Assembly: GCF_001718315.1 (NCBI RefSeq)
Contig: NZ_CP013364.1
Span: 434,001 to 498,000 of the forward strand
Direction of reading: 5' to 3'
From: Burkholderia diffusa
GTDB taxonomy: Bacteria; Pseudomonadota; Gammaproteobacteria; Burkholderiales; Burkholderiaceae
Length of the DNA: 64,000 nt
The position numbers were made by a program, and so were the translations under genes. Below, piece by piece: positions 1 to 64,000 of the stretch. Below the pieces are notes generated by a model. It worked only from the letters and a program-made list of their open reading frames with translations, searched no databases and was not told the DNA's origin. The first letter of the stretch is position 1. Each line of letters opens with the position of its first letter.

Positions 1-1
1 C

Positions 2-139
2 AAGGTGATCCGGCCGCGCAGCCGCTATACGGGTCCGACGCTCGACGATCGGCATCTGCGGCCCGCCGCTGACGAAGACGGCAAACAGACAGAAGCCGGC
101 GTGATCGACAAGAACCGCCTGTTCAAGGTGGTGGGATAA
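2..139 (+). CDS. C-terminal tail of an unidentified protein (partial)
   Basis: An open frame enters from the left edge and ends at a TAA at 137-139, giving about 45 residues that begin KVIRPRSRY and end NRLFKVVG. The tail is hydrophilic and charged, with no recognisable motif, so I cannot assign a function. It is the only frame open to the edge that ends naturally before the next intergenic stretch. It could equally be a chance open frame. Confidence 0.35.
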   Translation, partial: KVIRPRSRYTGPTLDDRHLRPAADEDGKQTEAGVIDKNRLFKVVG

Positions 140-545
140 CCTGCCGGACAGCCGTCAACCAATCCAGAATTAATTCCGTTTGCGAATAAATATGGCCGCT
201 GGCCGTGGCTGCGAAGACCGGGATCAACTCCTCTTCGGCGCCGTCGCTGGCGGTCACGCATTGTGCCGGAACTGAACTTGAACCGACAAACATGCCGTAG
301 CGATAAGGTTCCTTCTATGTTGCTGGTGCGCTCATCCCGACGGCAGGGGCGGCATGCGACCGTGAATGGCGGTTCCGGTGCGACGCGAATGGCTCTGAGC
401 GACCCTTCTCAGCCGATCGGCTGTGTGATCAATCGATGTCTGTTTACGAAGCGCAGCGACCGTCGCCTATTCAGATTCATCTAGCGGATTGCTATCTCAG
501 ACGCTTAGCGAAGCCAACTCGTACTGTCGCGTGTCCTCAAGGCGA
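140..545. other. intergenic stretch with no convincing gene
   Basis: About 400 bases separate the partial tail from hxlR. The open frames here have no family signature. The segment near 361-420, with its repeated GAATGGC and GAGCGACC words, resembles the degenerate intergenic repeats seen near 4855, 8340 and 16580, so it is probably a decayed copy of a dispersed repeat. Confidence 0.4.
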
Positions 546-983
546 TTAGCCTGGAGAAATGACTCGTATCGGGCGTGATCCTATCCGGGCGCCCGTATTC
601 TCATCAACGGCCACCGGCTTGATTTCCGTCCCGGCTTCGGCATCGAGGAAACGCACTAGGTCACCGCCACCACGGTGCTCGCGTCCCCACGCGCCAATCA
701 TGAAGAGCGCCGGCAAAACGTCACGTCCGGCCGCAGTCAGGACATATTCCTCTCGCGGAGGGTTCTCCGAATACAGCCGCTTCTCCAGCATGTCTTCCTC
801 CGTCAGCTTCGCGAGCCGCCGAGAAAGGATCGTCGGAGCAATGCCGAGGCTTTTGCGGAACTGGTCAAAGCGGGTAAGCCCCGCATGGGCATCCCGCAGG
901 ATCAACAGACTCCACGCGTCGCCGAACACGGCCAGACTGCGCGCGATCGGGCACGGTTCATCGCAGGGAATTTCCTTGTCCAT
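546..983 (-). CDS. HxlR-family winged-helix transcriptional regulator
   Basis: This 145-residue protein has the layout of the HxlR family: an N-terminal Cys region (Cys7 and Cys11) leading into a PIARSLAVFGDAW segment, then a winged helix (about 20-105) with the typical RFDQFRKSLGIAPTILSRRL recognition region. HxlR proteins are dimeric DNA-binding regulators, several of which sense reactive aldehydes or oxidants through the N-terminal Cys; that role is inferred here. The gene is divergent from the SDR oxidoreductase at 1077, with 93 bases between the start codons that contain a palindrome. It very likely represses that gene and itself. Confidence 0.9.
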   Translation of the reverse strand: MDKEIPCDEPCPIARSLAVFGDAWSLLILRDAHAGLTRFDQFRKSLGIAPTILSRRLAKLTEEDMLEKRLYSENPPREEYVLTAAGRDVLPALFMIGAWGREHRGGGDLVRFLDAEAGTEIKPVAVDENTGARIGSRPIRVISPG

Positions 984-989
984 ACTGTT

Positions 990-1035
990 TCGATAGTGAC
1001 TGTGTTAGCATGGTTAGTATCGATTCGATAGTAAC
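990..1035. promoter_or_regulatory. probable HxlR operator between divergent genes
   Basis: An 11-bp inverted repeat with one mismatch lies at 1013-1035: arms GTTAGTATCGA and TCGATAGTAAC around a single T. A further copy of the right arm, TCGATAGTGAC, lies at 990-1000, seven bases from the hxlR start codon. A dyad plus an extra half-site between hxlR and its divergent partner is the usual layout of an autoregulated HxlR operator. Binding itself is inferred. Confidence 0.65.
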
Positions 1036-1076
1036 ACTTTCGACGACATCCCCCGTACCACCTGGAGACTTGACTG

Positions 1077-1892
1077 ATGAGCACGAACGACATGCGTGTG
1101 GCCATCGTGACCGGGGCGTCCTCCGGCATTGGACGGGCCACGGCCTTGGCCCTCGGGCAGGCGGGTTACCGTGTATTCGGAACCAGCCGCAAGGCATATC
1201 CCGTAAGCGCCGATGGCATCACGATGCTGGCGTGCGACGTGACCGACGACGACTCCGTACGAAATATGGTTACCGAAGTAGTGGGAGCAGTTGGAAGGAT
1301 CGACCTGCTGGTCAACAACGCAGGCATCGGCCTGTTCGGCGCCGCCGAAGAGTCGTCTGCCGCACAGGCCGGGGCGCTATTCGATGTCAATGTGTTCGGC
1401 GTGCTTCGCGTCACCAACGCGGTTCTGCCGGAGATGCGTCGCCAGAAGCGGGGGCGGATCATCAACATGAGTTCCGTGCTGGGTCTGGTCCCGTCGCCCT
1501 ACAGCGCCCTGTACGCGTCGACGAAGCATGCGGTGGAGGGCTACTCCGAATCGCTGGACCACGAGTTGCGCACGCGTGGCATCCGCGTCGTGCTGGTGGA
1601 ACCTGCCGTGACCCGTACGTCGTTCGAGGACAACACGATCAGGCCGGACCGCGAGTTGCCCGTCTACGATTCGGATCGCGCCCGGATTCATGCGCTGTTA
1701 CCAGCCATGATCGCAGCGGGTGATGCTCCAGAGATCGTCGCCGCCACGGTGCTCAAGGCCGCGACAGAGATCGCGCCGAAGCGGCGATACACCGCAGGCA
1801 AACAGGCCAGTCAGGTGCGTTTTCTGCGCCGCTATCTGCCTGAGTCCTTCGTGGACAAAGCCATTCGTAAATTCAATCGATTGCCGGCATAA
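1077..1892 (+). CDS. SDR-family NAD(P)-dependent oxidoreductase
   Basis: This is a 271-residue classical short-chain dehydrogenase/reductase. It has the nucleotide-binding TGASSGIG at residues 12-19, NNAG at 80-83, the catalytic Ser near 133, and Tyr146/Lys150 in the YASTK motif. The substrate cannot be read from sequence. SDRs divergent from HxlR regulators often reduce reactive carbonyls, which fits an inducible detoxification pair. The start is preceded by GGAGACTTG spacing, and the gene reads away from the operator at 990-1035. Confidence 0.9.
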   Translation: MSTNDMRVAIVTGASSGIGRATALALGQAGYRVFGTSRKAYPVSADGITMLACDVTDDDSVRNMVTEVVGAVGRIDLLVNNAGIGLFGAAEESSAAQAGALFDVNVFGVLRVTNAVLPEMRRQKRGRIINMSSVLGLVPSPYSALYASTKHAVEGYSESLDHELRTRGIRVVLVEPAVTRTSFEDNTIRPDRELPVYDSDRARIHALLPAMIAAGDAPEIVAATVLKAATEIAPKRRYTAGKQASQVRFLRRYLPESFVDKAIRKFNRLPA

Positions 1893-2204
1893 GCAGGCGA
1901 AGGCGAAGGAACGTCCGCACCTGCGGCCCCTCGCCCAACGCTTCGCCGGTGGTCCATGGAAGGACCGCAAAGTCACTTCGCGAGGGCCGCTAGCTGGGTA
2001 AAGCGGACTTTTGAATGGCGATCAGTCGTGTGAGCCAATGACCGAGCCTGGCCGAACCCGAAAGTTCGGCCGGCACCCGTTAGCGGCCTGCCCGATCTCG
2101 GCGCGAACTTCTCTTGTCGACCCACAAGGGACGTCCGGCTCTCCGCGAAGCGGACATTCAACGCACGGACGAATTCAACTTTTCGAGGCAGCAAGAGGCG
2201 CGAT
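1893..2204. other. intergenic region between convergent genes
   Basis: About 310 bases hold no supported gene. The sequence around 2035-2180 contains TGGCCGAACCCG, CGACCCACAAG and AGCGGACATTCA, words that recur in other gaps of this window (8340-8400, 10340-10380). It is probably a degenerate dispersed intergenic repeat. Confidence 0.4.
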
Positions 2205-2997
2205 CTAATTGTGAAATTCGGACAGAAACGCGTCTCGAGCACGCAATCCGACTGGCGTTTTCTGCGGTCCCATACCGTCGTCCTGTATCACTCTCGCGAA
2301 CACAAGGGTTTTGCCGTCACGCCGCGCCCATCCAACGAACCATCCCCAGCCGCGCGTCGTGTCGTCTGACCCGTCAGCGTTGGCGGGGAACCCGGTGCCG
2401 GTTTTTCCATGGACGTCCCACCCGTCCGAAAGCCGAGTGACTTCCGTTATCTGTTCAGTCATCGCGAAGGCATGCTCGCTTGCGGGCAACTTGCGATTCA
2501 CTAATCTGGTCAGAAAGGCTACCTGCTCCAGCGGACTAATTTGAAGCGATGAGTCGATCCATGCATGAGTCAATCCGTCGGGGCGGCGCCCGTCGCCTGC
2601 AACGTCCGCGTTACCAAAATCGAATTTCTTCGCATAGTCTGCAAAGCGGCTCATGCCTAGCGATTTCGTTACCTGTTGAGAGAACCAGACTACCGAATAT
2701 TTGATCCAGCGAGTCGGATCGGTTGGTTGCTTCCATGCTGCGCCGCCCCAATCTGGATAGCCTTCCTGAAACTGAAGTGTCGGGGTATGGGCGTCTTTCA
2801 GAAAGCCTGAATCATATCCCATCAAGCTGATGGCGATCTTGGAGGTCGATGCTGGAGTCGTGCGGATAGAACAGTGCCCCTGTTTCCATCAGTATTTTGC
2901 CGATGCCCGGATCGCTAACGACTGTGCATATCGTGTGCGCATTGACTGAAGTGACAACGCTTGCAATCGCAGCGGCCAGAAGCATTCGATGTTTCAT
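2205..2997 (-). pseudogene. class D (OXA-type) beta-lactamase, frameshifted
   Basis: The first frame (start at 2997) gives a signal peptide (LLAAAIASVVTSVNA) and the conserved TICTVVSDPGIGK. The rest of the enzyme continues in another frame from about 2872: TPASTSKIAISLMGYDSGF, then the QPTDPTRW region, FGN in place of the usual YGN, and the KTG box. One extra base near 2872-2876 joins the two frames, so the full-length product is not made from this sequence. The active-site STFK motif reads STSK, so a second change lies in the catalytic box, although Ser and Lys are kept. The reconstructed length is about 264 residues, normal for Burkholderia OXA-42/57-like enzymes. A sequencing error is the alternative for the frameshift. 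Confidence 0.85.
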
Positions 2998-3100
2998 CAC
3001 GTCTCTTTTCTCGTTGGCATGGGCAGAGGCGTTATCTCTCGCCTCATTGGAGTCAGGGCCGTCGGCGACCGTCGCAACGCCCCACTATGAAGGCGAAGCG

Positions 3101-3487
3101 TCACCGGACGCTATCCCGCTGTATCACGAATGTTTCGGCGCGGGCGCCATAGTACTTCGTCACCTCGGCGTCGGCCATCAGTTTGGATGACTTCAGGATT
3201 GGTCCCGCCACCCTATACAGTCGATCGGGATCAGGACCGTACATATACAAATACCCATCATTGCCGTCGATATGAAACTCCGTCTCACCAAGTTCGCCAA
3301 CACCCGCACGTTTTATTGCACTTTCCAGTCGCTGTTCGAGGACCCGAATTCGCGCCCGGTCCTTGGGGTAGTAATCGAAATGGACCATCATTACCGGTCC
3401 TGGTGGCCTCTGTGGCTGTTCCGAAGCTGCTCTGCCTGCGAACAGAACTATGCATAGGCCCACGACAAATACTTTTATTCTCAACAT
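3101..3487 (-). CDS. small secreted protein of unknown function
   Basis: With the start taken at 3487, this encodes 128 residues with an N-terminal hydrophobic signal (MLRIKVFVVGLCIVLFAG) and probable cleavage before SEQPQRPP. The mature part is mixed alpha/beta and contains MMVHFDYYPKDRARI, a predicted helix with alternating charge, and GYLYMYGPD. I do not recognise the family. A longer upstream start (3577) would place 30 low-complexity residues before the signal peptide, so I prefer the internal start. It lies 103 bases upstream of the decayed beta-lactamase on the same strand and is divergent from the acyltransferase. Confidence 0.6.
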   Translation of the reverse strand: MLRIKVFVVGLCIVLFAGRAASEQPQRPPGPVMMVHFDYYPKDRARIRVLEQRLESAIKRAGVGELGETEFHIDGNDGYLYMYGPDPDRLYRVAGPILKSSKLMADAEVTKYYGARAETFVIQRDSVR

Positions 3488-3672
3488 GGGTGCGATATCG
3501 TCTGCAAGATGAAACTCAATTGTCGACGATGTGGACAGTCGCGTCGAGCATCCTTGTGTGGCCGCACCCGGACCCACGATACGGCTGGGTCTGCTGAGGC
3601 AACTATCCGATGGCCCGACGCCTGCATGCAGGCGCTACCCACGTCCGCAGACGCGCCGCTGGGACGGCGATC

Positions 3673-4812
3673 GTGAGCCCGCCCCCCCGCAATCCGCTGA
3701 TCGACGCGCTGCGCGGCGTGTCGATCCTGCTCGTTTTGCTGCATCACTTCAACATAGCGTACGTATTGCGCGATACGGCCGTCTCACGCGCATTCGGCTG
3801 GGACGCCGTGCATGCCGTTGTCAGGAACGGCAACTATGGCGTCACGATGTTCTTCGTCATCTCCGGCTACCTGATCACGTCAAACGCACGGCGCCGATGG
3901 GGCTGTCTCGCCGCAATCGATGCGCGAACATTTTATGTGTCGCGAATCGCGCGCATCATGCCGTGCCTGCTCCTGTTGCTCGTCCTCGTCAACGGGCTTG
4001 CGGCGGCCGGCGTGCCGATGTTCAGCAATCATGCGCCGCTCGGCGTGCCGGTGTCGTTCTGGCTCGTCAATTTCGCGTCGTTGACCTTCTGGATGAACGT
4101 GCTGATCGGCTCATACGGCTGGGTCAATTACGCGCTCGGCGTGCTGTGGTCGCTGTCGGTCGAAGAGGTGTTCTACCTGTCGTTTCCACTGCTTTGCATC
4201 GCGCTGCGCCGCGATGGGCGACTGCTCGCGTTCTGGGCGTTCGTCGTCGCGATTGGCCCGTTATATCGGGCGACGCATTCTAGCGACGAAGGCGGCTTCC
4301 TGTACGCGTACTTCGCGTGCTTCGACGGAATCGCGATCGGCTGCTGTACAGCGCTGCTGGCCGACCGGCCTCTGTGGCGCGCAGTCACGATGCGCACAAC
4401 GCAATGGCTGACGGTCGCCGGAATGGCCGTTCTCTATCTTGCCTGGCCCATCGCGCAAAGCCACGTCTTCGGCGTGACCGGCATCGCACTCGGCACGGCC
4501 GTGCTGCTGATCAACGCGCACGCGAGCGGTGCTGCCGGAAACGTTCGCCTGCTGGCGCCGCTACGCTGGAGCGGCAAACTCAGCTACGAGCTTTATCTGT
4601 TCCATCTCGTTGTGCTCGGCGGACTTCGCACGCTGTATCCACCATTGGCGACGCAAGGTAATGAGAAGCTGCTGTTACTCGGCGTTTATCTGGTGCTGTC
4701 GGCTGCCGTGAGCACACTGATCGCGCGAGGCTATGCGACACCGCTCGATCGCTTTGTTAAGCGGAAGTGGCTTCGCGCCTCGGCGCAAGTTCCGGACGGC
4801 GCTCGCGTTTGA
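3673..4812 (+). CDS. acyltransferase family 3 (OafA/YrhL-like) membrane protein
   Basis: This is a polytopic membrane protein of about 379 residues from the GTG at 3673, or 400 from the ATG at 3610. The N-terminal signature NPLIDALRGVSILLVLLHHF, with its His pair, is the acyltransferase-3 motif. It is followed by FFVISGYLIT, SRIARIMP and WSLSVEEVFYLSFP, all diagnostic of the family. About ten hydrophobic segments follow. Such proteins O-acylate surface glycans, lipids or peptidoglycan from the inner membrane; the acceptor is unknown. The GTG start is favoured by GGGACGG a few bases upstream and by family alignment. Confidence 0.9.
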   Translation: MSPPPRNPLIDALRGVSILLVLLHHFNIAYVLRDTAVSRAFGWDAVHAVVRNGNYGVTMFFVISGYLITSNARRRWGCLAAIDARTFYVSRIARIMPCLLLLLVLVNGLAAAGVPMFSNHAPLGVPVSFWLVNFASLTFWMNVLIGSYGWVNYALGVLWSLSVEEVFYLSFPLLCIALRRDGRLLAFWAFVVAIGPLYRATHSSDEGGFLYAYFACFDGIAIGCCTALLADRPLWRAVTMRTTQWLTVAGMAVLYLAWPIAQSHVFGVTGIALGTAVLLINAHASGAAGNVRLLAPLRWSGKLSYELYLFHLVVLGGLRTLYPPLATQGNEKLLLLGVYLVLSAAVSTLIARGYATPLDRFVKRKWLRASAQVPDGARV

Positions 4813-4920
4813 CGCTGCGATGCGGGTCCTCACCAGTTGTAACGATTGTCAGCGATCTGGCCATCAACCGCGAATGGCCGAATGTGGCCGGCAAGCGACC
4901 GCTCGCCGGCTGCGATGCCA

Positions 4921-5547
4921 TCAAACCTCCGTCTGCTCCGCCATCTCAAGGGCATCGTCGACCTCGATGCCGAGATAGCGAACCGTGCTTTCCAGCTTCG
5001 TGTGTCCGAACAGCAACTGCACCGCCCGGAGGTTCTTCGTCCGCCGGTAGATCAGTGAAGCTTTTGTGCGTCGCATCGTATGGGTTCCGTATGCAGTATC
5101 GTCAAGGCCAATCGATGCAATCCAACGATGTACCAGCCGGGCATATTGCCGCGTCGACAGATGCGGTGACGTGTGCGACCGGCTCGGGAACAGAAAATCC
5201 GCCGCCTTCAGTCCTCGCGCTTCGATCCAAGCTTCGAGGCTCTCACGGGTCTGTTCCGTGATCTCGAATTGCACCGGCCGCTGGGTCTTCTGCTGCATGA
5301 TTGTCGCTCTGGACGCCACGTGGCTTCCGTGGCGGACATCTTGGACCAGCAACCGCGTAAGATCGCACGCTCGGAGCTTGCTATCAATTGCGAGATTAAA
5401 CATCGCGAGCTCACGAAGGTTCGACGCTATTTGAAGTCGCGTCCGAATCGCCCAGATTTCTCGGAGCTTTAACGGCGGCTTCTGCCCGGTAAGCTTGCCC
5501 TTGTTCCATGGCACACAGTGACGAACGACGACATTCTCGGATTCCAT
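4921..5547 (-). CDS. small tyrosine recombinase (integrase catalytic domain only)
   Basis: This 208-residue protein carries the full tyrosine-recombinase set: Arg59 in KLRACDL, Lys87 in QQKTQRP, His156-x-x-Arg159 in THTMRR, His182 in FGH and the nucleophile Tyr191 in RYLGIEV. It lacks the long N-terminal arm of phage integrases and is the size of FimB/FimE and of a solitary recombinase family common in proteobacteria. No attachment site is recognisable. Its ribosome-binding site (AAGGAG, reverse strand, about 5551-5556) lies inside an inverted repeat. It may be a mobile-element remnant or a local inversion recombinase. Confidence 0.9.
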   Translation of the reverse strand: MESENVVVRHCVPWNKGKLTGQKPPLKLREIWAIRTRLQIASNLRELAMFNLAIDSKLRACDLTRLLVQDVRHGSHVASRATIMQQKTQRPVQFEITEQTRESLEAWIEARGLKAADFLFPSRSHTSPHLSTRQYARLVHRWIASIGLDDTAYGTHTMRRTKASLIYRRTKNLRAVQLLFGHTKLESTVRYLGIEVDDALEMAEQTEV

Positions 5548-5549
5548 GA

Positions 5550-5577
5550 CAATCTCCTTTCAAGCGAAGGGAGATTG
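5550..5577 (-). promoter_or_regulatory. inverted repeat covering the recombinase ribosome-binding site
   Basis: Perfect 8-bp arms CAATCTCC and GGAGATTG, 12 bases apart, end three bases before the recombinase start codon. Read as mRNA, the downstream arm contains the Shine-Dalgarno AAGGAG, so folding would hide it. It could also be a DNA operator. The repeat is plain in the sequence; the function is inferred. Confidence 0.5.
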
Positions 5578-5702
5578 AGTGTGCGCCTTTTCCGGCGGGC
5601 GCTATCCGACCCGAAGGGGACCTTCAGATTTGCCGAAAGCTGCCGTTCACATTGCTTATAGGCTGCTCCGGCGTATAAGATCGGTCGAGGCGATTATTCC
5701 AC

Positions 5703-5730
5703 ACTCTGACTCGCTGGAGCGAGTCAGAGT
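5703..5730. promoter_or_regulatory. 28-bp perfect palindrome between divergent genes
   Basis: Two 13-bp arms (ACTCTGACTCGCT and its exact complement) surround GG. The palindrome lies about 30 bases before the start of the secreted protein at 5761 and 155 bases from the recombinase start. No T-run follows, so a terminator is unlikely. An operator, a recombination site or an mRNA leader hairpin is more likely. Confidence 0.55.
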
Positions 5731-5760
5731 TATCTTGGAGTGGGAATTCTCTTGAAAACA

Positions 5761-6258
5761 ATGGTAAAGCGTTTCCTGTTAGCGTTGATCGCCCTGATGG
5801 CTTGCGTTCGCGGTGGAGTTGCGTTGGCAGAAACCCCGCCCGGCCAGGCCTTTTCTCCTGATGCAAAAATCCAGAAAATCGCGGAAGCCTACTCGCTAGA
5901 CGCCGTTGACTTCTCCGCGAAACAGTTTGGAATAAAACTCGACTGGTCGGACGCGAGTATTGCAAGTGTCGAAAAGGTCTTGGCGCAAATGAGTTCATCC
6001 TACGTCAGCACTAGTCCCAAGCCAACGGACGAGCAAGTAATGTCATTTGCGAAAGCCTATGGAAGTTACGTCGGAGAGGTGTATCGCCGCAATCATGGTG
6101 GAGAATGGGGTATGGTTACCCTCGGCGAAAGCCGATTCCCGGGTTTGCGAACTACCACAGGTTCCAGCTTCTGGCCATGGGGACGGGTGTTCAATCGGAT
6201 CACCAAGGGGACGGAGGACAATATCGCCGACTACTACGCGGCCCTATTGAAGAAATAG
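5761..6258 (+). CDS. secreted protein of unknown function
   Basis: This encodes 165 residues with a clear signal peptide (MVKRFLLALIALMACVRGGVALA) cleaved before ETPPGQ. The mature protein is helical, with a FAKAYGSYVGEVYRRNHGG segment and a Trp-rich GSSFWPWGRVFNRITKG segment near the C-terminus. I do not recognise a named family. Upstream GTG (5740) and TTG (5752) starts are possible but give a worse signal peptide. It stands alone between the recombinase and the IS1182-type transposase and is preceded by the palindrome at 5703. Confidence 0.6.
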   Translation: MVKRFLLALIALMACVRGGVALAETPPGQAFSPDAKIQKIAEAYSLDAVDFSAKQFGIKLDWSDASIASVEKVLAQMSSSYVSTSPKPTDEQVMSFAKAYGSYVGEVYRRNHGGEWGMVTLGESRFPGLRTTTGSSFWPWGRVFNRITKGTEDNIADYYAALLKK

Positions 6259-6335
6259 GCAGCTGACGGCGCATCCAGTCGACTTGGCCATGAAGGTGCC
6301 AACGATTCAAGCCACGACATTGACCGTCCGTTCCT

Positions 6336-6357
6336 GGCCGAGACCGTGTAAAAACGC
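6336..6357. repeat. left copy of a 22-bp inverted repeat around the IS1182 region
   Basis: This 22-bp sequence, which contains GAGACCGTGTAAAAACGC, is the exact reverse complement of 8317-8338. It may mark an element end or be part of a dispersed intergenic repeat. No target duplication is visible outside it. Confidence 0.5.
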
Positions 6358-6466
6358 GCAGAACGGCTGACCGGTGACGCCCAGTTGGGCGGGCAGTTGT
6401 TTTCGACCGAGGTGCAGGCAGATGAAGTAATTGTGTTTTGCGGGTAAGCAGCGTCGGCTCGCGAGT

Positions 6467-7918
6467 TCACGCGCCTGCCAGCTTCATCGCTCGCATCGTC
6501 TTTGCGAATCCGAGTATCCTGATCACCCGCTTGAGGTTGTAGGCCAGTACATGCAAACTCATTTCGGCCGCAACATGGCCCAAACAGCGAGTCTGGAAGT
6601 GGGTTGAGCCCATCCAGTGTTTGAGTGTGCCGAACACGTGTTCGACCGTCCGGCGCCGTATCGTCATGGCGTCAAGCTGGCGATCCAGTCTTGACTGCAT
6701 TGCCTCAAGCACCGCCTCGCGTTCCCATCGTCGGATGCGTCTGTAGTCTGCCGGCGTGCACTGGCTTTTCATCGGGCACTTCGGGCAAGCGCTACTCCAG
6801 TACGTTCGCAGCTCCAGCAGATTTGCGCCTTCGAAGGAGGTGTATCGGTATATCGCACGTTGACCTGCTGGGCACAGGTACTGATCATCTCTGGCGATAT
6901 AGATGAATTCGGCCCGGTCGAACCGTCCATCCGCCTTTGCACCTGATGTCTGTGTTTTCGGTACCAGCGCCGCAATACCCGCGTCGTCGCAAGCCTTGAT
7001 TTCCGTTGCATTGAAGTATCCACGATCGGCCAGTGCCTTGAGCTTCTTCTTGCCCATCGCTTCGCGCGCGGCTTTGGCCATTGGGCTTAGCTGCGCGCGG
7101 TCACTACCGACGTTCGTCACTTCATGTGTCACGATGAGGTGATGCTTCGTATCAACAGCCACCTGAACGTTGTAGCCCACCACGCCGGTGCCTTTTGCCT
7201 GCGACATCATCGAGCGCGAGTCGGGATCAATCAGCGAGACCTGTTTTTCCGGTAAGTCATTCAACAGTTCTGCGGCTCGATCCAGTTCCCGCATCTGCTC
7301 GCGCAGCGTCTGGATCTTTTCTCTTAGCCGTTCGGTTTTGGCTTCCACCTCGACTGGCTGCGTGCGATCCGCCGTCTCCAGAGCATCCAGATAACGCTGA
7401 ATGGTCTGTTCGATCTGTTCCTGACGCCTAGCGATCTTGTTGGGCGTGAAGTTGTTATCGCGGCTGTTGACGGCCTTGAACTTGCTGCCGTCGATGGCAA
7501 CGACTGCTTGCGTGAAGAGCTTCAAGTCGCGGCATATCACCACGAAGCGCCGACATACATTGCGAATGCCGACGCCGTTGTTGCGTCTGAACTCGGCGAT
7601 TGTCTTGAAGTCCGGCGCGAGGCGCCCGGTCAACCACATCAGTTCGACATTACGCTGGCACTCGCGCTCCAGACGTCGGCTCGACTGCACGCGGTTTAGA
7701 TAGCCGTAGATGTAGAGTTTGAGCAGAACGGCCGGATGGTAAGACGGTCGGCCCGTATTCGCAGGCGTGGTGCCCTCGAATCCCATCGAAGCCAGATCGA
7801 GCTCGTCGACGAATGCATCAACTATCCGCACGGGATTGTCTTCGGCGATAAAGTCTTCGAGACATTCCGGCAGCAGCGTTGCCTGATTGCGGTTTGCACC
7901 TTCGACAAATCGCCCCAT
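6467..7918 (-). CDS. IS1182-family DDE transposase
   Basis: This is a 483-residue transposase with the IS1182 layout: N-terminal FVEGANRNQATLLPECL and YHPAVLLKLYIYGYLNRVQSSRRLE, a catalytic VVAIDGSKFKAVNSR block, a long coiled-coil insertion (about 170-240), DPDSRSM..VGYNVQVAVD, ALADRGYFN, the Cys cluster CPKCPMKSQC, and a C-terminal RTVEHVFGTLKHWMG with the last acidic residue. It appears full length and undisrupted, so it may be active. The true element ends are not certain. The 22-bp inverted repeats at 6336 and 8317 are candidates, but they would also enclose the small gene at 8025. Confidence 0.93.
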   Translation of the reverse strand: MGRFVEGANRNQATLLPECLEDFIAEDNPVRIVDAFVDELDLASMGFEGTTPANTGRPSYHPAVLLKLYIYGYLNRVQSSRRLERECQRNVELMWLTGRLAPDFKTIAEFRRNNGVGIRNVCRRFVVICRDLKLFTQAVVAIDGSKFKAVNSRDNNFTPNKIARRQEQIEQTIQRYLDALETADRTQPVEVEAKTERLREKIQTLREQMRELDRAAELLNDLPEKQVSLIDPDSRSMMSQAKGTGVVGYNVQVAVDTKHHLIVTHEVTNVGSDRAQLSPMAKAAREAMGKKKLKALADRGYFNATEIKACDDAGIAALVPKTQTSGAKADGRFDRAEFIYIARDDQYLCPAGQRAIYRYTSFEGANLLELRTYWSSACPKCPMKSQCTPADYRRIRRWEREAVLEAMQSRLDRQLDAMTIRRRTVEHVFGTLKHWMGSTHFQTRCLGHVAAEMSLHVLAYNLKRVIRILGFAKTMRAMKLAGA

Positions 7919-8024
7919 CTCCGCCTCTCGCGCTAACAGGTTGATTCAGTCTAGGCGATTGATCTGGATTCCGGGCAATATATGCGTTCAACACGTGGCC
8001 AGTCACGACACAATGGAGACGGAG

Positions 8025-8279
8025 ATGGTGTTTTTTGCATGCTCGAAGATCGGGGTTGCCGCATTCGAAAGTCTATGGCGCGATAACAACGACCATCAAT
8101 TGTGGGTGGACGCAGGCGTGCTAACTGAGGAAGAAATTGCGGTGCTTCGCTCTACAGGAGCACTCGTCACGAATTTTGCGGGCCATGCTCGCGCGGGAGA
8201 CGCCAAGGAAATGGCGTGCGCAGTTGCCGTAATTCAAGAGCACCATCCCGTCGAACCGATTTGGATCGAGGCTGCGTGA
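8025..8279 (+). CDS. 84-residue protein of unknown function
   Basis: A short frame starting MVFFACSKIGVAAFESLW and ending IWIEAA, preceded by GGAGACGGAG at ribosome-binding distance. An ATG at 8013 is the alternative start. Composition and codon use look coding (LTEEEIAVLRSTGALVTNF). I do not recognise a family and see no signal peptide or membrane span. It lies just upstream of, and divergent from, the IS1182 transposase, inside the 22-bp inverted repeats. It could be a passenger or the resident gene next to the insertion. Confidence 0.5.
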   Translation: MVFFACSKIGVAAFESLWRDNNDHQLWVDAGVLTEEEIAVLRSTGALVTNFAGHARAGDAKEMACAVAVIQEHHPVEPIWIEAA

Positions 8280-8316
8280 ATTGAACGGTAGTTTTCTCGT
8301 CCGAGGCGTTCTCCGT

Positions 8317-8338
8317 GCGTTTTTACACGGTCTCGGCC
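8317..8338. repeat. right copy of the 22-bp inverted repeat
   Basis: Exact reverse complement of 6336-6357. Further inward the two copies remain only loosely similar, and outside them they diverge at once. The adjacent 8339-8400 contains the GCCGACCCACAAG word shared with other gaps. Confidence 0.5.
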
Positions 8339-8458
8339 GACTGCTGCCAGATGTGGCCGGCCTTAGCCGACCCACAAGCGACTTTCAATTCGTCCGCATA
8401 CCAACGGCCGTTGCCGAAGACAAAGCTGCAGACCCAATGAGAGACGGCCTCGCTAAGG

Positions 8459-9433
8459 TCAGGTCAGCGCGGACACCGCCATTCGTTGGGAGCGTCGGCG
8501 CAAATACAGGTTGTTGAGAACCAATGCAGACGCGGTCATCGCGGCGCCGAGTACCTGTGCTCCGCCTGGCATAACTCCTGTCAATGCCGACACGGTAAAT
8601 GCAGTAATCGGCACCACGTCCATGAACAGCACTCCATTCATCGGTCCGAGAATCCTGTTACCAGAAATCCAACAGAGAATCGCCGCAAAACCCGCGATCG
8701 GGCCCATGTAAATCAGGTGCGGCGTGATCGTCCGAAGTGCTGCGAGCGTGGGAGCGGGTATTGCGTGCGTCACGATGAGCAGCACGTTCACGCCGACAAT
8801 CGTGCTCAATCCCAGCCATGTCGTAATTGTCGTGTATTTGAGCGCCGACCAGCGTGTGAAGTACGCGGAGCCGAAAGTGTAAACAACCCAACAGAGTGCA
8901 CCCAGAACGATGAGGCCGCTTGCCGCGTAGTGTTGCGGAGCGAGCACCGCAGTCCGCAGATCACCCCGCGTGATGACGAGGGCGACACCCGTGAACGAGA
9001 CGACAACGAATAGAAATGAAGGAAGCGGGGGCGCGGATCTCCGCACGAACGCATTGAGGAGCAACCCCATCATCGGTTGCGTGGCCATCATGATAGACGC
9101 GCTAAGTGCCCCTTGTTCTCCAGCTAACTGCTGCCCCAGAAAGACAAACGATCCGAACCCGCAGAAGCCAATCGAACCAAGCAACCAGGCAATCAGCAGC
9201 GACTTGCCATCTGCTCGTAACGCACCGATTCCTTCCCGTTGCAGCAATAGGACGACAAAGGCCACGCCCGCGATTAGGTACCGGAATGAAGTAAATGTAA
9301 AAGGATCGATGTAACGTAGCGCATCAGTCATGACGGGAAACATCACACCAAACAGAATTGTGGCGACGAGGCAGCAAGCAATCCCGTTCCAATAGCCGAC
9401 AGACTTTGAAGCCAAAGCGGTCGATGAATTCAT
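8459..9433 (-). CDS. EamA/DMT-family inner-membrane exporter
   Basis: This 324-residue, roughly ten-helix protein is made of two EamA-type halves: the first opens with IACCLVATILFGVMFPV and SFRYLIAG, and the second begins near residue 170 (LIVLGALCWVVYTFGS) and contains GPIAGFAAILCWISGNRILGP. Members export amino acids, metabolites or drugs; the substrate is unknown. The TetR gene at 9519-10142 lies 85 bases upstream on the same strand, so the pair is probably one autoregulated unit. Confidence 0.9.
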   Translation of the reverse strand: MNSSTALASKSVGYWNGIACCLVATILFGVMFPVMTDALRYIDPFTFTSFRYLIAGVAFVVLLLQREGIGALRADGKSLLIAWLLGSIGFCGFGSFVFLGQQLAGEQGALSASIMMATQPMMGLLLNAFVRRSAPPLPSFLFVVVSFTGVALVITRGDLRTAVLAPQHYAASGLIVLGALCWVVYTFGSAYFTRWSALKYTTITTWLGLSTIVGVNVLLIVTHAIPAPTLAALRTITPHLIYMGPIAGFAAILCWISGNRILGPMNGVLFMDVVPITAFTVSALTGVMPGGAQVLGAAMTASALVLNNLYLRRRSQRMAVSALT

Positions 9434-9518
9434 GAATGGTCATTCTCAAAATCATTAAAAAATTCGGCATTCACCTTTAGTGGATGCCGCCGACCGAGCT
9501 ATGACACTCGGATATGCT

Positions 9519-10142
9519 TCACGTCACTGCGCGCAACGCCATGTCGACGATCGATGCGAGTGCAGTCTCGTTCATGTCGACCTTACCGAGCACGCGTATC
9601 CCTTGAACCATGCATAGTAGGAATCGCCCGGCTTCCTCTGCGTCGATACGACGATCGAATTCGCCGACTTGCTGACCTCTTGCAATCGCGAGGCTGAATT
9701 GCGTCGCTATACGCTGCAAAGTCAATTCAATTTTTGACCGCAGAGCTTGATCGCCCGGCAGGAGTTCGATCACTGCATTGGTAATAAAGCAGCCATGGCG
9801 CTCGGATAGGTTCACGCTCACTTTCGTATAGTGCAGAAGCGCTTCGCGAAGTGCCCGTCGTGGAGGCAAGTCGGCAGTCAACCTCTCCTTCAGTCGTGCA
9901 ATGGCCCCTTCTGCATAACGGTCGAACGCCGCAACGAGCAATCCATGCTTATCGCCAAAGGTTCTATACAGGCTGCCGCGAAAGACCCCGGTCGCTTCGC
10001 ATAGCGCATCGACGGGAGTCGCATGGTAGCCGTGTTCCCAAAACACTCGCGCAGCAGCCTCGATTGCGCGGTCAACATCGAATTCTCGTGGTCGTCCGCG
10101 CTCAGCGGCTCGCCCAGAATGACGGCGGTTTGTATCAGGCAT
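9519..10142 (-). CDS. TetR/AcrR-family transcriptional regulator
   Basis: From the start at 10142 this is a 207-residue protein. The N-terminal TetR helix-turn-helix is clear: GRPREFDVDRAIEAAARVFW, then GYHATPVDALCEATGV and GSLYRTFGDKHGLLVAAF. The C-terminal ligand domain includes RHGCFITNAVIELLPG. Starts further upstream would add about 60 residues unlike the family. It probably represses itself and the downstream EamA exporter. A short ACTG-TT-CAGT dyad at 10164-10173, just upstream, is a candidate operator. Confidence 0.88.
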   Translation of the reverse strand: MPDTNRRHSGRAAERGRPREFDVDRAIEAAARVFWEHGYHATPVDALCEATGVFRGSLYRTFGDKHGLLVAAFDRYAEGAIARLKERLTADLPPRRALREALLHYTKVSVNLSERHGCFITNAVIELLPGDQALRSKIELTLQRIATQFSLAIARGQQVGEFDRRIDAEEAGRFLLCMVQGIRVLGKVDMNETALASIVDMALRAVT

Positions 10143-10608
10143 CTTCATGAGAACCATAATAGGACTGTTCAGTATCAAAATCAACATCTCACGTGGCGCG
10201 GAGGATGTCCGATCCCCCAGGTCGACGGACACTGATGGCGACTTCAACGACGAGATGCGGGAATCGCCCGGGAACGTTGCTCTCATGGACCGCTGAACGC
10301 CGTGGATGCGACGTTCGAAGGTCGCGCTGCACATGCGGGTGACCGTCTCGAACTGGCCGAACCCGTACCGACAATGGAGGCTGCACCGCGTCGTTGGAGG
10401 CTACGGACTCCGATGGCAGCTGATGCCCCATATCGGCATTCGGGCGATTATTTCCGAGCGCCTCTACCACGGTCGATTGCTGTCCTTCGCCGGAGAGACT
10501 TCCTTGAAGGATGGTCCGAAGCATTTACTCCCGGACCCGATGTCGCCACATGTCAACTTGCCGGGCCTCGCCAAAGGGCAGTGCGCCAAGTTCGAGTCGA
10601 CGCAACGG
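10143..10608. other. 466-base gap, no supported gene
   Basis: It holds the tetR promoter side (10150-10190) and then sequence with no credible coding frame. The part near 10340-10450 shares words such as CTGGCCGAACCCG with other gaps and may be a decayed dispersed repeat. Confidence 0.4.
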
Positions 10609-10977
10609 CTAGAGCGGCAATGTCTCGTTGGTGTCGACCGCATCGAGCAGTCTCGCGACCACTTTTCGCGTTTCACTGAGTTCGCGCAGCCGAGTGTCGA
10701 GCTTTTCGACTTCGTCGCGCAGCAACGCGCGAGCTTGCACGCATGGATGAAACACAGGTTTTTCGCCGAGTACGCAAGGCAGCAACAGCCGGATGCTGCT
10801 GATCTTCAGTCCTGCCGCGCTGAGCGCGCGAATGCGCTGCGCTGCGTCTATTTCGTCGGAGCCGTAATCGCGGTAGCCCGAATCGGTCCTCTTCGGACTC
10901 AGCAGACCTTCCTGTTCGTAATACCGCAGCATCCGCTCACTGATGCCAGTGCGGCGAGCCAACTCTCCGATACGCAT
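10609..10977 (-). CDS. MerR-family transcriptional regulator
   Basis: This 122-residue protein has the MerR N-terminal winged helix (MRIGELARRTGISERMLRYY, then EGLLSPKRTDSGYRDY) and a dimerisation helix (about 80-115) with two Cys on either side of its start (LLPCVLGEKPVFHPC). It lacks the spaced metal-binding Cys of MerR/CueR/SoxR, so it resembles the general stress/organic-ligand subgroup. It is divergent from the hydrolase at 11079 with a TTGACA-ACGG-TGTCAA dyad between them and very likely controls it. Confidence 0.9.
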   Translation of the reverse strand: MRIGELARRTGISERMLRYYEQEGLLSPKRTDSGYRDYGSDEIDAAQRIRALSAAGLKISSIRLLLPCVLGEKPVFHPCVQARALLRDEVEKLDTRLRELSETRKVVARLLDAVDTNETLPL

Positions 10978-11004
10978 GCCATCTCCCGAAAGATATGCTT
11001 GACC

Positions 11005-11020
11005 TTGACAACGGTGTCAA
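11005..11020. promoter_or_regulatory. MerR-type operator/promoter
   Basis: The perfect dyad TTGACA-ACGG-TGTCAA lies midway between merR and the hydrolase. On the merR side the TTGACA arm can serve as a -35 box with CATATC 17 bases on. On the hydrolase side TTGACC (10999) with TTAACC (11024) has a 19-base spacer, the long spacing typical of MerR-activated promoters. The arrangement is seen; the regulation is inferred. Confidence 0.6.
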
Positions 11021-11078
11021 AGTTTAACCTCTTTCGACCGGACGGATTGTCCGCCGCTCTATTCGTGAGGGAACCCTG

Positions 11079-11999
11079 ATGACACCATCGAATGACACGT
11101 TTGACGGAACATTTCCGTTTGCTCCGCGCTTCAGCGATGTCGGCGGCTTTCGCATGCATTACGTTGATGAGGGAACCACTGGTGGCGAGGTTGTCCTGTG
11201 CATTCATGGGGAACCGACGTGGGGCTATCTGTTTCGTGATCTGATCGCTGCACTCGCGGGCAGCTACCGTGTGATTGCGCCCGACCACATGGGCTTCGGC
11301 AAGAGCGAAACGCCGGAACGTCGGACGTACTGGCTGCAGGATCATATCGACAACATTGAAAAGTTCGTGCTTGCCCTGGACTTGAGCAACATCACTCTCG
11401 TCATGCACGACTTCGGCGGCCCCGTCGGCATGGGACTGGCCGCACGACATCCCGACCGCATTCGTCGAATCATCAGCACGAACGGCCCGACGCCTTTCGG
11501 CCAAAGCACGTTATTCGACCGCCTGAACGCAAATGCCGCAGTCTCGCCTTGGTTCCAGTGGATCCTCCGCGCTAATTCGCAAGGCCGTCTCGAATCCGTG
11601 CTGAACGAACTCAGCTTCAATATCCTGAGTACCTTGAAGCTCAACGGCTTCGAAAACCACGCGCGTATCAACGATACGTGGCTGCGTGCCTACAGCTCGC
11701 GTTTCGCCGTGCCAACCGACAGTGCTGGCGCGATAGGGTGGGCGAAGGGCTTCGCGATCGGGGCACATCGTTTCGAAATGCCAGACGCGACGGCACTCGA
11801 TACAATCCGTTCAAAACCAGCGCTCGCAATCTGGGGCGAGGCCGATCGCACGCTGGCAGCTGAACACTTTCTGCCGTTGTTCAGCGAAATCTTTCCCATG
11901 GCACCGATTCACCGGCTCGCGGGAGTCGGTCATTACAGCTTCGAGGATGCACCGCGAGAGATCGCCGAGTTGATCACCGCATTCTTAAAGACCCACTAG
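11079..11999 (+). CDS. alpha/beta hydrolase, haloalkane-dehalogenase-like
   Basis: This 306-residue alpha/beta-hydrolase has HGEPTWGYLFR (43-53), matching the oxyanion/halide-binding loop of haloalkane dehalogenases, the nucleophile Asp111 in MHDFGG, and a catalytic His near 285 (GVGHYSFED). True dehalogenases have Trp next to the nucleophile as the second halide ligand; here it is Phe112. Dehalogenation is therefore not certain, and an epoxide or other ester/halide substrate is possible. The divergent MerR regulator suggests induction by a small organic compound. Confidence 0.82.
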   Translation: MTPSNDTFDGTFPFAPRFSDVGGFRMHYVDEGTTGGEVVLCIHGEPTWGYLFRDLIAALAGSYRVIAPDHMGFGKSETPERRTYWLQDHIDNIEKFVLALDLSNITLVMHDFGGPVGMGLAARHPDRIRRIISTNGPTPFGQSTLFDRLNANAAVSPWFQWILRANSQGRLESVLNELSFNILSTLKLNGFENHARINDTWLRAYSSRFAVPTDSAGAIGWAKGFAIGAHRFEMPDATALDTIRSKPALAIWGEADRTLAAEHFLPLFSEIFPMAPIHRLAGVGHYSFEDAPREIAELITAFLKTH

Positions 12000-12002
12000 C
12001 TC

Positions 12003-12326
12003 GCGGTCAACCGGCTCTCAAAACCGGCTTGCTGCGTCAAGGATCGTGCACTCTGTTGATTTCCGCCGAATCTTGCCCCCCCCGGCGGTTGGCGGCCAAA
12101 ACCGGCCGGCCGTCAACAATCGAGGTCCCGTAAACGCATATGGCCCTGGCATTTCGTGGCACGCTGCCCTGCAGCGCGCAATTTCGTCGATTTCGCTTGC
12201 ACCTGACGCTACGTCAGCTTTTATGGTTGAAACCGACGACTGGAAAAGCAATGCGACTGAAAGCGAGCCGCGCGTCAGGCAGGTTAACGCGCAACTTGCT
12301 ACGGGCGTGAGCCGCGCGGAAGCTGA
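12003..12326. other. intergenic region with no supported gene
   Basis: Short open frames exist on both strands but none has a family signature or ribosome-binding site. The last part may hold the eroded front of the lysozyme-like remnant that follows. Confidence 0.35.
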
Positions 12327-12545
12327 ATGCGTAGAACCGTCAGCCAGCGACAATTGACGCCGGACCAGCTCGACGATCTTGTCTGCTCCGCATACAACGT
12401 CGGCAATATCGGCGCCGTCGAGGCACTACGCTCCGCGAGCCAGAGCAACAATGCCGGCGTTGTGTCCCGCTTGAACCCGTGCGTCTACATCCATCCGTGC
12501 GATGCGCATGGCCAGGACGTGTTCAGCCGGTCGACCGCGCGCTGA
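12327..12545 (+). pseudogene. fragment of a phage-type lysozyme (GH24-like), C-terminal part
   Basis: The 72-residue frame contains TPDQLDDLVCSAYNVG and later NPCVYIHPCDAHGQ. The first matches the LTxxQxDALVSxxYNxG core of GH24 (T4-type) lysozymes. The N-terminal catalytic Glu region is absent and no clear start exists. I read it as a decayed lysozyme gene from a prophage or T6SS-linked locus. A divergent small protein is the alternative. Confidence 0.5.
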
Positions 12546-12609
12546 AACAGCGCGCCCTGTGCGGGCGAATGCGTGCACTTCCCGGATTCATCAACAGGGA
12601 GACGATTTC

Positions 12610-14100
12610 ATGGCGTCAGCCGCCGAACTAAAACAGAACGCATCGCTGTATCTCCTCGCGCTGGGGGCCTTTGCAATCGGCACCGAAGGATTCATGCTCG
12701 CGGGGCTGCTGCCGATCATCGCGAAGGATCTATCCATCAGCCTCGCAGCGGCAGGGCAGCTCGTCACCGTCTTTTCGCTATCCTATTCGATCAGCTCGCC
12801 AATCCTGACGACGGTCAGCGCGCGCGTCAACCGGAGGCGCTTCCTGATCGTCGCATTGCTGTGTTTTACCGCTGCCAATTTCGCGGCTTGCGCATCGCCC
12901 GGCTATCCGACGCTCCTGGCCGCGCGCGTGCTGCTGGCGGTGTCGGCTGGCCTGTACATGCCGAGCGCGAATGCGCTCGCCGGCTCGCTCGTCGCGCCGG
13001 AGCGCAGGGGGCGCGCGCTCGCGACCGTCCATGGCGGGATCACGATCGCCGTCGCGCTCGGCGTGCCGCTCGGCGCGTGGATCGGCGGCCACTTCGGCTG
13101 GCGCGCGACGTTCGTCGGCATCGGCGTGCTGTCCGCGATCGTGACGCTCGGGGTGGTGGTCGGCCTGCCGAGCGGGATCGGCGCGAACCTGTCGGTGCCG
13201 TCGCTCGCGCAGCGCGTGGCCGTCGGGCGGCAGCCCGCCGTACTGGTCACGCTGCTCATCACGACCCTGTGGGCCGCGGGCATCTGGACCATCTACCCGT
13301 ATCTCGCGCCGTTCCTGACGGGTCGCCCCGGCTTCAGCGGCGCGGAAGTCGGCGCCGTGCTGCTGCTGTACGGCGTGTTCGCCGGAATAGGCGTGTTTAT
13401 CAGCGGCCGTGCGATCGACCGCCTCGGCAGCGGCAAGGTGCTGATCGTCTGCCTGGTCGTGATGATGCTGTCGTACGAGAGCCTTACCGCCAGCGCGCTG
13501 CACTTGGAGCCCGCGCATGCGCGCGTCGCGATCCTGGTCGCGATCGCCGCGTGGGGCGCGGCTGGCTGGGCATTCAACCCGGCCCAGCAGACCAAGCTGA
13601 TCGGCATCGCCGGCCTCGACGTCGCGCCGGTCTCGCTGTCGCTCAATTCGTCGTTCACGTATCTCGGCTTCGCGCTCGGCGCGGCGCTCGGGTCGTTCAT
13701 CGTCGCGTACAGCTCCGTGGCGGACATCGGCGCGATCGGCGGGCTGTCCGAACTGGCCGCACTGATCATCACGCTGGCGGCCAACCGCTATGCCCGACGC
13801 GCGTGCACGTCGCGGTCCAGGCCGCCGCCCCGCGCGCCGACCGCTCGACGCAGCCGTGACACGGCGCGTACGCAAGACGTCGAAGGAGACGCCATGAGCC
13901 GGGAAGGAATCAATGTACCGTACGACACCGGCCGAACTGCAGCGGCGCCAAGCGATACCTCACGCCAACTCCGGGGGCAGTTCGTCGGCGGGTTAATCGG
14001 GTCATCGAACGCTCCCGCATGCTGCCCACGCACTGTCAGACCTCGGGGTCGCTGTCGTGGAAAACCTTCTTTGAAACGGCTGTCATTGCCGATACGTTGA
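12610..14100 (+). CDS. MFS exporter (AraJ/DHA1-like) with an altered C-terminal tail
   Basis: The start at 12610 follows CAGGGAGACG. About 395 residues form a normal 12-helix DHA1-type transporter: GAFAIGTEGFMLAGLLPIIA in helix 1, RRRFLI and ERRGRAL loops, and GVPLGAWIGGHFGWRATF. These proteins export sugars, drugs or metabolites by proton antiport. After NRYARRA (about 13805) the frame runs on for roughly 95 Arg/Pro-rich residues, whereas another frame there gives a short ordinary ending (VHVAVQAAAP) with a stop at 13857-13859. A small indel near 13803 probably extended the protein. The tail also overlaps the ribosome-binding site and start of the following decayed gene. Confidence 0.85.
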   Translation: MASAAELKQNASLYLLALGAFAIGTEGFMLAGLLPIIAKDLSISLAAAGQLVTVFSLSYSISSPILTTVSARVNRRRFLIVALLCFTAANFAACASPGYPTLLAARVLLAVSAGLYMPSANALAGSLVAPERRGRALATVHGGITIAVALGVPLGAWIGGHFGWRATFVGIGVLSAIVTLGVVVGLPSGIGANLSVPSLAQRVAVGRQPAVLVTLLITTLWAAGIWTIYPYLAPFLTGRPGFSGAEVGAVLLLYGVFAGIGVFISGRAIDRLGSGKVLIVCLVVMMLSYESLTASALHLEPAHARVAILVAIAAWGAAGWAFNPAQQTKLIGIAGLDVAPVSLSLNSSFTYLGFALGAALGSFIVAYSSVADIGAIGGLSELAALIITLAANRYARRACTSRSRPPPRAPTARRSRDTARTQDVEGDAMSREGINVPYDTGRTAAAPSDTSRQLRGQFVGGLIGSSNAPACCPRTVRPRGRCRGKPSLKRLSLPIR

Positions 14101-14561
14101 GTGCATTGGGATACATCCACAGCAACGCGTGGACTCCCGAGGAATTGAACCAGCGCTATCTCGCAAACCGCGATGACGGGCTGCTTATCGGTGCGACACC
14201 CGCGCGTCTGGTTCTGGCAACGGTCTGAGATTGCTTCTCGGTGGGGCGATCCATACCCCGATCCAGGTAAGCCTGACTTGCGCTTCGACCGCGTGCCGAT
14301 CTCCAACGTCTCCTTCTGGGAACATTGAAGGACCGCTTCGGGGCGAATCATGCCTTTTACATGAACGCTGCTTAGGAGGAGATCGCAGCGCTCGGTCGCT
14401 CGGTCGTCGGGCACTACCCGGCCAACTTGAGACATTCGACGCGGCAGCCTACTTCGTCGACAATCGGAAATCCGAGCGCCGAACGATTTGCGAGGCAACC
14501 GACGGTCAGCGAGTGGAGCGTCCATGCGACGTGGTTACCGCGCAAATTGGGGCAGTTGGAT
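13894..14561 (+). pseudogene. multiply frameshifted gene of unknown function
   Basis: It starts with a good AAGGAG (13883-13888) and ATG at 13894 (MSREGINVPYDTGRT). Coding-like pieces then follow in different frames: RRQAIPHANS, VNRVIERSRMLPTHC, TLSALGYIHSNAWTPEELNQ, RVWFWQRSEIASRWGDPYPD, DLRFDRVPISNVSFWEH, ANHAFYMNAA with a stop, and ETFDAAAYFVDNRKSERR. At least four frame changes and one stop separate them. The pieces look like one former protein of about 200 residues, perhaps from a toxin/effector locus. I cannot name the family. Confidence 0.5.
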
Positions 14562-14616
14562 AAGTGGTTTGTCCGGGGCCTAAGCCAGCGATAATGCTGG
14601 CAAAAGAACCGAGGAA

Positions 14617-14725
14617 ATGACGAAGAGAACCCGACGGACGCACTCAGCGGCGTTCAAAGCGAAGGTAGTGCTGGCAGCGGTCAAGGGCGAGTGGACGTTG
14701 GCTGAACTGGCGCAGCAGTTCGATG
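14617..14725 (+). pseudogene. 5' fragment of an IS3-family orfA
   Basis: The peptide MTKRTRRTHSAAFKAKV, then LAAVKGEWTLAELAQQFDV, is the N-terminal helix-turn-helix of IS3-family OrfA. Homology stops abruptly after FDV at about 14725, where IS110-type sequence begins. No orfB is present. Confidence 0.8.
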
Positions 14726-14851
14726 TGCAAGCGCCACAACCAAGCGCTCGTCGCGCTCGTACGGCGCCGCCGCGACGTTCTGTTCGCCATGCTGCGCGAC
14801 GGTACCAATTACCAACCCAAGTCAGCCCCTAACACTTGGCGAAACTCATAG
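14726..14851 (+). pseudogene. 3' fragment of an IS110-family transposase
   Basis: This frame encodes CKRHNQALVALVRRRRDVLF, then AMLRDGTNYQPKSAPN and a TAG at 14849-14851. It is the C-terminal end of IS110/IS116/IS902-type transposases. It is joined directly to the IS3 fragment, so one insertion or a deletion fused two element remnants. Confidence 0.75.
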
Positions 14852-14988
14852 CCCCCCCGGACGGGACGCAATACCCGCTCGAGCGCACGAAGTGGTGCGA
14901 TTTTTTGTCAAAGAATGGACATCGCAAAGCAAACTCACTTCACATTAAAAATGTCATGAATCTATCTTTCGATTATTTTCCAGTCAGA

Positions 14989-15738
14989 ATGATGGTTGCA
15001 AAAATCATATTGCTTTCAATATCTCAGGCGGCATTTCCTGCCACGAAAGTAGTAGAATCGACTCATCCAATGTATTACGGCAAGGTAGATGGAGACAGGC
15101 TAATATCACTTACAATTCCGCCGCGAGAGCTAATTCTCGATATGAATCCTGTTAACTCCATAAAATCTGAAGCGAATGATTTCAAACAGGCTCGTTATTA
15201 TTTTCCGAATGCCAACACTCCACTGTCAGTGGTAAAGAATTTAGAGAGAATCTACAGATTCGACCGACGTCGAGATGTTCCTATCGTGTCCTCAAGTCTT
15301 GATTGGGTCATCGCAGAATATTTCAAAGCAAACTCTCATGTTCCCATTTGTCGTTTCAGGCTCCTAGGGAAGAGCGTCGAGCGCCAGGAGCAACTTGATT
15401 TTTCAGGAAAAGTAATCAAAATTATTCTGATCGGCTGGGCACCTCGAAATTCAACGGAAGATGAAGAACGGGTCCCAGATCTCTCGGTATTGGGTGAGCA
15501 CCCCGCATGGATTCGCGTATTGCGAGTGACGCCTGACGGAAGAAAAACTCTGGTCGCAGAGGCCTGGAAAGCGACAGATGTTCCATTCGATGCGCCAACG
15601 GATAGCGAACCGAAGGCGAGTGATCTCTATTTTGGATTGCCAAATGGAGCCAGACGCTGGCGTTCGATAGCAGATTTTACGAAATATAACGAAATTGACC
15701 TTCACGCAGCATGTTTATCGGGGGCTAGACCGAGGTAG
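14989..15738 (+). CDS. AT-rich orphan gene for a secreted protein of unknown function
   Basis: The gene is much richer in A/T than its neighbours. From the ATG at 14989 it encodes about 249 residues with a signal-like start (MMVAKIILLSISQAAFPA). An ATG at 14956 is also possible, and the frame stays open back to the IS fragment. The mature part has RIYRFDRRRDVPIVSSSLDW and GWAPRNSTEDEERV regions. No family is recognised. Its composition and position behind IS scraps indicate recent transfer. A cargo or immunity-type gene is possible but unsupported. Confidence 0.6.
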   Translation: MMVAKIILLSISQAAFPATKVVESTHPMYYGKVDGDRLISLTIPPRELILDMNPVNSIKSEANDFKQARYYFPNANTPLSVVKNLERIYRFDRRRDVPIVSSSLDWVIAEYFKANSHVPICRFRLLGKSVERQEQLDFSGKVIKIILIGWAPRNSTEDEERVPDLSVLGEHPAWIRVLRVTPDGRKTLVAEAWKATDVPFDAPTDSEPKASDLYFGLPNGARRWRSIADFTKYNEIDLHAACLSGARPR

Positions 15739-15923
15739 GACGTGATCCTGAAATTATACTTATTTTTCGTAACTGAGCGCCTTGATTGTCGCTTGTGGGT
15801 CCGACTTATGCTTCTTATGCATCACGCACATAGCCAAGATGGTAGTCACGCTCGATCATGGAACGTTGCCCGGCGGGGCAATATCGCATTCGTTCCTGTC
15901 GTCACGTGTTGAAGTTCGAAGTT

Positions 15924-15990
15924 TGTGCTAATAGCGTCCGCCGCAACGCTAATCGTGTCCGTTAATTCTGCTAACGCAGCCATCTACGGT
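15924..15990. mobile_element. end of a Tn7/Tn5053-like transposon with tandem 21-22-bp repeats
   Basis: A TGT at 15924-15926 is followed by three direct repeats beginning GCTAAT/GCTAAC at 15927, 15948 and 15970. The first two share GCTAATNGNGTCCG. Transposons with DDE TnsB/TniA-type transposases end in TGT and carry several ~20-bp transposase-binding repeats inside the end. The next gene inward is tniQ, which fits. The other end is missing. Confidence 0.6.
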
Positions 15991-16498
15991 CCTTGAACGC
16001 TCGTTTCTCGCGATAACGGCTAATCGCGCGCGGCGCGGCAGCAAAGTGACCCGACAGCCGAAATACAGAGGCGGGGACTGTTTCCAAAACCGTGTGATGC
16101 ACACTACAGAATTCGGCTGTCGGATCGAGCCACTCACGTTTCCAGCGAGGCACTGAAACGTCCGCGTCGTTCAGCACGAGGCATCTGAAGCAGTACGGCA
16201 CGCAGCGCCAGTTGAAGAGCCCGGCCGATGGCGTCTGGATGTGCCTCAATCTGTCTTCATCAAGACGTGCGAGCGTTGAGAATCGTTGAAGCGCTGGTTG
16301 AGAAATCGGAGGAAAAAGAATCCATCCAGCAGTCCCAAGCGAGGGCAGCGGCTCGCTCGAGCTCATCTGCCACAGCATCGCAACGCTCACCTGATATCGC
16401 GTCGCGACACGGCCTAACCAGCCACCAAAGGCCTCCTCGTAGAAGGGCCTGGGGGCAATCGGCCATGGAACGACGTTACTGCTCGACTCGGCAGACAT
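15971..16498 (-). CDS. tniQ: TniQ-family transposition protein (short form)
   Basis: With the start at 16498 this has 175 residues. The N-terminus VVPWPIAPRPFYEEAFGGWL and the zinc-type CxxC...W...C..H motif (CVPYCFRCLVLNDADV, then REWLDPTAEFCSVHH) define the TniQ/TnsD family, whose members link target recognition to the AAA regulator and transposase. The length is near that of the short TniQ proteins, not the long TnsD forms. The start codon overlaps the end of the tniB remnant by 23 bases, the usual tniB-tniQ coupling. The transposase gene is absent, so the element is dead in cis. Confidence 0.78.
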   Translation of the reverse strand: MSAESSSNVVPWPIAPRPFYEEAFGGWLGRVATRYQVSVAMLWQMSSSEPLPSLGTAGWILFPPISQPALQRFSTLARLDEDRLRHIQTPSAGLFNWRCVPYCFRCLVLNDADVSVPRWKREWLDPTAEFCSVHHTVLETVPASVFRLSGHFAAAPRAISRYREKRAFKDRRWLR

Positions 16499-16600
16499 GC
16501 TCGAGATGCGTAATGTCGATAAATTCGTCGCCGTTGCGAATTGATAGCTCGGCGGCATCGTTCAGCAACGTGGATACGCGACAGCGAATGGCCATTCTGA
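16476..16600 (-). pseudogene. tniB: 3' remnant of tniB (AAA+ ATPase)
   Basis: Only the last ~40 residues survive: VSTLLNDAAELSIRNGDEF, then IDITHLEHV, matching the C-terminal helices of TniB/TnsC-like ATPases. The Walker motifs are gone. Upstream, the sequence changes into an intergenic-repeat-like segment (GAATGGCCATTCTG). Confidence 0.6.
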
Positions 16601-16873
16601 CGCGCAGCGAACGACTCTGAACGACCCTAAGCGGTCGCTCAGTATGAGATCCCGTCAATGACCTTTCGCAAGATAAACGAGACACTTCGATGTACGACGC
16701 CCCATCATTTATGAGATCGTTGAATTTAATTCTGTGGACCGAACTTCCTATCGTAGAACGGTCGCGGGGATCGGACTGACCATTTCATTATGTCGTAGTT
16801 CGGAGGTTTCGGCCGATGCTGGCGGCGGTTTGAACTGCCGGAGCGCATTGTGGGCCATCCTGGACTGATCACC

Positions 16874-17302
16874 ATGAGCATGCGCGAGCTGGATCGTCTG
16901 AAGATCGTGGAAGCCGTGATCGAGCAGCGTCTGATGCCTTGGCAAGCCGCGCAGCGGCTCGGAATCAGTCGACGGCAGATTGAACGACTGGTCGCCCGAT
17001 ATCGTGCTGCTGGCCTGGCGGGACTGGTTTCGCAGCGTCGTGGCCACGCAAGCAATCATCAACTTCCCGAGGATCTGGCGCATTGAGCCTTGAGCCTGAT
17101 CCGCGAGCGCTACGCGGATTCTGGGTCGACGCTGGCGTGCGAGAAGCTGCCTGAATGTCATGGCATTGACCTGGCTGTCGAGACGGTTCGTACGCTGATG
17201 AGGGCTTCCGGCCTATGGATTCCACGCAAGCAACGCCCGCCGAAGGTCTACCAACCGCGCAACCGCTGTGCATGCCTGGGCGAACTGATTCAGATCGACG
17301 AT
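16874..17302 (+). pseudogene. truncated ISNCY-family transposase
   Basis: MSMRELDRLKIVEAVIEQRL and the helix-turn-helix AAQRLGISRRQIERLVARYR are typical of the ISNCY transposase with a DDE core. The reading frame is stopped by a TGA at 17084-17086 in the middle of a conserved stretch and resumes as LSLIRERYADSG, LACEKL, VETVRTLMRASGLWIPRKQR and LGELIQID. Homology is lost at about 17300, where the catalytic DDE region should begin. It cannot make a working transposase. Confidence 0.85.
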
Positions 17303-17459
17303 CGAACGCCGTGCAGCGCAGCAAATCCGTTCTCTCGCCCGTGGGACGTGACGCCCAGCCACGGGAGCGCGCGATGGAGGTAGCGTTTGCACGCCGTCCG
17401 GGTCACGCTCACAATAAGCGTTCCGGCGGCTTTCCGCACCGGAACGGATGGAGGGCGAA

Positions 17460-17879
17460 ATGAACGATCCCTATGATCTTCAGCGCTTTGTCGACGCACA
17501 AGATCCGGTGTATGCGCAGGTATGCGACGAGTTGAAGAGCGGACTCAAGCGAAGCCACTGGATGTGGTTCGTATTTCCACAGATTGAAGGACTTGGCGAC
17601 AGCGCGATGGCGCAACGGTACGCGATCTCGACACTGGCCGAAGCCGTCGCGTATCTTCAGCATCCGCTGCTCGGCAAAAGGCTGCGGGAATGCACACGGC
17701 TGGTAAATCAGGTCGAAGACCGTTCGATCCAGACGATTTTCGGGTATCCGGATTACCTGAAATTCCGATCGTCGGTCACGTTGTTCGCGCACGCGACTGC
17801 CGACAACGCGGTGTTCGTGGCGGCGCTCGAGAAATATTTCGGCGGCGAGGCCGATCACAATACGCTCGCGCGAATCTAG
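17460..17879 (+). CDS. DUF1810-family protein
   Basis: This is a 139-residue protein with the DUF1810 signatures: DPYDLQRFVDAQDPVYAQV at the N-terminus, KRSHWMWFVFPQIEGLG, SPAMA-like SAMAQRYAI, and FGYPDYLKFRSSVTLFA. The biochemical role of the family is unknown. The start at 17460 follows GGAGGGCGAA, a strong ribosome-binding site. It directly follows the ISNCY remnant. Confidence 0.9.
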   Translation: MNDPYDLQRFVDAQDPVYAQVCDELKSGLKRSHWMWFVFPQIEGLGDSAMAQRYAISTLAEAVAYLQHPLLGKRLRECTRLVNQVEDRSIQTIFGYPDYLKFRSSVTLFAHATADNAVFVAALEKYFGGEADHNTLARI

Positions 17880-18027
17880 GCGGTGCCGGTCTCGAGCGGC
17901 CAGATCTTGCCACTCGTCAGCGAGCGGTGGATGGCAAGTTCTGCCTGCATGCTGACGAACGGATTCACGTTCAGCCGGCACGCCGATTCCGATGCGACGA
18001 GGCGGCCTATTCTCGATCCTCCACGTC

Positions 18028-18188
18028 AGGTTCCATTTCCGTTTCTTGAATCGCTCCTTCACATCGCCGAACGATACTTGTGTCTCGCCGACGATCTGTT
18101 CGGCCTTGCCCACCATCTCCTTCAGCTTGCCCTTTGCTTCCGTGAGGCGGCTTCTCACCTGGTCTTTGTTCGTGACATCGCTCGTTGA
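18028..18188 (-). pseudogene. csbD-like small stress protein, apparently decayed
   Basis: On the reverse strand the peptide TNKDQVRSRLTEAKGKLKEM, then VGKAEQIVGE, matches the CsbD family of small stress-induced proteins. There is no ATG in frame; the nearest start is a GTG inside the motif. The frame does not stop where CsbD proteins end and would run into the DUF1810 gene. Either a start and end have been lost by frameshift or this is a remnant. Confidence 0.45.
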
Positions 18189-18409
18189 AACTGACGAATG
18201 CTCGAACTGCGAATGCCCGATCAGGCGCGCCGATCCGAATCACATGAAACGTCCGTGCAGGTACGGCGATTGCGACGGTCAAACCGTTCGCGCTTGTGGA
18301 CGGCAAGTTGACGGCCAAACGCTTGCCGCTGCCCAGGCTCTCGTTTCTGTAACGGGTGCCGACGGCAAGGCCGGCCGTGGCCACTCGCTTTCAATCCTGC
18401 GGAGGAAGC

Positions 18410-18556
18410 ATGAACATGCTCACTAGCGCCGGCCCGCTGGTTTCACTGATCGCCGGCATTCTCATCCTCGTGATACCCCGTCTTCTGAACTATATCGTTG
18501 CGCTCTACCTGATCATCATCGGGTTGCTCGGTCTGTTCGGGGGACGTCTCCATTGA
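18410..18556 (+). CDS. DUF3096-family small membrane protein
   Basis: A 48-residue protein with two hydrophobic segments: PLVSLIAGILILVIPRLLNY and YIVALYLIIIGLLGLFGG. This matches DUF3096 proteins, common as stand-alone small inner-membrane proteins in Burkholderia. GGAGGAAGC lies directly before the ATG at 18410, which fixes the start. The function is unknown. Confidence 0.88.
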   Translation: MNMLTSAGPLVSLIAGILILVIPRLLNYIVALYLIIIGLLGLFGGRLH

Positions 18557-18796
18557 ATCGATACGACCGCGAAATAGCTGATTACGACCCATATCGGTTA
18601 CGTCGTCGTGCCATGCGTGGGTCCGGGGCTGGCAAGCACCGCCAGCGCAATGCGCGCGTTCGCGAATTGGCTCCATCGATCGCGAAATAAAATGCGTAAG
18701 ACGTGGATCGCGTAGTTCAACCAGCAAGCGAAGTATCTCCGGTTCGTATGGGAACGAATCGTGCTCGTCGTCAGGTATCGAATGGAGGACAGCACA

Positions 18797-19090
18797 ATGA
18801 AACCCGTGACAATTTCGAACCGCAAGACTCTGGCGACACTCGTGGCGAGCGGCACTCTCGCCATGGCCAGCGTGGCCTTCGCTCAGGTCTACGTTGCACC
18901 TCAACCGCGGCACGAAGAACCGGCCCCGGCACCTGATGTGTCGGTAACGATAGGCATGCACGGCGACCGTTACTGGGACGGCCATCGTTATTGGGAACAT
19001 GACGCGTGGATGCATCGTCATCCGCATGAACATGATCCGTGGCGTGAGCACGAACGCGAGCACATGCACGAACACGAATATCGTGAATAG
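18797..19090 (+). CDS. His-rich periplasmic protein
   Basis: A 97-residue protein with a signal peptide (TLATLVASGTLAMASVAFAQ) and a Pro-rich linker, then a tail full of His, Glu, Asp, Trp and Tyr (GDRYWDGHRYWEHDAW and HEHDPWREHEREHMHEHE). TGGAGGACAG precedes the ATG at 18797. Such tails bind divalent metals in other proteins, so a zinc, nickel or copper buffer is plausible but inferred. I see no homologue I can name. Confidence 0.72.
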   Translation: MKPVTISNRKTLATLVASGTLAMASVAFAQVYVAPQPRHEEPAPAPDVSVTIGMHGDRYWDGHRYWEHDAWMHRHPHEHDPWREHEREHMHEHEYRE

Positions 19091-19189
19091 TGCAAACCGG
19101 CCGCCAGAGACCGGAGAAACCGCGGCTGCTCCACATTCTCATACTGCGCACGAACCCGCTGACTTATTCGGACAACAGATATATCCGCA

Positions 19190-19363
19190 TCAAAACGCGC
19201 TCATCAGCGGCTGGATCAGATCGGCGGCCATCAGTCGCCTGAGGCCGGTCGCGTAGTCGTATCCGACCGCCGTGGTACAAAGCGTGCCGCATGTGCCGTT
19301 CGGGCCGCTTTCGAGAAGACACACTCCCGAAATCAGGCCAAGGCGGTCCGGTGGATGCTGCAT
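19190..19363 (-). CDS. possible 57-residue protein
   Basis: The reverse-strand frame begins MQHPPDRLGLISGV and ends LMAADLIQPLMSAF, with G/C-rich third positions as in real genes here. It contains four Cys in the middle (GVCLLESG, GTCGTLC). The ribosome-binding site is weak (CGGGA). It lies 110 bases beyond the adhesin stop codon on the same strand. Evidence is limited to composition. Confidence 0.3.
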   Translation of the reverse strand: MQHPPDRLGLISGVCLLESGPNGTCGTLCTTAVGYDYATGLRRLMAADLIQPLMSAF

Positions 19364-19473
19364 GTTCCCGCAGCACGCGCTTGACGGGCGATCGCTCGAA
19401 ATCGCGCGCCACCGGCGTATCGAAAGCGGCGGACATCCCCTGCCCGCCGCCGCTCAACGCTGTTCAACCCCGA

Positions 19474-22400
19474 TCAGAACTGGTACCCCGCCCCGACCAC
19501 CGCACCGAAGTCCGACCGTGCATTACCCGTCACCGACGCCTTGACGACCCAGCGATTGTTCTCCGTCACGTACGAATACCCGGCCGCGAAACCTTGTTGC
19601 CCGTGATAATTCGAAGTCGCCGCCGACACCATCGAACGCCCTGCCCCGGTCGGCTGCGGCAACCCGGCCACCGCCATCGCCGACGCCACGCCGCCGTACA
19701 TGTCCTTCTTCAGGTCGTTGAACGCGTTGTACACCTGCCCGATCCGCTGGTCGGTGTAGCCTTTCGCCTGCGTCGACGCTGCGTTGAGGTTGTCGTTGAG
19801 CTGCTGCACGTTCACCGCATCGGTCGGCGCCGTGCCGGCCGCCACGTTCGTGACCTGGCGCTCGCTGCCCTTCGCGCCGACCGAGAACGAGTTGTCGCGA
19901 TCGGCAATCGAGCCCTGGCCGACCGCCACTGCATTCTTGCCCGTTGCCGTCGCCGTCGATCCGATCGATCCCGCATCCGCGCGCGTGATCCACGACGTGT
20001 TTGCATCTGTCGCCGCCGCGCGGACCTTGTCGTTGATCGCCGCGGTCTTCAGTGCATCGTTGAACTGAGCCATGTTGACCGCATCGTTGGCGTTCACACC
20101 GGCCGCGACACCGCTCAGCACGCGGTCGCCCGCCGTGCCGGCAAAGTTGACGCTGGTGCCGCCCGAATCCTTGCCGACCGTGATCTGGCCGTTCGGATCC
20201 TGCTGCTGCACGAGGCCGGCCTTCCCGTTCGCAATGTCGGTCACGTTGTTCTGAAGGTTGGCGATATCGGTCGTGTTTTTCGACACCTGCTGGTTCGTCG
20301 CGTAGAGCTGAGAACCGTTGACAGCGTCCGTGCTGGCCGTGCCGAGCGTGCCGGCCTTCACGTTGGTGATGCGCGTGCCGCCCGCACCGCCGAGCGTGAT
20401 CGAGCTCTTCGAGCTGTCGTCGTACTGCACGGCGAGCGCGCCCAGCTGATCGAGATTCGACTGCACCGATTTCAGTTGCTTCACGTTCACGGCATCCGTA
20501 TCGTCGGTGCCGGCCGCGACGTTCTTCAGCACGACCGCCGCGTTCGCGTTGCCGCCGATCAACGACACCGAGTTCAGCCGGTTGCCGCTGCCGTCGACGT
20601 CGTACTTGACGACATTCTTCACGGCCTCGCCAGTCTGGTTCGATACCTGCGTGATTTGTTGCTCGAGATCGGACTTCACGCCGTACAACTGGCCGCCGTT
20701 CACCGCATCGGTGCTGCCGGCGGCGACGTTCCCGTCGGCGACGTTGGTCAGTTTCGTCGATGCGCCTCCACGAGCGGCGCTGTATGCGCCGAGCGTCGGA
20801 TCGAACTGCAATGCATCCTTCTGCAGCCCGGCGATCGCGGTCGTATTGCCCGCGATGTTGGTTTCGGCGTTGCCGATGCGCGTCTCGTGATTTTGAAGCG
20901 TCGTGGTGTTGCCGACGACGCGACCATCGAGGTTCGTCAGCGCGTCGCCGACATTGTTGAACGAATCGCCACCTACCTTGTATGCAGGCGCCGTGATCGA
21001 GCCGTCAGGATTCGCCGTTGCACCGCCGCCGAGCGCGGCCGCCGTGCCGTCGATCGCGCGGCGCAATTGCGCGCCGTTCACCGCATCCGTGCTGCCGGCC
21101 GACACATCGCCTTGCGCGACATTGGTCACGCGCACCGGCACCCCGCCGTTACCCGCGCCGAGCGAAACCTGCCGCTTGCCGGCATCGTCGTATTTCACGG
21201 CGAGCGCGTCGAGCTGGCTCGTGCCGTCGTGGATCGCCGCGTTCAACTGGTCGACGTTGACCGCGTCGGTACCGTTCCGGCCGGCCGCGAGGTTGCCGAT
21301 GCGCTGCGGGCCGTTGCCGCCATGGCTCGCGTCGTAGGTCCCGAGGTTTGCGTTCCATTGCAGCGCATCCTGCTGCAGCGCCGCGATGTTGCCGGCGTTC
21401 GTCGTGACCTGGTCGCCGAGCTTCGTCACGTTGTTACCGACGTTGGCGATCGACTGATTCAGCGTGTCGGTCGCCTTGCCGAGCTGGCCGACGTTCACCG
21501 CATCGTTCGCAGCCACGCCATCCGCGACGTTGTGCAGGCCAACCGGTGCCGGCGCACCCTGGCCGCCGAGCGTGACGCCGCCATGCGCATCGTCGTCGTA
21601 CTGCACCGCGTTCTTCGTCGCGTTGCCGATCTGGTTCGCGACCGACGTGCTCAGATTACCGATCGTCGTGCTGACGCTGTTGCTCACGCTCGTGCTGAGC
21701 GATGCGAGGCCGCTGCCGAGCTGGCCGACGTTCACGGCGTCGTGCGGATCCTTGCCGTCCGCGACGTTGTGCAGCGTCGTGCCGTTCGGCCCGGCAAACG
21801 TGACCGAGTCGAAGCCCCTCTGACCGTCGTACTTCACGTTGCGCGCATCGGCTGCCTGCAGGCCGCCGATGTTCGACGCCGCCGTGCTGAGCGACGCATT
21901 GATGCCGGACACGTTGTTCTGCAGGTTCGTGATGTTCGCGGCAGCGGTCGACAGCGACGTCTGCAGCGGTGCAACGCTACCCTTCAATTGCCCGACATTG
22001 ACCGCATCCGTATCGGCGACACCTGCGGCAACACCGCTGATTGTCGTGCCGTTGCTGCCGTCGAGTGCGATCGCGGCATGCGAATCGTCGGTGTATCTGA
22101 CGACGTTCTGCGTCGCCGTCACGATGCTCGTGCTGAGGCTGTTGCCGACGCTCGTCACGCGCTGGTCGACGTTCGCGATCGACGTCGACAACGCATTGCC
22201 GACGGAGGTCACGCGGGCGTCGACGTTGCCGATGCCGGTGCTGAGCGTGCTGTTGACGTTCTTCAGTTGCTGGACGTTGACGGCATCCGTATCGGCCGCG
22301 CCGGCCGCAACGTTCTTGAGCTGGCGCTCGTGGCCGAGCGAGCCGAACGAGACAGCGCCGCCGACCGGTGCCGCCGTGCCGCCTAACACGGGCGTGCCGC

Positions 22401-23088
22401 CGTTGTTCGCGCCGGTGCTGCCCGAACCGATCGCGACCTGGTTGTCGTCATTCGTCTGCGCGCCGGCGCCGATCGCGACGGACTGCGTGCCGCCCGCACG
22501 TGTCTGGGTGGCCGCGTCGTACGCGGCGCCGTTCGATACGCCGTCGCTCGTGGTCGGATTCGCGCCGCCGATCGCAATCGAGCGATCGCCGCTCGCGAGT
22601 GCCGAGTGACCGAGCGCGATCGAGCTCGTGCCGTGCGCATCCGCGACGTTGCCGAGCGCCATCGAATAATCGCCGATCGCGGCCGACTGGCGGCCCATCG
22701 CGAGTGCCGTATTGCCTTGCGCGAGCGCGACCGTGCCGATCGCCGTGGCCGAGTTCGCTAGCGCCTGTGCACCGACGCCGATCGCAATCCCGCCGCCGCT
22801 GCTGGTGCCGCTCTTGCTGCCGGCATTCGACTGGTCGCCGATCGCGATTCCGCTGGAACCGGCCTTCGCATTCGTGCCCGACGTGAAATTCGTGCTGCTG
22901 GTCGCGACGTAAGTCCCGCTCTTCGTCGCAATACAGGCGGTATTCGTCCCGTCGATGCATTGCCCGTTCAACGCATTGTCCGGGTTGCCGCGATCGACGA
23001 AATTGTCTGCATGTGCGGCCCCCGCGACCAGCACGCCTGCGCCTGCGAACATGGCGGCGACGAGCGCCGGGATCTGGTTCCTCTTCAT
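19474..23088 (-). CDS. YadA-like trimeric autotransporter adhesin
   Basis: This 1204-residue surface protein has a Sec signal (MKRNQIPALVAAMFAGAGVL), a YadA head (about 70-240) built of repeats such as ATAIGTVALAQGNTALAMG, SIALGHSALASGDRSIAIGG, and a long stalk with eleven DAVN(V/G/M)xQ neck motifs separated by coiled coil. The last ~75 residues form the membrane anchor (ASAMAVAGLPQPTGAGRSMV to the terminal ...VVGAGYQF, with C-terminal Phe). Trimers secrete the head through the outer membrane (type V secretion) and mediate adhesion or serum resistance. The frame is intact. The upstream region is unusually AT-rich. Confidence 0.95.
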   Translation of the reverse strand: MKRNQIPALVAAMFAGAGVLVAGAAHADNFVDRGNPDNALNGQCIDGTNTACIATKSGTYVATSSTNFTSGTNAKAGSSGIAIGDQSNAGSKSGTSSGGGIAIGVGAQALANSATAIGTVALAQGNTALAMGRQSAAIGDYSMALGNVADAHGTSSIALGHSALASGDRSIAIGGANPTTSDGVSNGAAYDAATQTRAGGTQSVAIGAGAQTNDDNQVAIGSGSTGANNGGTPVLGGTAAPVGGAVSFGSLGHERQLKNVAAGAADTDAVNVQQLKNVNSTLSTGIGNVDARVTSVGNALSTSIANVDQRVTSVGNSLSTSIVTATQNVVRYTDDSHAAIALDGSNGTTISGVAAGVADTDAVNVGQLKGSVAPLQTSLSTAAANITNLQNNVSGINASLSTAASNIGGLQAADARNVKYDGQRGFDSVTFAGPNGTTLHNVADGKDPHDAVNVGQLGSGLASLSTSVSNSVSTTIGNLSTSVANQIGNATKNAVQYDDDAHGGVTLGGQGAPAPVGLHNVADGVAANDAVNVGQLGKATDTLNQSIANVGNNVTKLGDQVTTNAGNIAALQQDALQWNANLGTYDASHGGNGPQRIGNLAAGRNGTDAVNVDQLNAAIHDGTSQLDALAVKYDDAGKRQVSLGAGNGGVPVRVTNVAQGDVSAGSTDAVNGAQLRRAIDGTAAALGGGATANPDGSITAPAYKVGGDSFNNVGDALTNLDGRVVGNTTTLQNHETRIGNAETNIAGNTTAIAGLQKDALQFDPTLGAYSAARGGASTKLTNVADGNVAAGSTDAVNGGQLYGVKSDLEQQITQVSNQTGEAVKNVVKYDVDGSGNRLNSVSLIGGNANAAVVLKNVAAGTDDTDAVNVKQLKSVQSNLDQLGALAVQYDDSSKSSITLGGAGGTRITNVKAGTLGTASTDAVNGSQLYATNQQVSKNTTDIANLQNNVTDIANGKAGLVQQQDPNGQITVGKDSGGTSVNFAGTAGDRVLSGVAAGVNANDAVNMAQFNDALKTAAINDKVRAAATDANTSWITRADAGSIGSTATATGKNAVAVGQGSIADRDNSFSVGAKGSERQVTNVAAGTAPTDAVNVQQLNDNLNAASTQAKGYTDQRIGQVYNAFNDLKKDMYGGVASAMAVAGLPQPTGAGRSMVSAATSNYHGQQGFAAGYSYVTENNRWVVKASVTGNARSDFGAVVGAGYQF

Positions 23089-24155
23089 TTTCTTCTGCTC
23101 CGTTTATAGCGTTCGATTTGAATACGGACTACTTACGTTTATTCACAGCTTCCAGCTCGACTCCAACTCCGACTTCAGTGCGAAACGCGCTGCGCGCCCT
23201 GCGTCACCCGCCAGGCCGATGGCGATACGCAGCCGCCGCTCATGTCGACAACGCGCGCGCAGCGCCGGGCCGCCGCATGATTTCCGGCCCGCTTCTTTCA
23301 TTCGATAAATAAATAAGGAATGCAGACTTCACGGTCAGGACGAGTTCCCCCGACCGATTCTCACGGTTCAACCCGTCACGCCGAACATTCCGAATTTGAT
23401 GCCACGCCGGCCGCGACCAACCCCGTCTCTTTTATTTCATTGCGTGAAACTGGGTGAACCTCTTCGCGGCCGCTCTTTTCTTTTGCTTGAGCGGCGACAT
23501 TGCCACGCCGCCCGATCCACCCGTCATTCAAAATTCGGACGAATTATGAGACACCACCCAACATCAGAAAAGACAGCATTCTTCATACATTGTAAAACTC
23601 AATATTTTCAAACACTTGCATCTCATTACATGCGCACGCAAACGATTAACCACATTTACACTTAATAAAAATGTTTTCACGAACGGACAAATGCTTTGCC
23701 GGAGCGGATTAAAAGCACGCGTGATTTTTTTAAATTTTTTAAAAAAGCCGTCGCACACCCGCCAGCACCCCGGACGACACGCGAATCCGAGTGTCCGCGA
23801 TAACCGATAAGGCGAAAAACACCGAAAACGAGATCACCGCGCCAAAGCGCGAAAACGGCGAATGGAAAAATAGAAGCCCCCGTCATCTGGCGCGAAGCGG
23901 AATAACCTCCTACAATTCCGCTCGCATCGATTCCGGTACCGGCAATCATCCGCGCCTTTATCGGCCAGTGATCAGAACAACGAACGCCGAGTATTGCGCC
24001 GCCCCTGCCTGCCGTGCAGTCCGGCGACGTCCGCTTGTCGATGCGAGCGTGCCATGCGCATTCGCGAAGTCGCGTCGCGGTTTCCGACGATTTTCCCGAA
24101 CGAAATCGCCGCCGCGCTGGAACGCTCTCCGCAGTCTTTCCCGAACAGGTGCACG
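23089..24155. promoter_or_regulatory. long AT-rich intergenic region upstream of the adhesin
   Basis: This gap of about 1.07 kb separates the adhesin from the response regulator, which diverge. The 23540-23760 part is strongly AT-rich for this genome and includes the run-containing TTTTTTTAAATTTTTTAAA near 23727. No coding frame is convincing. Such tracts in front of surface-protein genes are typical sites for H-NS-type silencing and multiple promoters. Confidence 0.5.
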
Positions 24156-24980
24156 ATGCCTCGACCGAGCTCCGCATTGGGCCGCGCCCATATCCTGATC
24201 GTCGACGATCAGCCCGAGCAACTGCGCTTGCTGATCGATATCCTGCGCGGCACCGGGTGCCGGATCAGCGTCGCTTTCGACGGATTGCAAGCGTGCGAGC
24301 GTGCGCAGGCGCTCGTGCCGGACCTGATCCTGATGGATGTGCGCATGCCGCGCATGGACGGCTTCACCGCATGCCGCCGGCTTGCCGCCGATCCGCTGAC
24401 GAGCGCTATTCCGGTCATTTTCCTGACGGTGGCCGGCGAGTTGCACGAGCGCGTCGAGGGGCTCGAGATCGGCGGCGTCGACTATGTGGTGAAACCGTTC
24501 GAGCCGGCGGAAGTCATCGCACGAATTCGCGTACAGCTGATGCGAACGGTCCGCCCGGTTCCGGCGGATACGGAGGATATGGCGGAGGCGCCCGCCCCGT
24601 TCGCGGCCGGCAAGGACGACGACATCATCGTGCGCGCGGCGATTCGCCATCTGTCGCGATCGCTGAACGATCCGCCGACGGTCGAGCAACTGGCGCGCGC
24701 GGTCGGCACGCATGAGAAGCGCCTGTCGCGCGCGTTTCGCGACAATCTCGGGCAGACGGTGTTCGAGTATCTGCGGCACGAACGCCTGCGGATCGCCCAG
24801 GATCTGCTTGATTCGACGTCGCTCAGCATCGCAAGCATCGCGAAGGAGATCGGTTTTTCCTCACCGGCGAATTTCGCCACCGCGTTCCGCGAACGGTTCG
24901 GCATCACGCCGACCGAATGGCGACGACAGCGCCATGCAGCCGGACGCGCGACGGCCCGTAAGCCGCAGCGCGACGCGTAG
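24156..24980 (+). CDS. response regulator with receiver and AraC-type DNA-binding domains
   Basis: From the ATG at 24156 it has 274 residues. The receiver domain (12-130) has Asp17/Asp18, the phosphoacceptor Asp61 in LILMDVRMPRMDG, and Lys113 in VVKPFEP. The output domain (about 165-265) is AraC/XylS: two helix-turn-helix units with TVEQLARAVGTHEKRLSRAF and SIASIAKEIGFSSPANFATAFR. No histidine kinase is adjacent, so it is an orphan. It converges on the TonB-dependent receptor, with 24 bases between the stop codons. An ATG at 24054 would add residues unlike receiver domains. Confidence 0.9.
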   Translation: MPRPSSALGRAHILIVDDQPEQLRLLIDILRGTGCRISVAFDGLQACERAQALVPDLILMDVRMPRMDGFTACRRLAADPLTSAIPVIFLTVAGELHERVEGLEIGGVDYVVKPFEPAEVIARIRVQLMRTVRPVPADTEDMAEAPAPFAAGKDDDIIVRAAIRHLSRSLNDPPTVEQLARAVGTHEKRLSRAFRDNLGQTVFEYLRHERLRIAQDLLDSTSLSIASIAKEIGFSSPANFATAFRERFGITPTEWRRQRHAAGRATARKPQRDA

Positions 24981-25004
24981 TCGCGCCCGGCATGACGATC
25001 GCGA

Positions 25005-27194
25005 CTACCAGTTGTATTTCGCGCTCGCCAGCACCGTTCGCTCGTTGCCGAACACACATACCGCGTACGACTGGCAGCCGCTGACGTAGCGTCGGTCGAA
25101 CAGGTTCGCGACATTCAACGCAAACCGCCAGTGACGCAGGTCGTAGTGCATCGCCAGGTCATACAGCGTGGCGCTCGGCACCGTCAGCAAGTTGTCCGGC
25201 GCGCCGGCCAGCGCGCTCTGGTAGCGCACGCCGGCACCGATGCCCACGCCCGCGAGCGCGCCGCCGTGCCAGGTCCAGTCCGCCCAGAGCGACGCCATTT
25301 GTCGCGGCAGCGGCACCGACACCGGCCAGTTGTTCAACGACGCATCGTTCGCCTGCACGTTCTTGACGTCCTGGTACGCGTACGACGCGACGATCGACAA
25401 CTCGCGCGTCACCTTTCCGACCGCGCTCAGTTCGACGCCGCGCGAACGCACTTTTCCGGTCTGCATGGACGACGTGCCGGTGCGATCGAGACTCGGCGGC
25501 GTCGGCGTGACGACGTTGGTCTGATCGATCCGATAAACAGCCGCGGTGAGCATCAGGTTCCGTCCGGGCGGCTGCCAACGCAGCCCGGCCTCGGTCTGCA
25601 CGCCGCGCGTCGGTTTCGGCAAGCCGCCGCCGTACATGCGCACGCCGATCACCGGATCGAACGACGTCGAGTAGCTGGCGTAGGGCGCGAACCCCGCATC
25701 GCCCTGCCAGGTGAGCCCGATGCGTCCGGAAAACGCACTGATGTCCTGCTGCGTGCCGGTTCTGGCCACCCGGTCGTCGAAGCGCGCGCTCACGCGATCC
25801 TCCCGGCCGCCGAGCGTGAGCGTCCAGCGGTTCCAGCGGATCTGATCCTGCGCGTACGCGCCGAGCGTGTTCATGGCCGTGTACTGATCGAAACGCCCGA
25901 GCGACGTCCGGCCGGAAAAGATCGCGGCCGTCACCGGAAGATAGACCGGGTGGTACAGGTTCAGTGACGGCGCCAGCGCGAGCCACACGCTGTTGGTCGT
26001 CGTCTGCCGGTCGAATTGCAGGCCGAGCAGCAACGTGTGTTCGAGCGGGCCGGTGGCGAAGCGCGCCTGCGCACGGTTGTCGATGTCCAGCCGGCTGTAG
26101 TTCAACTGGAACAGCCCCGCGGTACGCATCATGTTGGTCGTACTGCCGGGCGCAAACCCGTTGCCGAATACCGTCGCGTCGTCCAGCGACAGTCGCGACC
26201 AGCGCACGTCCTGCTGCAGCGTCCACATCGCATCGACGCGATGTTCGAGCGCGTAGCCGAGCGACCATTGCTTCTTCCGATAGTCGTTGAACGCCGGGTC
26301 GCCCATGTAGATGTCCTGCGACAGGCGCCCGTTCGGGTTCGGCAGCACCGTGCCCGCCGCCGGCAGGAAGTTCGACGAAATGTCGCCGTGATCCTGCAGG
26401 AACGACGCGGACACCGTCAGCGACGTGTCGGCCGTCGGCCGCCAGCGGAACGACGGCGCCACCGCGACCCGCCGGTCGGCGTTCGGACCGGTCACCGCAT
26501 TGCCGTCGCGCGCGACGCCAACGAAGCGGTACGCATACTTGCCGTCCGGATCGAGGGTGTCGCCGACGTCGAGCATGGTCTGCTTGCGCGCGTCGTTGCC
26601 GATCTGCACGCCGGCTTCGCGAATGCGCTCGCCGTCGGCGAGCTTGGTGTGCGTATCGACGATCGCGCCGGGCTCACCCGCGCCGTACAGCACCGACGTC
26701 GGCCCGCGCAGCACGGCGACCGAGTCGATCGTGTACGGATCGACGCGCCAGTTCGCGATGACCGCCGTGTTCGGCGCCGGCACGCCGTCGACGTACAGCG
26801 TCGGCGTGAAGCCGCGCAATGCCGCATACCAGTCGGTGCGCGTGTCGGCGCCGAACGTCGCGAAACCCGGCACGTAGCGCAATGCCTGATTCAGGTCGGT
26901 CGCGCCTGTCATCTCGATCTGCTGCGCGGTCACAAGGTTGGTCGTCTGCGGGATTTCTGCGACAGGCGTGTCGGTCCTGGTGGCGGTGGCCGTGCGCAGC
27001 CCCACGAGCCCGAGCGACGCACAGTCGGCCTCGCCTGCCACGTCGATCTTTGGCAGCACCGCCGCCGCGTCGGCTGGCCGCACCGTCGCCGTACCGGATG
27101 CCTGCGCGTGTACACCGCCTGCGGCCGCCGCGCACAACGTCCCCCCGGCCGCGATCGCGATTGCGCGTCGCACCGAACCTGTCGCCGTTCCCAT
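25005..27194 (-). CDS. TonB-dependent siderophore-type outer-membrane receptor
   Basis: With the start at 27194 this is a 729-residue receptor with a signal peptide (IAIAAGGTLCAAAAGGVHAQ). A TonB-box-like region is followed by the plug (QTTNLVTAQQIEMTGATDLN, LRYVPGF, LRGPTSVLYGAGEPGAIVDT) and a 22-strand barrel ending in the aromatic ...TVLASAKYNW. The plug words place it with FhuA/FpvA-type ferric-siderophore receptors (TIGR01783-like). The N-terminus has no secretin-like signalling domain, so it is not expected to signal to an anti-sigma factor. No biosynthesis genes are nearby, suggesting use of foreign siderophores. Confidence 0.93.
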   Translation of the reverse strand: MGTATGSVRRAIAIAAGGTLCAAAAGGVHAQASGTATVRPADAAAVLPKIDVAGEADCASLGLVGLRTATATRTDTPVAEIPQTTNLVTAQQIEMTGATDLNQALRYVPGFATFGADTRTDWYAALRGFTPTLYVDGVPAPNTAVIANWRVDPYTIDSVAVLRGPTSVLYGAGEPGAIVDTHTKLADGERIREAGVQIGNDARKQTMLDVGDTLDPDGKYAYRFVGVARDGNAVTGPNADRRVAVAPSFRWRPTADTSLTVSASFLQDHGDISSNFLPAAGTVLPNPNGRLSQDIYMGDPAFNDYRKKQWSLGYALEHRVDAMWTLQQDVRWSRLSLDDATVFGNGFAPGSTTNMMRTAGLFQLNYSRLDIDNRAQARFATGPLEHTLLLGLQFDRQTTTNSVWLALAPSLNLYHPVYLPVTAAIFSGRTSLGRFDQYTAMNTLGAYAQDQIRWNRWTLTLGGREDRVSARFDDRVARTGTQQDISAFSGRIGLTWQGDAGFAPYASYSTSFDPVIGVRMYGGGLPKPTRGVQTEAGLRWQPPGRNLMLTAAVYRIDQTNVVTPTPPSLDRTGTSSMQTGKVRSRGVELSAVGKVTRELSIVASYAYQDVKNVQANDASLNNWPVSVPLPRQMASLWADWTWHGGALAGVGIGAGVRYQSALAGAPDNLLTVPSATLYDLAMHYDLRHWRFALNVANLFDRRYVSGCQSYAVCVFGNERTVLASAKYNW

Positions 27195-28025
27195 CGTTTC
27201 GATACTCTCCGTCGTCCCGCCGCGGCCCCGCCGCCGCGTGGTGCTGCCTGCCGCGCACGAATCGGTGCGCGTCGATCGATTGCGTCGTTTTCGAGCGCGT
27301 GAATGATATCGCCGCACATTGCGCGGTCCTTATAAAAATGCATGCGGCCGCGATCCCGGTGTCGCGGACGCATGAGCGTTCACCATGTCCCGTACAGCCG
27401 CCCGTGTCGCGCGCGTTCAACGGAGAACGCGACGACCGCACGCCGTGCAATCCGTGCGCTTGACGCGCAGACCTGTCCGATCATATTGGCGACGTCGACG
27501 CGGCAACCGTCATTGCCGCCATGCCCGCGCATGCCTGGAGCGACTGACCCGCACCGCGCGTCGTTCGAACCGTTCCTCCAGGTCCGCATTCCTGCGCGTC
27601 ATCGCGCCGTTCCCCGGTTCTTCTCGTTCGTCGAACGATACCGATGCGGCTTCAACGGCATGCGCTTGTCGCTGCCTCCGGCCTGGAAAGCGGTCTGAAA
27701 CATCGCACCATGTCATATGTCGTGCGACAACTATGTGAAATGGTGGGAATCCATCGTTTTGGATGTCTGAAAAGCCTGCGGCCCGACCGCCGGTGACGAT
27801 CATATCTCGCAAACGTATCAATCGCCATTTTTTGGCGACACTATTAGCATGTTAATCAACGAATCCACTGCAATCGGCTTCCGAAAAATAGATCGCCCCC
27901 AAACGCCAGTTCATGGTCGAAAACGCTGATCCTTCCAGTACAATCCGCATCGTCATGCGATGACTGATTTCAAAATGGCGCTGTCTCTTTTCAGCTGAGT
28001 CCGATCAAGGAAGGACGCACACGAC
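27195..28025. other. 831-base divergent intergenic region
   Basis: It separates the TonB receptor from the alginate-lyase-like gene. No coding frame is supported. The 27700-27990 half is lower in GC and holds a small perfect hairpin (TCGCCA, loop TTTTT, TGGCGA) at 27822-27838. GAATGATATCG at 27300 is only a weak match to a Fur box. AAGGAAGG just before 28026 is the ribosome-binding site of the next gene. Confidence 0.45.
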
Positions 28026-30239
28026 ATGAACGACCCGCGGCTTCGGCCTGAATCCGGCGCGCGCATTTCCCGGCGCACCTTCCTTTACAGCATCGGCGCG
28101 CTCGCGCTTTCCGCTTGCGGCGGCACGGGAGCGAGCGAAAGCGTCGCCGGCACCACGGCCGCCGCGACCGGCAACCGTGCGCTCGCGCGCGTGGCCACCG
28201 GCACCACGGCCATCGCCACGAATGACGCGTTCGCGCATCCGGGCCTGCTGCACGCCCAAGCCGATTTCGAGCGGATCGCGCAGAAAGTGGCGGCCGCCGC
28301 ATCGCCATGGCGCGAAGGCTGGAACACGCTGATCGCGAACGGGCATGCGCAGTTGTCTTGGTCGCCGCGCCCGCAAGCCGTCGTCACGCGCGGCGGCACC
28401 GGCTCGCAGAACTACCCGGTGCTGTACAAGGACATCGCGGCCGCGTATGCGTGCGCGCTGCGCTGGCGGATCTCGGGCGACACCGCGTATGCGGACAAGG
28501 CCGTGCAGATCATGAATGCGTGGTCGTCGACGCTGCAGAACCTCGCCGGCGACTCGAACGTCGACCTGGCGGCCGGCCTCTACGGCTACGAATTCGCGAA
28601 CGCCGGCGAGATCATGCGCACCTACCACGGCTGGGCCGCCGCCGACTTCGCCGCTTTCCAGACGATGATGGCCGGCAAGTTCTACCCGATCAACGCCGAT
28701 TTCCTGAACCGCCACAACAACACCGACATCACGCACTACTGGGCGAACTGGGATTTGTGCAACATCGCGTCGATCATGGCGATCGGCGTGCTGTGCGACG
28801 ATCACGCGAAGTTCGACGAAGCCGTCAACTACTTCATCGACGGGCCAGGCAACGGCGCGATCGCGCAAGCCGTGTACTACGTGCATCCCGGTCATCTCGG
28901 CCAATGGCAGGAGTCGGGCCGCGACCAGGGGCACAACACGCTCGGCATCGCGCTCGGCGGTGCGATCTGCGAAATGGCGTGGAACCAGGGCATCGACCTG
29001 TACGGGCACGACAACAACCGTTTCCTCGCGGGTGCCGAATATGTCGCGAAGGCGAATCTCGTGCAGCCGGACGGCACGTTCCTTCCGGTGCCGTACGTGC
29101 CGTATGCGAACGCCGATGTCACGCAGGCGCATTTCTCGAGCGCCAGCCAGGGAACGATCCGTCCGTGCTGGGCGCTCGTCTACAACCATTACGTGAACCG
29201 CAAGGGGCTGTCCGCGCCGTGGTCCGCGAAGTTCGCGCGCGCGATCCAGCCCGAAGGCGGCGGCGGCAACTACGGCGAAACGAGTGGCGGATACGATCAG
29301 CTCGGCTACGGCACGCTGACATGCACGCGCGACCCCGTTGCGCCCGCAACGGCACCGAGCGGGCTGACCGCGTGGCCGGCCGCCGGACAGGTCGTGTTGT
29401 CGTGGTGGGGCGTCGCGAACGCCGCCAGCTACAACGTGAAGCGCGCCGCCACGACGGGCGGGCCGTACAAGACCGTGGCAAGCGGCATCGTCGATCCGCT
29501 CACCTACACGGACACGCCCGCGCAAGGCATCTGGTACTACGTCATCAGTGCGCAGACCGCATCGGGCGAATCCGCGAATTCGGCGGAAGTCACTGCGTCG
29601 ACAGCGCTGCAACTGCATACGATGCTGACCTTCGACGAGACGAACGGCACGACCGCCGCGGACGCGTCCGGCAACGGCCATGCGGGCACGCTCGTCGGCG
29701 GCACATCACGCGTGTCCGGGAAGACCGGCAACGCGGTGTCGCTTGACGGCGCCAGTGGCTACGTCGCGCTGCCGAACGACATCGTCGCCGACGTGTCGGA
29801 TTTCACGATCGCGGCGTGGGTCAACTGGCGCGGCGGACAGACGTGGGCGCGCATCTTCGATTTCGGTTCGGGCACCGGACGTTATCTGTTCGTCACGCCG
29901 AAAAGCGCGCGCGGGACGATGCGCTTCGCTATCACCACCAACGGCGGGCATGGCGAGCGCACGATCGACGGCAACACCGCACTGCCGGCCGGGCAATGGG
30001 CGCACGTCGCGGTCACGCTCTCCGCAACGACCGCAACGCTCTATCTGGACGGCAATGCAATCGGCTCGGCGAGCGACGTCATCTTCGCGCCATGGCGCAT
30101 TGGCAAAACCGCGCAGAACTGGATCGGACGCTCGCAATATCCGGGCGATCCGTTCTTCAACGGCGGGATCGACGAGTTCCGCATCCATCGCGGCGCGATG
30201 TCGGCCGACCAGGTGAAGGCGCTGGCTCAGCGCGCGTGA
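28026..30239 (+). CDS. Tat-exported alginate-lyase-like lipoprotein with Fn3 and LamG domains
   Basis: A 737-residue protein. The N-terminus has a twin-Arg motif (SRRTFL, 15-20) and a lipobox ending at Cys31 (LALSAC). The catalytic part (about 70-440) resembles the alginate-lyase/heparinase all-alpha fold: AFAHPGLLHAQADFERIAQK, YGYEFANAGEIMRTY, RHNNTDITHYWANWD and GQWQESGRDQGHNTLGI, with the His/Arg/Tyr-type residues of that family. A fibronectin-III module (about 440-530) and a C-terminal LamG/concanavalin-like module (about 540-730) follow. It probably cleaves a uronic-acid polysaccharide at the cell surface; the substrate is unknown. Confidence 0.85.
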   Translation: MNDPRLRPESGARISRRTFLYSIGALALSACGGTGASESVAGTTAAATGNRALARVATGTTAIATNDAFAHPGLLHAQADFERIAQKVAAAASPWREGWNTLIANGHAQLSWSPRPQAVVTRGGTGSQNYPVLYKDIAAAYACALRWRISGDTAYADKAVQIMNAWSSTLQNLAGDSNVDLAAGLYGYEFANAGEIMRTYHGWAAADFAAFQTMMAGKFYPINADFLNRHNNTDITHYWANWDLCNIASIMAIGVLCDDHAKFDEAVNYFIDGPGNGAIAQAVYYVHPGHLGQWQESGRDQGHNTLGIALGGAICEMAWNQGIDLYGHDNNRFLAGAEYVAKANLVQPDGTFLPVPYVPYANADVTQAHFSSASQGTIRPCWALVYNHYVNRKGLSAPWSAKFARAIQPEGGGGNYGETSGGYDQLGYGTLTCTRDPVAPATAPSGLTAWPAAGQVVLSWWGVANAASYNVKRAATTGGPYKTVASGIVDPLTYTDTPAQGIWYYVISAQTASGESANSAEVTASTALQLHTMLTFDETNGTTAADASGNGHAGTLVGGTSRVSGKTGNAVSLDGASGYVALPNDIVADVSDFTIAAWVNWRGGQTWARIFDFGSGTGRYLFVTPKSARGTMRFAITTNGGHGERTIDGNTALPAGQWAHVAVTLSATTATLYLDGNAIGSASDVIFAPWRIGKTAQNWIGRSQYPGDPFFNGGIDEFRIHRGAMSADQVKALAQRA

Positions 30240-30262
30240 TGCGTGCCGGGTTCCCGAATGCG

Positions 30263-30303
30263 TGTCGCGGCGGACCGCGCGTCCGCTGTCCGCCGCCGCG
30301 ACA
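30263..30303. terminator. GC-rich stem-loop between convergent genes
   Basis: Arms TGTCGCGGCGGAC (30263-30275) and GTCCGCCGCCGCGACA (30288-30303) pair with a 3-base bulge. An alternative nested dyad GCGGAC-CGCGC-GTCCGC lies at 30270-30286. It sits between the stop codons of two converging genes, which suits a bidirectional terminator, although no T-run follows. Confidence 0.5.
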
Positions 30304-30315
30304 TCGCGCACGCGC

Positions 30316-31512
30316 TCACGGCGACCGGTTGAAATAATGCCGGGCCAACGCGACCCAATACCGGACCCCGGCCGGAATGATGTCGTCGTTGAAATCGTAT
30401 TTCGGGTGATGCAGCGCCGGGGCGGCCGTTCCGGCCGGCGCGTTGCCGATCAGCACATAAGCACCGGGGCGCTCCTCGAGCATGAAGCCGAAGTCCTCGG
30501 AGGTCATGTTCGGCGGCACGTTCGCGTAAAGGCGTGCGTCGCCGAAGGTGTCGCGAATCACCGCTTCGCAGAGCGCGGTCTCGGCCGGCGTGTTGACCGT
30601 CGCCGGGTAGTACTGAAAGAACTCGACGTCGACTTGCGCGCCATGCGCGCGGGCAAGCGCCTCGCACACTAGCCGGACGTCGCGCTGCAACTGTTGCTGC
30701 AATGCCGACGACAGCGTGCGAATCGTGCCGCGCAGCTCGGCGCTGTCCGGAATGACGTTGTCGGTCGTTCCCGCATGGAACATGCAGACGGAAATGACGG
30801 CCGGGTCCACGGGATCCTTGTGCCGCGCGGCGATGGTCTGACACTGCAGCACCATCGAACAGGCGAGCGGGACGGGGTCGATGCCCAGGTGCGGCTGCGC
30901 CGCATGCGCGCCCTTGCCGGTTACCGTGATCCTGAACCGAGAGCCCGCTGCCATGATGGGCCCGGTGCGCAACCCGAAATGCCCGGCCGGCAAGCCGGGC
31001 CAGTTGTGCATGCCGAATACCGCCTCCGCCGGGCATTGCTCGAACAGCCCGTCGTCGATCATCTTCCGCGCGCCCGCGCCGCCCTCTTCGCCGGGCTGAA
31101 ATACGAAATGAACCGTGCCCGGCAACTGCGGCAGCGCTTTCAGCACGCGCGCGGCGCCGAGCAACATGACGGTATGTCCGTCATGCCCGCACGCATGCAT
31201 GATCCCTTGCGCGCTGGATGCGTGCGCGAAGTCATTGGCTTCCTGGATCGGAAGCGCATCCAGATCCGCACGGAGCACGATTCCACGCCCCGGGTCCGCG
31301 CCGGGCAGGCTCGCGACGACGCCCGTGCCGCCCAGCCCGCGCGTCACCGCATAGCCGAGATCTTCGAGCTCACGGGCAACGACGTCGGCCGTCCGGTGTT
31401 CCTCGAATCGCAACTCGGGATGCGCATGCAGGTCGCGACGCAAGGTCGCCCAGTGCGCGTGATGCGTTTCCAATGACGTCTCGGGGATGATGGGGTTTTT
31501 CAATTTCGACAC
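30316..31512 (-). CDS. M20-family amidohydrolase (hippurate hydrolase/aminoacylase-like)
   Basis: About 398 residues from a GTG at 31512. A TTG at 31557 overlapping the upstream stop codon is the alternative. Metal ligands and catalytic motifs of the M20D subfamily are present: RRDLHAHPELRFEEHRTAD, MHACGHDGHTVMLLGAA, FVFQPGEEGGAGA and the dimerisation segment with GKGAHAAQPHLGIDPV. The enzymes remove acyl groups from N-acyl amino acids with two metal ions in the cytoplasm. As the last gene of the leftward cluster it could release the amino acid or amine that the oxidases then degrade. Confidence 0.88.
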   Translation of the reverse strand: MSKLKNPIIPETSLETHHAHWATLRRDLHAHPELRFEEHRTADVVARELEDLGYAVTRGLGGTGVVASLPGADPGRGIVLRADLDALPIQEANDFAHASSAQGIMHACGHDGHTVMLLGAARVLKALPQLPGTVHFVFQPGEEGGAGARKMIDDGLFEQCPAEAVFGMHNWPGLPAGHFGLRTGPIMAAGSRFRITVTGKGAHAAQPHLGIDPVPLACSMVLQCQTIAARHKDPVDPAVISVCMFHAGTTDNVIPDSAELRGTIRTLSSALQQQLQRDVRLVCEALARAHGAQVDVEFFQYYPATVNTPAETALCEAVIRDTFGDARLYANVPPNMTSEDFGFMLEERPGAYVLIGNAPAGTAAPALHHPKYDFNDDIIPAGVRYWVALARHYFNRSP

Positions 31513-31553
31513 CCTCGCAAGGCAAACCGGTTCAAGTCGGGACTGCGGCCGCG

Positions 31554-33023
31554 TCAATCATGAAACCCGAGAATCGACTTGACCTCCATGTACTCTTCCA
31601 TCCCTTCGATCCCGTACTCGCGGCCGTTGCCCGACTGCTTGTACCCGCCGAACGGCGCCTGAGGGTCCCATGCCGGGTAGTTCAGGTGTACCTGCCCCGA
31701 CCGGATGCGCGCTGCCACCGCACGCACGCGCTCCATGTCCGTGCCCTGCACATGCGCGCCAAGCCCGTAGACCGTATCGTTCGCGATGGCGACCGCTTCG
31801 TCGACGGTGTCGTAAGGCAGGATCGCGAGGACCGGGCCGAAGATCTCCTGCTGCGCGATCGCCATGTCGGTGCGGACGTCGGAAAAGATCGTCGGCCGCA
31901 CGTAGAACCCCCGGTCGAATCCCGCCGGCCGCCCGGGGCCGCCGGCGATCAGCTTCGCCCGTTCGTCGATGCCCGCATCGATCATTTGCGCGACCCGGCC
32001 GAACTGCGCGCGATTGGCCAGCGGGCCATGCGTCGTCGACTCGGCGAACGGATCGCCGACGACCATTCGCTCCATTGCCGCGACGGCCAGCGCCTCGACA
32101 TTGCCCAGCACGCCACGCGGCACGATCAACCGGGTCGGCGCGCTGCACGACTGGCCCATGTTCCGGAACGCGGCGGCAACGCCCGGCGCGATGGCGCGCG
32201 ACAGGTCCGCATCGGGCAACACGACGTTCGGCGATTTGCCGCCAAGCTCCTGCGCGACGCGCTTGACGGTCGGCGCCGCCGCCTGCGCGACCAGCACGCC
32301 GGCACGCGTCGAGCCAGTGATCGAAACCATGTCGACTTCCGCGTGCGACGCGAGCGACGCGCCCACCTCCGTTCCGCTGCCGCTCACCAGGTTGAACACG
32401 CCCGCAGGCACACCCGCATCGGCGATCACTTCCGCGAACAGCAACGCGCTGAGCGGCGACAGCTCGCTGGGTTTCAGCACCACCGTGCAGCCCGCCGCCA
32501 GTGCCGGGCCGACCTTCGCCGTGATCTGATAGATCGGCCAGTTCCACGGCGTGATCAGCGCGCAAACACCGATCGGCTCGCGCACGATCGCGGTCGTCCC
32601 GCGCCGGGTGCGAAACGGATAGCTGGCCAGATTGTCGCGCGCGACGCGAATATGTTCGGCCGCAAGCGGCACATGCGCGGTGCGTGCATAGCCGATCGGC
32701 GCGCCCATTTCCATCGCGAGCGCCATGGCGAATCGTTCGGCACGCGCCAGGATCAGCATGTGCACGCGGTCGAGGAGCACCGCGCGTTCTTGCGGCGACG
32801 TCGCGGACCAGCGTTCGAACGCATTGCGCGCGGCCTGCACCGCACGGTCGGCGTCGCGCGCGTTGCCGAGCGGGATGTCGCACAGCACGTCTTCGGTGGA
32901 CGGGCAGACGACCGCGAAACGGTCGCCGCCGTCCGGCAAAACCCAGTCGCCGTCGATGAAGAAGCGATCGAGCCTGCCGGCTTCCATCAGACGACGAACC
33001 GGTGAATCGGTGGGTGAATTCAT
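31554..33023 (-). CDS. NAD(P)-dependent aldehyde dehydrogenase
   Basis: With the start at 33023 this has 489 residues. The ALDH superfamily motifs are complete: PWNWPIYQITAKVGPALAAG, KPSELSPLSA, the Glu-containing VAQELGGKSPNVV, the catalytic Cys in GQSCSAPTRL, and QQEIFGPVLAILPY near the C-terminus. The substrate is probably an aldehyde produced by the flavin oxidases or the aminotransferase of this locus. It follows the DAO-like gene by about 60 bases and precedes the M20 gene, suggesting one operon. Confidence 0.93.
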   Translation of the reverse strand: MNSPTDSPVRRLMEAGRLDRFFIDGDWVLPDGGDRFAVVCPSTEDVLCDIPLGNARDADRAVQAARNAFERWSATSPQERAVLLDRVHMLILARAERFAMALAMEMGAPIGYARTAHVPLAAEHIRVARDNLASYPFRTRRGTTAIVREPIGVCALITPWNWPIYQITAKVGPALAAGCTVVLKPSELSPLSALLFAEVIADAGVPAGVFNLVSGSGTEVGASLASHAEVDMVSITGSTRAGVLVAQAAAPTVKRVAQELGGKSPNVVLPDADLSRAIAPGVAAAFRNMGQSCSAPTRLIVPRGVLGNVEALAVAAMERMVVGDPFAESTTHGPLANRAQFGRVAQMIDAGIDERAKLIAGGPGRPAGFDRGFYVRPTIFSDVRTDMAIAQQEIFGPVLAILPYDTVDEAVAIANDTVYGLGAHVQGTDMERVRAVAARIRSGQVHLNYPAWDPQAPFGGYKQSGNGREYGIEGMEEYMEVKSILGFHD

Positions 33024-33084
33024 TACGGGATGTCCTTGAGTCGATGCCATGCGCCCGCCAGCGGCCGAAGCCGCGGTGTGCCGA

Positions 33085-34410
33085 CTAGAAATCGGCGACC
33101 TTGCCCCATGCGGAATCGCCGAACCGGCTCGGCCGATACGGTATCGGGTCCACGATCGGTTGCGCACCCGTGGCGAGATCCGCGATCAGGTGACCGGCGC
33201 CGGGGCCGATGCCGAAGCCGTGACCGGAAAAGCCTGCCGCGAGGATCAACCCCGGCACGCCCGGCACTTCGCCGATACCCGGCACGCCGTCCGGCGTGCT
33301 GTCGACGAATCCGGCCCATGCATGCGTGATCGTCGATTCGCGCAGTTCCGGGAGCAATTCGACGGCACGGCGGTACGTTTCGGCGACCGTCGGCATGTCC
33401 GGCTTCGGATCCAGGATGCGCACCGCCTCCATTGGCGTCGGCGCATCGAGCCGCCATCGCTTCAGCGTTTCGTGTCCGCCGCGCATCCCTTCGAGACCGC
33501 CCGGCAGAAGATTGCGCCAGCGCTTCGCGAACATCGGCACGAACTGCGGCGCGAATCGCAGGAACTGCGGCGTCACGTCCACGCGTGCGCGGCCGCTGAT
33601 GGCCAGTGCATAGCGCCCGTCGCCGCGGCGCGTCACGGACACGCCGGACGTATACAGTGCATCCGGCAAGCGCTGTTCGATGGGCGACACGCTCAGGATC
33701 GACTGGCGGATCGACGCCTGCGGAAACCGGATGCCGAGCTGACGGCAAAACGACGACGCCCACGCGCCGCCGGCGAGCACGACCGTCCTGGTCCGGATCA
33801 CGCCGGCTTCCGTGACGACACCGCCGACGCGCCCGCCCTCCAGCTCGATGCCGCGCGCCGCGCAGTGCTGGTTGACGCTGCCGCCGAGCTTCATCAACGC
33901 GGCCGCCACGGCCGGCGCGGCTTTCCCCGGGTCGGCCGTGCCATCGCTCGGCGAGAACACACCGCCCTTCCACGGTCGCCCGGTCGCGTGCCCGCGCTCG
34001 CCGGCCTGCTTGCTGTCGAGCATGTACGTCGTTACACCCGCCGTCTTCGCGAATTCGCCCCAGCTGGCCCAGCGTGCCAGCTCGGCCTCGTCATTGCTCA
34101 GATACAGCAGCCCGCAACGATGGAAGCCCGTGTCTTCGCCGGATTCGGCGGCGAATCGTTCCCACAGATCGATGCTCTTGCTCGCCATCGGCAATTCGCG
34201 TTCGTCGCGGTTCTGCTGCCGGCACCAGCCCCAGTTGCGGCTCGACTGCTCGGCCCCGATTCGGCCCTTCTCGACCAGCGCGACCGACACCCCGCGCCGG
34301 GCCAGGTAATAAGCGGTGAAGACGCCGATGATGCCGCCGCCGATCACGACGACGTCGGCCGAGGCCGGCGGCGAGGATGGTGTTTCGATATGGCGCAACG
34401 GAGGGGACAT
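33085..34410 (-). CDS. FAD-dependent amino-acid oxidase/dehydrogenase (DAO family)
   Basis: 441 residues from the ATG at 34410. The Rossmann dinucleotide fold opens with ADVVVIGGGIIGVFTAYYLA, followed by the RRGVSVALVEKG strand. SRNWGWCRQQNRDERELPM and the late GLILAAGFSGHGFGIGPGAG complete the FAD site. This is the DAO/glycine-oxidase/D-amino-acid-dehydrogenase superfamily. Physiological substrates could be D-amino acids, N-methyl amino acids or opines. Its ATG is three bases from the stop codon of the bicupin gene, so the two are translationally coupled. Confidence 0.9.
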   Translation of the reverse strand: MSPPLRHIETPSSPPASADVVVIGGGIIGVFTAYYLARRGVSVALVEKGRIGAEQSSRNWGWCRQQNRDERELPMASKSIDLWERFAAESGEDTGFHRCGLLYLSNDEAELARWASWGEFAKTAGVTTYMLDSKQAGERGHATGRPWKGGVFSPSDGTADPGKAAPAVAAALMKLGGSVNQHCAARGIELEGGRVGGVVTEAGVIRTRTVVLAGGAWASSFCRQLGIRFPQASIRQSILSVSPIEQRLPDALYTSGVSVTRRGDGRYALAISGRARVDVTPQFLRFAPQFVPMFAKRWRNLLPGGLEGMRGGHETLKRWRLDAPTPMEAVRILDPKPDMPTVAETYRRAVELLPELRESTITHAWAGFVDSTPDGVPGIGEVPGVPGLILAAGFSGHGFGIGPGAGHLIADLATGAQPIVDPIPYRPSRFGDSAWGKVADF

Positions 34411-34412
34411 AT

Positions 34413-35147
34413 TCACTCTCGTTCGGTTGATACGGTGACGTTTTGCACAACGTAGAATTTCGCCACGCGCTCGCTGCTTTCCCATCCGATCGGTGCGCCG
34501 CGCGGCACGAAGAGCGCGTCGCCGGCGCCGAGCGACAGCACGCTGCCGTCGGGCGCGGCGAACCGTACGCTGCCGGCGAGCAGGAGCATGAACTCGTTCA
34601 CGCGATGCGGGCGAACGATTCGGTGATAGGGCGTCGAATCCCACGCGCCCGCGCAGTACCCGGCGCCGTCATCGATGAATACGTTGTCGCTGCGGCATTG
34701 CGGTGCGGCGCCGAGCAGCACTTCGGCCGGGAGCGACGCGGACGGCTTGAAGTCGGCGTCGGCGCGCAGCGCGAACAAGCCGCGCTTCGTCGGTTTCGTG
34801 CATGCAGCCGCGCAGAACATCACGAGCACGCGCGATTCCGCCGCGACGCGAAGCGCCGTGCCGACGCCGATGACCGCCCCCTCCCCCGGCCCCAGCACCA
34901 ACGGAGCGGCGCCCGCCGCTTCCAGCGTCAGCTCGCCTTCGACGACGATGAGGGTCTCGATGTGCGGATAACGCGCGACGTCGAACTCGCCGACGAAACG
35001 GATACGCCCGGCGGCCATCGCGTCGGGCCCTTCCCACGCGATCTCCCGATGTCGGGCGAAAGGATCGCACTCGCCGAATGCCTGCTTGCGAAAGGCGCTT
35101 GGATCAGTCGTGCCGTCGGCACTGTGCAACACGAACACTGCGGTCAT
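34413..35147 (-). CDS. bicupin (DUF861-type) protein
   Basis: 244 residues with two cupin barrels: the first around VARYPHIETLIVVEGELTL, the second with RPHRVNEFMLLLAGSV and GDALFVPRGAPIGWESSE, the typical Cupin_3 ending. The start is taken at 35147 because an upstream start (35189) adds unlike residues. Bicupins of this type include ureidoglycine aminohydrolases and non-enzymatic partners of catabolic oxidases; no specific activity can be read here. It is coupled with the DAO-like gene. Confidence 0.85.
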   Translation of the reverse strand: MTAVFVLHSADGTTDPSAFRKQAFGECDPFARHREIAWEGPDAMAAGRIRFVGEFDVARYPHIETLIVVEGELTLEAAGAAPLVLGPGEGAVIGVGTALRVAAESRVLVMFCAAACTKPTKRGLFALRADADFKPSASLPAEVLLGAAPQCRSDNVFIDDGAGYCAGAWDSTPYHRIVRPHRVNEFMLLLAGSVRFAAPDGSVLSLGAGDALFVPRGAPIGWESSERVAKFYVVQNVTVSTERE

Positions 35148-35238
35148 TTCAGCTCCTGCCCGGTGCGCGACGATGTTGTCGGGAACCACGTCGCGCGGTA
35201 TCGGAAATCATTGTTCGCGGATGTCGCCCGCGCCGCGC

Positions 35239-35709
35239 CTACGCAACGTGACACGACGCCTCGCGGCGTTCGGCATGCATGCGCACCGGCGACGTTCGCA
35301 CCGGCGCGTCATCCGGCCGGGCGAGCACGTAATCGCGCGGCGTGATCCCGAGCACCCGCCGAAAATGCCGGCACAGATGGCTCTGATCGAAGAAGCCGAC
35401 CTCGGTCGCGACCACCGACGGCGCCACACCGGCGCGCAGCAAATCCTGCGCACGCCGCACGCGCACGAGACACAAATACCGGTGCGGCGACAAGCCGACT
35501 TCGCCGCGAAAGCGCGCCGTGAAACGCGACACGCTCAATCCGGCCACGGCCGCGAGCGTGTCGAGGTTCAGCGGCTGCGCGAACGATGCGTCGATCGTGC
35601 GCAGCACGTCGCCGATCGCCGACGAGACGGGCTGCGGAACACGCGGAGCGCGCGGCGTCGCGCCTTCAAGCGATTCGTGGAACAGGGTGGCCATGCTCGC
35701 CGTCCTCAT
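35239..35709 (-). CDS. short AraC-family transcriptional regulator
   Basis: 156 residues from 35709, essentially the AraC DNA-binding domain alone: LDTLAAVAGLSVSRFTARFR and APSVVATEVGFFDQSHLCRH, then FRRVLGITPRDYV. No N-terminal sensory domain is present, so it resembles the MarA/SoxS layout with a short lead. It lies between the gamma-glutamylputrescine-oxidase-like gene and the bicupin, in the same direction, and is a candidate regulator of this locus. Confidence 0.9.
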   Translation of the reverse strand: MRTASMATLFHESLEGATPRAPRVPQPVSSAIGDVLRTIDASFAQPLNLDTLAAVAGLSVSRFTARFRGEVGLSPHRYLCLVRVRRAQDLLRAGVAPSVVATEVGFFDQSHLCRHFRRVLGITPRDYVLARPDDAPVRTSPVRMHAERREASCHVA

Positions 35710-35877
35710 GCAATCGCCTTGACGGCAGTGCCTTGTGCGATGAAATGCGCGACCGAGCGCGGCTCGATCCATGCGGCCACTCTCTTACCCACAGCCGCCC
35801 TGGCGCGGCTGGCTTCGTCCAGCGCAAGCGGGCAAATGAATCGTGCGGTCATATCGAATCCTCCCGGGGCAGCCGCT

Positions 35878-37155
35878 TCAGTGCAGGAAATCCTGCATCC
35901 GGTAATACGCGCCGACGAACGGCAGGAACCACGCGTGCCCGAAATGGCCGGGCATCGCCGGCCAGTCGAGCTCGCGCCACGGATTCGATGCGGCCATGCC
36001 GTACAGCACGTCTGCCATCACGCGGCCCATGTGCACGGACATCTGCACGCCATGGCCGCTATAGCCCATCGAGTAGTAAAGCCCGTCGTGCTGGCCTGCG
36101 CGCGGCAGCCTGTCGGCGGTGATGTCGACCAGCCCGCCCCAGCAGTAATCGAGCCGCACGTTCGCCAGTTCCGGGAAATAGCCAGCCATGCCGGCGCGCA
36201 GGATCTCGCCGCTTTTCGCATCGGAGCGCGGGCTCGACATCGCGAAGCGCGCGCGGCCGCCGAACAGCAGCCGGTTGTCGGGCGTCACGCGGAAGTAGTT
36301 GCCGATCTGCCGCGATGTGACGTACGCACGGCGATGCGGGAACAACCGGTTCAGTTGCGCGTCGGGCAACGGCTCGGTGACGACGATGAAACTGCCGACC
36401 GGTGCGATGCGCCGCCGGAACCACGGGAACGGGCCGTGTTGCGACGCACCGGTCGCGACCAGTACGCGATCGGCGACGAGCGTGCCGCGCGTGCAGGTGA
36501 TCACGTGGCGCTCGCCGTCGATCCGCTCGAGCCGCGTGACGGCCGCGTGTTCGTAGATGCGTGCGCCCGCCCGCACGGCCGCCTGCGCGAGGCCGACGCC
36601 GAACTTGCCCATGTGCATCTGCACGCCGTTACGCTGCAACAGCCCGCCGTAAAAGCCGTCCGACGCAATTTCATCGCGGATCCGCGACGGCTCGATCAGT
36701 TCGATGTCCGGATCCACGTCACGCCGCAGCGCGTCGAACGTCTTCGCCAGTCCCGCGAAATGCTGCGGCTTCGCGGCGAGCTTCAGCTTGCCGGCACGGC
36801 GGAAATCGCAGTCGATCGCATGTTCCGCGACGATCGCCTCGACGCTCTTCACCGCGCTTTCGTACGCGCGATAGAACTGCGTTGCAGACTCGGCGCCGAT
36901 CCGCGCGGCCAGCGACGCGTAATCCTGCGCGACGCCCGTGTTGCACTGGCCGCCGTTGCGGCCCGATGCTTCGCCGGCGATCTGCGCGGCTTCGAGCACG
37001 ACGACCGATACGCCGCGCCGCGCCAGCGCGAGCGCCGCCGACAGGCCGGTGAAACCGCCGCCGATCACGGCCACGTCGGCGCGACCTTCGACGGGCCCTT
37101 CGCAACCTGCACGAAACGCGGGACGCGTATCCAGCCAGTACGATTCGAATTTCAT
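35878..37155 (-). CDS. FAD-dependent oxidoreductase, gamma-glutamylputrescine-oxidase-like
   Basis: The start at 37155 (MKFESYWLDTRPAF, with AAGGATCCG before it) matches the PuuB/OrdL family; an ATG at 37212 is the alternative. The 425-residue protein has the FAD fold ADVAVIGGGFTGLSAALALA, the motif GEASGRNGGQCNTG used for FAD attachment or positioning in this family, and the C-terminal GLYYSMGYSGHGVQMSVHMG. PuuB oxidises gamma-glutamylputrescine to an aldehyde, hydrogen peroxide and ammonia. No glutamylputrescine synthetase is near, so another secondary amine or amino acid may be the substrate. The upstream element at 37210-37310 is shared with three other promoters. Confidence 0.88.
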   Translation of the reverse strand: MKFESYWLDTRPAFRAGCEGPVEGRADVAVIGGGFTGLSAALALARRGVSVVVLEAAQIAGEASGRNGGQCNTGVAQDYASLAARIGAESATQFYRAYESAVKSVEAIVAEHAIDCDFRRAGKLKLAAKPQHFAGLAKTFDALRRDVDPDIELIEPSRIRDEIASDGFYGGLLQRNGVQMHMGKFGVGLAQAAVRAGARIYEHAAVTRLERIDGERHVITCTRGTLVADRVLVATGASQHGPFPWFRRRIAPVGSFIVVTEPLPDAQLNRLFPHRRAYVTSRQIGNYFRVTPDNRLLFGGRARFAMSSPRSDAKSGEILRAGMAGYFPELANVRLDYCWGGLVDITADRLPRAGQHDGLYYSMGYSGHGVQMSVHMGRVMADVLYGMAASNPWRELDWPAMPGHFGHAWFLPFVGAYYRMQDFLH

Positions 37156-37209
37156 CGGATCCTTCTCGAGCATTCCGTCGACAGCGATCGGCGATCGCCC
37201 GTTGAAAGC

Positions 37210-37310
37210 CATTTAATCACCGTCAAAAAGCGCGGTTGCCGCGTATTCGCGCGCGGTACACGCACGATTCACCGTTTTGCACGACCGTCGCAGCACACTA
37301 TGCGGCAACG
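37210..37310 (-). promoter_or_regulatory. shared upstream element, copy 1 (flavin oxidoreductase)
   Basis: On the + strand this reads CATTTAATCACCG at 37210, CACGATTCACCGTTTTG at 37263-37279 and CGCAGCA at 37289-37295. The same blocks, in the same order and spacing, occur at 42940-43040 and more loosely at 44374-44474 and 46608-46712 (reversed). Its position between the ABC ATPase stop and the oxidoreductase start marks a separate promoter. Confidence 0.65.
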
Positions 37311-37355
37311 CTGCTCGCCGCACCGGCGACCGCGACGGACGAACGATTCGGCATG

Positions 37356-39227
37356 CTACTGACGCACCGGCTGCGCCGTTGCGACGCCCTTCGCCGGCTC
37401 GGCCTGGAAGCGCGCGAGATCCGCCTCGCTGCGATGACACAACACCTGCGCGCCATTCTCGAGCGTGCGCAGCGCGGGCGCGGTCCGGTTGCACACGCCG
37501 TCCACCCGCATCGCGCAGCGCGACAGGAACGGGCACAGCTCGGCGTCGTCGGCGCTCGCGCCGATCGGCACGAGCGGCCGGTGGCAGCGTTCGGCCGCAT
37601 CGTCGAGCCAGCCCGCGCGCAATTCCGGCGCGGACGACACGAGCAGATGCGAATACGGGTGATAAGGCGGCGCGCACAGCGCGTCGCGGCTGCCCGTTTC
37701 AACGCGGCGGCCCGCGTACAGCACGACGATGTCGTCGCTGATCGCGCGCACTTTCGCGATGTCGTGCGTGATGAACACGTACGACACGCCGAGCTTCGCC
37801 TGCAGGTCGCGCAGCAAGTCCATGATCGCGGCGCCGACCACGGTGTCGAGTGCCGACGTGACCTCGTCGCACAGGATCAGGTCGGGCTCGGCCGCGAGCG
37901 CACGCGCGAGGTTCACCCGCTGCTTCTGCCCGCCGGACAGCTCGCCGGTGCGCCGCGCGGCCACCGCCTGCGGCAGCCGCACGAGATCGAGCAGCTCGGC
38001 GACACGCTGCCGCGCACGCGCGCCCTTGATCCCGTGATAGAACGCAAGCGGCCGTGCGAGCGTGCGCTCGACGGTATGCACCGGGTTGAGCGCGGTATCG
38101 GCGTTCTGGAACACGATCTGCACGCGACGGTGCTGCTCCTTGGTGCGCTTGGCTATGTCGAGCGCGAGCGGCTCGCCGTCGAGCAGAATCCGACCGGCCG
38201 TCGCCGGCACGAGACCCGCGATCACCTTCGCGAGCGTCGTCTTGCCCGAGCCCGATTCGCCGATCACGCCAACCGTCTGCCCGCGCCCGATGCGCAGGTC
38301 CACTTCGTGCAGGATCACCTTCGCGGGCCAGCCTTTCGCGGTCCGGCCGCCGTAGCCGGCGACCGCGCCGCGCACGTCGAGCAGCGGCGCCGGCGCGGCG
38401 CTCGCCGCTTTCGCATCGCGTTCGGCATCGGTCGGCGTCACCGCTGCGATCAGGCTTTGCGTGTACGGATGCGTCGGCGCATGCAGGATCTGTTCGGTAT
38501 CGCCTGCTTCGCGGATCACGCCGTCGCTCAGCACGACGATCCGGTCGGCCATCTGCGCGACCACGGCCAGGTCGTGCGATACGTAGACGGCGCTCATCCC
38601 GTAGCGCCGGATCACGCTCTTGAAGGCCTGCAGCACGTCGATCTGCGTAGTCACGTCGAGCGCGGTGGTCGGCTCGTCGAGAATCACCAGCTCCGGATCG
38701 GTGATCAGCGCCATCGCGGCCATCAGCCGCTGCAGCTGACCGCCCGACACCTGATGCGGATAGCGTTTGCCGATCGTCTCGGGTTCGGGCAGCGCGAGCG
38801 CGCGGAACAGCTCGACCGCCTTCGCCTGCGCGTCGCGCTTCGACAGCGTCTTGTGGATCAGCGCGCTCTCGATCACCTGATCGAGAATCGTGCGCGACGG
38901 GTTGAACGCGGCGGCCGCGCTCTGCGCGATGTATGCGACCTTGCGGCCGCGCAGCGCGGCCAGTGCCGGCGCGGGCAACGTGCAGACATCCGTGCCGCCG
39001 AGCTTCACCGAACCGCCGGCGATCCGGCAGCCGGCACGCGCATGGCCCATCAGCGACAGCGCGATCGTCGTCTTGCCGGAGCCCGATTCGCCGATCAGCG
39101 CGAGCACCTCGCCTCGCCCGATATCGAAGTCGACGCCGTGAACGATCGTCGTTTCCTCGCCGCCCGGCCGGCCGCCGACCACGCGCAGCCCGCGCACCTC
39201 GACGAGCGGAGTCGAATCGTGTCGCAT
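37356..39227 (-). CDS. ABC transporter ATP-binding protein with two ATPase domains (peptide/opine type)
   Basis: 623 residues. Each half has a Walker A GESGSGKTT, a signature (HQVSGGQLQRL in the first, GELSGGQKQRV in the second) and a Walker B (ELVILDEPTTALD, DLILCDEVTSALD). The C-terminal CPFLSRCAMRVDGVCN is the oligopeptide-ABC extension with its Cys. It is a natural DppD-DppF fusion, as in YejF/GsiA-type systems. Its ATG overlaps the permease stop codon as TGATG, so it is co-translated. It powers import of the substrate bound by the 41250-42833 product. Confidence 0.95.
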   Translation of the reverse strand: MRHDSTPLVEVRGLRVVGGRPGGEETTIVHGVDFDIGRGEVLALIGESGSGKTTIALSLMGHARAGCRIAGGSVKLGGTDVCTLPAPALAALRGRKVAYIAQSAAAAFNPSRTILDQVIESALIHKTLSKRDAQAKAVELFRALALPEPETIGKRYPHQVSGGQLQRLMAAMALITDPELVILDEPTTALDVTTQIDVLQAFKSVIRRYGMSAVYVSHDLAVVAQMADRIVVLSDGVIREAGDTEQILHAPTHPYTQSLIAAVTPTDAERDAKAASAAPAPLLDVRGAVAGYGGRTAKGWPAKVILHEVDLRIGRGQTVGVIGESGSGKTTLAKVIAGLVPATAGRILLDGEPLALDIAKRTKEQHRRVQIVFQNADTALNPVHTVERTLARPLAFYHGIKGARARQRVAELLDLVRLPQAVAARRTGELSGGQKQRVNLARALAAEPDLILCDEVTSALDTVVGAAIMDLLRDLQAKLGVSYVFITHDIAKVRAISDDIVVLYAGRRVETGSRDALCAPPYHPYSHLLVSSAPELRAGWLDDAAERCHRPLVPIGASADDAELCPFLSRCAMRVDGVCNRTAPALRTLENGAQVLCHRSEADLARFQAEPAKGVATAQPVRQ

Positions 39228-40195
39228 CAGTGTTCTCCGGCGGCGACGGCCGCACCCTTGCGGCGGCCGCGATGCGGCAGTCCGTCGATCAACAGGTTGA
39301 CGCCCACCGTCAGGATCGCGATCGCGACCGCGGGCATGATCGCGACGGCCGAGCCGTCGCCGAGGCTCGCGATGTTCTCGCGCACGAGCGAGCCGAGGTC
39401 CGCGTACGGCGGCTGCACGCCGAGCCCGAGAAAGCTCAGGCCGCTCAGCAGCAGCACGACGAACGTGAAGCGCAGCCCGGTATCGGCGAGCATCGGGTGG
39501 ATCATGTTCGGCAGCATCTCGACGCACGCGATGTACAGCGCGCTTTCGCCGCGCGCACGTGCAACCTGCACGAATTCGAGCGTGCTGATGTTGACGGCCA
39601 GCGCGCGCGCGATCCGGTACGAGCCGGGCATGTAGCTGACCGCCGCGGTCAGGACCAGGAGCGGCAGCGACGAGCCGAACGCGGCGACGAACATCAACGC
39701 GAACATCTTCGACGGAATCGACGTGAGCGCATCGAGCAGCCGGCTCATCGTCTCGTCGACCGCGCGGCCCGACACGGTCGCGAGCAGCCCGAGCGTCGTG
39801 CCGGTCAGCGCGGCAAGCAGCACCGCCGCGAGCGCGAGCAGCACGGTCAGGCGCGTGCCGTACAGGATCCGGCTCAGCATGTCGCGGCCGAGGAAGTCGG
39901 AGCCGAACGGCAGCTTCGCGCTGAACGGCGCGAACACGTCCGGCGTGACGATCGCGCCGACGTCGTGCGGCGCGAGCAGCGGCGCGAACGCCGCGATGAA
40001 CAGCATCAGCGCGACCATCGACAGGCCGACACGGCCGCCGGTCGTCAGTGCCATGCGCGCGGCGCGGCGCTTGGGCGGCTGGTCGGGTGCGGGTGCGGCG
40101 GGCGGCGTCGCGCCGCTCCACGGCGGAGGCTGATCGCCGGACGGCGGCAGCGCGCTGCTGCGTTGAACGGGTTCGGTCGGGTGCATGGGCGGCAT
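39227..40195 (-). CDS. ABC transporter permease, DppC/OppC type
   Basis: 322 residues with a Pro-rich cytoplasmic lead (about 1-45), one helix and the BPD_transp_1 domain (about 110-310). The family segment FGSDFLGRDMLSRILYG and the EAA loop with ARALAVNISTLEFVQVARAR are present. It forms the heterodimeric inner-membrane channel with the 40217-41170 permease and ends overlapping the ATPase gene. Confidence 0.93.
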   Translation of the reverse strand: MPPMHPTEPVQRSSALPPSGDQPPPWSGATPPAAPAPDQPPKRRAARMALTTGGRVGLSMVALMLFIAAFAPLLAPHDVGAIVTPDVFAPFSAKLPFGSDFLGRDMLSRILYGTRLTVLLALAAVLLAALTGTTLGLLATVSGRAVDETMSRLLDALTSIPSKMFALMFVAAFGSSLPLLVLTAAVSYMPGSYRIARALAVNISTLEFVQVARARGESALYIACVEMLPNMIHPMLADTGLRFTFVVLLLSGLSFLGLGVQPPYADLGSLVRENIASLGDGSAVAIMPAVAIAILTVGVNLLIDGLPHRGRRKGAAVAAGEH

Positions 40196-40216
40196 CTCGG
40201 AAGGAGGACGGAACGC

Positions 40217-41170
40217 TCAGGTCCGCAGTCTCGGGTTCGACACGATCGAGCACAGGTCGGCGAACAGCACGAGCGTCAGGTAGGCGACGCAGAAGATCAG
40301 CGTGCACGCCTGGACCAACGGGAAATCGCGGTTGCCGACGGCATCGACCATCAGGCTCGCGAGGCCTGGATAGTTGAAGATCGTCTCGACGACGATCACG
40401 CCGCCGAGCAGATACGACAGGCTCAACGCGATCGCGTTGGCAATCGGGCCGATCGCGTTCGGCAGCGCGTGGCGCAGCACGACACGCGCGGGGCTCGCGC
40501 CCTTGAGCACGGCCATCTCGACATACGACGCGCTCAGTTGCTCGATCACCGCGGCGCGCGTCATCCGTGCCATCTGCGCGATCACGACCGCGCACAGCGT
40601 CAGCACCGGCATCGCGTACGCCCGCAGGAAATCGTGCAGGCTTTCGATCGGGCCGCTGTACGACAGCGCGGACAGCCAGTGCAGCTTCACGGCCAGCACG
40701 AGCACGGCGACCGTCGCGATCAGGAATTCAGGCGTCGCGACGAGCGACAGCGTCCCGAGGCTGATCATGCGATCGACCACCGACTCGCGCTTGACCGCCG
40801 CGAGGATCCCGAGCAGCAGCGCGATCGGCACCGACACGGCGGTCGTGATCGCCGCAAGCGCGAGCGATTTCGGCAGGCGCCCGCCGATCATCTCCGACAC
40901 CGGCATGTCGCCCGACAGCGAGCGGCCGAAATCGCCGTGCAGCAGCCCCGCGAGCCAGTGCAGGTAGCGCACGTGGGCCGGCATGTCGAGGCCGAACTGC
41001 TGACGCAGCGCGGCGACCGTCTCCGGGGTCGCGGACTGGCCGAGCGCGGCCTGCGCGGCGTCGCCCGGCAGCAGGTTCGTGATCGTGAAGATGATCGCGG
41101 ACACGATCAGCAGCGTCAGCGCGGTGACCGCAATGCGCCGGCCGATCAGCCCGAGCAGGATTCGATTCAT
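40217..41170 (-). CDS. ABC transporter permease, DppB/OppB type
   Basis: 317 residues. The N-terminal RRIAVTALTLLIVSAIIFTI helix is followed by LPGDAAQAALGQSATPETVA, the periplasmic loop of DppB proteins, and a six-helix permease domain with the EAA-type loop EMAVLKGASPARVVLRHALP. Partner of the DppC-type permease 21 bases downstream. Confidence 0.93.
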   Translation of the reverse strand: MNRILLGLIGRRIAVTALTLLIVSAIIFTITNLLPGDAAQAALGQSATPETVAALRQQFGLDMPAHVRYLHWLAGLLHGDFGRSLSGDMPVSEMIGGRLPKSLALAAITTAVSVPIALLLGILAAVKRESVVDRMISLGTLSLVATPEFLIATVAVLVLAVKLHWLSALSYSGPIESLHDFLRAYAMPVLTLCAVVIAQMARMTRAAVIEQLSASYVEMAVLKGASPARVVLRHALPNAIGPIANAIALSLSYLLGGVIVVETIFNYPGLASLMVDAVGNRDFPLVQACTLIFCVAYLTLVLFADLCSIVSNPRLRT

Positions 41171-41249
41171 GAAGCGGCACTCCGGAAAAGGTCGCGCGCG
41201 GCCGGTGCAGTCGCCCGCACCGGCCGCGCGGCGGCGGCATGCACCGGGC

Positions 41250-42833
41250 TCAGGCGTTCCACCACACGTGCTCGGCGAACATGAAGCCCATCATTCCACC
41301 GGTCGGGATCGAACCGAGGCCCGCGAGCCGCTTGTCGTAGCCGTCGAGGAAGCTGATGAAGGCCGGAATGCCGACCCGGCACTGCTGCGCGACGAGCACC
41401 TGCATGTCGCCGTACATCTGCTTGCGCTTCGCGTCGTCGGTTTCCGAACGCGCGGCGAGCAGCAACTGGTCGAACTTCGCGTTCTTCCAGCCCGATTCGT
41501 TCCACGGCGCATCGGACTTGAAGAACTGCGTGAACACCACGTCGGCGCTCGAGCGCGGGTTGATGTTGCCGAAGCCGAGCGGATGCTTCATCCAGTGGTT
41601 CGACCAGTAGCCGTCGGGCGATACGCGGTTCACCTGCAGGTTCAGCCCGATCTTCTGGCCGGCCTGCTGCAGCAGCACGGCCATTTCGATCGACCCGTTC
41701 GCGTCGGACGTCGCATAGATCGGCGGCAGCGTGACGCCCAGCGCGCCCGCCTTCTGGAACAGGAACTTCGCCTTGTCCGGATCGTGCGGCCGCTGCGGCA
41801 GCGACGCGTTGAAATAGCGATGCCCCGGCGGGATCGGCTGGTCGTTGCCGATCACCGCGTAGCCGCGAAACACCGCCGAGCGGATCTGCTCGCGATCGAA
41901 CAGGTACTTCATCCCTTCGACGAAATCCGGATTCGCGGTGATCGGGTTGTCGCTACGCACGATCAGATCGGTATAGAGCCCCGACTTGGTTTCCTGCAAC
42001 GCATAGCCCGGCGTCGACGCCACCCGCTGCGTCGAGCGCGGATCGATCGCGTTGATCAGGTGCACGTCGCCCGACAGCAGCGCGTTCAGGCGCGCGGCGC
42101 TGTCGCTGATGCCGATCAGCTCGATCTCGTCGAGGTACGGCATCCCCGGCTTGAAGTAGCTGTCGTTTCGCACGCCGACGGTCGACACGCCCGGCTTGAA
42201 CGACTTCAGCTTGTACGGGCCGCAACCGATGCCGGTGCTGAAGTCGGTCGTGCCGTCCTTGACGATCACGAGCTGCGGCGTCGCGAGGATCACCGGCAGG
42301 TCGGCGTTCGCGCTGACGAGCGTGAGCGTGACCTCGTCCGGGCCGCTCGCCTTCGCATCGGCGAACTGATCGGCGAGCGGCTTGACCTTCGACGCGGTGG
42401 CCGCGTTCTTGTGGCGCATCAGCGAGAACACCACATCGGCCGGCCCGACCGGCTTCCCGTCGTGGAACGTGACGCCCTTGCGCAGCTTGATGATCCACGT
42501 CTTCGCGTCGGTCGTCTGCAACGACTGGGCGAGGTTCATCTGCGGCGTCAGGCTCGCATCGAGCTGCGTGAGGCCGCTATAGAACATGAAGAAACGAATG
42601 TAGTCGGCGCCCGTCGAGCCCTTGGCGGGGTCGAGCGTATCGGCCGTCGAACTCGATTCGTTCGCGACACGGATCTTGCCGCCGCGCTTCGGTGCCGGCG
42701 CGGCGAACGCGGACTGCGCGTCCATCAGCAGCCCGCCGCCGCCGACGGCCATCATGCCGCTCGCCGCCATGACCCGCATCATGTCGCGGCGCGTGAAGCC
42801 GCCCTTGCCGCCGTTGTCGATATCGTCGCTCAT
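41250..42833 (-). CDS. ABC transporter periplasmic substrate-binding protein (SBP_bac_5)
   Basis: 527 residues with a Tat-type leader (FTRRDMMRVMAASGMMAVGG, then AQSAFAAPAP). The family-5 motifs are clear: AKTWIIKLRKGVTFHDGKPV, ADVVFSLMRHKN and FNASLPQRPHDPDKAKFLFQ. These proteins bind peptides, opines, nickel or amine conjugates. Export folded by Tat is a little unusual for this family but common in Burkholderia homologues. The start at 42833 is the first after the conserved upstream element at 42940-43040. Confidence 0.93.
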   Translation of the reverse strand: MSDDIDNGGKGGFTRRDMMRVMAASGMMAVGGGGLLMDAQSAFAAPAPKRGGKIRVANESSSTADTLDPAKGSTGADYIRFFMFYSGLTQLDASLTPQMNLAQSLQTTDAKTWIIKLRKGVTFHDGKPVGPADVVFSLMRHKNAATASKVKPLADQFADAKASGPDEVTLTLVSANADLPVILATPQLVIVKDGTTDFSTGIGCGPYKLKSFKPGVSTVGVRNDSYFKPGMPYLDEIELIGISDSAARLNALLSGDVHLINAIDPRSTQRVASTPGYALQETKSGLYTDLIVRSDNPITANPDFVEGMKYLFDREQIRSAVFRGYAVIGNDQPIPPGHRYFNASLPQRPHDPDKAKFLFQKAGALGVTLPPIYATSDANGSIEMAVLLQQAGQKIGLNLQVNRVSPDGYWSNHWMKHPLGFGNINPRSSADVVFTQFFKSDAPWNESGWKNAKFDQLLLAARSETDDAKRKQMYGDMQVLVAQQCRVGIPAFISFLDGYDKRLAGLGSIPTGGMMGFMFAEHVWWNA

Positions 42834-43647
42834 CCGAACTGCTCCTGACTGTGGAAAGTGGGTCCTGGGGTCCAGCGTGGTTCGAGAAACCCGTCGCGGC
42901 CGCGTGCTGGTAGCGGGCGCGACGTCATGCGCATTGAGTTCATTTAAGCATCGCCAAAATGCGGGTTGTCGCGATTCGGGGCGGCTGCACCACACGATTC
43001 GACCGTTTTGGGCCACCTGCGCAGCATGATTTGCTGCGTGAGCGCACCTGCCGGCGTTTGCGCGATGCGATGCCGCGACGGTCGGGGTAACGGTGGCACG
43101 GCGACGGAAGTGATCAAGCGACGCACGCGGCGAATTGCGCCGACAACACTGCCGGCTCGGCATCGCTAACGCCTTCGGCCCGCGCAGGCAGCGTGCTCCT
43201 GTCGAACCGACGGCCGTGCGATCTCGCGGCGCCTTCCAGTGCCTCCGCACGAAAATTCAGATGATTGCGTTGTGCTTTCGAACCGACCTGCCGCCGCACC
43301 GGTGCACGGCGCCGCGCCATGCGAACGCCGAGACGCCCCGCGCGATCCGGTCTACGGCGCGTTCTGGATCGGCGTATGCAAATTCATGCCGGGTATTTGC
43401 CGGCGCAACGTGACAGAGTCGGAGACGACGCAGCCTTCGTGTGCGGCGCGCATGGATTTGCCGGGGATGGTGAAGGCGCCGGCCAGGTCGGCGCGGGCGC
43501 GACGCGTTGCTGCGCCGCGCATGCCGGCGAGCGTGACGAGGGATGACACGCGCGGCGCACGTGTCGATGCGATCTTGCAGCGCTGCCGGCATGCCGCGTG
43601 CGGCGGTGATCCCCAACGTCGCGGCACGCCGGCAACGCGCCGCGCGC
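42834..43647. other. 814-base intergenic region upstream of the ABC operon
   Basis: It contains the conserved element (42940-43040) close to the binding-protein gene. The remaining ~600 bases hold no recognisable gene; frames on either strand are Arg-rich chance openings. Confidence 0.45.
42940..43040 (-). promoter_or_regulatory. shared upstream element, copy 2, with perfect dyad (ABC operon)
   Basis: The + strand reads CATTTAAGCATCG at 42941, CACGATTCGACCGTTTTG at 42993-43010, then the perfect dyad CGCAGCA-TGATT-TGCTGCG at 43020-43038. Blocks one and two match copy 1 with few changes across about 95 bases. The dyad is the clearest candidate for the regulator's binding site. Confidence 0.7.
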
Positions 43648-44316
43648 TTACAGGCCGAGCTGCGTCGCGAGATGGCCGATGTCCGACACTTCGTAATAGT
43701 TGTAGAACGGCGTACCGGGCTCGTGGCCGCGATTGACGAACGCCTTGTGCCTGATCCCGAGATCCTCGGCCGTCATCAGGTCGTAGCGCAGGCTCGACGA
43801 CACGTGCAGCACGTCCTCCGGCTTGCAGCCGAGCTGGCCGAACATGTATTCGAAGCCCTGCATGCGCGGCTTGTACGACTGCGCCTGCTGCGCGGTGAAC
43901 ACCGCATGAAACGGCGCGCCGAGCTTGTCGACGTTGCTCATGATCTGGTCGTCCGACGCGTTCGACAGGATCACGAGCTTGTACTTCGTGGCGAGCCGCG
44001 AGAGCCCGGCCGGCACGTCCGGATGCGGCCCCCACGTCGGCACCGCCTGATAGAAGCGCTCCGCCTCCGCCTCGTCGAACTTCACGCCGACCCGCGCGCA
44101 GGTGCGCCGGATCGCGTTGACGACGACGTCGCGGTACGGCTTCCACGCCCCGAGCACCTCGTCGAGCCGATACGCGGCGAACGCGCGCACGAATTCCTCC
44201 ATCGCGACCGCCGACAACCGGTCCGCGTAGATCTCGCGCGCCAGTTCCGCCATCCGGAAGCGGGTCAGCGTGCCGTAGCAGTCGAACGTGATGAACTTCG
44301 GTTCAAATTGGATCAT
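43648..44316 (-). CDS. HAD-superfamily hydrolase, haloacid dehalogenase type II-like
   Basis: 222 residues with the nucleophile motif FITFDCYGTL (Asp12), SNASDDQIMS as motif II, and SYKPRMQGFEYMFGQL with Lys as motif III, ending SSSLRYDLMTAEDLGI. It matches the L-2-haloacid dehalogenase branch of the HAD family. Actual activity could be dehalogenation of 2-haloacids or a phosphatase-like step in the surrounding pathway. It is transcribed leftward, away from the GNAT gene, from a promoter carrying copy 3 of the shared element. Confidence 0.88.
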   Translation of the reverse strand: MIQFEPKFITFDCYGTLTRFRMAELAREIYADRLSAVAMEEFVRAFAAYRLDEVLGAWKPYRDVVVNAIRRTCARVGVKFDEAEAERFYQAVPTWGPHPDVPAGLSRLATKYKLVILSNASDDQIMSNVDKLGAPFHAVFTAQQAQSYKPRMQGFEYMFGQLGCKPEDVLHVSSSLRYDLMTAEDLGIRHKAFVNRGHEPGTPFYNYYEVSDIGHLATQLGL

Positions 44317-44373
44317 GGTTGGGTCCTGTCGGTGTGAAACCCCGGCAGGGCCGGGGACGGGCTGGGTTCAACG

Positions 44374-44474
44374 AAATTGAATCAGGGCAAAAAATCCGTC
44401 GCACATCGTTCGACGCCGTTCGAAACGCAGATTCGCCGCGTGTTGCACGCCCCGGGCAGCACGATCTGCGGCGC
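44374..44474 (-). promoter_or_regulatory. shared upstream element, copy 3 (HAD gene)
   Basis: The + strand has AAATTGAATCAGGGC at 44375, GATTCGCCGCGTGTTGCACG at 44430-44449 and GCAGCA-CGATC-TGCGGC at 44456-44472. Order and spacing match copies 1 and 2; TTGCACG is shared with copies 1 and 4. Confidence 0.55.
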
Positions 44475-44591
44475 GGTCGCCAGCGGCGGCGCGAGCCGGC
44501 CGGCCGGCGGACTTCACGCAACCGCGGCGCGGTAACCGCCCGGCACGGTTCGCCTGCGCGCGGCAGCGCCGCCGCGTTTTTATCGTAGTGT

Positions 44592-44619
44592 CATTCCCAC
44601 AGCAGAAGCTGTCGGAATG
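44592..44619. promoter_or_regulatory. imperfect palindrome upstream of the GNAT gene
   Basis: Arms CATTCCCACAGC and GCTGTCGGAATG are complementary except for one pair, with AGAA between. A related half-site, TGTCATTCCTAC, recurs at about 44759-44770 close to the GNAT start. An operator is likely; the regulator is unknown. Confidence 0.45.
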
Positions 44620-44786
44620 GCCGGGCGCGCCGGCATGATGCGCGCGTTCGTGCGCGCCGATCGACCCGGTTTGCGTCGATCTCGCACGACCGTCCGCCGA
44701 CGCCGGAAAACAGGCGAATCGTCCTATCCGCGCCGCAGCGGCACTGGCAGAGTCGATATGTCATTCCTACCCATCCGGAGTCCGGC

Positions 44787-45647
44787 GTGGCCGACCTCAA
44801 TTCTTCCAGCACGCTTACCTATCGGCCGTTCGCCGAAACCGACCTGCCCGCCGCGCACCGACTGTCGGAGGCAGTCAAGTGGCCGCACCGGCTCGACGAC
44901 TGGCGCTTCGCATTCCAGCTCGGCAGCGGCTTCGTCGCCGAGGACGAATCCGGCGTCGTCGGCACCGCGCTCGGCTGGCGCTTCGGCGAATCGCATGCAT
45001 CGCTCGGCATGGTGATCGTGTCGCCCGAGCGCCAGGGCCGCGGCATCGGCCGCGAACTGCTCGCGCGCGTCGTCGACAGTCTCGGCGCGCGCACGATCTT
45101 CCTGCATGCGACACCGTCCGGCGAGCCGCTCTACGTGAAATTCGGCTTCGAGGCGATCGGCACGATCGACCAGCACCAGGGCGCCGCATTCCAGCCGCCG
45201 CTGATCTCGCTGCCGCCCGGCGAGCGCCTGCGCCCGCTCGGCACCAACGACGGGCCGCGCCTCGCCGCGCTCGCATCGCGCGCATCGGGCTACCCGCGCG
45301 ACACGGTGATCGATGCGCTGCTCGACGTCGCCAACGGGATCGCACTCGATCGCGACGGCGAGTTGCTCGGCTTCGCGCTGTTCCGCCGTTTCGGCCGCGG
45401 CCACGTGATCGGCCCGGTGATCGCGCCCGACGCGCTGCGCGCGCAGGCGCTGATCAGTCACTGGCTCGCGCTGCACGAGGGCATGTTCGTGCGCCTCGAC
45501 GTGCCGGGCGACAGCGGGCTGTCGGACTGGCTGCAGGGGCTCGGGCTGCCGCGCGTCGATACTGTCGTCGCGATGGCGCGCGGCGCGGCGCTCGCCCGCG
45601 ATCCGGCGTTGCGCGCGTTCGCGATCGTCAACCAGGCGCTCGGCTGA
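44787..45647 (+). CDS. GNAT-family N-acetyltransferase
   Basis: 286 residues from a GTG at 44787. The N-terminal acetyl-CoA fold (about 10-130) has the pyrophosphate loop SPERQGRGIGRELLARVV and LYVKFGF, the late GNAT strand. The second half (about 145-280) is a weaker GNAT-like repeat (LGFALFRRFGRGHVIGPVIA). The substrate is an unidentified amine. It starts the rightward arm of the locus, only 10 bases before the GhrA-like gene. Confidence 0.88.
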   Translation: MADLNSSSTLTYRPFAETDLPAAHRLSEAVKWPHRLDDWRFAFQLGSGFVAEDESGVVGTALGWRFGESHASLGMVIVSPERQGRGIGRELLARVVDSLGARTIFLHATPSGEPLYVKFGFEAIGTIDQHQGAAFQPPLISLPPGERLRPLGTNDGPRLAALASRASGYPRDTVIDALLDVANGIALDRDGELLGFALFRRFGRGHVIGPVIAPDALRAQALISHWLALHEGMFVRLDVPGDSGLSDWLQGLGLPRVDTVVAMARGAALARDPALRAFAIVNQALG

Positions 45648-45657
45648 GCGGCGCGCA

Positions 45658-46584
45658 ATGAGTTTCCTCTACAAGGCCGACCCGGTGCGCGGCGCGCAAT
45701 GGGCGCAGCGCTTCGCGCAACAGGCGCCCGACCTCGCGTTCCGGATCTGGCCGGACCTCGGCGATCCGGAGGCCGTGCGCTATCTCGCCGCGTGGCAGCC
45801 GCCCGACGATCCGTGCGCGCTGCTGCCGAACCTGGAGATCGTGTTCTCCGTCGGCGCCGGCATCGATCAATTCGACCTGTCGCGCGTGCCCGCGCACATC
45901 CCGGTCGTGCGGATGATCGAACCGGGCATCGTCGACGGGATGATCGAATACGTGACGCAGGCCGTGCTGACGATCCATCGCGACCTGTTCGACTACGCGG
46001 CGCAGCAGCGCGAGCACGTGTGGCGCGAGAAACCGGTGCGCGCGGCCGCGTCGCGACGCGTCGGCGTGCTGGGGCTTGGCACCCTCGGGCAGGCCGTGCT
46101 CGACACGCTGCGGCGCTTCGGTTTCCCGTGCGCCGGCTGGAGCCGTACGCCGCGCACGCTCGACGGCATCGACTGCCATGCGGGCGACGCCGCACTCGAT
46201 ACGTTCCTTGCTCGCACCGACATCCTGATCTGCCTGCTGCCGCTCACCGACGATACGCGCGGCCTGCTCGGCGCGCGCGTGTTCGACGCGCTGCCGGCGG
46301 GCGCATCGCTCGTGCAGGTCGGGCGCGGCCCGCAGCTCGACGCGACCGCGCTGCTCGCCGCGCTCGACAGCGGCCGCCTCGACAGCGCGATCCTCGACGT
46401 GACGGATCCGGAGCCGTTGCCGGCCGGCCACCCGTTCTGGACGCATCCGCGCATTCGCATCACGCCGCACATCGCCAGCGCGACGCGACCCGACACCGCG
46501 GTCGACGCCGTGCTCGCGAACCTCGCGCGCCATCGCGCGGGGCAACCGATGATCGGCGTCGTCGATCGCGCACGCGGCTACTGA
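45658..46584 (+). CDS. glyoxylate/hydroxypyruvate reductase A-like D-2-hydroxyacid dehydrogenase
   Basis: 308 residues with the NAD(P) fold RRVGVLGLGTLGQAVLDTLR at about 134, PLTDDTRGLLG, VQVGRGPQLD and the catalytic His in the ITPHIASAT motif near the C-terminus. The first 20 residues and SVGAGIDQFD place it in the GhrA branch. It would reduce 2-oxoacids such as glyoxylate or hydroxypyruvate, a plausible fate for the keto acid made by the nearby aminotransferase. It follows the GNAT gene by 10 bases, probably in the same transcript. Confidence 0.9.
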   Translation: MSFLYKADPVRGAQWAQRFAQQAPDLAFRIWPDLGDPEAVRYLAAWQPPDDPCALLPNLEIVFSVGAGIDQFDLSRVPAHIPVVRMIEPGIVDGMIEYVTQAVLTIHRDLFDYAAQQREHVWREKPVRAAASRRVGVLGLGTLGQAVLDTLRRFGFPCAGWSRTPRTLDGIDCHAGDAALDTFLARTDILICLLPLTDDTRGLLGARVFDALPAGASLVQVGRGPQLDATALLAALDSGRLDSAILDVTDPEPLPAGHPFWTHPRIRITPHIASATRPDTAVDAVLANLARHRAGQPMIGVVDRARGY

Positions 46585-46607
46585 CGCGCTCGCCCGGCCT
46601 GGCGGAG

Positions 46608-46712
46608 CACGCAGCAGAAAATGCCGAAGCGCCCCGTGCAAACACTGCTTCCGTACGTTTCAGCGCGCAAATTGAAGGCGCGTGCGGATTTCTCGCCCGG
46701 TAGCATGACCTC
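46608..46712 (+). promoter_or_regulatory. shared upstream element, copy 4 (omega-aminotransferase)
   Basis: In the gene's direction it opens CACGCAGCAGAAAATGCC at 46608, has CGTGCAAACAC at 46635 and ends GGATTTCTCGCCC near 46690. Reversed, its ends match copy 2 (TGCTGCGTG) and copy 3 (GAAATCCG, TTGCACG). It is the most diverged of the four and the only one on the + strand. Confidence 0.5.
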
Positions 46713-46744
46713 ACGCTGACACCCGACGAGAGTCCCGCACTGCC

Positions 46745-48145
46745 ATGAACCAAGCCACGCTGATCGAAGCCGATCGTCAACATCTGATCCACCCTGTCGT
46801 CAACTATCGTGCGCACGAGGCGCGCGGCGTCACCGTGCTTGAATCCGCAGAAGGCGTGTTCCTGCGCGACGCCGACGGCCACACGCTGCTCGATGCGTTC
46901 TCGGGCCTGTGGTGCGTGAACGTAGGCTACGGCCGCGACAGCATCGTGAAGGCCGCCACCGAGCAAATGGCGAAGCTGCCCTACGCGACCGGCTATTTCC
47001 ATTTCGGCTCGCAACCCGCGATCGAGCTGGCCGAACGGCTCGCGGCGCTCGCCCCGCCGTCGTTGAACCGCGTGTACTTCACGCTCGGCGGCTCGGATGC
47101 GATCGACTCCGCCGTGCGTTTCATCACGCACTATTTCAACGCGACCGGACGCCCGACGAAAAAGCACATGATCGCGCTCGAGCGCGGCTATCACGGCTCG
47201 TCGTCGATCGGCGCCGGCCTCACCGCGCTGCCCGCGTTCCACCGTCACTTCGATCTGCCGCGCGCGGACCAGCACCACATTCCGTCACCCTACCCGTATC
47301 GCCACCCGCTCGGCGACGATCCGCAGGCGCTGATCGCCGCGTCGGTCGCCGCGCTCGAAGCGAAGGTTGCCGAACTCGGCGCGGACAACGTCGCGGCCTT
47401 CTTCTGCGAGCCCGTGCAGGGTTCCGGCGGCGTGATCGTGCCGCCGGCCGGCTGGCTGAAGGCGATGCGCGACGCGTGCCGGCGCCTCGGCATCCTGTTC
47501 GTCGCCGACGAGGTGATCACCGGCTTCGGCCGCACGGGCCCGCTGTTCGCGTGCGAGACCGAGCAGGTCGACCCGGACCTGATGACGGTCGCGAAAGGGC
47601 TGACCGCCGGCTATGCGCCGATGGGCGCGGTGCTGATGTCCGACGAAATCTACGAAGGGATTGCGGGCAGCCGCGCGGAATCGGCCGCGGTCGGCCACGG
47701 CCATACATATTCCGCGCATCCGGTCAGCGCGGCGATCGGCCTCGAAGTGCTGAAGCTCTATCACGAAGGCGGGCTGCTCGCGAACGGCCGGGCGATGGCG
47801 CCGCGTTTCGCCGCCGGGCTCGATGCGCTGCGCGCGCATCCGCTCGTCGGCGACGCGCGTTCAACCGGCCTGCTCGGCGCACTCGAACTGGTCGCCGACA
47901 AGACGCGCAAGACGCGCTTCGATCCTGCGCTCAACGTGCCCGACCGGGTTGCCGCCGCCGCGTATGCGAACGGCGTGGTGTTTCGCGCATTCGGCGATGG
48001 CGTGCTCGGCTTCGCGCCGGCGCTGAGCTTCACCGCGGGCGAATTCGACCTGATGTTCGAGCGCGTGCGCAAGACGCTCGACGATGTGCTGGCCGACGCG
48101 GGCGTGCAGCGCGCACTCGACACCGCACACGCGCAACCAGCCTGA
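46745..48145 (+). CDS. class III omega-aminotransferase
   Basis: 466 residues. The PLP-enzyme motifs of fold-type I class III are all present: DAFSGLWCVNVGYGR, YHGSSSIGAGLT, FCEPVQGSGGVIVPP, FVADEVITGFGRTG with the PLP Asp, and the Schiff-base Lys in MTVAKGLTAGYAPMG. These enzymes move the terminal amino group of beta-alanine, GABA, putrescine, taurine or aryl amines to pyruvate or 2-oxoglutarate. The downstream succinate-semialdehyde dehydrogenase makes a GABA-like or diamine substrate attractive. The gene lies directly before an Lrp-type regulator. Confidence 0.93.
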   Translation: MNQATLIEADRQHLIHPVVNYRAHEARGVTVLESAEGVFLRDADGHTLLDAFSGLWCVNVGYGRDSIVKAATEQMAKLPYATGYFHFGSQPAIELAERLAALAPPSLNRVYFTLGGSDAIDSAVRFITHYFNATGRPTKKHMIALERGYHGSSSIGAGLTALPAFHRHFDLPRADQHHIPSPYPYRHPLGDDPQALIAASVAALEAKVAELGADNVAAFFCEPVQGSGGVIVPPAGWLKAMRDACRRLGILFVADEVITGFGRTGPLFACETEQVDPDLMTVAKGLTAGYAPMGAVLMSDEIYEGIAGSRAESAAVGHGHTYSAHPVSAAIGLEVLKLYHEGGLLANGRAMAPRFAAGLDALRAHPLVGDARSTGLLGALELVADKTRKTRFDPALNVPDRVAAAAYANGVVFRAFGDGVLGFAPALSFTAGEFDLMFERVRKTLDDVLADAGVQRALDTAHAQPA

Positions 48146-48229
48146 CCGGCCAAGGGAAAGCCGGGCTTGTGGCGATAATCGTTCGACTCTAAAGTAACCG
48201 GACATTCCATTTTTTCCTCTCACGTGAAC

Positions 48230-48721
48230 ATGACGGACAGCAAGCTGGATCGCATCGACCTGCGCATCCTCTCCCAGTTGCAAAAGCGCGGCCGCATGAC
48301 CAACGTCGAACTGGCCGATGCGGTCGGGCTGTCGCCCAGTCCTTGCCTGATCCGCGTGAAGCGGCTCGAGAAGGCCGGCTATATCGGCGGATACGGCGCG
48401 CACATCCAGCTCGAGAAACTGGGCGACGTACAGGTCGTGTTTACCGAGGTCACGCTCGCCGACCACCGGCGCGAGGACTTCGACCGTTTCGTCGCGGCGA
48501 TCCGCAACGTCGACGAGATCGTCGAATGCCACCTCGCGAGCGGCGGCTACGACTATCTGCTCAAGTTCATCACGCGCAGCGTGAGCCATTACCAGACGAT
48601 CGTCGAAGGGCTGCTCGAGCAGAACATCGGCATCGAGAAATATTTCAGCTACGTCATCATCAAGTCGCCGTTCGTCAAACGGCATTACCCGCTCGAATCG
48701 CTGTTCGGCGAACGTCACTGA
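48230..48721 (+). CDS. Lrp/AsnC-family transcriptional regulator
   Basis: 163 residues from the ATG at 48230; a GTG at 48224 is the alternative. The N-terminal helix-turn-helix (KLDRIDLRILSQLQKRGRMT, NVELADAVGLSPSPCLIRVK) is followed by the RAM ligand-binding domain (VDEIVECHLASGGYDYLLKF). Lrp-type proteins bind dyads as octamers and respond to amino acids. Its place between the aminotransferase and dehydrogenase genes makes it a strong candidate for the regulator of the shared promoter element. Confidence 0.92.
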   Translation: MTDSKLDRIDLRILSQLQKRGRMTNVELADAVGLSPSPCLIRVKRLEKAGYIGGYGAHIQLEKLGDVQVVFTEVTLADHRREDFDRFVAAIRNVDEIVECHLASGGYDYLLKFITRSVSHYQTIVEGLLEQNIGIEKYFSYVIIKSPFVKRHYPLESLFGERH

Positions 48722-48825
48722 CGGCCAGCGTGCGGCATCCACGAGCGCGGCGGCCCGCCGCCCGCGCGGGGTAGTCGCGCGCGCCGCGGCCATCGTCACC
48801 GAATCGCGCCATCCAAGGACCTGTC

Positions 48826-50298
48826 ATGCCGCTTACGCTGTCCCGAACCGAACTCGTTCGCACCGCCAACCTGATCGACGGCGCCTGGCGCGACGCGCTC
48901 GACGGCCGCCGCTTCGACGTCACCGATCCGGCGACGCTCGAGACTGTTGCCCATGCGCCCGACAGCAGCGCGGCCGACGCACGCGCCGCGACCGATGCAG
49001 CCGCGCGCGCGCTGCCCGCATGGCGCGCGACGCCCGCCCGCGAACGGGCCGCGATCCTGCGCGCATGGCATGCGGCGATCGTCGCGCATACCGACGATCT
49101 CGCAAAGCTGATGTCGCGCGAACAGGGCAAGCCGCTCGCCGAAGCGCGCGGTGAAGTCGCATACGGCGCGTCGTACGTGCTGTGGTTCGCCGAGGAAGCC
49201 ACGCGCGCTTACGGCGATCTGATTCCGCAGCAGCAGCGCGGCAAGCGGCTCAGCGCGGTGAAGGAGCCAATCGGCATCGTCGCCGCGATCACGCCGTGGA
49301 ATTTTCCGCTCGCGATGATCGCGCGCAAGATCGCACCCGCGCTCGCGGCCGGCTGCACGGTCGTCGCGAAGCCGGCGGAGGACACGCCGCTCACCGCGCT
49401 CGCGCTGGCCTTCCTCGCGCAGGAAGCCGGCGTGCCGCCCGGCGTGCTGAACCTGATCGCGGCGTCGCGCGAACGCGGCATCGACGCGGTGGCCGACTGG
49501 CTCGCCGACGGCCGCGTGCGCAAGATCACGTTCACCGGATCGACGCCCGTGGGCAAGCTGCTGGCGCGCGAATCGGCGGCAACGCTGAAGAAGCTGTCGC
49601 TGGAGCTCGGCGGCAATGCGCCGTTCATCGTGTTCGACGATGCGGAACTCGACGCCGCGATCGACGGGCTGATGGCCGCCAAGTTCCGCAACGGCGGCCA
49701 GACCTGCGTGTCGCCGAATCGCGTGTACGTGCAGACCGGCGTCTACGACGCGTTCGCCGCGAAGCTCGCCGCGCGCGTCGCCGCGCTGAAGGTCGCGCCC
49801 GCGACCGACCCTGCCGCGCAGATCGGGCCGATGATCAACGCGCGCGCGGTCGACAAGATCGCACGCCACGTCGGCGACGCCATCGAGCGCGGCGCGCGCG
49901 TGCTCACCGGCGGCCGGCGCCTGGCCGAACTCGGCCCGAACTATTACGCGCCGACGGTGCTCGTCGACGCCGCCGCCGACATGCAGCTGACGTGCGAGGA
50001 AACCTTTGGCCCCGTCGCCGCGCTGTTCCGGTTCGACACGGAGGACGAAGCCGTCGAGGCCGCGAACGACACGCCGTTCGGGCTCGCCGCGTACTTCTAC
50101 TCGCAGGACGTGCGCCGCATCGCGCGCGTGTTGGCGCGGCTCGAAACGGGCATCGTCGGCATCAACGAAGGCGCGCTCGCGAGCGAGGCCGCGCCGTTCG
50201 GTGGCGTGAAGGAATCGGGCTACGGCCGCGAAGGCTCGCGCTACGGCCTCGACGATTACCTGTCGATCAAGTACCTGTGCCAGGGCGGGCTCGACTGA
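48826..50298 (+). CDS. gabD: NAD(P)-dependent succinate-semialdehyde dehydrogenase
   Basis: 490 residues with GabD-type ALDH features: PWNFPLAMIARKIAPALAAG, the Glu in LKKLSLELGGNAPFIVFDDA, the catalytic Cys in NGGQTCVSPNRVYV, TCEETFGPVAALFRF and the C-terminal GREGSRYGLDDYLSIKYLC. It oxidises succinate semialdehyde to succinate, feeding the citric-acid cycle. It completes the rightward arm after the omega-aminotransferase and Lrp genes. It has no copy of the shared element and may depend on upstream transcription. Confidence 0.9.
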   Translation: MPLTLSRTELVRTANLIDGAWRDALDGRRFDVTDPATLETVAHAPDSSAADARAATDAAARALPAWRATPARERAAILRAWHAAIVAHTDDLAKLMSREQGKPLAEARGEVAYGASYVLWFAEEATRAYGDLIPQQQRGKRLSAVKEPIGIVAAITPWNFPLAMIARKIAPALAAGCTVVAKPAEDTPLTALALAFLAQEAGVPPGVLNLIAASRERGIDAVADWLADGRVRKITFTGSTPVGKLLARESAATLKKLSLELGGNAPFIVFDDAELDAAIDGLMAAKFRNGGQTCVSPNRVYVQTGVYDAFAAKLAARVAALKVAPATDPAAQIGPMINARAVDKIARHVGDAIERGARVLTGGRRLAELGPNYYAPTVLVDAAADMQLTCEETFGPVAALFRFDTEDEAVEAANDTPFGLAAYFYSQDVRRIARVLARLETGIVGINEGALASEAAPFGGVKESGYGREGSRYGLDDYLSIKYLCQGGLD

Positions 50299-50493
50299 TT
50301 CCGCGCTACCGCTGCCGTTGCGCTCGCGTCGCGCGGCGTGCCGCGGCCGGCGTCCCCCGGTCGCACACGTTTGCGCCATCCCGTGCGGTCATCGCTTCGC
50401 ATGCGGGCCTCGATTTCCGGGTAACCGTGCCGTTAACCCGGATTTGACCAGCGCCGCTGCAGTCGCAGCCGGCTTCCCGCACGAGCGCGAGCA

Positions 50494-52014
50494 ATGCCTG
50501 CATCCATTTCGATCGAGAAAATTGCCGACTGGGCCGGCCGCAATCACCTGATCGTCGGCGTGCTGGGCACGCTGATGTCGCTCGCGGCGCTCGGCATCAG
50601 CGCCGCGACGCTGTGGGCCGCCCGTAGCGAGGTCGTCGGACATGCACACGAGACGTCGCGCAACATCGCGGCCGTGTTGGTCAGCGAGATCGCGCGCACC
50701 GTCGAGACGTCCAACAATGCGCTCGTCGCGCTCGCCACCAATCTCGGCAATCCCGCCGTCGCACGCATGGACGCCGGGCTGCGTCATGACGTGCTGTTCG
50801 AACGCACGGCCGCGCAATACGTGACCGGCATGGGCGTGACGGACCGCCATGGCCGTTTGATCGACGGCTGTTGCAGCTCGACCCACAACTGGGACTTCAG
50901 CGATCGCGACTACTTCAAGGTCCATCGCGATGCAGACAACGTCGGCCTCTACGTGTCCGAGGCGTATCACGCGCGTTCGCGCGGCGGCACGGAATCGATC
51001 GCGCTGTCGCGGCGCATCGAGCGGGCGGATCACACGTTCGACGGGATCGCGGTGGTCGCCGTCGACCTCGCCTACTTCGATCGGCTTCTGTCCCGCCTGA
51101 ATGTCGGTCCGCACGGCGTCAGCGCGATCCTGCGCGCGGACGGCACGATCCTCGCGAGGAACCCGCCGTTGAGCGATCACCAGATGGTCCGCCTGCGCCG
51201 CTCGAAGGCGTTCGAGAGAATGGTGAGCCGCGAATCGGGTTTCTATGCCGCGCGCTCGAGCATCGACGGCGTCATGCGGCTTTACACGTTCCAGCGGGTG
51301 CCCGGCACGCCGTTGATCGCGGTCGTCGCACCGGCCGAGCATGATGTGCTGGCCGGCACCACGCACCTGACGTGGACGGTCGGTGTGTCCGCGTCCGTCA
51401 TCGGCGCGCTGTTCTGCGCGGTGGTGTGGCTGCTCGCGTTCGCGCTGCGGGAAAACCTGCGCAAGCAGACGCTGCTCACCGACCTGACGCGCACCGATCC
51501 GCTTACGGGCCTGCACAACCGTCGCGCGCTCGATGCCGCGCTCGCCGACGAATGGGCGCGGCTGCAACGCGGCAGCGACGGCAGCCTGTCGGTGCTGTTC
51601 ATCGACGCCGATCACTTCAAGCAGTACAACGATCGCTTCGGTCATGCGCAAGGCGACACCGCGCTGCGCTTTCTCGCCGAGTGCATTCGCGCGCATACGC
51701 GGCGGCGCGGTGATCTTGCCGCGCGCTACGGCGGCGAGGAATTCGTCGTCGTATTGCCCGATACGGATGAAAGCGGCGCCGCGAAAGTCGCCGAAGCGAT
51801 TCGCCGCGCCGTGGAGCGCAACCGGCTGGACGGGTTCGATGCGACGGTTCCGGCCTTCACGGTCAGCATCGGCTGCGCGACCGGGCACCGTGCGCATCCG
51901 CGATCCGTGCACGCGTTGTCGCATCAGGCCGACGTCGCCCTCTATGCGGCGAAGCGCCAGGGCAGAAACCGCGTGTGCCGCGCCGGCGCCGAATCGGTCG
52001 CCCAATTGGCTTGA
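50494..52014 (+). CDS. membrane diguanylate cyclase with periplasmic sensor
   Basis: 506 residues. A first helix (about 22-45) and a second (about 293-320) enclose a double-Cache-type periplasmic sensor (TSNNALVALATNLGNPAVAR, CCSSTHNWDFSDRDYFKVHR). The cytoplasmic GGDEF domain has DPLTGLHNRRALD and the active-site GGEEF in RYGGEEFVVVLP. An I-site RRGD lies exactly five residues before it. It should make cyclic di-GMP with product inhibition in response to an external small molecule. Confidence 0.93.
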   Translation: MPASISIEKIADWAGRNHLIVGVLGTLMSLAALGISAATLWAARSEVVGHAHETSRNIAAVLVSEIARTVETSNNALVALATNLGNPAVARMDAGLRHDVLFERTAAQYVTGMGVTDRHGRLIDGCCSSTHNWDFSDRDYFKVHRDADNVGLYVSEAYHARSRGGTESIALSRRIERADHTFDGIAVVAVDLAYFDRLLSRLNVGPHGVSAILRADGTILARNPPLSDHQMVRLRRSKAFERMVSRESGFYAARSSIDGVMRLYTFQRVPGTPLIAVVAPAEHDVLAGTTHLTWTVGVSASVIGALFCAVVWLLAFALRENLRKQTLLTDLTRTDPLTGLHNRRALDAALADEWARLQRGSDGSLSVLFIDADHFKQYNDRFGHAQGDTALRFLAECIRAHTRRRGDLAARYGGEEFVVVLPDTDESGAAKVAEAIRRAVERNRLDGFDATVPAFTVSIGCATGHRAHPRSVHALSHQADVALYAAKRQGRNRVCRAGAESVAQLA

Positions 52015-52229
52015 CCGTTCCGGATCCGATCGTCTTTTCGACCACGCGCGCATGCGGGATCCAACCTCGCCAGCGGCCCGATTTTCCCCGTCGCGACGTT
52101 CAGCAGCACGAATTCACCAGATAGTGAGAAATCGGGCGCATCGACCGCGACCCGAAACAAATCCGTAACGGCTGCGTCACGATCGCCCACGACAATCCGC
52201 CATCTTCGACACTCAGGATGGAGCGTTGC

Positions 52230-54188
52230 ATGTTTGCGTCACGAAGCCGTTTCCCGCTGCACGTCGCAGCATTATCGAGCGCGATCGTTCTCGCCGCGTG
52301 CGGCGGCGGCGACGATGTCGCGTCGACCGCCGCGACCAGCGCGGCCATGCCGGCCCCGCCAGCCGATCCCGGCTTCGTCGACAGCGCGCCCGTGCCGAGC
52401 GTGCCGGCCTTCGTTGACAACATCGCGACCAACCAGCGCGGCGACGCGCGCTATGCGACGCTGTCGACCAACGCGGCCGTGCGCGTGGTGAGCCGCTTCC
52501 TGGACCTGTGGCAGCCGGCGACGATGCTCGTCGATGCCGGCGTGAGCGCGCCGGCCAACGGCGCGTTTCCCGCGATCTCGCCGTCGACCTGCTCGGGCCT
52601 GCCCGGCAGCGGCACGCCGTGCGGCACGATCCTGAACGACACGGTGCTGGCCGCCAACGTGCAATACGTGATCAACGCAACGACCGCGCGCACGCAACAG
52701 CAGGCCGATGCCGCCTACTTCGACGACCGGCGCGGCAAGGGCTACAGCGTGACCGACGGCATGGGCCCGCTCACCGACGCATGGCGCACGGCGGCACAGC
52801 AAACGACCAGCATCACGAGCGTGCCCGCCGACGCAACCACGGTGCTGTACAACGACAGCGGCAACAACACCGGCGTCGGCAGCAGCACCAATACGAATTT
52901 CGGCAAGGTGGTCGACCTGCTCAACGAAATGGGCACCAACGCGTCGACCGAACCGTCGAAGCGCTTTTACAAGTACGCGCGCCCGTATCGCTGGAGCACG
53001 AGCGTCGTCGTCGCGCCGACGCTCGTGCCGGCGGAAAGCACGACGCCCGCGACCGACGGCGGCTTCATCAGCGGCCACGAAGCCGAAGCGATGCGCGATG
53101 CGATGACGATGGCGTGGCTCGTGCCGGAACGCTTCCAGGAGATGGTCAGCCGCGGCCTCGAACTGGGCGAGAACCGGATCCTTGCCGGCATGCACTCGCC
53201 GCTCGACGTGATCGGCGGGCGCATGCTCGCGCTGGCCGTCAGCGCGGCGAACCTGACCGCGTATGCGAGCGATGCGCAGGCGGCGTACGGTCAGGCCCAT
53301 CAGGCACTGCAGCAGCTCACCGGGACGACCGACACGACGTTCGCCGCGTTCGCGCATTCGGGTACGGCGACGACCGATCGCTTCGCCGATTACGCGACGA
53401 ACAAGGCCGCCTTCGCGCGCCGCATGACGTTCGGCTTCGGCGCGATCGAATCGACCGGCGCACCGCCCGTCGTGCCGAAGGGCGCGGAGATCCTGCTGCA
53501 GACGCGTTTCCCCTACCTGAGCGCCGACCAGCGTCGCGTCGTGCTGAAGACGACCGAAATATCGTCCGGCTATCCGGTGATGGACGATGCGGAAGGCTGG
53601 GGCCGCCTGAACCTGTTCGCCGCCGCCGACGGTTACGGCGCGTTCAACGGCAACGTGATCGTGTCGATGAATGCGTCGCAAGGCGGGCTGAATGCGGCCG
53701 ACCTGTGGCGCAACGACATCGCGGGCGCCGGCAAGCTGACGCTGCAAGGCACCGGCACGCTGACGCTTGCCGGCAACAACAGCTACACGGGCGGCACGCA
53801 GGTGAGCGGCGGCACGCTCGCGGCAGCATCGGCCACTGCGTTCGGCAACGGCGACGTATACGTCGGTTCCGGCGGCAGCGTGAAGATCGCCGCCGCCGCG
53901 CCTGTGACGGTCGCGACGCGCTACACGCAGCTCGACAACACAACGCTCGAACTCGACATCGACGGCAACGGCGGCGGGCGCTTGCGCGTGGGCGGCCCGC
54001 TCGCCGTCGCCGGCGGCACGCTGCACGTGAAGTTCGTGAACCGCTATACGCCGAAGGCCGGCGACACGATCGTGCTGATCGACGGCGCGGCGGCTTCCGC
54101 GAAGTTCGCGACGGTGACCGTCGACGGATTCAACGCGACGCCGGTGTATACGGCGACCGGCGTGTCGGTCAGATTGTCGGCATCGTAA
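52230..54188 (+). CDS. PAP2-family acid phosphatase lipoprotein with autotransporter-type repeat
   Basis: 652 residues from the ATG at 52230, which has GGAG at the right distance. The N-terminus has a lipobox (SAIVLAACGGG). The phosphatase part (about 40-400) carries the three PAP2 motifs: KRFYKYARPYRW, GGFISGHEAEAM and NRILAGMHSPLDVIGGR. The remainder contains a passenger-associated repeat (GTGTLTLAGNNSYTGGTQVS, GGTL) and a short beta-rich end, but no autotransporter barrel. It resembles known phosphatase proteins of Burkholderia and Xanthomonas with a PATR module. It is probably periplasmic or surface-attached, releasing phosphate from lipids or nucleotides. Confidence 0.88.
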   Translation: MFASRSRFPLHVAALSSAIVLAACGGGDDVASTAATSAAMPAPPADPGFVDSAPVPSVPAFVDNIATNQRGDARYATLSTNAAVRVVSRFLDLWQPATMLVDAGVSAPANGAFPAISPSTCSGLPGSGTPCGTILNDTVLAANVQYVINATTARTQQQADAAYFDDRRGKGYSVTDGMGPLTDAWRTAAQQTTSITSVPADATTVLYNDSGNNTGVGSSTNTNFGKVVDLLNEMGTNASTEPSKRFYKYARPYRWSTSVVVAPTLVPAESTTPATDGGFISGHEAEAMRDAMTMAWLVPERFQEMVSRGLELGENRILAGMHSPLDVIGGRMLALAVSAANLTAYASDAQAAYGQAHQALQQLTGTTDTTFAAFAHSGTATTDRFADYATNKAAFARRMTFGFGAIESTGAPPVVPKGAEILLQTRFPYLSADQRRVVLKTTEISSGYPVMDDAEGWGRLNLFAAADGYGAFNGNVIVSMNASQGGLNAADLWRNDIAGAGKLTLQGTGTLTLAGNNSYTGGTQVSGGTLAAASATAFGNGDVYVGSGGSVKIAAAAPVTVATRYTQLDNTTLELDIDGNGGGRLRVGGPLAVAGGTLHVKFVNRYTPKAGDTIVLIDGAAASAKFATVTVDGFNATPVYTATGVSVRLSAS

Positions 54189-54388
54189 TGTCCGCATCCC
54201 GTGCGGCCAGCCGCGCGGGCGCTCACTGTTTCGAAACGTCCGGGACGTGCATGACGGGCCGCCGGGAAGGAACGATTCGCTGCCGTCGGTCAGCACCGAC
54301 TCCGTCGTGACGAACGAGGTTCATGCCGCAGGCGCGGCACGCATCTTGCTCACCGCAACGCGGATTCAACGGACCGACGGGCAGCGAC

Positions 54389-55300
54389 GTGGCGAGCAAA
54401 CCGGGCGACATTCACATAGGCATTTCGGGCTGGCGCTACGATGGCTGGCGGGGCACCTTCTACCCTGAAGGGTTGAAGCAGGCAGCCGAACTGCGATACG
54501 CGTCAACCCGGATGCAGACGATCGAAATCAACGGTACCCACTACAGCCTGCAATCGCTCGACAGCTGGCGACGCTGGTACGACGAAACGCCGCCCGGTTT
54601 TACGTTCAGCGTGAAGGGCTCGCGCTATCTGACGCACATGCTGCGCTTTCGCGACGAAACCGCGATGGTCGCATGCGCGAACTTTTTCGCGCAGGGTCTC
54701 CTCGCGCTCAAGGACAAGCTCGGGCCGATACTCTGGCAATTTCCGCCGTCGCTGCGATTCGACCCCGACCACATCGCGCGCTTCCTCGGCATGCTGCCTC
54801 ACGATACCGAAGCCGCGCTGACGCTTGCGAAGCGGCACGATGCGCGCGTGAAGACGCCTTATCTTCAGATCGATCGCAAGCGCGCGTTGCGGCACGCGAT
54901 CGAAGTGCGCCACGCGAGCTTCGTCGACCCGGCGTTCGTGCAACTGCTGCGCCGTCACAAGGTCGCCCTCGTGGTCTCCGATTCGACCGAGCCGTGGCCG
55001 CAATTCGAAGACTTGAGCGCGGCCTTCGTCTACATGCGGCTGCACGGCACCGAAACGAAATACTCGGGCGAATACTCGGATGCCGCGCTCGACCGCTGGG
55101 CGGCCAGGATCGATTCATGGTGCCGCGGCACGCAGCCCGCCGATGCGCATCTCGCAGCACCGGAGCTGCCGCCGCCGCGCGCGCGAACGCGCGATGTGTA
55201 TTGCTACTTCGACAACGACGTGAAAACACGCGCGCCGTTCGACGCGCAGCGCCTGATGGAACGCCTCGGGCTGCATGCGCGCGAAGCGGCGGCTGGATAA
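54389..55300 (+). CDS. DUF72-family protein
   Basis: About 303 residues from the GTG at 54389; an ATG at 54323 would add a poor lead. The family motifs are clear: IHIGISGWRYDGWRGTFYPE at the start, YASTRMQTIEINGTHYSLQS, FTFSVKGSRYLTHMLR, GPILWQFPPSLRFD, and the late YCYFDNDVKTRAPFDAQRL. DUF72 proteins are TIM-barrel-like with unknown function, often linked to nucleic-acid repair or stress. The gene ends about 60 bases before a 56-residue membrane protein. Confidence 0.9.
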   Translation: MASKPGDIHIGISGWRYDGWRGTFYPEGLKQAAELRYASTRMQTIEINGTHYSLQSLDSWRRWYDETPPGFTFSVKGSRYLTHMLRFRDETAMVACANFFAQGLLALKDKLGPILWQFPPSLRFDPDHIARFLGMLPHDTEAALTLAKRHDARVKTPYLQIDRKRALRHAIEVRHASFVDPAFVQLLRRHKVALVVSDSTEPWPQFEDLSAAFVYMRLHGTETKYSGEYSDAALDRWAARIDSWCRGTQPADAHLAAPELPPPRARTRDVYCYFDNDVKTRAPFDAQRLMERLGLHAREAAAG

Positions 55301-55359
55301 AAGAGCATGCCGCGTGACGGCCCTGCGCACGACGAACCCGAACCGCAAGGAGAAAAGCG

Positions 55360-55530
55360 ATGACGCTGCTTATCTATCTGCTCGGCTGGATCATTTTCAT
55401 CGCCGGCGTCGCATGGGGATTGATGACGCTGCACGTATCGCAACACATCATCGAGATCGTTGCCGTCATTCTGTTCGGCATCGCCGTCATCACCGGCGCG
55501 ACGCGCGCACGCAATCGCGACCGGACATAG
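55360..55530 (+). CDS. 56-residue two-helix membrane protein
   Basis: GCAAGGAGAAAAGCG precedes the ATG at 55360. The product is MTLLIYLLGWIIFIAGVAWG, a His-containing linker, a second hydrophobic helix (IIEIVAVILFGIAVITGA) and a basic tail (RARNRDRT). The strong ribosome-binding site and clean helices support a real gene. No function is known; it may be co-transcribed with the DUF72 gene. Confidence 0.68.
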   Translation: MTLLIYLLGWIIFIAGVAWGLMTLHVSQHIIEIVAVILFGIAVITGATRARNRDRT

Positions 55531-55561
55531 CGCAATCGCGTCGCCGCCCGCCCGGATGCCC

Positions 55562-56437
55562 TCACCCACGCGCCACCGCGATGCCATCGAGTTCCCGCAC
55601 CGCATCGTCCGGCAACGCCAGCGCGCCAGCGGCGAGGTTCTCGCGCAGATGCGCCACCGACGACGTTCCCGGAATCAGCAGGATGTTCGGTGCGCGGTGC
55701 AGCAGCCATGCGAGCGCGGTCTGCATCGGCGTTGCACCGAGCCGCGTGGCGACCGCATCGAGCGTCGACGACTGCAACGGATTGAACCCGCCGAGCGGAA
55801 AGTACGGTACGTACGCGATGCCGTCGCGCGCCAGCGCATCGACCAGATCGTCGTCATCGCGGTGCGCGAGGTTGTAATGATTCTGCACGCAGACGATGTC
55901 GCAGATCCGCCGGCCCTCGGCGATCTGGGCGGCCGTCACGTTGCTGAGCCCGATGTGCCGCACGAGGCCCTGGCGCTGCAACTCGGCCAGTGCGGACAAC
56001 GGCGCCTCGATCGAGCCCTCGGCCGGCCCGTGCACGTCGAACATGATCCGCAGATTGACAACGTCGAGCACGTCGAGGCCCAGATTGCGCAGATTGTCGT
56101 GCACGGCGGCGGACAGCGCGTCGGCGGAGAAAGCCGGCAGCCATGAACCGTCCGCGCCGCGCCGCGCGCCGATCTTGGTCACGATCAGCAGATCGTCGCG
56201 ATACGGATGCAACGCTTCGCGGATCAACTGGTTCGTCACATGCGGGCCGTAAAAATCGCTGGTATCGATGTGGTCGACGCCCGCTTCGACGGCTTCGCGC
56301 AGCACGGCGAGCGCCGCGTCGCGATCCTTCGGCGGACCGAACACGCCGGGGCCGGCCAGTTGCATCGCGCCATAGCCGAGGCGATGAACGCGTCGGCCCG
56401 CGATCGGGAACGTGCCGGATTGAACGACGGCGGACAT
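55562..56437 (-). CDS. aldo/keto reductase
   Basis: 291 residues from 56437. The AKR catalytic set is visible: Asp in HIDTSDFYGP with Tyr, the Lys in IVTKIG, and the cofactor end LLIPGTSSVAHLRENL. It resembles the general stress/oxidoreductase AKR group that uses NADPH to reduce aldehydes and ketones. It is divergent from the LysR gene, which probably controls it. Confidence 0.92.
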   Translation of the reverse strand: MSAVVQSGTFPIAGRRVHRLGYGAMQLAGPGVFGPPKDRDAALAVLREAVEAGVDHIDTSDFYGPHVTNQLIREALHPYRDDLLIVTKIGARRGADGSWLPAFSADALSAAVHDNLRNLGLDVLDVVNLRIMFDVHGPAEGSIEAPLSALAELQRQGLVRHIGLSNVTAAQIAEGRRICDIVCVQNHYNLAHRDDDDLVDALARDGIAYVPYFPLGGFNPLQSSTLDAVATRLGATPMQTALAWLLHRAPNILLIPGTSSVAHLRENLAAGALALPDDAVRELDGIAVARG

Positions 56438-56537
56438 GATCGTGCTCCTGTATCGAATGAATGAACCGCAGGTTACGCCACGTCGGGCTGCGCGATAATC
56501 GGCCATAATCCGCACAACCCGTACGAAAAGGCGAACA

Positions 56538-57440
56538 ATGCAAGTCGATCTCGGCGATCTGAACGCGTTCGTGGCGGTAGCGCGCGCGAAGGGCTTCCGC
56601 GAAGGCGCACGCACGATGGGCGCGAGCGCATCCGGCCTGAGCGAGGCGGTGCGGCGGCTGGAAGCGCAACTCGGCGTGCGGCTGCTGCACCGCACGACGC
56701 GCAGCGTGTCGCCGACCGAGGCCGGCGAGCGCCTGCTCGCGCGGCTCACGCCGGCGCTGAGCGAGGTGGAGGCGGCGCTCGACGTGGTGAACACGTTCCG
56801 CGAGAAGCCGGTCGGCACGCTGAAGCTCAATGTTCCGATGAGCGCGGCGCGGCTCGTGCTGCCGTCGATCGTCCCGCGCTTTCTCGACGCGTATCCGGAG
56901 ATCCGGCTGGAGGTCGTGGCCGACGAGAACTTCGTCGATATCCTCGCGGCCGGTTGCGACGCGGGCATCCGCTACGACGAACGCCTCGAACAGGACATGA
57001 TCGCCGTACCAATCGGCCCGCGTTCCCAACGCTTCGCGACCGCCGCGGCGCCCGCCTATCTCGACCGGCGCGGGCGGCCCGCCCATCCGCGCGACCTGCT
57101 CGATCACGCCTGCCTGCGCGGCCGCTTCGCAAGCGGCGCGATGCCGGCGTGGGAGTACGAGCGCAACGGCGAAGTGGTGCGCGTGGAGCCGTCGGGGCCG
57201 CTCGTCGTGCAGATCGGCGGCGCGATCGATCTCGTCGTGGATGCCGCCTGCGCGGGGCTCGGCATCGTCCATCTGTACGAAGACTGGCTTCGCCCGCAAC
57301 TCGAGAGCGGCGCGCTCGAGCCCGTGCTCGACGGCTGGTGGCGGCCGTTCTCGGGCCCGTATCTCTACTATCCGGGGCGACGCTTCGTGCCGGCCCCGCT
57401 GCGCGCGTTCGTCGATTTCATCAAGGCGGCCGCGCAGTAG
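56538..57440 (+). CDS. LysR-family transcriptional regulator
   Basis: 300 residues. The N-terminal helix-turn-helix has DLGDLNAFVAVARAKGFREG, GASASGLSEAVRRLEAQLGV and LLHRTTRSVSPTEAGERLL. The periplasmic-binding-like effector domain occupies about 90-295. It resembles the short-chain-aldehyde/oxidoreductase-linked LysR proteins beside aldo/keto reductases. It is divergent from the AKR gene, 100 bases apart, and converges on xylH with nine bases between the stop codons. Confidence 0.93.
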   Translation: MQVDLGDLNAFVAVARAKGFREGARTMGASASGLSEAVRRLEAQLGVRLLHRTTRSVSPTEAGERLLARLTPALSEVEAALDVVNTFREKPVGTLKLNVPMSAARLVLPSIVPRFLDAYPEIRLEVVADENFVDILAAGCDAGIRYDERLEQDMIAVPIGPRSQRFATAAAPAYLDRRGRPAHPRDLLDHACLRGRFASGAMPAWEYERNGEVVRVEPSGPLVVQIGGAIDLVVDAACAGLGIVHLYEDWLRPQLESGALEPVLDGWWRPFSGPYLYYPGRRFVPAPLRAFVDFIKAAAQ

Positions 57441-57449
57441 AGCGGCGCG

Positions 57450-58649
57450 TCATCGCCGGTTCGATCGCGACACCACGTCGATCCACACGGCGAGCACCAG
57501 CACCGCGCCCTTGACGATCATCTGCCAGTACGCATCGACATCGAGCATCGACATCCCGTTGTCCAGGCTCGCCATCACGAGCGCGCCGATCAGCGCGCCG
57601 TAGACGGTACCCGATCCGCCGCGCATCGACGTGCCGCCGATGAAGCATGCGGCAATGGCATCGAGCTCGCCCATCGTGCCGGCCGACGGCGAACCGGCCG
57701 CGAGCCGCGCGGTGTTGACGATCCCCGCGAACGCGCACATCAGCCCCATCAGCGCGAAGATGGCGAGCTTCACGCGATCGGTGTCGACGCCCGACAGGCG
57801 CGTCGCCTCCAGATTCGAGCCGACCGCGTAGATGCGCCGGCCGAACACGGTCTGCGTCGCGATCCACGAGAACGCGCCAAGCAACGCGAGCAGCAGCAGC
57901 ACGGGCACGGGAATGCCGCCGTAGCGGTCGAGCGTCGCGACAAACGCGAACAGCACGGCGCCGGCGCCCACGACCTTCACGACGTCCTGCCACAGCGGTG
58001 CGACCGCAAGGCGGTAACGATGCCGCGTACCGCGCTGCCGGACGACCAGCAGCGCGACGAGCGCGAACAGCAGGACCGCGAGCCCGTCGCCGGCCGCGCG
58101 CGGCAGATAGCCCTGCCCGATGAACACGAAGCCGTCGGACACGGGCGCAATCGTCGAGCCGCCCGTCACGCCGAGCAGGATGCCGCGAAACGCGAGCATC
58201 CCGCCCAGCCCGACGATGAACGACGGCACGCGCCGGTAGGTCGACCACCAGCCGTTGAACAGCCCGACCAGCACGCCGAGCGCAAGCACGGTCGGCACCG
58301 TCGCCGCGACGGGCCAGTGGCGGTTCACGTCGAGGATCGCCGCGACGCCGCCGAGCAGCCCGAGCAGCGATCCGACCGACAGGTCGATCTCGCCCGCGAT
58401 GATCACGAACACCATCCCGCACGCTAGCATTCCGGTGATCGACATCTGCCGCAGCAGGTTCGACACGTTGCGCGGCGTGACGAACGCGCCGTCGGTCAGC
58501 ACCGAGAAAAACATCCAGATCGCCGCGACTGCGAACAGCAGGGCGAGCACCTTGTAGCGCACGAAAATCTGGCGCAGCGGACGGCCACGTGCGCGACGCG
58601 CGTCTGCGTCCGGCGGCACGGCGGAAGAGGAAGAAAGTTCGGTATTCAT
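57450..58649 (-). CDS. xylH: D-xylose ABC transporter permease
   Basis: 399 residues with the ABC-sugar BPD_transp_2 fold and an XylH-like N-terminal extension. Motifs: [60 protein letters not shown] and [20 protein letters not shown]. It forms the inner-membrane channel of XylFGH. Its ATG overlaps the xylG stop codon as ATGA. Confidence 0.95.
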
Positions 58650-60205
58650 GTGGCACTCGCTGCAATGGGTTCGGCCGGCCGCCGCGCGGGGGTCAGCGCG
58701 GCGCCGAGTATCTGTTCCTGCGTCAGTCCGTCGTTGACGAAATCGCCGCGCAGTTCGCCTTCGCCGATCACGAGCACGCGATCGGCCAGCCCGAGCACTT
58801 CCGGCAACTCCGACGACACGACGATCAGCGCGACGCCGCGCTTCGCGAGCGCGAAGATCAGCCGGTAGATCTCGGCCTTGGCGCCCACGTCTACGCCGCG
58901 GGTCGGCTCGTCGAGGATCAGCACCTGCGGGTCGGCCAGCAGCATCCTGGCGAGCACCGCCTTCTGCTGGTTGCCGCCGGACAGGCTCGCGATCGGCAGA
59001 AACGGGTGTGCGGCACGCACCGACAGCCGCTGCATCTCGGTACGAATCGCGTCGAGCTCGGCGGCCGCGTCGATCCGCCCGCGCGCGGCGAAACGGCGCA
59101 GCACCGACAGCGTGATGTTGTGGCCGACGCCGAGCTGCGGCACGATCCCGTGACGCTTGCGATCCTCGGGCACCATCGCGATGCCCGCGCGGATCGCATC
59201 GGCCGGCGCGCGAATCGCAAGGGGCTGGCCGTTCATCCGCACGGTCGCCGTGCTCGCGCCCGGATACGCACCGAAGATCGCCTGCATCAGCTCGGTGCGG
59301 CCCGCGCCGACGAGCCCGGCGACACCGAGGATCTCGCCGCGCCGCACGCTGAACGACACGTCGTCGACGCGCTTGCGGCGCGGGTTCGCCACGTCGTGAC
59401 AGGTCACGTTGCGCACGTCGAGCACGACGTCGCCGATCTCGTGCGGCTCGCGCGGATACAGGTTGCGGATCTCGCGGCCGACCATCATCGCGATGATCCG
59501 GTCGGTGGTCATCCCGTGCATCGGCTCGGTCGCGACGTGGCGGCCGTCGCGGATCACGGTCACGGTGTCGCACACCGCATCGACTTCGTCGAGCTTGTGC
59601 GAGATGTACACGCACGCGACGCCGCGCCGCTTCAGGTCGCGCACGATGTCGAGCAGGATGCGCGTTTCCGCCGCGCTCAGCGACGACGACGGTTCGTCGA
59701 GAATCAGCAGCTTCGCGCGCTTGTTAAGCGCCTTCGCGATCTCGATCAACTGTTGATGGCCGCCGCCGTAGTTCATCACCGGCTGTGCGACGTTGATCGC
59801 GTCGATGCGCAGCTCGCGCAGCAGTGCCTCGGAACGCCGCACCATCTCAGCGTAGTGCATGCGCCCGCCGGGCAGCGTGATCTCGTTGCCGAGAAAGATG
59901 TTCTCGGCAACCGACAGCTCGGGCACCAGCATCAGTTCCTGGTGAATGATGACGATGCCCGCGCGCTCCGTGTCGCGCACGCCGGACGCGACGAGCGGCG
60001 CGCCCTCCCAATGGATCTCGCCGTCCCACGTGCCGTGCGGGTAGACGCCCGACAGCACCTTCATCAGCGTCGACTTGCCGGCGCCGTTCTCGCCGCACAG
60101 CCCGACGCATTCGCCGGGGCGCACGGTCAGGTCGATGCCGTCGAGCGCCTTCACGCCGTCGAATGCCTTGACGATGCCGCGCATCGTCAGCAAGGGTTCG
60201 GTCAT
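58646..60205 (-). CDS. xylG: D-xylose ABC transporter ATP-binding protein
   Basis: 519 residues with two sugar-type ATPase halves. The first has [16 protein letters not shown], the Walker [16 protein letters not shown] and [13 protein letters not shown]. The second has the degenerate P-loop [34 protein letters not shown] and [14 protein letters not shown]. It drives xylose uptake with XylF and XylH. The upstream stretch to xylF is 75 bases. Confidence 0.95.
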
Positions 60206-60280
60206 ACGTTCATTGCCTCGCAGTAAGCACGCGGCCGGCCGCACACCCGGCCGGCCACGCACATCCTGCCCGTCGTGCCG

Positions 60281-61309
60281 TTACTGGCTCGCGAGCTGGG
60301 CCTGGGTATAGAAGCCGTCCTTCACGACGACGTCGACGTTGCGCTTGGTCAGCAGCGTCGGCTGCAGCAGCACCGTGTCGACCTTCTTCTTCCCGTTGTC
60401 ATACTGCGCGTTGAACGCGGGCTTCGTGCCCTTCGCGAGGTCGACCGCGAGCTTCGCGGCTTCGCTCGCGATCAGCTTCAGCGGCTTGTAGACGGTCATG
60501 GTCTGCGTGCCGGCGATCACGCGCTTGACCGCCGCGAGGTCCGCATCCTGCCCCGACACCGGCACCTTGCCGGCCAGGTGCTGCGCGGCGAGCGCCTGGA
60601 TCGCGCCGCCCGCGGTGCCGTCGTTCGATGCGACGATCGCGTCGATCTTGTTGTTGTTCGCGGTCAGCGCATCCTCGACGATGCGCAGTGCGGTCGATGC
60701 GCTCCATTCGGGCACCCACTGCTGGCCGACGACCTTGATGTCGCCGCGATCGATCGCCGGCTTCAGCACCTTCAACTGGCCCTCGCGCAGCATCTTCGCG
60801 TTGTTGTCGGTCGGCGCGCCGCCGAGCAGGAAATAGTTGCCCTTCGGCTTCGCGTCGAACACGCCCTGCGCCTGCAGTTCGCCGACCTTCTCGTTGTCGA
60901 ACGAGATGTACGCGTCGACGTCCGCATCGAGGATCAGGCGGTCGTACGACACGACCTTGATGCCGGCTTTCCTCGCTTCGGCGACGACGTTGCCGAGCGT
61001 CTTCGAATTGAACGGCACGATCACGATCACGTCGACGCCGCGCGAGATCAGGTTCTCGATCTGCGAAATCTGCCGCTCCTCGCTCGCATCGGCCGACTGC
61101 ACCGACACTTTCGCGCCGAGCTTCGTCGCGGCCGCGACGAAATAGTCGCGATCGCGCGACCAGCGCTCGACGCGCAGGTCGTCGATGCAGAAGCCGATCT
61201 CGGGCTTGTCCTTGCTCGCATGCGCGAGCGGAGCGCCCAGCACGAAGAGCGCCAGCGCCGCGGCGCCGGCAAGGGAACTCAATACGGTACGACGCGTCAC
61301 GGATTTCAT
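60281..61309 (-). CDS. xylF: D-xylose-binding periplasmic protein
   Basis: 342 residues with a signal peptide (LAGAAALALFVLGAPLAHAS) and a Peripla_BP_4 core: KPEIGFCIDDLRVERWSRDR, ISQIENLISRGVDVIVIVPF, DAYISFDNEKVGELQAQGVF and IVASNDGTAGGAIQALAAQ. RVERW at the xylose-binding loop is typical of XylF. It lies first of the three transport genes. Confidence 0.95.
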   Translation of the reverse strand: MKSVTRRTVLSSLAGAAALALFVLGAPLAHASKDKPEIGFCIDDLRVERWSRDRDYFVAAATKLGAKVSVQSADASEERQISQIENLISRGVDVIVIVPFNSKTLGNVVAEARKAGIKVVSYDRLILDADVDAYISFDNEKVGELQAQGVFDAKPKGNYFLLGGAPTDNNAKMLREGQLKVLKPAIDRGDIKVVGQQWVPEWSASTALRIVEDALTANNNKIDAIVASNDGTAGGAIQALAAQHLAGKVPVSGQDADLAAVKRVIAGTQTMTVYKPLKLIASEAAKLAVDLAKGTKPAFNAQYDNGKKKVDTVLLQPTLLTKRNVDVVVKDGFYTQAQLASQ

Positions 61310-61418
61310 GTCTCCACTCCTTGTTATGGAACCACCTCACGAACGCCGGACGGCCGCGGGAATGCGCCGCCCGCATCGAATCACTGCAAGGCACGGCATC
61401 GTGCCGGCGAAGCGCCGG

Positions 61419-62897
61419 TCACGCGCCCGCCGAAAACACCGGTTCGAGCGCGCGGTAAAGCGCGCGGAACGTCGGCCGCCGCGCATCGCGATACCACGCG
61501 TGCCGCGCCGGATCGGGCTCGCGCACCGCGACGACCGGCGGTTGCGGACACACGTCGTCGAGCGACGCCTCCGGTTCGAGCGCGAGATGCGCGAGCCGTG
61601 CGGCACCGAGCGCCGGGCCGACCTCGCCGCCCGCGCGCAATGTCAGCGCGCGTCCGCTCAGGTCGGCGAGCATCTGCGTCCAGTACGCGCTGCGCGAGCC
61701 GCCGCCGATCACCGTGATGCCGTCGGGCGCCAGTCCGGCCGCATGCAGCGCATCGATGCCGTCGAGCAGCGCGAAGCCGACGCCTTCGAGTGTCGCGTTC
61801 GCGAGATCCGCGCGCCGCGTGTCGGGCGTGAGCCCGTAGAACACGCCCTTCGCATTCACGTCGTTGTGCGGCGTGCGCTCGCCGCTCAGGTAAGGCAGGA
61901 ACCACGGGCGCTCGGCACGCGCGTTCGTCTCGGCATCGGCGAGCAGCGCCGCCACACCGTCATAACCGGCCAGTTGCGCGGTGAAGTCGATGCAGCCAGC
62001 CGCGTTCAGCATCACCGACATCAGATGCCACGTGTCGGGCAGCGCATGACAGAAGCTGTGCACCGCCGATTCAGGGTTTGCGCGAAATCCGTCCGACACC
62101 GCGAAATACACGCCCGACGTGCCGAGCGACAGCAGCGCGTCGCCCGGTCGCACGATGCCGACGCCGACCGCGCCGGCCGCGTTGTCGCCGCCGCCGGCGA
62201 CGACCGGGATCTCGCGCAGGCCGAGCTCGCGTGCGACGGCCGGCAGCAGCGTGCCGGCCACGCGGTTGCCCTCGAACACTGCCGGCATCTGCGCGCGCGC
62301 CAGACCGCATGCGGCGAGCAGCGTGTCGTCGTAGTCGCGCTTCGCGACGTCGAGCCACAATGTGCCGGCGGCATCCGACGGATCGGTCGCGAACGCGCCG
62401 GTCAGCCGGTAGCGCAGGTAATCCTTCGGCAGCAGCACGTGGGCAATGCGAGCGAACACGTCGGGCTCGTGGCGACGCACCCAGAGCAGCTTCGGCGCGG
62501 TGAAGCCCGGCATCGCGCCGTTGCCCGTCACCGCGCGCAGCGCGGGTGCGAGCCGCTCGAGTTCCGTGCATTCCGCATCCGCGCGGCCGTCGTTCCACAA
62601 GATCGCGGGGCGCAGCACGTCGCCGCGCGCATCGAGCAGCGTCGCACCGTGCATCTGGCCGGTCAGTCCCAGCGCGGCGATGTCGCGCGGATCGATGCCG
62701 CCCGCGCGCGCTTCGTCGACGAGCGCGGCCAGCGCGCCGCACGCGGCGTCCCACCAGTCGCGCGGCGCCTGTTCGGACCAGCGCGGCCGAGGCCGGCTCA
62801 CCGTCAGCGGGCGGCTCGCGCTCGCCCGCACCGCACCATCGCGGTCGAGCAGCACCGCCTTCACGCCCGACGTGCCGAGATCGAGTCCGATGTACAT
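61419..62897 (-). CDS. xylB: xylulokinase
   Basis: 492 residues of the FGGY kinase family. The nucleotide loop is MYIGLDLGTSGVKAVLLDRD, followed by LGLTGQMHGATLLD, the xylulose-binding motif with the catalytic Asp in VVAGGGDNAAGAVGVGIV, and the second FGGY motif GVGFALLDGIDALHAAGL. It phosphorylates D-xylulose to xylulose 5-phosphate for the pentose-phosphate pathway. Its ATG is four bases from the xylA stop codon. Confidence 0.95.
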   Translation of the reverse strand: MYIGLDLGTSGVKAVLLDRDGAVRASASRPLTVSRPRPRWSEQAPRDWWDAACGALAALVDEARAGGIDPRDIAALGLTGQMHGATLLDARGDVLRPAILWNDGRADAECTELERLAPALRAVTGNGAMPGFTAPKLLWVRRHEPDVFARIAHVLLPKDYLRYRLTGAFATDPSDAAGTLWLDVAKRDYDDTLLAACGLARAQMPAVFEGNRVAGTLLPAVARELGLREIPVVAGGGDNAAGAVGVGIVRPGDALLSLGTSGVYFAVSDGFRANPESAVHSFCHALPDTWHLMSVMLNAAGCIDFTAQLAGYDGVAALLADAETNARAERPWFLPYLSGERTPHNDVNAKGVFYGLTPDTRRADLANATLEGVGFALLDGIDALHAAGLAPDGITVIGGGSRSAYWTQMLADLSGRALTLRAGGEVGPALGAARLAHLALEPEASLDDVCPQPPVVAVREPDPARHAWYRDARRPTFRALYRALEPVFSAGA

Positions 62898-62901
62898 GGC
62901 G

Positions 62902-64000
62902 TCAGCGCAGCCCGTAGATCGCCTGGTTCACGATGTTCTCGAGCCGCTCCTGCGCGCCGCTCACATGTCGCGGGTCCACGCCGCGTGCGAGCGCGTCGTC
63001 CGCGAGCGACTGCAGCGTATAGCCGCCCGACAGGATCTTGCGGCCGAACGCGTCGTCCCACTGCGCGTAGCGCTGCCGGCGCAGCGCGTCGAGCCGGTCG
63101 TTCTCGACCAGTACGGCAGCGCGTTCGAGCGCGAGCGCGAGCACGTCGATCGCACCGACGTGGCCGTAGAAGAGATCTTCCGGATCGATGCTCTGGCGCC
63201 GCACCTTCGCGTCGAAGTTCATCCCGCCGGTCGTGAAGCCGCCGTGACGCAGGATCTCGTAGAACGCGAGCGTCAGTTCCTCGACGCTGTTCGGGAACTG
63301 GTCGGTGTCCCAGCCGTTCTGCGGATCGCCGCGGTTCGCGTCGACGCTGCCGAACACGCCGAGTGCGAACGCGTTGGCAATCTCGTGGTGGAACGAATGG
63401 CCGGCGAGCGTCGCGTGGTTCGCCTCGATGTTCACGCGAATCTCGTTCTGCAGTCCGTACTGCACGAGAAAGCCGTGCACGGTCGCGACGTCGTAGTCGT
63501 ACTGGTGCTTGGTCGGTTCCTGCGGTTTCGGCTCGATCAGCAGCGCGCCCTTGAAACCGATTCGATGCTTGTGCTCGACGACCATCGACAGGAAGCGCGC
63601 GAACTGGTCGCGCTCGCGCTTCAGGTCGGTATTGAGCAGCGTCTCGTAACCTTCTCGGCCGCCCCACAGCACGTAGTTCTCGCCGCCGAGCCGATGCGTC
63701 GCATCGAGCGCGTGGCACACCTGGGTTGCGGCCCACGCGAACACGTCGGGGTTCGGGTTCGTCGCGGCGCCCGCCGCGAAGCGCGGGTGCGAGAACAGGT
63801 TCGCCGTGCCCCACAGCAGCCGCACGCCGCTGGCCTGCTGGCGCTCGCCGAGATAGTCGACCATCCGCGCGAAATTGGCCGCGTACTCGCGCAGGCTGTC
63901 GCCCTCCGGCGCGACGTCGGTGTCGTGGAACGTATAGAAAGGCGTGCCGAGCTTCGTGAAGAACTCGAATGCCGCATCGGCCTTCATGCGCGCACGTTCG
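62902..64000 (-). CDS. xylA: D-xylose isomerase (5' end cut by window)
   Basis: About 365 residues are inside the window; the frame runs off the right edge ([20 protein letters not shown]), so the first ~75 residues are outside. The metal and catalytic residues lie in [10 protein letters not shown] (His), [17 protein letters not shown] (Glu/Lys), [20 protein letters not shown] (Glu/His) and [20 protein letters not shown] (Asp). It converts xylose to xylulose and leads the operon xylA-xylB-xylF-xylG-xylH. Confidence 0.96.

Follow-up and report, generated by a model that had tools for sequence, protein, structure and literature searches.

Genes and promoter segments of the locus

We analysed a 64-kb stretch of Burkholderia diffusa DNA (64,000 nucleotides, hereafter the window). 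On its minus strand it encodes an AraC-type DNA-binding-domain protein (35239..35772), a DAO-type FAD oxidoreductase (35878..37155, Pfam PF01266), downstream of which the AraC-type gene lies, an Opp/Nik-type ABC transporter operon with ATPases, two permeases and a substrate-binding protein (SBP; 37356..42833), and a HAD type II hydrolase (43648..44316) that scored above the cut-off of TIGR01428. The likely start of the oxidoreductase gene, at 37155, is based on a ribosome-binding-like AAGGA and on ortholog matches from residue 1. On the plus strand, a class III aminotransferase gene (AT; 46745..48145; PF00202, and NF004625 above its cut-off) is followed by the gene of an Lrp/AsnC-family regulator (48224..48721, starting at 48224 or 48230), whose product matched PF13412, PF13404 and PF01037 above the cut-offs, that is, an AsnC-type helix-turn-helix and an AsnC ligand-binding domain.

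Related segments lie upstream of the oxidoreductase gene (copy 1, 37204..37309, minus strand), the ABC-transporter operon (copy 2, 42936..43042, minus), the hydrolase gene (copy 3, 44369..44474, minus) and the aminotransferase–Lrp gene pair (copy 4, 46605..46712, plus). Sequence comparison shows the four, each 106-108 bp long, to be homologous copies of one promoter module, shared by four neighbouring catabolic transcription units. Gene duplication was rejected as the source of the likeness, the downstream genes being members of unrelated families.

Each module consists, in order, of a distal palindrome with a GCA-N5-TGC core (block A), a CAAAACG block, a variable part and a -10 hexamer, and the distance from the palindrome core to the hexamer is 87, 87, 88 and 87 bp in copies 1 to 4. 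The invariant columns lie mainly at the distal palindrome and the -10 end in alignment A1, whose 51 rows comprise 12 orthologs per unit (out of 35-42) and three paralogous sites. Block A, a 15-bp palindrome of the Lrp type, reads CCGCATAGTGTGCTG in copy 1 (37291..37305, minus), CAGCAAATCATGCTG in copy 2 (43022..43036, minus), CCGCAGATCGTGCTG in copy 3 (44457..44471, minus) and CAGCAGAAAATGCCG in copy 4 (46612..46626, plus). Alignment A1 also placed extended -10 elements in copies 1 (TGATTAAAT, 37211..37219, minus), 2 (TGCTTAAAT, 42942..42950, minus) and 3 (TGATTCAAT, 44376..44384, minus), and the -10 hexamer TAGCAT in copy 4 (46701..46706, plus). The 'CATTTAA/AATTGAA' block of the preliminary description is the extended -10 of copies 1-3, but its register was wrong for copy 4, where the element is TAGCAT and not AATTGAA. 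A distal block, described there as 'GCAGCA', is present as well, but it is the palindrome.

Similarity and conservation of the four copies

We then assessed the four-way similarity. With copy 1 as the query against single window sequences, copies 2 and 3 scored 40 and 23, both above the best of 18,014 other window segments (17). Copies 2 and 3 scored 18 against each other, a value reached by 0.12-0.14% of window segments, and copy 4 as a single sequence was not significant against any other copy, since 3-27% of segments scored as high. In the comparison of ortholog profiles, FAD–SBP (65.4), HAD–AT (37.4) and FAD–HAD (35.7) were well above the controls, and copy 4 is linked to the others via copy 3 (HAD–AT column-shuffle null, 14.6 +/- 1.8); the AT profile reached no more than the null level against FAD (17.0) or SBP (15.9). 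Because the reversed and reverse-complement controls of ten profile pairs reached up to 24.4, exceeding most shuffles, the SBP–HAD score of 26.8 was barely above the controls. Leave-one-out HMM searches of the window returned each omitted copy as the top untrained match, with E-values of 1.4e-12, 1.5e-11 and 4.3e-5 for copies 1, 2 and 3, and of only 0.021 for copy 4. By both the profile and the leave-one-out tests, the aminotransferase copy is the most weakly linked of the four. The four segments were correctly positioned in the preliminary description, and their similarity is real by the window, profile and leave-one-out tests. Random window segments, shuffled profiles and related species, which had been proposed as grounds for refutation, did not refute it in silico, but copy 4 became convincing only with ortholog profiles.

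When the 6.86-Mb genome was scanned with model R1, four sites were found, all at this locus (E 4.1e-22, 3.8e-20, 1.1e-18 and 9.5e-17 for copies 1 to 4), and the next best match had an E-value of 0.009. Since the model includes the window sequences, the strength of these four matches arises by construction, and the leave-one-out searches serve as the control. The scans scored part of the first-look candidates, namely 150 in this genome, 60 per genome in the genus and 15 per genome in the family. A GNAT promoter was also considered as a fifth copy and rejected: it has only AAAACAGGCGAATCGT (44707-44722) in common with the module, and it gave no match in the model scan of the 6.86-Mb genome. Its profile scores against FAD (20.0) and SBP (23.1) slightly exceeded their largest shuffles, those against HAD (20.1) and AT (21.2) fell below theirs, and all four lay within the range of the reversed controls (maximum 24.4).

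Within the genus, copies 1 to 4 are conserved in 35, 40, 42 and 42 loci, counting the window and excluding loci L071-L074; copy 2 is kept only in part in one locus (L036). Strong module matches were found in 43 of the 44 genus genomes with the HAD gene and in none of the 21 without it. The module thus follows the HAD gene, and its four genomic sites all lie at this locus, in agreement with the earlier proposal that unrelated genes here form one local regulon. The HAD, Lrp and AraC genes occur in the identical 44 of 65 genus genomes, so co-occurrence at this level cannot separate Lrp from AraC.

Across the family, where all genome counts, as elsewhere, cover mutually related sequences, clear matches (E ≤ 1e-5) occurred in 69 of 249 genomes and in 7 of 25 genera, with the modules of other genera upstream of the same genes; an Lrp ortholog was present in all 69 genomes, and an AraC ortholog in 67. 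At E ≤ 1e-3, matches extended to 87 genomes and 10 of the 25 genera, and the seven of these genomes without an Lrp ortholog are probably noise. Conversely, and counting against a link to Lrp, 15 of 95 Lrp-positive genomes had no module at E ≤ 1e-3. The Lrp protein is 72-77% identical in 13 of the 15; of the other two, G223 (82%) gave no module match, and in G128 (91%) the matches are weak (E 0.002-0.005), with two lying upstream of the HAD and aminotransferase genes. Six Lrp paralogs of 61-64% identity, taken as a further check on this link, had no module nearby (best E 0.014).

The distal palindrome and the Lrp/AsnC-family regulator

We compared block A with the 15-bp Lrp consensus YAGHAWATTWTDCTR, as printed in PMC5554404. 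Copies 1 to 4 agree with it at 12, 14, 11 and 11 of the 15 positions, so that all four target promoters carry such a palindromic site; the window background has a mean of 4.95 matches, and at least 11 occur at 0.08% of positions. Block A was also the best-matching offset over 138 elements anchored on the GCA-N5-TGC core. Since 20 of these elements had been chosen by eye for palindromes and the other 118 anchored on GCA-N5-TG, the selection itself inflates both the count of 135/138 and the block A z of 6.5. We therefore give more weight to loci selected by the Lrp protein and not by the element, namely the best 80 of 418 loci, 76 of them with a testable aminotransferase gene. The core GCA-N5-TGC lies within 220 nt before this gene in 75 of the 76 (16 of the first 17, which are Burkholderia records, and 59/59 of the remainder), whereas 14.4% of the 2598 windows used as controls have it; with a phased AAAA added, it was found in 58/76 versus 0.19%. 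This test is less biased, yet the 76 loci are interrelated and some Burkholderia genomes were already in the model. The selected loci place the regulator in Burkholderia, Paraburkholderia, Caballeronia, Pandoraea and Trinickia. Among them is locus L275 of Paraburkholderia xenovorans LB400, which has the palindrome in its aminotransferase promoter.

The regulator gene is linked to its presumed targets. It follows the aminotransferase gene, also in genome G020, where the locus is split and the aminotransferase–Lrp pair lies elsewhere with its own module, and in loci L195 and L074 modules adjoin divergent Lrp genes. Because of its place behind the aminotransferase gene, the Lrp gene is probably under the control of copy 4. 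From these sequence comparisons we consider it likely that the four segments are compound promoter modules of the local Lrp/AsnC-family regulator encoded at 48224-48721, which is probably autoregulated. Forming a symmetric oligomer that is probably octameric, the protein would bind the distal palindrome; with the first base of the -10 hexamer taken as -12, the centre of this palindrome lies some 94 bp before the transcription start. The protein may make further contacts at the CAAAACG block and beyond, and would bend or wrap the DNA toward an extended -10 promoter without a good -35. The upstream position of the sites and the poor -35 make activation likelier than repression. A small amine or amino acid could in this way jointly switch the transporter, oxidoreductase, hydrolase and aminotransferase. 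The AraC-type gene, downstream of copy 1, may form a second tier.

A more specific version, which we put forward only tentatively, is that a single Lrp-type octamer wraps the DNA from about -100 to -10 into a rigid nucleoprotein promoter of 106 bp, and that this wrapped promoter was copied whole from gene to gene. If so, an Lrp regulon would have arisen as promoters were transferred repeatedly inside a single catabolic island, and the AraC-type domain protein would be a second tier encoded by the regulon. Some 27 bp inward of block A there is a second dyad, which is weak (z 2.6, falling to 2.0 when longer arms are used) and variable in the position of its centre; its distance from block A shows no clear equality with the BarR, AsnC or E. 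coli Lrp spacings in PMC10201364. Read as a local Lrp-type regulon, the locus offers a candidate operator for an Lrp-type regulator of a catabolic pathway, along with its full set of four targets, and suggests which island genes work jointly. Because palindrome core and hexamer keep a distance of 87-88 bp in all four promoters, the idea that Lrp-family proteins act by wrapping DNA can be tested directly here.

Alternative regulators and known Lrp-family systems

The preliminary description had named both the Lrp and the AraC proteins as candidate regulators; Lrp is favoured by the palindrome, the Lrp-selected loci and a few cases without AraC. If the AraC-type protein were the main regulator, which we regard as unlikely, it would act as a class II activator on direct repeats in the inner half by the -10, and the palindrome would be secondary. 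In AraC/XylS class II promoters, direct-repeat half sites lie about 21 bp apart and overlap the -35. In the inner half of copies 1-3, [CT]GAATC-like direct repeats ([CT]GAAT/[CT]GAAC) lie 22-23 bp apart, with 31-33 bp from the start of the inner repeat to the -10 hexamer. They could suit such an activator, and an AraC ortholog is present in 67 of the 69 family genomes with clear modules. However, no such repeats were found in copy 4, and most of the invariant columns lie in the distal palindrome and at the -10 end. Genome G169 carries the full module, including the inner half, before the transporter gene and lacks an AraC ortholog (best match 60 bits, in a 300-aa frame), and in G073, G245, G109 and G230, where no AraC match rises above paralog level, the outer half is retained before the aminotransferase gene. 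Furthermore, identity in most other genera is 43-67% for AraC orthologs, versus 81-91% for Lrp in the same genera, and at the cut-offs applied AraC is missing from 19/95 family genomes with Lrp, and Lrp from 0/76 with AraC. The 19 are an overcount: G113 and G273 at the least, and probably G277 and G078, have diverged AraC genes near Lrp that score below the cut-off. Since a module also stands directly upstream of the AraC gene in G031 and G033, the AraC-type protein belongs to the regulon, and it may have a part in co-regulation.

Somewhat less probable still is a different reader of the module, unlinked to the locus, with Lrp no more than a bystander. The association with Lrp rests on linkage, presence and consensus, which leaves room for such a factor, but the module tracks the locus with the HAD gene throughout the genus and block A fits the Lrp consensus. 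The copies might also be remnants of promoter duplication that no longer share a regulator, in line with their homology along the whole length; their separate conservation in 35-42 genus loci and their position before the same genes in other genera make this very improbable. A structured RNA leader or riboswitch, suggested by a long conserved stretch upstream of genes, can practically be dismissed, as 36500-47500 gave no Rfam match at the gathering score and the module, ending in a -10-like hexamer, would not be transcribed from its own start.

Among the titles and abstract beginnings of an open-access subset of the literature, no paper on the locus or motif stood out, and we compared the proposed Lrp-type control with three known systems. 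According to PMC8707732, PA2577 of Pseudomonas aeruginosa is likewise a local Lrp/AsnC regulator of a neighbouring gene, but it represses one divergent transporter gene, and its broad ChIP-seq peaks allowed no specific motif to be identified. BarR, from Sulfolobales, is also an Lrp-family protein coupled to an aminotransferase gene, which it regulates; as described in PMC10201364, it is an octamer, has several semipalindromic sites of 15 bp within a single intergenic region, and wraps DNA as seen by atomic force microscopy. In contrast to this archaeal system of one divergent gene pair, where spacers between the 15-bp sites are 15-17 and 27-29 bp (as the same text gives, 15-17 or 27-29 bp, for BarR, AsnC and E. 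coli Lrp), one module here precedes four bacterial transcription units and ends in a -10, and a second site is uncertain. Finally, E. coli Lrp (PDB 2gqq) is the closest solved sequence to the regulator (E 6e-32), and block A fits its consensus as printed in PMC5554404. The regulator scored 140.3 bits against the E. coli Lrp group (NCBIfam NF008370), below the cut-off of 233, and, unlike E. coli Lrp, which is a global regulator, it would serve the four sites found in the genome scan.

Related promoter modules in the catabolic locus

The preliminary description had placed a shared element upstream of four transcription units, and its coordinates hold to within a few bases. Copy 1 (37204..37309, minus strand) precedes a DAO-type FAD oxidoreductase gene (FAD), copy 2 (42936..43042, minus) an Opp/Nik-type ABC operon (SBP), copy 3 (44369..44474, minus) a HAD type II hydrolase gene (HAD), and copy 4 (46605..46712, plus) a class III aminotransferase gene (AT) followed by the Lrp/AsnC gene (48224..48721, plus). 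The checked gene map bears out the claim that these genes belong to unrelated families. As for the claimed likeness of all four segments, copies 1, 2 and 3 are indeed related when compared as single sequences, whereas copy 4 showed no significant likeness to the others in such a comparison and was connected to them through the HAD and AT ortholog profiles.

The HAD protein was detected in 44 of the 65 genomes of the genus, and 45 genus loci, each at most 14.4 kb long, served for ortholog comparison. A strongly conserved stretch was found upstream of the FAD, SBP, HAD and AT units in 35, 40, 42 and 42 loci, respectively (the window counted). Profile-to-profile alignment, with 60 column shuffles as the null, gave scores of 65.4 for FAD-SBP (null 14.7 ± 2.3), 35.7 for FAD-HAD (13.6 ± 1.4), 26.8 for SBP-HAD (14.7 ± 1.9) and 37.4 for HAD-AT (14.6 ± 1.8), while reversed and reverse-complement profile controls reached 24.4, above most shuffles; the FAD-AT and SBP-AT alignments were not significant. 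In leave-one-out models, every omitted copy was the best untrained match in the 64 kb, yet copy 4 only at E 0.021. The relatedness of the copies is firmer from the genus orthologs than from the single sequences.

Architecture of the module

Full-length modules run from block A, a distal 15-bp palindrome with the core GCA-N5-TGC, through a CAAAACG-like block beginning 23-24 bp after the start of this core, a variable middle and a T-rich stretch, to a terminal TG-N-TTAAAT or related -10. In copies 1-3 the variable middle contains [CT]GAAT/[CT]GAAC repeats spaced at 22-23 bp. For window copies 1 to 4 the distance from core to -10 hexamer is 87, 87, 88 and 87 bp, and the leader between the -10 and the start codon varies, by coordinates, from 38 to 108 bases. 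No good -35 was found in the modules at 16-18 bp spacing. The module has the appearance of a promoter whose internal geometry is fixed. In other genera, many aminotransferase promoters match the model in the outer half only.

In a second copy of the locus in one genome (G112, L227; Lrp 82% identity), CAAAAC is replaced by TATAAA in both promoters seen, which may reflect co-variation of site and regulator. Separately, AAAACAGGCGAATCGT at 44707-44722, before a divergent GNAT gene (44787-45647), is nearly invariant across 42 loci; it is similar to the module's inner part but lacks block A.

Distribution across genome, genus and family

A sequence-only covariance model built from 51 elements recovered four sites in the genome that carries the window, with E values between 4.1e-22 and 9.5e-17; the next-best site had E 0.009. 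Among the genus genomes, 43 gave matches of E 2e-17 or better, all within the 44 carrying the HAD gene; the remaining one (G050) had a best match of only E 0.004. The 21 genomes lacking the HAD gene gave no match that passed E 0.001. The four strong sites, and genus matches that track the HAD gene, uphold the single local regulon proposed earlier. The family scan gave matches in 87 of 249 genomes and 10 of 25 genera at E<=1e-3, some probably noise, and in 69 of 249 genomes and seven genera at E<=1e-5. Homology, fixed geometry, conservation, linkage and consensus match of the module are established at the level of sequence comparison, and the four copies appear to constitute a real regulon. The module would outline a catabolic regulon common to several genera.

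Candidate regulators and a proposed mechanism

Block A agrees with the Lrp consensus (PMC5554404) at 11-14 of 15 positions, and an Lrp ortholog occurs in 69/69 family genomes with the module at E<=1e-5. Among loci selected solely by the Lrp protein (80 fetched, the best 80 of 418), the core precedes the aminotransferase gene in 75 of the 76 testable, versus 14.4% of control windows. Where the locus is split (G020, G035), the module remains upstream of the Lrp gene, preceding the aminotransferase-Lrp pair in G020 and standing, by coordinates, ~1.6 kb from Lrp in G035; in L195 and L074, modules adjoin divergent Lrp genes. A full module occurs without an AraC ortholog in one genome (G169), and in four others that have no clear one the aminotransferase gene is still preceded by the module's outer half. 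In G031 and G033 the module lies directly upstream of the AraC gene, so AraC is likely a regulon target.

Counting against the Lrp reading, AraC is nearly always present as well, with an ortholog in 67 of the same 69 genomes at a cut-off that overlooks diverged copies. Moreover, a recognisable module is missing in 15 of 95 Lrp-positive family genomes, no module was found at six Lrp paralogs of 61-64% identity, and the second dyad is weak, its distance fitting no published spacing cleanly.

Under the Lrp reading, an Lrp-type oligomer would bind block A and further sites and bend or wrap the promoter, controlling the extended -10; copy 4 could mediate Lrp autoregulation, and the effector may be an amine or amino acid. 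The nearest precedent is BarR (PMC10201364), an octameric Lrp-type protein acting on an aminotransferase gene via several 15-bp sites; another local Lrp/AsnC regulator is described in PMC8707732. The rigidity of the module makes the wrapping model amenable to testing.

The AraC-type ORF (35239-35772, minus strand) encodes 177 aa and matches DNA-binding domains only; the open frames around the orthologs are between 151 and 591 aa long. Beside it, 30316-34644 (minus strand) encodes an amidohydrolase, an aldehyde dehydrogenase and a second FAD oxidase, which probably belong to the same catabolic island as the module genes. The G031 locus (L208) carries extra modules, one at 17271-17364 directly upstream of the AraC gene and one at 8429-8527 upstream of a displaced FAD oxidoreductase gene. 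In three loci, a second HAD gene is divergent from an Lrp paralog (65-70%): inspection of L223 (8478-8822) by eye showed no more than the palindrome core with a -10-like hexamer, while a weak match (E 4e-4) lies between the two genes in L224 (8606-8704) and a module in L074 (9666-9770).
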